Source: a virus
Virus record (IMG/VR): IMGVR_UViG_3300008108_000870
Span: 1 to 20,832 of that record
DNA: 20,832 nucleotides
Strand: one strand, 5' to 3'
The notes beneath the pieces are model-generated. The model made no database searches and was not told the origin of the DNA. It worked only from the letters and a program-made list of their open reading frames with translations. The position numbers were made by a program, and so were the translations under genes. Positions 1 through 20,832 of the stretch are shown piece after piece (the first letter of the stretch is position 1; each line of letters starts with the position of its first letter).

Positions 1-551
1 AAAGCAATTGCTGAACTATACATCGTTTCAAATTCATCAATTTCAGCAACTCCTGTAGAAATGTCATCACTACCAAGTTCATAAATTTCAGCAGTCATTG
101 TATAGAACTGAATTTTTCCAAACTGATAAAAAGGATCTTCTCGTTCTACAAATTTAATCTCATACAAATCTTGTGTTAATGGAAAATATAACAGGTCTCC
201 TTCATTAGGTCTTCCAGAAACGTTCAAGTTATAAGATTCTGAAGCTTCATCCCATCTACGAGTAGATACTCTAAATTTAACTTCATCAGTAATACGCAAT
301 CCAAACTTACTGATAAACTCGGATGTATCTCCAAATCCTTCTACGTTTTGTAAAAGCATTTCTATTTGAAATTGAGATTCAAATTTAGAATAAATGATAT
401 CATCGAGTGTGTAATCTTTTAGTATAGTTCTTGGCATGTAATAGATATCCGTTCCAAACAGTTTGATCTGTTCGTCAACAAGATCTTGATAGAGGTCTTG
501 TTCACCAGAATATCCGCCGTAATAACTTGGAAAGTGAGGACTAGTAGGCAT
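1..551 (-). CDS. 14: Neck protein gp14 (head completion), 3' end cut by window edge
   Basis: This is the N-terminal 183 residues of a T4 gp14-family neck protein; the gene runs off the window at position 1. With gp13, gp14 forms the neck that closes the filled head and lets the tail dock. The translation contains FGTDIYYMPR near residues 33-42 and GDLLYFPL followed by YEIKFVEREDPFYQFGK near residues 118-144. These match T4 gp14 segments (YYVPRE, GDLIYFPM, DPFYQLGQ) closely in order and spacing. The ATG at 549-551 begins one nucleotide after the gp13 stop at 553-555, so the two are probably translationally coupled. The 13-then-14 order matches T4. The family assignment is secure; only the length of the protein cannot be seen. 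Confidence 0.93.
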   Translation of the reverse strand, partial: MPTSPHFPSYYGGYSGEQDLYQDLVDEQIKLFGTDIYYMPRTILKDYTLDDIIYSKFESQFQIEMLLQNVEGFGDTSEFISKFGLRITDEVKFRVSTRRWDEASESYNLNVSGRPNEGDLLYFPLTQDLYEIKFVEREDPFYQFGKIQFYTMTAEIYELGSDDISTGVAEIDEFETMYSSAIA

Positions 552-552
552 C

Positions 553-1377
553 TTATCCGATCATATCCATAGGTGGTAATGAGTATTTGTCCAACATATC
601 CGCTTCTAATTGTTGAACTTCGTTATTTCCATCTTCCCAAATCTGACGACCATTTAAAGTGACGCCACCAGGAAGTTGAACATTATTATACTTTATCAGA
701 TTAGCTCCCCATTGTCTTTTCATCAAAGCGGTGGTATATCTTTTAAGGAAACTATCATTATAAACCTGAGAATAATCTGCTGGATCAACAGCTCTCCAGC
801 AGTCTATTAATAAGTAATTGCCTGGGACAATTCTGGATGGATCTATATCAATATATAAGCGATCTTGTCTTTTGGTAAATCTGAACTCAACCAATGCTCC
901 ACTGTTTACAATTAAGTCTAGCGTTTCGAAGTATTGTCTGATCATATAGTAATTTGTCATATCAAAATTACCAAAAGCAAAACCAGATGAAAAAGAAAAA
1001 ATATCCATCAAGAAGTATTGATTACTTAAACCAAACAAATCGTTTCTAATCCAGTTAGAAGAAACACCAAATACTTTTTGGATACCAAATACATGATCTG
1101 GTACTTGAATATAATTATTTCTATTTTCCCACTCATCTCCATTAGGAGCAACAGTTGTCACATCAGAACTAGTAAACCTTGTTTCATCATCTGTAGTAAT
1201 CTGATGCTTTAAATACATTCTTTCCAAACCATCAAAATGATGCTCATTGTAAAATTGAATTGCATCGTCAAGAATATCGCTTACTTGAGCATCATCAATA
1301 TTAATCTGTAAAACAGGAGCTCCTAATTGACGTTTACAGTAATCAATTAGTTCCTGTCTTGAAGATGGCTTTGCCAT
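553..1377 (-). CDS. 13: Neck protein gp13 (head completion)
   Basis: A 274-residue protein of the T4 gp13 neck family, which with gp14 completes DNA-filled heads before tail attachment. The N-terminal segment has a QLGAPV motif near residue 18, then about 25 residues further on AIQFYNEHHFDG. T4 gp13 has RRLGAPI and a LYGEYHFDG segment in the same arrangement. Near the C terminus, LPGGVTLNGRQIWE corresponds to T4 LPGGVTIDGQRLIEE. It is slightly shorter than T4 gp13, as cyanophage forms tend to be. The ATG at 1375-1377 follows a strong terminator hairpin by about 15 nucleotides. No Shine-Dalgarno sequence and no late promoter lies between them, so how the gene is transcribed is unclear from the sequence. 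Confidence 0.95.
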   Translation of the reverse strand: MAKPSSRQELIDYCKRQLGAPVLQINIDDAQVSDILDDAIQFYNEHHFDGLERMYLKHQITTDDETRFTSSDVTTVAPNGDEWENRNNYIQVPDHVFGIQKVFGVSSNWIRNDLFGLSNQYFLMDIFSFSSGFAFGNFDMTNYYMIRQYFETLDLIVNSGALVEFRFTKRQDRLYIDIDPSRIVPGNYLLIDCWRAVDPADYSQVYNDSFLKRYTTALMKRQWGANLIKYNNVQLPGGVTLNGRQIWEDGNNEVQQLEADMLDKYSLPPMDMIG

Positions 1378-1392
1378 TTATCTAGATACAAA

Positions 1393-1425
1393 AAATCCCT
1401 ACTTCTATTTAGGAAGTAGGGATTT
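1393..1425 (-). terminator. Intrinsic terminator after the 63-residue gene
   Basis: A perfect 13-base-pair inverted repeat (1393-1405 with 1413-1425) encloses a 7-nucleotide loop. Read on the minus strand, the stem ends in GGGATTTTTT, a run of six T, as expected of a rho-independent terminator for leftward transcription. The stem starts two nucleotides after the TGA stop of the 63-residue gene (1428-1430). On the plus strand the hairpin is followed by only three T, so termination in that direction should be weaker. The neck genes start about 15 nucleotides beyond the T run. Confidence 0.87.
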
Positions 1426-1427
1426 GA

Positions 1428-1619
1428 TCATTCTGCTGGAGTTTCTTCAGCAGATTCAGTTTCTTCTGGTGGATTTAAAAGTGCTAGAGTTTCTAAACCG
1501 CCAACTAGTTTAAGCTTGTACTCTTTCGCTTTAGCAAGATTTTCTTCTAGATCGGCAATTTGTTTATCGGTTGTAGCAAGTTGCTCTTCAAAATTTTTCT
1601 TGAGAGTTTCAGTATCCAT
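1428..1619 (-). CDS. Small acidic coiled-coil protein, function unknown
   Basis: A 63-residue protein not recognised as a named family. Residues about 4-45 have a regular spacing of leucine, isoleucine and alanine among lysine and glutamate (for example QIADLEENLAKAKEYKLKL), predicting one long amphipathic helix able to form a coiled coil. The tail (from about residue 49) is acidic and rich in proline and glutamate. There is no signal peptide or membrane segment. The gene has its own late promoter octamer (1650-1657) and its own terminator (1393-1425), so it can be a short late transcript independent of the oxygenases. No good Shine-Dalgarno sequence precedes the ATG. A small coiled-coil assembly factor for fibres or neck is possible, by analogy with T4 gp57A, but nothing in the sequence demonstrates this. 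Confidence 0.75.
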   Translation of the reverse strand: MDTETLKKNFEEQLATTDKQIADLEENLAKAKEYKLKLVGGLETLALLNPPEETESAEETPAE

Positions 1620-1649
1620 TTTATTGATATAAAATTATAACGACTTAAT

Positions 1650-1657
1650 TATTTATA
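1650..1657 (-). promoter_or_regulatory. T4-type late promoter, TATAAATA
   Basis: The minus strand reads TATAAATA, an exact match to the T4 late promoter octamer recognised by the gp55-type late sigma factor with the gp33/gp45 coactivators. It overlaps the TAA stop of the last oxygenase gene (1653-1655) and lies about 30 nucleotides upstream of the ATG of the 63-residue coiled-coil gene (1617-1619). The position, immediately upstream of a gene and pointing at it, supports function. No -35 element is expected for this class. Confidence 0.8.
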
Positions 1658-2327
1658 ATGTGTGAGTGAAGTATACCATTGTATGGCGAATATCATTTAT
1701 CCATCTTGAAGTAATAGATGAGGCATGATGAACAGATCCGTCGTAAATAATTAATCTGTTATATTTTGCTGGTAAAAATCCTATCTTAGAAACATCGGAT
1801 TTTTCCACCCAAGCTTGTGGACTTTTATGAAATCCAGAACCATTAAACATTACCGTACCATCTTCTTCGCCATATTCTTTGTTTAAATATGTGATGGAAG
1901 CAATTGTTTTACTTCCATCTTCGTGTGGTCCATAATAACATTGACCATATTTTGAATATGACTCTTCTGACATTGTGAATATATTATTTGATAAAGGAAA
2001 TAATTTTTGATGGGGGTCTATATCAATTGTTAAATTGAAACATTTAATGATGATATCTTCTATCACATCCATGAATAATTGTTTTTCATAAAAAATGAAG
2101 TGGGATCTACCATCATAATATTCTGTACCATTAGCGTCTACATTATAAACTCCTTGTAATTTTACTGTGGGAATTTTTAAAGCTGCTTCGTGAATTTTAT
2201 CTGGATATGTCCAAAAATCTTCTATGACTAAAAAATCTCCCCATGAAGAGTTATAGACATTAACATTGAAATTATTAATTGAAAATAATTCTGGTGTTAT
2301 TAATATTGGCAAATTTGAATTGATCAT
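1653..2327 (-). CDS. 2OG-Fe(II) oxygenase-like protein (DUF6445-like), fourth of the cluster
   Basis: A 224-residue protein from the ATG at 2325-2327, which forms an ATGA overlap with the stop of the preceding gene; an in-frame ATG at 2349-2351 would add eight residues. The early DFLVIEDFW segment and the metal site YGPHEDGSK (H135, D137) followed by ASITYLNK are typical of 2-oxoglutarate and iron-dependent dioxygenases. The distal histidine is H200 or H201 in YDGSVHHASS, and R214 is placed to bind 2-oxoglutarate. The overall arrangement resembles the DUF6445 branch rather than classical prolyl hydroxylases. The substrate is unknown. It is the last gene of the probable fibre-oxygenase late transcript, and its 3' end contains the late promoter of the next gene. 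Confidence 0.78.
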   Translation of the reverse strand: MINSNLPILITPELFSINNFNVNVYNSSWGDFLVIEDFWTYPDKIHEAALKIPTVKLQGVYNVDANGTEYYDGRSHFIFYEKQLFMDVIEDIIIKCFNLTIDIDPHQKLFPLSNNIFTMSEESYSKYGQCYYGPHEDGSKTIASITYLNKEYGEEDGTVMFNGSGFHKSPQAWVEKSDVSKIGFLPAKYNRLIIYDGSVHHASSITSRWINDIRHTMVYFTHTL

Positions 2328-2914
2328 ACAAATCTTGGACCCATAACCCATCCGACTAAAGATTTTCTACAACCACTTTTTATTTTTTTTACTCGATGTC
2401 TCAATGAGCTGTCAAAAACAGTAATCACTCCTCTTTCTTTTGGGATAGTAATTAATTCATTAGTAGCAGATGATAAAATCTGTACCTCTCCACCCTCATA
2501 TTCACTTGGATCTGATAATTGTAAAGTAAATGATAATTTTCTTATAATACCATTTGGATCTGGTTTACTACTATCATTATGCCAATTGTAATATTCTCCT
2601 TCGGAGTATGACGTGTATTGTATTCCATCCCCATCAAAATACTTTATATCATAATTAAAATTATCTTCATTCGCCAAAGAAATAAAATAATAGCAAAGAG
2701 CACCGATCCAAGTACTTGCTGGTATAAATTTTATTTTACTTTTTCTAATATTCAGATTAATTTCTCCGCCAGCAGATCCATAATCCATAGTGTTTTCAGA
2801 AACATCAAAAGTTTCCTTTATTTCTTTTTCTATGATATCCACCATTTCTTTAGGAAGACCAGTGTTAAACCAATACATATCAAATTTTTCTGTTATAGAA
2901 TTGAATTTAAGCAT
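2324..2914 (-). CDS. Prolyl-4-hydroxylase-like 2OG-Fe(II) oxygenase, third of the cluster
   Basis: A 196-residue dioxygenase with a complete facial triad. H112 and D114 lie in NWHNDSS, the distal H173 in FDSSLRHRV, and R183, ten residues later, can hold the 2-oxoglutarate carboxylate. The segment LSFTLQLSDPSEYEGGEVQI and the ending SLVGWVMGPRF are characteristic of the prolyl 4-hydroxylase-like (PKHD/PiuC-type) enzymes found in T4-like cyanophages. The family uses O2 and 2-oxoglutarate to hydroxylate amino-acid side chains or other substrates in the cytoplasm. The chosen start is the ATG at 2912-2914: a GGAG at 2922-2925 sits seven nucleotides upstream of it. An in-frame GTG one codon earlier is less well placed. 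The gene overlaps the preceding one by 8 bases and the next by 4. Confidence 0.87.
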   Translation of the reverse strand: MLKFNSITEKFDMYWFNTGLPKEMVDIIEKEIKETFDVSENTMDYGSAGGEINLNIRKSKIKFIPASTWIGALCYYFISLANEDNFNYDIKYFDGDGIQYTSYSEGEYYNWHNDSSKPDPNGIIRKLSFTLQLSDPSEYEGGEVQILSSATNELITIPKERGVITVFDSSLRHRVKKIKSGCRKSLVGWVMGPRFV

Positions 2915-3488
2915 CACTGTTCTCCATAAAAGTGTTTAATATTTTTTGGATGTCAACATCACCTTCGTACCCAGAATATTGAAATACCATTGTTATTCTA
3001 CCAATGTCTTCCATTAAAGAAGTTGGTGGTCGAGAACCATGATACATGTAAGTAGGTGATATAACGATTCTTCCTGGTTTAGGAATTACTGAAATTGTAA
3101 AGTCTGGATTTGGATCTCTTGAAAAATATGTTTCTCCTCCCCAATGAAATTCCCATCTATCGTTTAAATAAACAATAAAACTAACTCCATAATCATAATC
3201 AGCATCTTTGTGAGTATCACAAAAATCAATTTGTCTAAACATATTAACTAAAACCCTATCAAAATTTGGAATATTAAAAGAGAAAGATTCTCTAAATTTT
3301 TCCATAATATCTTTTATGATGTCATCATCAATTGATAAATGAGCGGTAAAACTTGAAACTCTTTTTGTTTGATCGTTAGTTAATTCATAACACTTTAAAG
3401 AGTAAGCCCACTTGTTCAAAAAGATAATTTCTTCTTCTGTGAAAAAATCATCAACAATAATAATATCTTCGATAAAATTAATTTTCAT
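2907..3488 (-). CDS. 2OG-Fe(II) oxygenase, second of the cluster
   Basis: A 193-residue protein with a canonical 2-oxoglutarate/iron dioxygenase site: H93 and D95 in DTHKDADY, then SFIVYLND and WGGETYF, the distal H150 in YMYHGSRPP, and R164 in GRITMVF as the probable 2-oxoglutarate ligand. The spacing and the GGET motif are those of the prolyl-4-hydroxylase-like superfamily. The start was set at the ATG at 3486-3488 because an AGGAG (3500-3504) lies 11 nucleotides upstream. An in-frame GTG at 3498-3500 would overlap that Shine-Dalgarno sequence and is unlikely. The gene overlaps the preceding oxygenase by 11 bases and the next by 8, suggesting coupled translation. The substrate is not known. 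Confidence 0.85.
   Translation of the reverse strand: MKINFIEDIIIVDDFFTEEEIIFLNKWAYSLKCYELTNDQTKRVSSFTAHLSIDDDIIKDIMEKFRESFSFNIPNFDRVLVNMFRQIDFCDTHKDADYDYGVSFIVYLNDRWEFHWGGETYFSRDPNPDFTISVIPKPGRIVISPTYMYHGSRPPTSLMEDIGRITMVFQYSGYEGDVDIQKILNTFMENSDA
2922..2925 (-). promoter_or_regulatory. Shine-Dalgarno GGAG deciding the ATG at 2914
   Basis: The minus strand reads GGAG seven nucleotides upstream of the ATG at 2912-2914. This favours that ATG over the in-frame GTG one codon upstream. The site lies inside the 3' end of the preceding oxygenase gene. Confidence 0.65.
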
Positions 3489-4107
3489 TACCGTATACAC
3501 TCCTGAACCAACCTGTCAAAATATACTTGTCTTGAGTGAATACCGTATTTCCTCTATGTAAATGTGTATAAGCAGCTGGCCACAAAACTGTTGTGCCAGC
3601 TGTCGGTCTGATTCTTAATTTCTGATGAAAAAATTCAGTCTCTGCTTCACCTTCTGGCATATCATTTAAGTAGATCATCCATGCTACATGACGACTGTTG
3701 AACATTTGAGATCCATCCATTCTTTCGGTATGCCAAACATGGTATCCCCCACCTGGAGGAGTTTTTTGCATTTTAATTTCTGTCGATACTAATCTAGATG
3801 TATTTAAATCTGGATATTCTTTTGAATAAAGATTGTAAGCTTCTTGAAGGTGCTCGTAACAAACGTCTGATAATTCGGAATCCAGTATATTTACAAATAC
3901 CGCGGTGTCATTTCTGCCTGTTTTCCCAATATTGAATTGCTTATCTCCAGCAGAAATTATACTATCTGGCAAGATTTCTACCGAAGAATTTGTGCCAAAA
4001 TTTGTTTTTTTGTCTTTAATAATATATTCAAACCATTGAATATATTCATCACATATTTCTTTGGGCATCAAATTTTCAAATAATCCAATGTGGTCAATAA
4101 TTTTCAT
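3478..4107 (-). CDS. 2OG-Fe(II) oxygenase with HxE-type site, first of the cluster
   Basis: A 209-residue protein of the prolyl-4-hydroxylase-like fold. The core reads GGGYHVWHTERMDG, then WMIYLNDMPEGEAETEF, then KLRIRPTAGTTVLWPA, then YTHLHRGN and KYILTGW. The expected HxD is H126-T127-E128, so glutamate replaces aspartate as the acidic metal ligand. The distal histidine is H182 or H184, and K194 or R185 may bind 2-oxoglutarate. The surrounding motifs are otherwise intact, so the protein is probably an enzyme, although an HxE triad can alter activity. The ATG is preceded by GGAGA 11-12 nucleotides upstream. It begins 26 nucleotides after the glycine-rich adhesin gene with no terminator between, tying the oxygenases to the fibre genes. 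Confidence 0.83.
   Translation of the reverse strand: MKIIDHIGLFENLMPKEICDEYIQWFEYIIKDKKTNFGTNSSVEILPDSIISAGDKQFNIGKTGRNDTAVFVNILDSELSDVCYEHLQEAYNLYSKEYPDLNTSRLVSTEIKMQKTPPGGGYHVWHTERMDGSQMFNSRHVAWMIYLNDMPEGEAETEFFHQKLRIRPTAGTTVLWPAAYTHLHRGNTVFTQDKYILTGWFRSVYGNEN
3500..3504 (-). promoter_or_regulatory. Shine-Dalgarno AGGAG deciding the ATG at 3488
   Basis: The minus strand reads AGGAG with an 11-nucleotide spacer to the ATG at 3486-3488. The alternative in-frame GTG at 3498-3500 shares a base with this motif and so could not use it. The site lies within the preceding oxygenase gene. Confidence 0.6.
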
Positions 4108-4132
4108 AATTAATTAAATCTCCAAATATTAT

Positions 4133-5707
4133 TTAGGTTAGTCCAGAAACAGATCCAGTATAAGAATAAGTATAAGTTTGATTTGCTCTAATAGCTCTTC
4201 CAGCGGCTCCTCCAGCATTACCTGATCCAGCAGTTCCCCAATCTCCTCCAGAAGATCCAGTATTTCCAGCTCCTCCTGGGTTTCCAGGATTTCCGCTGTT
4301 TCCTTGTGCTCCAGCATTACCAGTAGCTCCTCTGCTGCCAGAATTTCCTGCTGCTCCAGCAGCGCCATTATTTCCTGGATTTCCTGGATTACCACTGTTG
4401 CCATTATTTCCTCTGGCTGAAACAGTTTCACTAGTCTGTGAGCAGTTTGTTCCAGTTCTTCTAATAATTCTTCTTGTCCATGAACCATTAGTTCCTGTGT
4501 TACCAGGACCGCCAGCACCACCAGCTCCACCAGCAGTAGCTCCAGTTCCAGCTGTACCAGCAATACCAACAGATCGAGTCCATGTTGTGGGAGAAGCAGA
4601 TCCAGCGTTTCCTGGACTACCAGCATTTCCTGGATTGCCAGCACTACCATTAGCGCCAGCATTGCCAGTTAAAACACCCGTTTGGTAGTTATAACCTCTG
4701 CCAGCTCCACCAGATCCACCCGCGCCTCCAGCTCCTCCATTTCCAGCAGTTCCTCCTCCACCACCTGTGCCTCCAGCTCCACCAGGACCACCTAATCCAT
4801 TTTGACCTGGATTCCCGCTATTTCCAGCATTACCTCGTGCTCCAGCAGCTCCAGCAGATCCACCATTTCCAGTCGCCGTTCTAGACCCAACATTTTGAAA
4901 TGTTTGTAAACTTCGTCCACAAAAATTAACTCTGTCATATCTATAAGTAGTTCTATCTGGTCTAGTTAAAGATACAGAATTTCCAGCAGTTCCAGCACCT
5001 CCAGGATTTCCATTTGCTCCCGCTCCACCAGGATTAGCTCCAGTTCCAGCAGCACCAGTAGCTCCAGTATTTCCATTTGCTCCAGTATTTCCATTAGTAC
5101 CAGCGGTTCCATTAGAACCAGTATTACCGCCAGTTCCACCTCCACCACCTCCACGAACGGCACCAGTTGAACCAGAAACTGTGTATCCAACAACAGAAAT
5201 CAAAATAGCATCGCCACCAGGATTTCCTGCTCCACCACCAGCAGCTCCACCAGTTCCACCAGCACCTAAAACAGTGCCATTGTTTATCTGAACATTAACA
5301 TTTCCAGCAATAGTACCTGTTCCAGAAGATACAGCAGTATTGCCTGTTGTCGAAGCTCCAACAGTACCACCAATAACAACACGTTTTGGGACAACCTTGG
5401 AATAATTTCCGTTCCACTGAGTTAATCCAGAGATAACAACATCAGTATCAGTTCCAGACTGAGTAATTACAGATTCTTTAATAGTATTTCTATAATTACT
5501 GGCTTTTATATTAGCATTTGTTGTTGGAACATTGGCATTTTCAGTAGCATCATAAATGTATGGTGCTGCTGTAGTATTAGTTGTTTTTCTTTTTAATTCA
5601 CTGTATGAAATTGAACCTGATGTTACTTCTTTATAAGTGTTTCTTAAAGCACTTAAGGAAATAGCACCAGATCCAAAATTAGTTGTGGTACTGGACGTAA
5701 TAGCCAT
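4133..5707 (-). CDS. Glycine-rich collagen-like / polyglycine-II fibre-tip adhesin
   Basis: A 524-residue protein. Residues 1-130 are an ordinary, Ser/Thr-rich N-terminal domain that begins MAITSS, as many cyanophage fibre proteins do. From about 144 to 505 it consists of glycine-rich blocks, many in strict Gly-X-Y register (for example 433-489, about 19 triplets). They are interrupted by segments rich in arginine and aromatic residues at about 244-280, 337-348, 370-383 and 408-432. The end (AAGRAIRANQTYTYSYTG) is of the type that closes glycine-rich phage adhesins. Alternating glycine blocks and variable loops recall the polyglycine-II sandwich of T-even gp38 adhesins such as that of phage S16. 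It lies one nucleotide after a giant S74 fibre gene, the gene 37-38 arrangement. A collagen-like triple helix is the alternative. Twelve prolines in the glycine blocks are all X-Pro-Gly. Confidence 0.82.
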   Translation of the reverse strand: MAITSSTTTNFGSGAISLSALRNTYKEVTSGSISYSELKRKTTNTTAAPYIYDATENANVPTTNANIKASNYRNTIKESVITQSGTDTDVVISGLTQWNGNYSKVVPKRVVIGGTVGASTTGNTAVSSGTGTIAGNVNVQINNGTVLGAGGTGGAAGGGAGNPGGDAILISVVGYTVSGSTGAVRGGGGGGTGGNTGSNGTAGTNGNTGANGNTGATGAAGTGANPGGAGANGNPGGAGTAGNSVSLTRPDRTTYRYDRVNFCGRSLQTFQNVGSRTATGNGGSAGAAGARGNAGNSGNPGQNGLGGPGGAGGTGGGGGTAGNGGAGGAGGSGGAGRGYNYQTGVLTGNAGANGSAGNPGNAGSPGNAGSASPTTWTRSVGIAGTAGTGATAGGAGGAGGPGNTGTNGSWTRRIIRRTGTNCSQTSETVSARGNNGNSGNPGNPGNNGAAGAAGNSGSRGATGNAGAQGNSGNPGNPGGAGNTGSSGGDWGTAGSGNAGGAAGRAIRANQTYTYSYTGSVSGLT

Positions 5708-5708
5708 A

Positions 5709-8700
5709 TTACTTATTCTTTAATGACTGTACTTCTTCTTTGAGTTCTTTAATAGCTTCAATTAGTAGTGGAACTAATCTTTCATACTGAACGGCAAGAT
5801 AACCATTATCTCTTTCGGTTACTGCTTCTGGGAGAACGTCTTTGATCTCTTGAGCAATAACACCAACTTGACGCTTCGTAATATCTTTGCCCTCTGCCAA
5901 CTCATTCCAGTTATATTTAACACCAGAAATCTGTGTTACCTTATCTAGGGCGCTATCAATAGTTTCAATATTTGTTTTTAATCTTCTGTCAGAAGAAGCA
6001 AAAGCAGTAATATCATCAATACAATTGAAAGCACCTGTATTAGTAATCCAAGCAACATCTGTAGCACCTCTACGGAATCTAACAACTTCAGTAGAATCTG
6101 CTCCAGAATTAATGTACCATCTGTTACCATTGTATTCTAATTTACCTTCTCCATTAGCAGCATCACCTGTGGATGATGTAGTATTTGTTTGACGGAATGA
6201 AGAAGTATTGCCTAAACGTAATACACCCGAAGAATAAGTTAACTGAGCACTAGCACCTAAACCACCAGGAGTTGTGCCATCGTGATATTGAATTTGACCA
6301 GAAGAACCGCCGATAGGGAAGTTTACCCACTCAGGAGCAGAAGCAGCTTGACGTAGATATTGACCAGCAGTTCCTTTTGCCAAGAATGATGTAGCATCCC
6401 CGCCAGTTTGATATGGGATGCTACCAGCAGCACCACCAGCAATATTAGTTGCCTTTGTTGCCGATGAAGCATTACCAGTTAATGTAGCGGTGATAGTACC
6501 AGCAGAGAAGTTACCTGAAGCATCCCTAGCAACTAGGTTTGTATTACCAGATGTCGAAGCAGTGACATTAATAGTTCTTGCTGTACCACCATCAAATGTA
6601 GTTCCAGCATCATAAGTTAAATATGTTCCGAGAGATAAAGCAGCAGATGTGGAAGCAGTAATTGTAATATTAGATGTTCCATCAAAAGCAACGCCATTAA
6701 TATTTCGAGCTGTTGCTAGCTTAGTAGCACTTGAAGCATTACCACTTAAAGTAGCAGTAATAGTTCCAGCAGAGAAGTTGCCACTTCCATCTCTCTTAAC
6801 AAGAGTATTATTAACGTTAAGTGTATCAACTGGATTATTGCCTTCATGATGTACTTGATACTTGGTTGAAGTGCCAACAGACCAACCACCCCAGAATAGG
6901 TCATTAGTACCACCATCAAGACCAAAGTAACCAGCGTAATCTCCAGATACATGGAATGTAATGAAGGCATCTCTACCAACAGTATCATTAACAATTGTAA
7001 GTGTCTTATTGCCAGAACCAGAACCTTGATCACCAGAAGCTGTATTGATAACAACTTTATTCCCAGCAAGGAGAGTTAAATCTCCTGACATAGTATCGCC
7101 AGACTTCAATACGTTTAGAGAAGCAGCACCAGTCAATGAAGCAGTAATTGTTCCAGCAGCAAAGTTACCAGAACCATCACGCTGAACAGCAGTGCTAGCA
7201 TTGTTCAAGGATGAGAATGTAATATTACCAGCGTTCCAAACTACATTACTGTTTAATGTAAGAGCATTAGCATTAGAAGCTAAAATGTTTAATGTTCCGC
7301 TACCATTAGATGAGTTTCCACCAGAAACAGCAAGGCGTACATTATAAAGACCAGCAGGAGAACTACTTGATCTGAAATCGATTACAGGAACAGAAGAAGT
7401 TCCATCAGTTCTGCCAAGAGATAGTCTGGCAGTGCCAGAAACTGATTCTAGTTTAGCTACATCAAAAACACCAGCATAGTTACTGATATTATAGTCATTA
7501 ATAATTTCGTTGGTTTGTGTATTGCCAATTCTGTAGGCAGCAGCAATATTACCAGAAATTAATCTACCAGTAAGAATAGTGTAATCTAAAGTATCATCGA
7601 TATTATTTGAAGATGATACATTAAGGAGTTCAAAATCACCAACTTTAATACCAATGGAATCAAATAAGTCGATGGTTAATCCAGAAACAAATGGAGCTTC
7701 TGAAAGAATTTTGCCTGAAATATAAACATCATAGAATGTTTGAGCAATATAAGATTGTATTCCTAAACTATCGTTAACATTTGTGGATCTTAAATATGAT
7801 GAAATATGTGAAGGACCAATAATACCTGAATTGATATTATAACCATTCTGGTAGAAAGTACCTTGTCTGCCATCAAGTAGGTCGGCATCCATTCCAGTGC
7901 CAACACCATCATTAATAGAAGTCCAAACTTTAGCCCAGGTGCTGAACGAAGAAACAGCAGAACCAGAACCACGAACCCAAAGATTGTTATTATCAGTGAA
8001 AGCTAATTGCCTTACACCACCACCAGATGTATCAGAACCAGTACCAAATTGACGGAATGTAATTACACCGTGTCTTGTGCCACCATCAGCAAGACCATCA
8101 GCAGTATTGTTTCTTGTATCAGCAACAATACCTTCATTGAATGTTGAAGGAGATGGAGAAGATGATGGGTTGTTGACGCTAGTTGTTAATCTGAGGGTAT
8201 TAGCAGATTGACCAGAAATATCAATACCATATAGACCACTGCCTAGCTTATCTGGACTGATGGATAAGTTGATTAGATTCTGACCATCTCTATAGTATAG
8301 ACCCTGCTGACCATCTAGTAAGTCGGCATCGAGACCAGATCCAGTACCAGTTTTAAGTTCTACTGAACCATCACCTGATGTTCCGATATTAAATTGTGAC
8401 TTCTTAAATCTAGCAACACCAGTATTACCATACTCGTTTGCTTCAAGAGTCTTAGCATCAACACGCTTAATATCAATACCAACGTTAGCAAAGTTCTTAA
8501 CACTAGTATTTTTCTTAGCCTCAAGAACAGCATTAGCACCCAAACCAAGTTGTGGTGGCAATTGGGTGATGGAGAAATCTGCCGAGTATGCAGTACCGCC
8601 ACTAGTTACTAGAGCAGATGTGATGCTTCCGCCAACTACAGTAATATTTGCTTTTAATCCAGTTCCAGTTCCACCAGATAATGCTGTGTCATAATAAACA

Positions 8701-11700
8701 CCATCTGTATATCCAGTACCACCAGCAGAAACTAAAATTTTATCTACGAAATTACTTAAAGTTAATGTAGCATCTAATAGAACTGGAGATTCTGGTCTGA
8801 CAAATTCTATAATAGTATTTTGAGTAATTAATTGAGTTACTGAAGTGGATAAAATTACCGTTGTGTAAGAAACATTATTTACAGTGGTTACAAATGTATT
8901 TGATACAGTAGTACCAGAAGGAATTCCTGGTGCTATTACCACATGACCAATTAAAATTTGTGTGTTTAATTTAAATTGGAGAGTATTTTGGTTTGCTGCT
9001 GTTTGATCTGTGGTAAAATCAAAATATCTTTCTTCCGATGGCTTGATTGATTGTACGGCAGCGGCATAAGAAGAATCTCCTCTTAAGAAAGTAAAGGAGT
9101 TTGCTTCTCCAGCATTACCAGCAAGTCTAGAAGACGAAATAATACCAGAAGTAATATCCTGTGCTGAAATCGAAGAGGTGGATAGAGATACCCAGTTATT
9201 TGGATTGGTGGCAGAAGTATTAACGGTTCTTATTACAGGAACAGTAATGGGGGAAACATTGGTAGATTGAATTGTATCTACATCTGAAATTTTAATATTA
9301 TTAACAATATCGACATAAATTCTGGATTCAATTAAACCAACAGCTTCTGCTTGTGTTCCGCCAACACCAGGAGCAGAGAATGTAATAGATGGAGCTGAAG
9401 TATAACCAAAACCACCTTTATAACCATTGTAATCTACAATTGTTACAGTAACTACTTTACCATTAACAACAGTACAAGAAGCAGAAGCAGAAACTCCTCC
9501 TGGTTGTTCTGGAGCTGTAATAGAAACCGAAGGTGGATTTAAATCATCATACCCAGCACCTTGATTGGAAATATTAATCTTATAAAGAACACCTTGGCGA
9601 TACTCTGTAACTTCACCTTGACCAGTGGAAAGGCTGCCAGTGATAAATGCTCCAGTAGCAAATTCTAAATTAGTATTTACGGAAATACCAATAAACTGAC
9701 TTTCTAAGTCATTATTTAAGATGTATGATGTAGTTGTTCCAGTTTCAATAGCAATATCACCAGCAAGTGGACCTTCTAAAGCAAGTCTTTCTGCCGTAGT
9801 TGCAACTGTAAATACATTAAATGGTCTTAGAGCTGGAATCTGATCGAGAGAAATTTTACCAGAATCAGTAAGTTCTACAAGGTTTCTTGGGACGGCGTTT
9901 GTTGAATATGGCTTGTTTAGATATTGTCCGAGGTTATTTGAAATATAATCCTTAACGGCTTTTTGTGTTGGAATTTTGCTATCAGAAGCAAAGTTTCCAC
10001 CAAGAGTATTAGAAGCATCAAATCCAGTAACAACAACGTCACCACCCTTTAGCTTAAGGAATTCAACTTCCGAGATCGAAACTGTACCAGTGAAGGTAAT
10101 ATTACCAGTTCTGTTTTCAATCTTAGCAAAATAACCTACCTTGAAGTCACCAAGTTCGTCAGTACCAGAAGTATAAACACGACCATAAGCCTGAGATACT
10201 TGTTCTAGAGCTTCATTCTTAACACCACCGTTTTCAGGTAGAGCATTATAATCGTTACCAGCACCAGCATATTCCCAAGTGTGGGAAGACGAGTTAACGA
10301 TAGAAGGTCTGTGTAGACGAATTTGCTTACCTACAAGCTCGGCATTACCAACAGTAATTGGTTGACCATTGCTCTTTCTTTGTAGAAGCATTGCTTCGTT
10401 AACGTCAATAGTTGATGTGAAAGGAGGACCAACTGTAGTTAATCTTACGTTATCGATGAAGTATTCAATAGTGGAATCTTGATTTTCGTAATCAGCAAAT
10501 TTAATAATATAATGCTCAAGTGGTTCTCTTCCAAGACCACCAACAGTAAATACAGTTCTACCAGTAGCAGTTGTAGTTACATTAGTAATTGTACCAATGT
10601 CAAACGAATATGGTTCTTTTCTATAACCTCTTGCTCTTAAAGCATATGTACCAAAGTTAGTCGCTGAGTTAGTAATCGAAGCATAACCACCAGTATCGGC
10701 ATATACACCATCTTGAGCGAATAGAACGAATACCGAAACTAGCTGAACATAACCATCATTAATAATCTTGTAACCAGTACCACCAAACGAAATGATCGTG
10801 AACTGGGCAGCAACCATCGACTTACCCTGATTTGGATAAGTTGCTTTGGGAACATTATCACCAACTGCTGGATTTAGACCTGGACGTGGGCAGTTTGGTT
10901 GACGAATCTTGTCGCCATCAACCTCACAACCACCACCACCTAGGAACGAAATTACAGAAGCGTTTTGAATATATGGAGATGCTTCAATGAATGGGAGATC
11001 TAAGTAAATGGCATCTACGTTAACTCTCTTATTATCAGCATCATAAATTGTATTTTCTGGATAGACAATTGTTGGAGTATACAGAGTTCCGTAACTCTTT
11101 TCTACCACACTACCGTTAGCTAAAATATCATCAAGAATACTAAATGATGTTGTGATTGCTGTAGCAACATTAGCACAAGTTGGGAGATTGGTGTCAACAA
11201 TAGTTGTAGAATCAATAAATTGGGGAGCAGTAGCAAATTCTGGAACATAAACAATTCCAGTTCCATCTCCAGTTTTCCAATTTCTCATCGCTAAGATAGC
11301 AAGATCTCTAGCCTTAGTAAATGCTTCTCTAGTTGGTTGTAGCTCAGCTTGTGGAATGCCAGTTAAAGCGTTTCCTGTGTAGTAAGATTCTCCAGAACTA
11401 ACGATACCAGCGTTGCCGCCAAGAATTAAATCTCTTCTTAAAGCACCAAGAATATAACCAATATCTCTACGGCACTTAATTGTTGTTGTGGTTAGGAAGT
11501 CACCTTCGTTAACAGCAGGTAGAGAATTAAGATTTCCAGCAGCAATAGCGGTAGTAGCAATAGCAATAAGAGTGCCGATGCTATTACGAACATCAATACA
11601 AGAATCTGGGTTATTGTTATTGTTACCACCATCATAAAGGTCAGAAGCAACAGCATCTACAATGTAACCAATATCTCTACGGCACTTGCTTTCGCTAGCA

Positions 11701-14700
11701 AAATAAGTGGTAGCAGTTTCAGCAGGTAGACCAGTTAAATTACCAGCAGTAATTCTGTCTGTAATAAGAGTAGTGGAGTTAGCAATTGCTGTCTGTACAT
11801 CCGAGCAAGCAGCAGGATCTGTAATAGATACATTTCCGCCGCCACCACCATAAGTAGCAGGACCGCTGCTAATAGTGAGATCCTTATAATATAGACCGTT
11901 ATAAACGGCAATCTTCATCATGTCTCTTGCTTTATTGAAAGCAACTACTGACTGTGCTTCTTCTCCCAATAAACCATTTGAAATTGGGGATCCACTAGTG
12001 AAATATTGTTGAACAAACTTTCTAGAATACTTGTTGCTTCCAGAGAATAGATCGAGAGAAATAGCATCAACAAAGTAACCAATATCTCTACGGCACTTAA
12101 GATTACCACTTGCTTTTCTTACAGCAGGAAGACCCGAGGTATTGCCAGCTTGAAGTGTGGTCGTAAGAATAGAAACAAGGTTGCTTACAGCAGTTCTGAC
12201 ATTAGCACATGAAGATTCGCTAATGTTAGATAATGTAGCAGGATCTGGTGTAATAGTTGTATCCTTAACATATAGCTGATTTGTTAAGGCTTTATTCATC
12301 CAATCTCTTGCTTTGTTGAAAGCAACAATAGATTGTGATACTTCGCCCTCTAGTCCATTTGTTAATAGAGTAGTAGCATTTTCAAAATATCTGAGGGTAT
12401 AATCAATAATTCTGGAGTTACCACCAGTTTGAATATCATAAGCAACAGCATCAACAATGTAACCAATATCTCTACGACACTTAGCTTCTCCAGCAGGAGT
12501 TACACTAGCACCAGTAGTGATTGTTGGTAAAGTATTAGCACCGTTGATATTGCCAGCAAGCAATCTCGACTGAGCAATAGTTCCTAATGTTTCTACTGCT
12601 GTCTGTACATCTATACAAGAAGCAGCATTTCCTGATTGTAGAACGGCAATATCTGGACCTGGAACTCCATAAGAAGCAGGACCAGCAGTTAGAGTAAGGT
12701 CTTTAATATAAAGCTGATTGGATACAGCTTTCTTCATCATTTCTACTGCCATAGTGAAAGCAGTATCAGCTTCTAATTCTTCGCCAGATAGACCATTAGC
12801 AATCTTGATACCCGTCGATGGGTTAAAGTATTGCTTGGTAAATCCTACAGTGAATTGATTTCCTCCATCATAAACATCAAGAGAAATAGCATCAATGAAG
12901 TAACCAATATCACGCTTACACTTTGCTTCACCAGCAGTTACGAAAGAATCTCCAGTTGTTGGTGTTGGGAGAGCATTAGCACCATTGATGTTACCAGCAA
13001 TAATTCTATCTGTAATTAAAGTTGTAAGAGTTTGAAGTGCTGATTGTACATCGGAACAAGCTGTTGGATCTGTATTAGAAACAGAACCTCCTCCACCACC
13101 ATAATTTGTAGGTCCAGTAGTTACACTAAGGTCTGTATATGCTAATTGGTTTGTAACAGCAAGACGGCATTGCTCGGTTGCTTCATTGAAAGCAAATACT
13201 GACTGAGCGGTTTCTCCAACTAAACCATTTGAAATAGCTAATCCACTTCCATCAAAGTATAGCCTTGTGAAAGCAATAGAATATTGGTTTCCTCCAGTTG
13301 CCGTATCAAGAGAAATGGCATCAACAAAATAACCAATATCACGCTTACACTTAGCGTTATCACCACCAGGAACAGTGAATCCAGGATATTGTGCCTGCAT
13401 TGAAGCAAAAGCGGCATCAATAATTTGAGTTCTGTTCTTTTGAATTAAACGATAACCATCCTTAAATCTTGATCTAGCGTTAGTTTGAGCGTCCCCAGGA
13501 TAGTAGAAATCTGGGTAATCTACAGCGATTTGGGCAGCAGCTCTATCAATAATTTCCTGACGGTTTTGCTGAATTAGTCTGTAACCATCCTTAAATCTTG
13601 ATCTAGCAGTTGTCTGTGGATCATTTGGATAATAGAAATCAGGAAACTCAATAGCAATTTGAGCAGCAGCTCTTACCTTGATTTCTTCTTTATTAGCCTT
13701 AATTAAATTAGCGGCATCATAGTATCTGCTCTGGTAATCTCTAGAGATATTTGGTAGTCCAACTAAATTACCAGCATTCAATCTCGTAGTAATAATTGCC
13801 GTTAGGTTAGCAATATATGTTTGTACATCAGAACAAGCTGTTGGATCTGTATTAGGTACAGTAGTTCCGCCTGAAGCATAGATAGCAGATCCAGGTGTAA
13901 CACTAGTATCAGTTACTCCCAATTGGTTGGCAACTGCCTTCTTCATTTCATCTCTTGCTGAGTTGAAAGCAAGAACTGATTGCGAAATTTCTCCAGCTAA
14001 ACCATTAGTGGTTAAATTACCAACACCATCAAAATATTGCTTTAAGAAAGCAATTGAATTTGAATTTCCACCTAAGAATACATCAAGTGATACAGCATCG
14101 ATAAAGTACCCAATATCACGCTTACACTTAGTACCATCTGGATCAGCTGGAATAGATCCACCAGAAGCAGTGTAAGCAGTATCAATAATAGCAGTTTTAT
14201 TTTGCTGAATTAGACGATAAGCATCAGCATAACGTGAACGCTCATTGGTTTGTAAATCTCCAGGATAGTAGAAATCTGGATATTGTACAGCAATTTCAGC
14301 AGCAGCTGTATCAATAATAGTTTCCTTATTCTTTTGAATTAAGCGATAAGCATCGTTATATCTGCTTTGAGCATTAGTTTGAGTATCCCCAGGATAATAG
14401 AAATCAGGATGCTCGACGGCAACTTCTGCTAAAGCACGATCGAGAATTTCTTCTCTATTAGCTTTAATTAGATTTGTCGAATCCTTGTATCTGGCAGCAG
14501 AAGCATTAGGACTGATGAATAATTCTGGGTAAGAATCTTCAATGTATCTTGAAGTTTCTTGTTTGATAAACTCTTGGTTTCTAGCGATGAGGTAGCTAGC
14601 TTCTACAAATCTATCGGTTTGATTGTTAGAAATAATAGCAATGAATAGATTTGCTAAGTTATTAATAGCAGCTTCTACGTTAGCACAATAAGGCCAAACA

Positions 14701-17195
14701 GAATCAATAGTTACATCTGGATCATAATATCTGGAAATATTAGAGAATTGGGGAGCATATAAATCTCCAGCTTGATTAATTCTCCATCCTCTCATGGCAA
14801 GGACAGCTAGGTTTCTAGCAATATCAAATGCTCTAATTGTTTCCGAAAGTTCGGTAGCAATGTAACCAATTCCTGTTCCTAAAATATAATATCTGGCAGC
14901 TTCAATGGTGTTATGATTTCCACCATATTCCATATCACGAACAATAGCACTTACAAAGTGACCAATATCTCTAATACACTTTGCTTCGTTTGGATTGGTA
15001 AATTCTGGGAACTCAGCAATAACTTGCTTGTAAGTTTCGTCTTTGATAAACTCAAGATTGTTCTTAATTAGATTTCTAGCATCTTGATATCTTCTAGAAA
15101 TATAAGGAGTTGCTTCAAATTTGTTTGGCGAGTTTAAAAGAGATAGAGTTACATAATATGATACAGGAGAAACTGTAGCGTTTGCTGGAGTGTAATTGCT
15201 ATCAGTAAACTCGGGCATGTTATCTTTAGGGATAACAAATCTTCTTGATCTAGAATCCTCGTCAATTAATACACCTACTTTATCTAGATCATAAATTCTT
15301 TGAATGCCATTTAAGTTTGCTAGTTCTGGAGGTAAACCAGAAATTAAAACTTCTTGACCTTCGTGGAAATCATGAATATTATCTACACCTTGAAGTTGGT
15401 TTGTATAGAAAATAATACCACCAACTTGAGATTGTTGAGAAGCGTCAATTCTTACAATTGGTAATACAGTGGTTGTGGTTGTGCCATGCTCTACAACTTC
15501 ACCTTCTGGTCTAATGGATGAAAGAGATACAATAGTAAATGTAAATTCTTGTGCCCAGTTTGATCCATTCCAAGTATATGTAATACCATCATTTGGATGG
15601 GTGTAGCTATCTGATATGGATGGAGAAGATGGCCAACCAGTATATTCTACTGGTGCTTCAATGTAGTAGCGAACACTTTCACCCTCAGCAAATACACCGA
15701 CAGAAGTTTCAAAATCAATAGAACCTTTTTGATACGCGGTTGGTCCTGTTGTTGATGTAAATGATACAACTTTGACGAGACCGATAGCACTAGTGTTTAT
15801 ACCATTAATTGTTTCTCCGACAACCAGACTATTTTCTCCAGAATTGAAATCAAATACTGCCCTGTAAAGAGCTTTACCAAATATTTGATGACCAATAGGG
15901 AATCTTCTCTTAAAGTCTCCACCATATGTTGAATCATAGTATAATCTTTGCTTGTCATCAAAAGTACAAGCGAAGTTCCAAGTAGAAACGGGATTGCCTA
16001 AGGTGTCCAGTTTATCTCTAAACACCATACCAGTAATATAGTTTTTATCAGCAAACTTAAACATGTGTTTGTTTGGATTTGCTGGTCTTACGGTTACAAT
16101 TCTCAGCGAGTCACCAACAACAGAACAATCTGGTGGGATTGAAATTGGGTTATCTTCTACATAATCTCCACCAGCAATGATAACCGTTTCTTTTACATTT
16201 ACTGATTCTGTAGCAATTTGACAACCACGTTTGATAGTTCTTACTGGGGAAGCTACAGATCTACCATCATTCTCGTCATCACCAATCTGTTGAGATACAT
16301 AAACACGACCACCAACGTCATTGGTAGCTAAATTAAGAACATACTCAGTGGTAGCAATTTTATTTGAATTATCTCCCAATGGAGGAGTGACAGATCTTGG
16401 CCAAGTAAGTTCTCCAAAACCTGATTGAATTGGATCATTTACACGAAAACCAACATGTTCTAATACAACTGTTCCATTAGTCGCTTCTCCTTCGCCATGT
16501 AGAGGAGGATTGACACCTGTGATGCCAGTATTTTTTGCTCTATATATGTTTCCTTCAAAGTAGCGAATTGAATTTTTTGTTAGAGAAACGCCACCCACCC
16601 AAACTTGTTCTGAATTATTGGAAAATAATTTTAAATGAGGGGCTCTATGAGCAAGGTTAGCAGTAACAAAATTTTCTAGGTCTAGATTGAGAATACGAGC
16701 AGTATCGGAAATAATGGATGATGAAGTTCTAATAGCACCGTTAACATCAATTTCATAATCAATAGTATCCAAAGAAGTAGTTGCTATTGCACCACCACCA
16801 GATGTATCACCCTCGGCATTTTGAATTGTTACCGATGGCGCGGTAGTATATCCAGCTCCTGGATTAGATACAACAATTGCTATAACTCTTCCGTTCGATA
16901 AAATTGAACTTCCAGTAGCTTGAATTGCTCCGAGTACAGGTGGAGGAGGATCAATAATTACTAATGGGGGTGTGGTGTATCCAGCACCTTGAGCAGTAAC
17001 ATTGATGTTATTAACACGACTTCCAGTTCTATTAACACCAATTCTTGGCAATTTAGTCGATGGATCGATTAATGCTCTAAAAACTTCTTTTTCATCAGAT
17101 CCTTGTCCAGATCTAATTACAAAGTTGTCACTACCGATAATTTTTGGAGTACCAGATTTGATATACTCCTTATCAGAATTAAATTCTAATCCCAT
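5709..17195 (-). CDS. Giant tail-fibre / virion protein with beta-helix, repeat array and S74 chaperone domain
   Basis: A 3828-residue virion protein, probably a trimeric fibre. Residues 60-130 carry two GAGYTT(P/A)P repeats. Residues about 295-400 have the GDDENDG...SPVRTIKRG signature that opens right-handed beta-helix (pectin-lyase-like) domains. Residues about 695-2030 hold two interleaved repeat families (annotated separately). At about 2330-2372 a GRVYTSGTDELGDFKVG module typical of cyanophage fibres follows. LDADLLDG(Q/R)QG motifs occur near 2955 and 3100, and three GNF(A/S)AGTITA repeats near 3335-3580. The C terminus is a peptidase S74 intramolecular chaperone. The ATG at 17193-17195 has GGAAGAG about 8 nucleotides upstream and a late promoter about 50 nucleotides upstream. 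Similar proteins in cyanophages are annotated as structural or VrlC-like. Its exact place on the virion cannot be told from sequence. Confidence 0.88.
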   Translation of the reverse strand: MGLEFNSDKEYIKSGTPKIIGSDNFVIRSGQGSDEKEVFRALIDPSTKLPRIGVNRTGSRVNNINVTAQGAGYTTPPLVIIDPPPPVLGAIQATGSSILSNGRVIAIVVSNPGAGYTTAPSVTIQNAEGDTSGGGAIATTSLDTIDYEIDVNGAIRTSSSIISDTARILNLDLENFVTANLAHRAPHLKLFSNNSEQVWVGGVSLTKNSIRYFEGNIYRAKNTGITGVNPPLHGEGEATNGTVVLEHVGFRVNDPIQSGFGELTWPRSVTPPLGDNSNKIATTEYVLNLATNDVGGRVYVSQQIGDDENDGRSVASPVRTIKRGCQIATESVNVKETVIIAGGDYVEDNPISIPPDCSVVGDSLRIVTVRPANPNKHMFKFADKNYITGMVFRDKLDTLGNPVSTWNFACTFDDKQRLYYDSTYGGDFKRRFPIGHQIFGKALYRAVFDFNSGENSLVVGETINGINTSAIGLVKVVSFTSTTGPTAYQKGSIDFETSVGVFAEGESVRYYIEAPVEYTGWPSSPSISDSYTHPNDGITYTWNGSNWAQEFTFTIVSLSSIRPEGEVVEHGTTTTTVLPIVRIDASQQSQVGGIIFYTNQLQGVDNIHDFHEGQEVLISGLPPELANLNGIQRIYDLDKVGVLIDEDSRSRRFVIPKDNMPEFTDSNYTPANATVSPVSYYVTLSLLNSPNKFEATPYISRRYQDARNLIKNNLEFIKDETYKQVIAEFPEFTNPNEAKCIRDIGHFVSAIVRDMEYGGNHNTIEAARYYILGTGIGYIATELSETIRAFDIARNLAVLAMRGWRINQAGDLYAPQFSNISRYYDPDVTIDSVWPYCANVEAAINNLANLFIAIISNNQTDRFVEASYLIARNQEFIKQETSRYIEDSYPELFISPNASAARYKDSTNLIKANREEILDRALAEVAVEHPDFYYPGDTQTNAQSRYNDAYRLIQKNKETIIDTAAAEIAVQYPDFYYPGDLQTNERSRYADAYRLIQQNKTAIIDTAYTASGGSIPADPDGTKCKRDIGYFIDAVSLDVFLGGNSNSIAFLKQYFDGVGNLTTNGLAGEISQSVLAFNSARDEMKKAVANQLGVTDTSVTPGSAIYASGGTTVPNTDPTACSDVQTYIANLTAIITTRLNAGNLVGLPNISRDYQSRYYDAANLIKANKEEIKVRAAAQIAIEFPDFYYPNDPQTTARSRFKDGYRLIQQNRQEIIDRAAAQIAVDYPDFYYPGDAQTNARSRFKDGYRLIQKNRTQIIDAAFASMQAQYPGFTVPGGDNAKCKRDIGYFVDAISLDTATGGNQYSIAFTRLYFDGSGLAISNGLVGETAQSVFAFNEATEQCRLAVTNQLAYTDLSVTTGPTNYGGGGGSVSNTDPTACSDVQSALQTLTTLITDRIIAGNINGANALPTPTTGDSFVTAGEAKCKRDIGYFIDAISLDVYDGGNQFTVGFTKQYFNPSTGIKIANGLSGEELEADTAFTMAVEMMKKAVSNQLYIKDLTLTAGPASYGVPGPDIAVLQSGNAASCIDVQTAVETLGTIAQSRLLAGNINGANTLPTITTGASVTPAGEAKCRRDIGYIVDAVAYDIQTGGNSRIIDYTLRYFENATTLLTNGLEGEVSQSIVAFNKARDWMNKALTNQLYVKDTTITPDPATLSNISESSCANVRTAVSNLVSILTTTLQAGNTSGLPAVRKASGNLKCRRDIGYFVDAISLDLFSGSNKYSRKFVQQYFTSGSPISNGLLGEEAQSVVAFNKARDMMKIAVYNGLYYKDLTISSGPATYGGGGGNVSITDPAACSDVQTAIANSTTLITDRITAGNLTGLPAETATTYFASESKCRRDIGYIVDAVASDLYDGGNNNNNPDSCIDVRNSIGTLIAIATTAIAAGNLNSLPAVNEGDFLTTTTIKCRRDIGYILGALRRDLILGGNAGIVSSGESYYTGNALTGIPQAELQPTREAFTKARDLAILAMRNWKTGDGTGIVYVPEFATAPQFIDSTTIVDTNLPTCANVATAITTSFSILDDILANGSVVEKSYGTLYTPTIVYPENTIYDADNKRVNVDAIYLDLPFIEASPYIQNASVISFLGGGGCEVDGDKIRQPNCPRPGLNPAVGDNVPKATYPNQGKSMVAAQFTIISFGGTGYKIINDGYVQLVSVFVLFAQDGVYADTGGYASITNSATNFGTYALRARGYRKEPYSFDIGTITNVTTTATGRTVFTVGGLGREPLEHYIIKFADYENQDSTIEYFIDNVRLTTVGPPFTSTIDVNEAMLLQRKSNGQPITVGNAELVGKQIRLHRPSIVNSSSHTWEYAGAGNDYNALPENGGVKNEALEQVSQAYGRVYTSGTDELGDFKVGYFAKIENRTGNITFTGTVSISEVEFLKLKGGDVVVTGFDASNTLGGNFASDSKIPTQKAVKDYISNNLGQYLNKPYSTNAVPRNLVELTDSGKISLDQIPALRPFNVFTVATTAERLALEGPLAGDIAIETGTTTSYILNNDLESQFIGISVNTNLEFATGAFITGSLSTGQGEVTEYRQGVLYKINISNQGAGYDDLNPPSVSITAPEQPGGVSASASCTVVNGKVVTVTIVDYNGYKGGFGYTSAPSITFSAPGVGGTQAEAVGLIESRIYVDIVNNIKISDVDTIQSTNVSPITVPVIRTVNTSATNPNNWVSLSTSSISAQDITSGIISSSRLAGNAGEANSFTFLRGDSSYAAAVQSIKPSEERYFDFTTDQTAANQNTLQFKLNTQILIGHVVIAPGIPSGTTVSNTFVTTVNNVSYTTVILSTSVTQLITQNTIIEFVRPESPVLLDATLTLSNFVDKILVSAGGTGYTDGVYYDTALSGGTGTGLKANITVVGGSITSALVTSGGTAYSADFSITQLPPQLGLGANAVLEAKKNTSVKNFANVGIDIKRVDAKTLEANEYGNTGVARFKKSQFNIGTSGDGSVELKTGTGSGLDADLLDGQQGLYYRDGQNLINLSISPDKLGSGLYGIDISGQSANTLRLTTSVNNPSSSPSPSTFNEGIVADTRNNTADGLADGGTRHGVITFRQFGTGSDTSGGGVRQLAFTDNNNLWVRGSGSAVSSFSTWAKVWTSINDGVGTGMDADLLDGRQGTFYQNGYNINSGIIGPSHISSYLRSTNVNDSLGIQSYIAQTFYDVYISGKILSEAPFVSGLTIDLFDSIGIKVGDFELLNVSSSNNIDDTLDYTILTGRLISGNIAAAYRIGNTQTNEIINDYNISNYAGVFDVAKLESVSGTARLSLGRTDGTSSVPVIDFRSSSSPAGLYNVRLAVSGGNSSNGSGTLNILASNANALTLNSNVVWNAGNITFSSLNNASTAVQRDGSGNFAAGTITASLTGAASLNVLKSGDTMSGDLTLLAGNKVVINTASGDQGSGSGNKTLTIVNDTVGRDAFITFHVSGDYAGYFGLDGGTNDLFWGGWSVGTSTKYQVHHEGNNPVDTLNVNNTLVKRDGSGNFSAGTITATLSGNASSATKLATARNINGVAFDGTSNITITASTSAALSLGTYLTYDAGTTFDGGTARTINVTASTSGNTNLVARDASGNFSAGTITATLTGNASSATKATNIAGGAAGSIPYQTGGDATSFLAKGTAGQYLRQAASAPEWVNFPIGGSSGQIQYHDGTTPGGLGASAQLTYSSGVLRLGNTSSFRQTNTTSSTGDAANGEGKLEYNGNRWYINSGADSTEVVRFRRGATDVAWITNTGAFNCIDDITAFASSDRRLKTNIETIDSALDKVTQISGVKYNWNELAEGKDITKRQVGVIAQEIKDVLPEAVTERDNGYLAVQYERLVPLLIEAIKELKEEVQSLKNK
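5712..5993 (-). other. Peptidase S74 / intramolecular chaperone domain of the giant fibre
   Basis: The last 94 residues (3735-3828) match the S74 auto-cleaving chaperone. SDRRLKTNI carries the putative nucleophile S3735 with the dyad lysine K3740 five residues later. Then come ISGVKYNW, RQVGVIAQEI, DVLPEAV, LAVQYERLVPLLIEAI and a terminal helical stretch (KELKEEVQSLK). In characterised members, such as the K1F endosialidase chaperone, this domain trimerises the fibre and then cuts itself off at the N side of the serine. Both dyad residues are present, so release of a fragment of about 94 residues is expected. Confidence 0.88.
6445..7199 (-). repeat. Three dispersed fibre repeats (GNF-AGTITA type) in the giant gene
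   Basis: Three copies of a short beta-fibre module reading (A/G)SGNF(A/S)AGTITA(S/T)LTG lie at about 6445-6540, 6715-6803 and 7110-7199. The first two continue with NASSATK and are also close at the nucleotide level. Such modules are common in the shafts of phage fibres that end in an S74 domain. They probably arose by internal duplication. Confidence 0.75.
11115..14985 (-). repeat. Eight-copy C+RDIGY / C-DVQ repeat array in the giant fibre
   Basis: Eight units each begin with a signature like KC(K/R)RDIGY(F/I) and contain a second signature like ACSDVQ or CANV. The first signatures lie near 14973, 14118, 13341, 12912, 12474, 12090, 11679 and 11469, giving spacings of 855, 777, 429, 438, 384, 411 and 210 bases. 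A full unit also has GGN, a YF(D/N) segment, NGL.GE..QS..AFN, a helix like ARDMMKIAV, and usually a GPA.YGGGGG loop. The two long spacings are filled by the 43-residue repeats. Units 1 and 8 share features that units 2-7 lack (LAMR.W, then CANV). Unit 7 lacks the middle. Confidence 0.88.
13420..15110 (-). repeat. 43-residue helical repeats (SRY-DA-RLI...PDFYYPGD) in the giant fibre
   Basis: Eight copies of a unit like SRY.DA.RLI..N...IID.A..EIA..YPDFYYPGD occur: one near 15100, a run of four between about 14610 and 14190, and a run of three between about 13740 and 13420. Within the runs the period is exactly 129 bases (43 codons), measured for example at 13453/13582 and 14215/14344. The middle copies are nearly identical in protein and share identical stretches in DNA, showing recent tandem duplication. 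They sit between C+RDIGY units 1-2 and 2-3. Confidence 0.87.
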
Positions 17196-17244
17196 GATTG
17201 TATCTCTTCCAAGAATTGTTGTTATTACAGGAATTTATTACTAC

Positions 17245-17252
17245 TATTTATC
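17245..17252 (-). promoter_or_regulatory. T4-type late promoter, GATAAATA, for the giant fibre unit
   Basis: The minus strand reads GATAAATA, matching the NATAAATA late octamer of T4-like cyanophages. It lies in the 62-base gap between the 169-residue gene (stop at 17258-17260) and the giant fibre ATG (17193-17195), about 50 bases upstream of that start. No other late octamer was found between here and 1657, so the giant fibre, adhesin and four oxygenases probably share this promoter. Confidence 0.7.
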
Positions 17253-17257
17253 AGTTC

Positions 17258-17767
17258 TTACCAAGAAACCGATACATTTTGAATGTGGCAAATCCATTTG
17301 ACTACGCCAGTCGCTCCGTTTGCCACCACACTAAAACTAAATTCTCCAGCATTTCCTGTATCGTAATTTGATACAGTCCAAGTCTGTCCAATCGGAACAT
17401 CATCTCTAATGACTGTTGTTAAAGATGACAATGATGAAACATCTCCAGAAGAATTACACTTTACCGATGTTTCTATTTTGGCAGAATAAATACCAGTTCC
17501 ATTTTGTCCAACAGCAATTATATTAGCTGTGATGAAATTTATGGTATTATTTTCTAATTGAATGTACTCGTTTTGTGTAGCACTTTTAGATAAAATAGCA
17601 GTATTTAATGCCTTTAATATAAATTCTGATTTCTTTATGTCAGTATAATTGACATTTTGTAATTCTAGTGAATTGACATTTTGAAGATCGTAGTTATCAG
17701 AAATGATAGTAGTTTGTTTGACACCAAACCCACCTTCTGAATTAAAAGTTTTTGTATCTACAGCCAT
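17258..17767 (-). CDS. Probable virion structural protein, 169 residues
   Basis: A 169-residue protein, not a named family. It starts MAVDTKTFNSEGGFGVK, a type of N-terminal sequence seen in cyanophage structural proteins, and has a repeated segment (LQNVNSLELQNVNYTD). The C-terminal two thirds alternate hydrophobic and polar residues and end in VVKWICHIQNVSVSW, which suggests a beta-sandwich that could cap a fibre or bind another virion protein. There is no signal peptide or transmembrane segment. It begins five bases after the stop of the preceding large structural gene (17773) and ends just before the late promoter of the giant fibre. A good Shine-Dalgarno sequence is not visible, so coupling to the upstream gene is likely. 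The role is inferred from context only. Confidence 0.7.
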   Translation of the reverse strand: MAVDTKTFNSEGGFGVKQTTIISDNYDLQNVNSLELQNVNYTDIKKSEFILKALNTAILSKSATQNEYIQLENNTINFITANIIAVGQNGTGIYSAKIETSVKCNSSGDVSSLSSLTTVIRDDVPIGQTWTVSNYDTGNAGEFSFSVVANGATGVVKWICHIQNVSVSW

Positions 17768-17772
17768 TTTAA

Positions 17773-20700
17773 TTATCTAATGAACGTTTTTAAAATAGTA
17801 AATTCTATACTAGAACCGCTAGAAACAGAATTATCTAATGTGGTTGTTACACGAACATTACCATTAGAATCAAAATCAAAAGTGGCGTCGTATAAAAGAT
17901 TCCCAGAGAGTAATCCTTCGTACTCTATGTTATATATGTTTGCTCCATTGGCAATAATATTATAATCAACCATATGCTTTTCATATGTTGATATATCAAC
18001 AGCAACGATAGTAACTTTACAAGCAGCTGCTACATCAGGATCATAAAGAACATATGAATTGAAATTATTTGTGTCTTTAACTAATGTGAATTTATTAGTT
18101 TCTAATACAGCATTAGCTAATCCAAAATAAGTTAATGTTCTATCTAAAACCTTTTCTCCAGTGTATGAACCTTCGGTGAAAGTTTTATTTACATAGATGT
18201 CACCAGTAGCACTTAATCTCAGTAAAGCATCATTAGTAAGACCAGATTTTAATCCGATATCTAAATTATTTTTACCAGAATATAATTTTGTGATTGTAGC
18301 ACTAGAAGAATTGATACCAAATGTATCGCTAGAATATCTAACATCATCAACATTAATGTTTAAGATATTATTATTTGATGTTATGGTATTTGCTGTTTGG
18401 AATGTTAATGATGTTTTTGTAACACGTAGCGTATTATCTCCATCATTATAGAAGTATAAAATATTTTCATTAGCACCAGATGCTGATTCTGGAATAATAT
18501 AAGTGTTACCATCAACGTCTCTTACTCCTCCTAAGCTTGTCCAAGCAGATCCGTTATATCCTTCGTATTGTGAGGTAGCGGTATTAAATCTAACAGCACC
18601 AGCTTCAGCAATACCTCTATTTAAACTATTACCAACTGGGAGAACTAAAGAAGTTGTGGAATTTACTTTAACTAGTTTTCCAGTAAATGGAGTAATAGTG
18701 ATATCATCAGTAACACTAGAAATGTCGCTATTAATAATCTTTAATTTGTTGTTTACATTGACTACGCTGTTAATATTAACGTTATTGACATTGTTGAATG
18801 TTATATTGCCATAAATGGTTCTGACGTATTCATAATTATCTGTTATTCCTGAAGTGTGTGTTGGAGCAGAACCACCAGATGTTAAATTTGTAGTTACTCG
18901 ATATACATAAATTCCGTTGTATACCAAATTATCTTGTTCATATGCTGTAGCTGGTTCCCATTTAAGTACACCAACTAAATCGACAGATGATATTGTATTA
19001 GCTGATCTAAACTCTAATTTATCTTGATCTACTTGTAAACTATTGAATCCATTATTATAGAAGTATAAAATATTTTCATTGGAACCAGCAGAAAGCTCTG
19101 GAATAATATACGTGTTGCCATCAACGTCTCTTACTCCACCTAAACTACTCCAATTTGTTAGTCCATATCCTTCAAACTGATGATTTGATGTATTAAATCT
19201 AATTGATCCAGTTAGAGCAGATCCTCTTTCTCCACTTGTTCCAGAAGGAATAACCAACGATGTTTGGGAATCAACAATGACATTAGTGCCAACAGATGGT
19301 TTGATAGTTAATCCAGAGAGTTTAGTTTCTATTAGATTCGGGGAAAGTGTTAGATTTTGATTTACACTTAAAGAAGTATTTTTTATATCAAGAGAACCAT
19401 TCGATGAAACTATTGAATTAATACCTTCAAAAACTAAATCTGTAGTAGTAATGTTTAGAGTATTGAGGTTATTATTATAGAAATAAAATGTATTATCGTT
19501 AGCTCCTACAGAAGATTCTGCAAGTAAATACGTATTGCCATCAGTATCTCTAACACTACCTAAACTAGACCAAACATTTGTATTTCCATCATATCCTTCA
19601 AATTGTCTTGTATCGGTATTAAATCTGATAGCTCCAGTTTCGGCATCTAATTGGGGTCTTTGTACTTGAGTTCCAACAGGAACAATTAGTGCTCTATTAG
19701 AATTAATTTTTATATTTTTTCCAGGAGATGGTTGTAATACTAAAGGATTATCTAACAATGTAGAGATTACGTTATTAGAGATATTTGTAATATCATTAAC
19801 GTTCAATCCATTAAGACATTTAACCTCTCCATTAGTCGTTAAATTTCCATTAGAACCTTCAATGGATAATGTAGTGACGCTGTTGTTGAAGAGATTAATT
19901 CTACTAGTAGAAATATTAATATCGTTAATAACATCAAATTCTAAAATATTTGTGGCAGATAATTTTGGTGTAGTTAAATTAGAAGTTACATTAATAGTAT
20001 CCGAAGAAATTATATCGGAAGTTAAATCATCTACTAGTCCGATTGAAGATGTCAAGGATACTGACTCCACATCTCCAGTTAAAATATCATTTTTAATTGG
20101 ATATGATACCGAAATATTTGTGGCGGTGAAAGATAACCCACTACCATCACTGGTGGATGTGATTGAATATGTAGCTTGATCCTCTAAGTTACCTACTCCA
20201 GAAATTGTAATTACATCTCCTACTGAATATCCAGAACCTTCTTGATTTACCGAAATATTAGTAATAGATCCTCCACTCACATCTGTAATTACAATCGTTC
20301 CACTCCCAGATCCTATTGTAACTTGATCGTTAATTGTATAACCAGAACCTGGATTATTAATTGTTGCTGAAGTAATTTCTCCTCCAGTTACTCCAGTGAC
20401 GGTAAATTCTCCACCAGTTCCATCGTTAATACTTAAAACATCGTTGACAAAACAATCTTGTCCTCCATTCTGAATATTAACTGTAGATATATTTCCGCCA
20501 AGTACCGATGTAATGGAAACTGTGCCATTATTACCACCAGAAATAGTTAAAATTTCTCCCTGAACATATCCAATACCAGGACTATTTACAAGAATCGATG
20601 TAATTTCTCCTCCAGGAGTTACTCCTGTAATATTAATTGTGGCGTAATCAAAAGTAGAAGAACCTTCTACATAAACGATATCCCCTGATTGATATCCAGA

Positions 20701-20832
20701 TCCAGGCTGATTTAAAGTTACTGATGTTACTAGTCCAGCAGAATCTACGGTATAATCTACTGTCAATCCAGTACCATTTGAAGTTACAGGAAAAGTTGCC
20801 TGATTTGTATAAGTACCTTGAGTGTAATCAAG
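17773..20832 (-). CDS. Large virion / fibre protein, 5' end outside the window
   Basis: The reading frame is open from the window edge, so at least 1019 residues are visible and the true start lies upstream; an apparent TTG start at 20764-20766 is inside the gene. The visible N-terminal part carries about five beta repeats of the (V/L)N.PGSGY..GD...I.GG type (20200-20730). The rest holds three copies of a domain with (L/I)P.G...RG, G(A/S)(I/V)RFNT, FEGY, SLG.VRD.DGNTY and FYFYN motifs. Between the second and third copies lies an extra module with tryptophan and tyrosine spacing like a small carbohydrate-binding domain. The C-terminal about 130 residues (EKVLDRTLTYFGL onward) are distinct. It lies in the region where T4 has its baseplate, short fibre and whisker genes upstream of 13, so a baseplate or fibre role is likely but unproven. 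Confidence 0.82.
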   Translation of the reverse strand, partial: LDYTQGTYTNQATFPVTSNGTGLTVDYTVDSAGLVTSVTLNQPGSGYQSGDIVYVEGSSTFDYATINITGVTPGGEITSILVNSPGIGYVQGEILTISGGNNGTVSITSVLGGNISTVNIQNGGQDCFVNDVLSINDGTGGEFTVTGVTGGEITSATINNPGSGYTINDQVTIGSGSGTIVITDVSGGSITNISVNQEGSGYSVGDVITISGVGNLEDQATYSITSTSDGSGLSFTATNISVSYPIKNDILTGDVESVSLTSSIGLVDDLTSDIISSDTINVTSNLTTPKLSATNILEFDVINDINISTSRINLFNNSVTTLSIEGSNGNLTTNGEVKCLNGLNVNDITNISNNVISTLLDNPLVLQPSPGKNIKINSNRALIVPVGTQVQRPQLDAETGAIRFNTDTRQFEGYDGNTNVWSSLGSVRDTDGNTYLLAESSVGANDNTFYFYNNNLNTLNITTTDLVFEGINSIVSSNGSLDIKNTSLSVNQNLTLSPNLIETKLSGLTIKPSVGTNVIVDSQTSLVIPSGTSGERGSALTGSIRFNTSNHQFEGYGLTNWSSLGGVRDVDGNTYIIPELSAGSNENILYFYNNGFNSLQVDQDKLEFRSANTISSVDLVGVLKWEPATAYEQDNLVYNGIYVYRVTTNLTSGGSAPTHTSGITDNYEYVRTIYGNITFNNVNNVNINSVVNVNNKLKIINSDISSVTDDITITPFTGKLVKVNSTTSLVLPVGNSLNRGIAEAGAVRFNTATSQYEGYNGSAWTSLGGVRDVDGNTYIIPESASGANENILYFYNDGDNTLRVTKTSLTFQTANTITSNNNILNINVDDVRYSSDTFGINSSSATITKLYSGKNNLDIGLKSGLTNDALLRLSATGDIYVNKTFTEGSYTGEKVLDRTLTYFGLANAVLETNKFTLVKDTNNFNSYVLYDPDVAAACKVTIVAVDISTYEKHMVDYNIIANGANIYNIEYEGLLSGNLLYDATFDFDSNGNVRVTTTLDNSVSSGSSIEFTILKTFIR
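18410..19700 (-). repeat. Three-copy FEGY / DGNTY domain repeat
   Basis: Copies lie at about 19440-19700, 19020-19265 and 18410-18655. A shared landmark in DGNTY falls at 19538, 19118 and 18509, giving spacings of 420 and 609 bases. Copies two and three are nearly identical over tens of bases around this landmark (19095-19140 and 18495-18530), suggesting recent duplication or gene conversion. The extra 189 bases in the second interval encode the inserted module at about 18815-18975. Confidence 0.85.
20200..20730 (-). repeat. GxGY beta repeats near the window edge
   Basis: About five units with a period of roughly 115-120 bases: LNQPGSGYQSGDIVYVEG, VNSPGIGYVQGEILTISG, IQNGGQDCFVNDVLSIND, INNPGSGYTINDQVTIG and VNQEGSGYSVGDVITISG. 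The third has lost the GxGY turn. Related GAGYTT(A/P)P units occur in the giant fibre near residues 60-130, so the two proteins share this building block. Confidence 0.8.

Follow-up and report, generated by a model that had tools for sequence, protein, structure and literature searches.

A Gene for a Predicted gp38-Type Phage Adhesin Followed by Four 2OG-Fe(II) Oxygenase Genes: A Possible Adhesin-Tailoring Cassette

The stretch of viral DNA analyzed here (20,832 nucleotides; herein the window) belongs to a T4-like virus, probably of a cyanobacterial host, and carries a gene for a glycine-rich adhesin followed by four genes for 2OG-Fe(II) oxygenases or oxygenase-like proteins (OX1 through OX4). 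We propose that these genes form a cassette in which at least one of OX1 through OX4 modifies the phage's own adhesin, a reading to which we give slightly less than an even chance. The gene order, the intact catalytic residues, the predicted folds, and the recurrent linkage are the directly supported parts of this model, comparable pairs of protein and enzyme being found in many aquatic phages; shared transcription, the substrate, the residue, and the effect are inferred.

Gene Arrangement and Predicted Folds

The adhesin (4133 through 5707; 524 aa) and all four oxygenases are encoded on the minus strand. A giant tail fiber (5709 through 17195, minus strand; 3828 aa), the candidate tip carrier, ends one base before the adhesin start, and a spacer of 25 bases (4108 through 4132) separates the adhesin stop from the start of OX1 (3478 through 4107; 209 aa). 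OX1, OX2 (2907 through 3500; 197 aa), OX3 (2324 through 2917; 197 aa), and OX4 (1653 through 2351; 232 aa) each overlap the next, as a preliminary description of this DNA had set out; the order fiber-adhesin-OX1-OX2-OX3-OX4 is also found in loci L004 through L008 and L010 through L013. That description's claim of an uninterrupted stretch from adhesin to oxygenases likewise holds, a minus-strand scan finding no terminator-like site from the adhesin through OX4; the nearest strong one is a hairpin of 13 pairs followed by a T-run (1425 to 1393), where transcription of the adhesin and oxygenases may end. Its further claim, that no other late promoter occurs back to 17245, is plausible but weak: the site at 17245 has one mismatch, and such sites occur at chance level (60 found versus 63 expected). 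The exact sequence TATAAATA has a single minus-strand site, at 1650, past OX4.

The adhesin is predicted to be a monomeric PGII-sandwich protein of the gp38 type and not a collagen. The AlphaFold2 (AF2) model has pLDDT >90 over much of the core, a PGII lattice with variable loops that follows an attachment-like N-terminal part (residues ∼1 through 75), assigned with low confidence (mostly pLDDT <50) and compared with the fiber-binding part of gp38-type proteins. In the structure search (VIA), the model matches gp38 of phage S16 (6f45; Z = 18.9, 191 residues aligned, 2.7 Å) and of PP01 (9v85; Z = 18.1, 187 residues aligned); the third-best match reaches only Z = 7.4, leaving gp38 as the sole confident hit. 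The corresponding sequence match is weak, with a probability of 39% and E = 3e-4 across 49 columns in hhalign and E = 0.002 for the pair in BLASTP. Collagens are the top PDB sequence matches because of the Gly-X-Y composition, and the Collagen family (PF01391) score of 20.9 bits lies below the Pfam curated cutoff of 27.2; a collagen fold is rejected in favor of the gp38 match from the structure search, and the earlier label "collagen-like" is not supported. The Gly-X-Y sequence forms seven blocks interrupted by loops, with a longest run of 57 residues, unlike the long unbroken repeat of a collagen triple helix. A position check of the 17 prolines agrees with what had first been noticed: each of the 12 in the glycine blocks is followed by Gly, and the remaining five (49, 61, 107, 250, and 373) are not.

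The metal- and 2OG-binding residues are kept in the sequences of all four oxygenases. Three exceed the PF13640 cutoff of 27 bits: OX1, which is prolyl 4-hydroxylase (P4H)-like (42.4 bits); OX2, which is weakly and distantly P4H/PHD-like (32.4 bits); and OX3, of PKHD type (55.9 bits). OX4 falls under it (19.1 bits) and is assigned to the DUF6445 type (26.9 bits; cutoff 24). The motifs are H97-x-D99...H154...R168 in OX2, H113-x-D115...H174...R184 in OX3 (HDHR in both), H143-x-D145...H209...R222 in OX4, and H126-x-E128...H184...K194 in OX1, where K194, at H184 + 10, is the 2OG-binding Lys after the distal His. OX1 thus lacks the HxD...H triad; HxE...H is present in the window and in 32/32 Gly-X-Y-linked rows of the OX1 tree, and HEHK is kept in all Gly-X-Y-linked OX1 relatives. 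HxE is a working variant of HxD in some 2OG enzymes.

Profile searches with OX1 return P4H of Bacillus anthracis (3itq; E = 1.9e-11) and vCPH of PBCV-1 (5c5t; E = 2.4e-9), and its model matches Pseudomonas putida P4H, including the complex with EF-Tu (Z = 20.1, VIA), and vCPH (Z = 19.7) in what is effectively a tie. By profile and fold, the nearest solved proteins are prolyl hydroxylases throughout; OX1 is clearly related to these enzymes, with a predicted P4H double-stranded β-helix fold. OX2 retrieves a putative hydroxylase (9blq; E = 6.6e-7) and a P4H (6iuq; E = 4.9e-5), and OX3 retrieves 3dkq (E = 3.3e-13) and PiuC (9ghl; E = 1.2e-11); profile searches with OX4 found no solved relative.

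Linkage of Oxygenases to Gly-X-Y Proteins in Phages

In a set of 213 nonredundant Gly-X-Y phage proteins, 44/66 of those rich in Pro at Y but 10/107 of those rich in Pro at X have a same-strand OX-type gene no more than 2 kb away (Fisher's test, 2e-15). The contrast recurs in a set assembled without selection for Pro (7/8 versus 3/15; p = 0.006), and whole records show it for PF13640 (42/50 versus 10/100). Among PGII-like proteins linkage follows rising Y-Pro content (0/6, 2/5, 20/25, and 12/18; p = 0.001). For the 13 records longer than 30 kb, nine have an OX-type gene within 2 kb versus 1.85 expected from random placement (rough p = 1.5e-6), and in 28 of the 63 linked loci the nearest such gene is no more than 50 bp away. 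The OX3 family, present in 53/63, is the one most often tied to Gly-X-Y adhesins. OX1 and OX3 families recur beside these adhesins; OX2 and OX4 rarely do and have no general linkage, and equal roles for the four enzymes are thus rejected. The original interpretation is supported in part, by the linkage to Y-Pro proteins and by OX1, which is P4H-like by profile and fold. About ten gene orders among the linked loci argue for repeated assembly, as does an adhesin link gained or lost at least twice on the OX1 tree; the link changes only a few times on the trees (three on OX1, three on OX3).

The association has limits. Independent variation of oxygenases and Gly-X-Y adhesins, named beforehand as counting against the idea, is partly seen: most gp38-type adhesins are without oxygenases, and OX1, OX3, and OX2 families adjoin tail-collar fibers in marine cyanophages without Gly-X-Y adhesins. 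With OX3 as the starting point, 46/80 loci have a PGII-like protein no more than 1.5 kb away versus a random-anchor rate of 0.45, a slight excess that we do not count as support. Most X-Pro records have no PF13640 at all, so phage lineage confounds the contrast between Y-Pro and X-Pro. Collagen-type Y-Pro proteins mostly have no OX genes beside them (1/25 in the GTPGTPG set, 0/4 in the GQPGQPG set), and Y-Pro alone is therefore not predictive. When all Gly-X-Y proteins are entered in a regression, Y-Pro carries less weight than Asn in X or PGII-like glycine content, both of which are partly fixed by the search patterns. Three adhesin lineages with oxygenase neighbors (L120, L129, and L132) have few Pro-Gly pairs, and clustering leaves no significant Pro-Gly difference within the gp38-type family (p = 0.10).

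Although real, the Pro-Gly bias of the window adhesin lacks specificity. The PGII domain of S16 gp38, a protein whose gene has no oxygenase neighbor, contains GNPGG, GAPGR, and GNPGS, and 44 Gly-X-Y proteins of phages, retrieved with GNAGNAG and without selection for Pro, have 636 Pro in Y versus 65 in X, a 10-fold difference. Since gp38-type adhesins without oxygenases share the pattern, it is weak evidence by itself, and we reject its reading as a direct sign of hydroxylation.

Proposed Reaction and Alternative Targets

The adhesin probably caps the giant fiber encoded by the preceding gene. OX1 through OX4 would be translated in the infected cell from a late transcript shared with the adhesin, and at least one of them, likeliest OX1 (P4H fold) and/or OX3 (PKHD type), would hydroxylate it before or during folding, using Fe(II), 2-oxoglutarate, and O2. 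The likeliest site would be the Y-position Pro of X-Pro-Gly in the Gly-X-Y stretches; its hydroxylation would make the PGII helices stiffer or more hydrated or fine-tune the loops that bind the receptor. This Pro is the leading candidate residue in the adhesin, and we regard proline as the modified residue as possible, on the doubtful side. Loci L012, where Asn is largely swapped for Gln, and L124, which is Asn-poor, keep both Y-Pro and oxygenase neighbors; this favors Pro over Asn, and Asn hydroxylation is lowered from first choice. The YPGD repeats of the giant fiber, earlier suggested as a substrate, are few, with 13 Pro-Gly among 143 Pro and no enrichment, and are rejected as a target.

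P4H enzymes of P. putida and B. anthracis act on Pro in EF-Tu, and the EF-Tu complex is included in the top fold match of OX1, tied with vCPH. The substrates of the oxygenases could instead be host molecules or phage targets of a general kind (for example EF-Tu Pro, a ribosomal protein, a metabolite, or a surface glycan), their late tail-region location being due to expression or insertion; we consider this unlikely, if the strongest of the alternatives. OX1-OX3-OX2 sets after the tail-collar fibers of marine cyanophages fit such targets, as do 2OG oxygenases in 14/16 cyanomyoviruses, for which 2OG or nitrogen effects have been proposed (PMC3037559). Left unexplained are the frequent adjacency to Y-Pro PGII-like proteins in several gene orders and the four oxygenases in a row after one adhesin.

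Modification of the virion at residues other than adhesin Pro (Asn, Asp, Lys, or Arg of the loops, the giant fiber, or other tail proteins) is rather improbable. It would accommodate four different enzymes, one of PKHD type, the OX families beside other fiber types, the rank of Asn in X as the strongest regression correlate, and linked X-Pro collagen-type fibers such as L514, which has an OX3-type gene at 0 bp; enzymes are nevertheless kept in L012 and L124, where Asn is largely replaced or rare, and the giant fiber has no Pro-Gly enrichment. Shared descent within one hypervariable tail island of aquatic T4-like phages, with oxygenases and adhesins functionally unlinked, would suit the lineage confounding, the weak reverse association, and the few link changes but is very unlikely given long records in which the genes lie closer than random placement predicts, spacings of 50 bp or less, several gene orders, and the Y-Pro dose trend.

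Hydroxylation by the cassette, if correct, would mean that phages can build receptor-binding tips from nonstandard residues after translation.

Relation to Known Systems

A cyanophage survey reports 2OG oxygenases in 76/153 and flavin halogenases in 20/153, and the tie between enzyme and adhesin would give both a specific, testable substrate. Trp-rich relatives have a flavin halogenase gene just upstream, a possible parallel. That aquatic phages pair modular PGII adhesins with residue-matched oxidative enzymes (prolyl-hydroxylase-like oxygenases with Pro in Y, flavin halogenases with Trp-rich adhesins) is a tentative idea that we think less likely than not; if true, the tips would carry hydroxyproline or halotryptophan, and host recognition would vary at a level that cannot be read from the gene sequence. 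A literature search outside most subscription journals found no paper tying phage prolyl hydroxylases to Gly-rich adhesins; viral use of P4H has been called cryptic (PMC9301287).

Like gp38 of S16 and PP01, the adhesin has the predicted fold of a glycine-rich lattice with loops, a gene directly after that of a large distal fiber, and the motif G.GGTGG..GNPGGD. Unlike gp38, it is twice as long, differs in its N-terminal part, is far richer in strict Gly-X-Y triplets and Y-Pro, and is followed by oxygenases where the enterobacterial gp38 regions examined have a holin. The adhesin of Synechococcus phage S-SRM01, annotated as a gp37-gp38 adhesin tip complex, is homologous (45% over residues 21 through 126) but has short Gly-X-Y, few Pro-Gly, a flavin halogenase upstream, and its nearest PF13640 gene more than 20 kb away. 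EPclA-type collagen-like tail fibers share Gly-X-Y repeats within a tail protein, with Pro placed in X and seldom in Y, whereas the window adhesin has Pro in Y and a predicted PGII fold; these fibers are said to have no prolyl hydroxylases, and, according to the same paper from 2012, enzymes that hydroxylate Pro in Y are absent from bacteria and viruses (PMC3368898).

The closest viral precedent for hydroxylation by the cassette is PBCV-1, whose P4H is active and of a role called unknown; a cited note on its virion proteins reports no hydroxyproline (PMC7019647). OX1 resembles vCPH and the P. putida and B. anthracis enzymes in predicted fold (Z = 17.5 through 20), distal His, and 2OG-binding Lys. 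It differs in having HxE for HxD, in its identity of about 20%, and in being a phage protein whose gene adjoins that of a predicted PGII adhesin. OX3 resembles the PKHD-type proteins Sbal_3634 (3dkq) and PiuC in profile and in its HxD...H...R motif; unlike them, it is encoded in the tail region of a phage, with linkage to Gly-X-Y adhesins.

A predicted gp38-type adhesin in a recurrent gene order

On the minus strand, this 20.8-kb viral fragment carries a structural gene (17773-20766), a gene for a 169-aa structural protein (17258-17767), the giant fibre (5709-17195), the Gly-rich adhesin (4133-5707), four overlapping 2OG-Fe(II) oxygenase genes, OX1 to OX4 (4107 to 1653), a 63-aa gene and a head-tail adaptor (553-1377). 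The adhesin and oxygenase coordinates of the preliminary description were confirmed, as were its prolines before Gly (12/12). A further nine IMG/VR loci in which the fibre is visible (L004-L008, L010-L013) share the order fibre-adhesin-OX1-OX2-OX3-OX4; they include some near-identical pairs and reach down to about 40-50% identity.

The adhesin had been described as collagen-like; its predicted fold is instead that of gp38, which forms the receptor-binding tip in T2-type phages and consists of a polyglycine-II (PGII) sandwich from which variable loops protrude (PMC12892980). The model, built from a 21-sequence alignment, has pLDDT >90 across much of the core and low confidence at the start. Confident Foldseek matches were to gp38 only (PP01, E 3e-4 and 3e-3; S16, E 4e-3), and VIA-align gave Z scores of 18.9 and 18.1 against gp38 over 191 and 187 residues (next match, 7.4). 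Weaker sequence evidence points the same way: VLGAGGTGG..GNPGGD corresponds to IYGRGGTGG..GNPGGD in S16 gp38. Synechococcus phage S-SRM01 has a relative that already carries the annotation gp37-gp38 adhesin tip complex. On the strength of the fold matches, shared motif and annotated relative, "predicted gp38-type PGII adhesin" is a better name for the protein than collagen.

OX1 retains HxE...H...K, and its profile matches are prolyl 4-hydroxylases (P4H) without exception (3itq, 1.9e-11; 5c5t, 2.4e-9); in structural alignment, its model scores highest against prolyl hydroxylases (Z 20.1 for P. putida and 19.7 for PBCV-1; differences of up to 1 count as ties). The enzyme is predicted to be P4H-like. 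OX2, OX3 and OX4 retain HxD...H...R: OX3 matches PKHD hydroxylases and PiuC, OX2 distantly resembles P4H/PHD, and OX4, which falls in DUF6445, has no solved relative. PHROGs files OX4 (1653-2351) under "minor coat protein" despite these residues, and its sequence makes a head/coat annotation doubtful.

Recurrence of the adhesin-oxygenase pairing

Scanning IMG/VR with five patterns (GNPGNPG, GNAGNAG, GTPGTPG, GPTGPTG and GQPGQPG), which shape the sample, yielded 213 non-redundant Gly-X-Y proteins with 2 kb or more of flanking sequence in total. An OX1-OX4 family gene lay on the same strand at most 2 kb away ("linked") for 44/66 proteins rich in Pro at Y (Y-Pro) vs 10/107 rich in Pro at X (X-Pro). 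Among proteins of PGII-like glycine content, a composition proxy rather than a fold, linkage by Y-Pro was 0/6, 2/5, 20/25 and 12/18; in a set not selected for Pro it was 7/8 vs 3/15. OX3 is present in 53 of the 63 linked loci and OX1 in 34, with the nearest gene at most 50 bp away in 28. PF13640 was found in 42/50 and 14/21 Y-Pro-rich records, 7/22 low-Y-Pro Gly-X-Y records, 10/100 X-Pro-rich records and 7/41 gp38-type homolog records. In a rough placement test on the 13 records over 30 kb with enough flank, nine had a gene within 2 kb (expected, 1.85).

About ten gene orders were seen, most commonly OX3-OX1-adhesin and adhesin-OX3. On the OX1 tree, the window enzyme sits among cyanophage OX1, away from the main clade linked to adhesins, so the linkage has changed at least twice; the window OX3 falls inside a clade that is mostly linked (42 members, vs 5 unlinked). 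Six loci (L155, L161, L179, L255, L261 and L287) encode glycine proteins of 1100-1600 aa, rich in N-P-G/N-A-G, with an OX3-type gene at most 2 kb away. X-Pro collagen-type phage fibres in L514, L501, L532 and L584 have one 0-351 bp away, and the L514 fibre ends in an intramolecular-chaperone-like part. Record G043 (the 65.5-kb contig of L153) matches PF13640 ten times, for the most part between 27.8 and 58 kb.

Proline position and the limits of linkage

Pro before Gly is not telling alone: Gly follows 3/5 prolines in the Gly-rich parts of S16 gp38, where the P163 motif has its direct counterpart, and 19/36 in eight enterobacterial gp38 proteins, and 44 phage Gly-X-Y proteins retrieved with GNAGNAG have 636 Pro in Y vs 65 in X. 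What stands out is the amount of Pro in Y: 16% of Y positions in the window's clade and 44% in locus L124, against 4.9% where homologs have no oxygenase gene at most 2 kb away and 6.5% in the enterobacterial gp38 proteins, which have few triplets. Locus L421, on a 64.7-kb contig, encodes a 2299-aa Gly-X-Y ORF with repeats such as GISGIPGISGTPG and 61% Pro in Y; its 12.6-kb locus has no OX-type gene, so Y-Pro is not always accompanied by the enzymes.

In a joint regression, Asn in X and glycine content predicted linkage better than Y-Pro. X-Pro phages mostly lack PF13640 of any kind, and phage lineage is therefore confounded with Pro position. Viewed from OX3 outward, a PGII-like neighbour is only slightly commoner (46/80) than around random positions within those loci (0.45), and marine cyanophages carry OX1-x-OX3-OX2 after a tail-collar fibre without a Gly-X-Y protein. 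A one-to-one hydroxylase-substrate rule fits less well given the OX3 counts, the marine cyanophages and the lineage confounding. Because of these limits and that of sampling, it is better put that the oxygenases live beside tail-tip genes and that Y-Pro PGII-like adhesins usually have them.

Candidate modification of tail-tip proteins

In S-SRM01 and ten related loci (L084, 13445-16026; also L095, L096, L098, L106, L107, L115, L116, L121, L122 and L125), the gp38-type adhesin is preceded by a gene for a flavin-dependent halogenase, 15-36 bp upstream (215 in L098). Most of these adhesins have 9-12 Trp (the two exceptions, 4 and 6) vs 1-7 in homologs without the halogenase, a difference that holds after clustering (4 v 12 clusters, p 0.003). 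The halogenase is possibly a residue-matched modifying enzyme of Trp-rich adhesins, parallel to the oxygenases; the pattern came to light in the course of the tests and does not count as independent confirmation.

For the oxygenases, the simplest reading has OX1 and/or OX3 act after translation, when they would hydroxylate the adhesin or, more broadly, tail fibres. Pro in X-Pro-Gly is the favoured candidate site, as it suits the proteins that OX1 resembles in fold, the trend with Y-Pro, and L012 and L124, which are poor in Asn. The main rival, on account of the P. putida P4H match of OX1, is that the enzymes act on a host target such as EF-Tu. The possible hydroxylation system of the preliminary description is partly supported and reshaped: the recurrent oxygenase neighbourhood and the P4H-like OX1 speak for it, the collagen gives way to a predicted gp38-type PGII adhesin, and modification itself is a proposal. 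PBCV-1 sets a cautionary precedent, in that a viral P4H need not yield hydroxyproline in virions.
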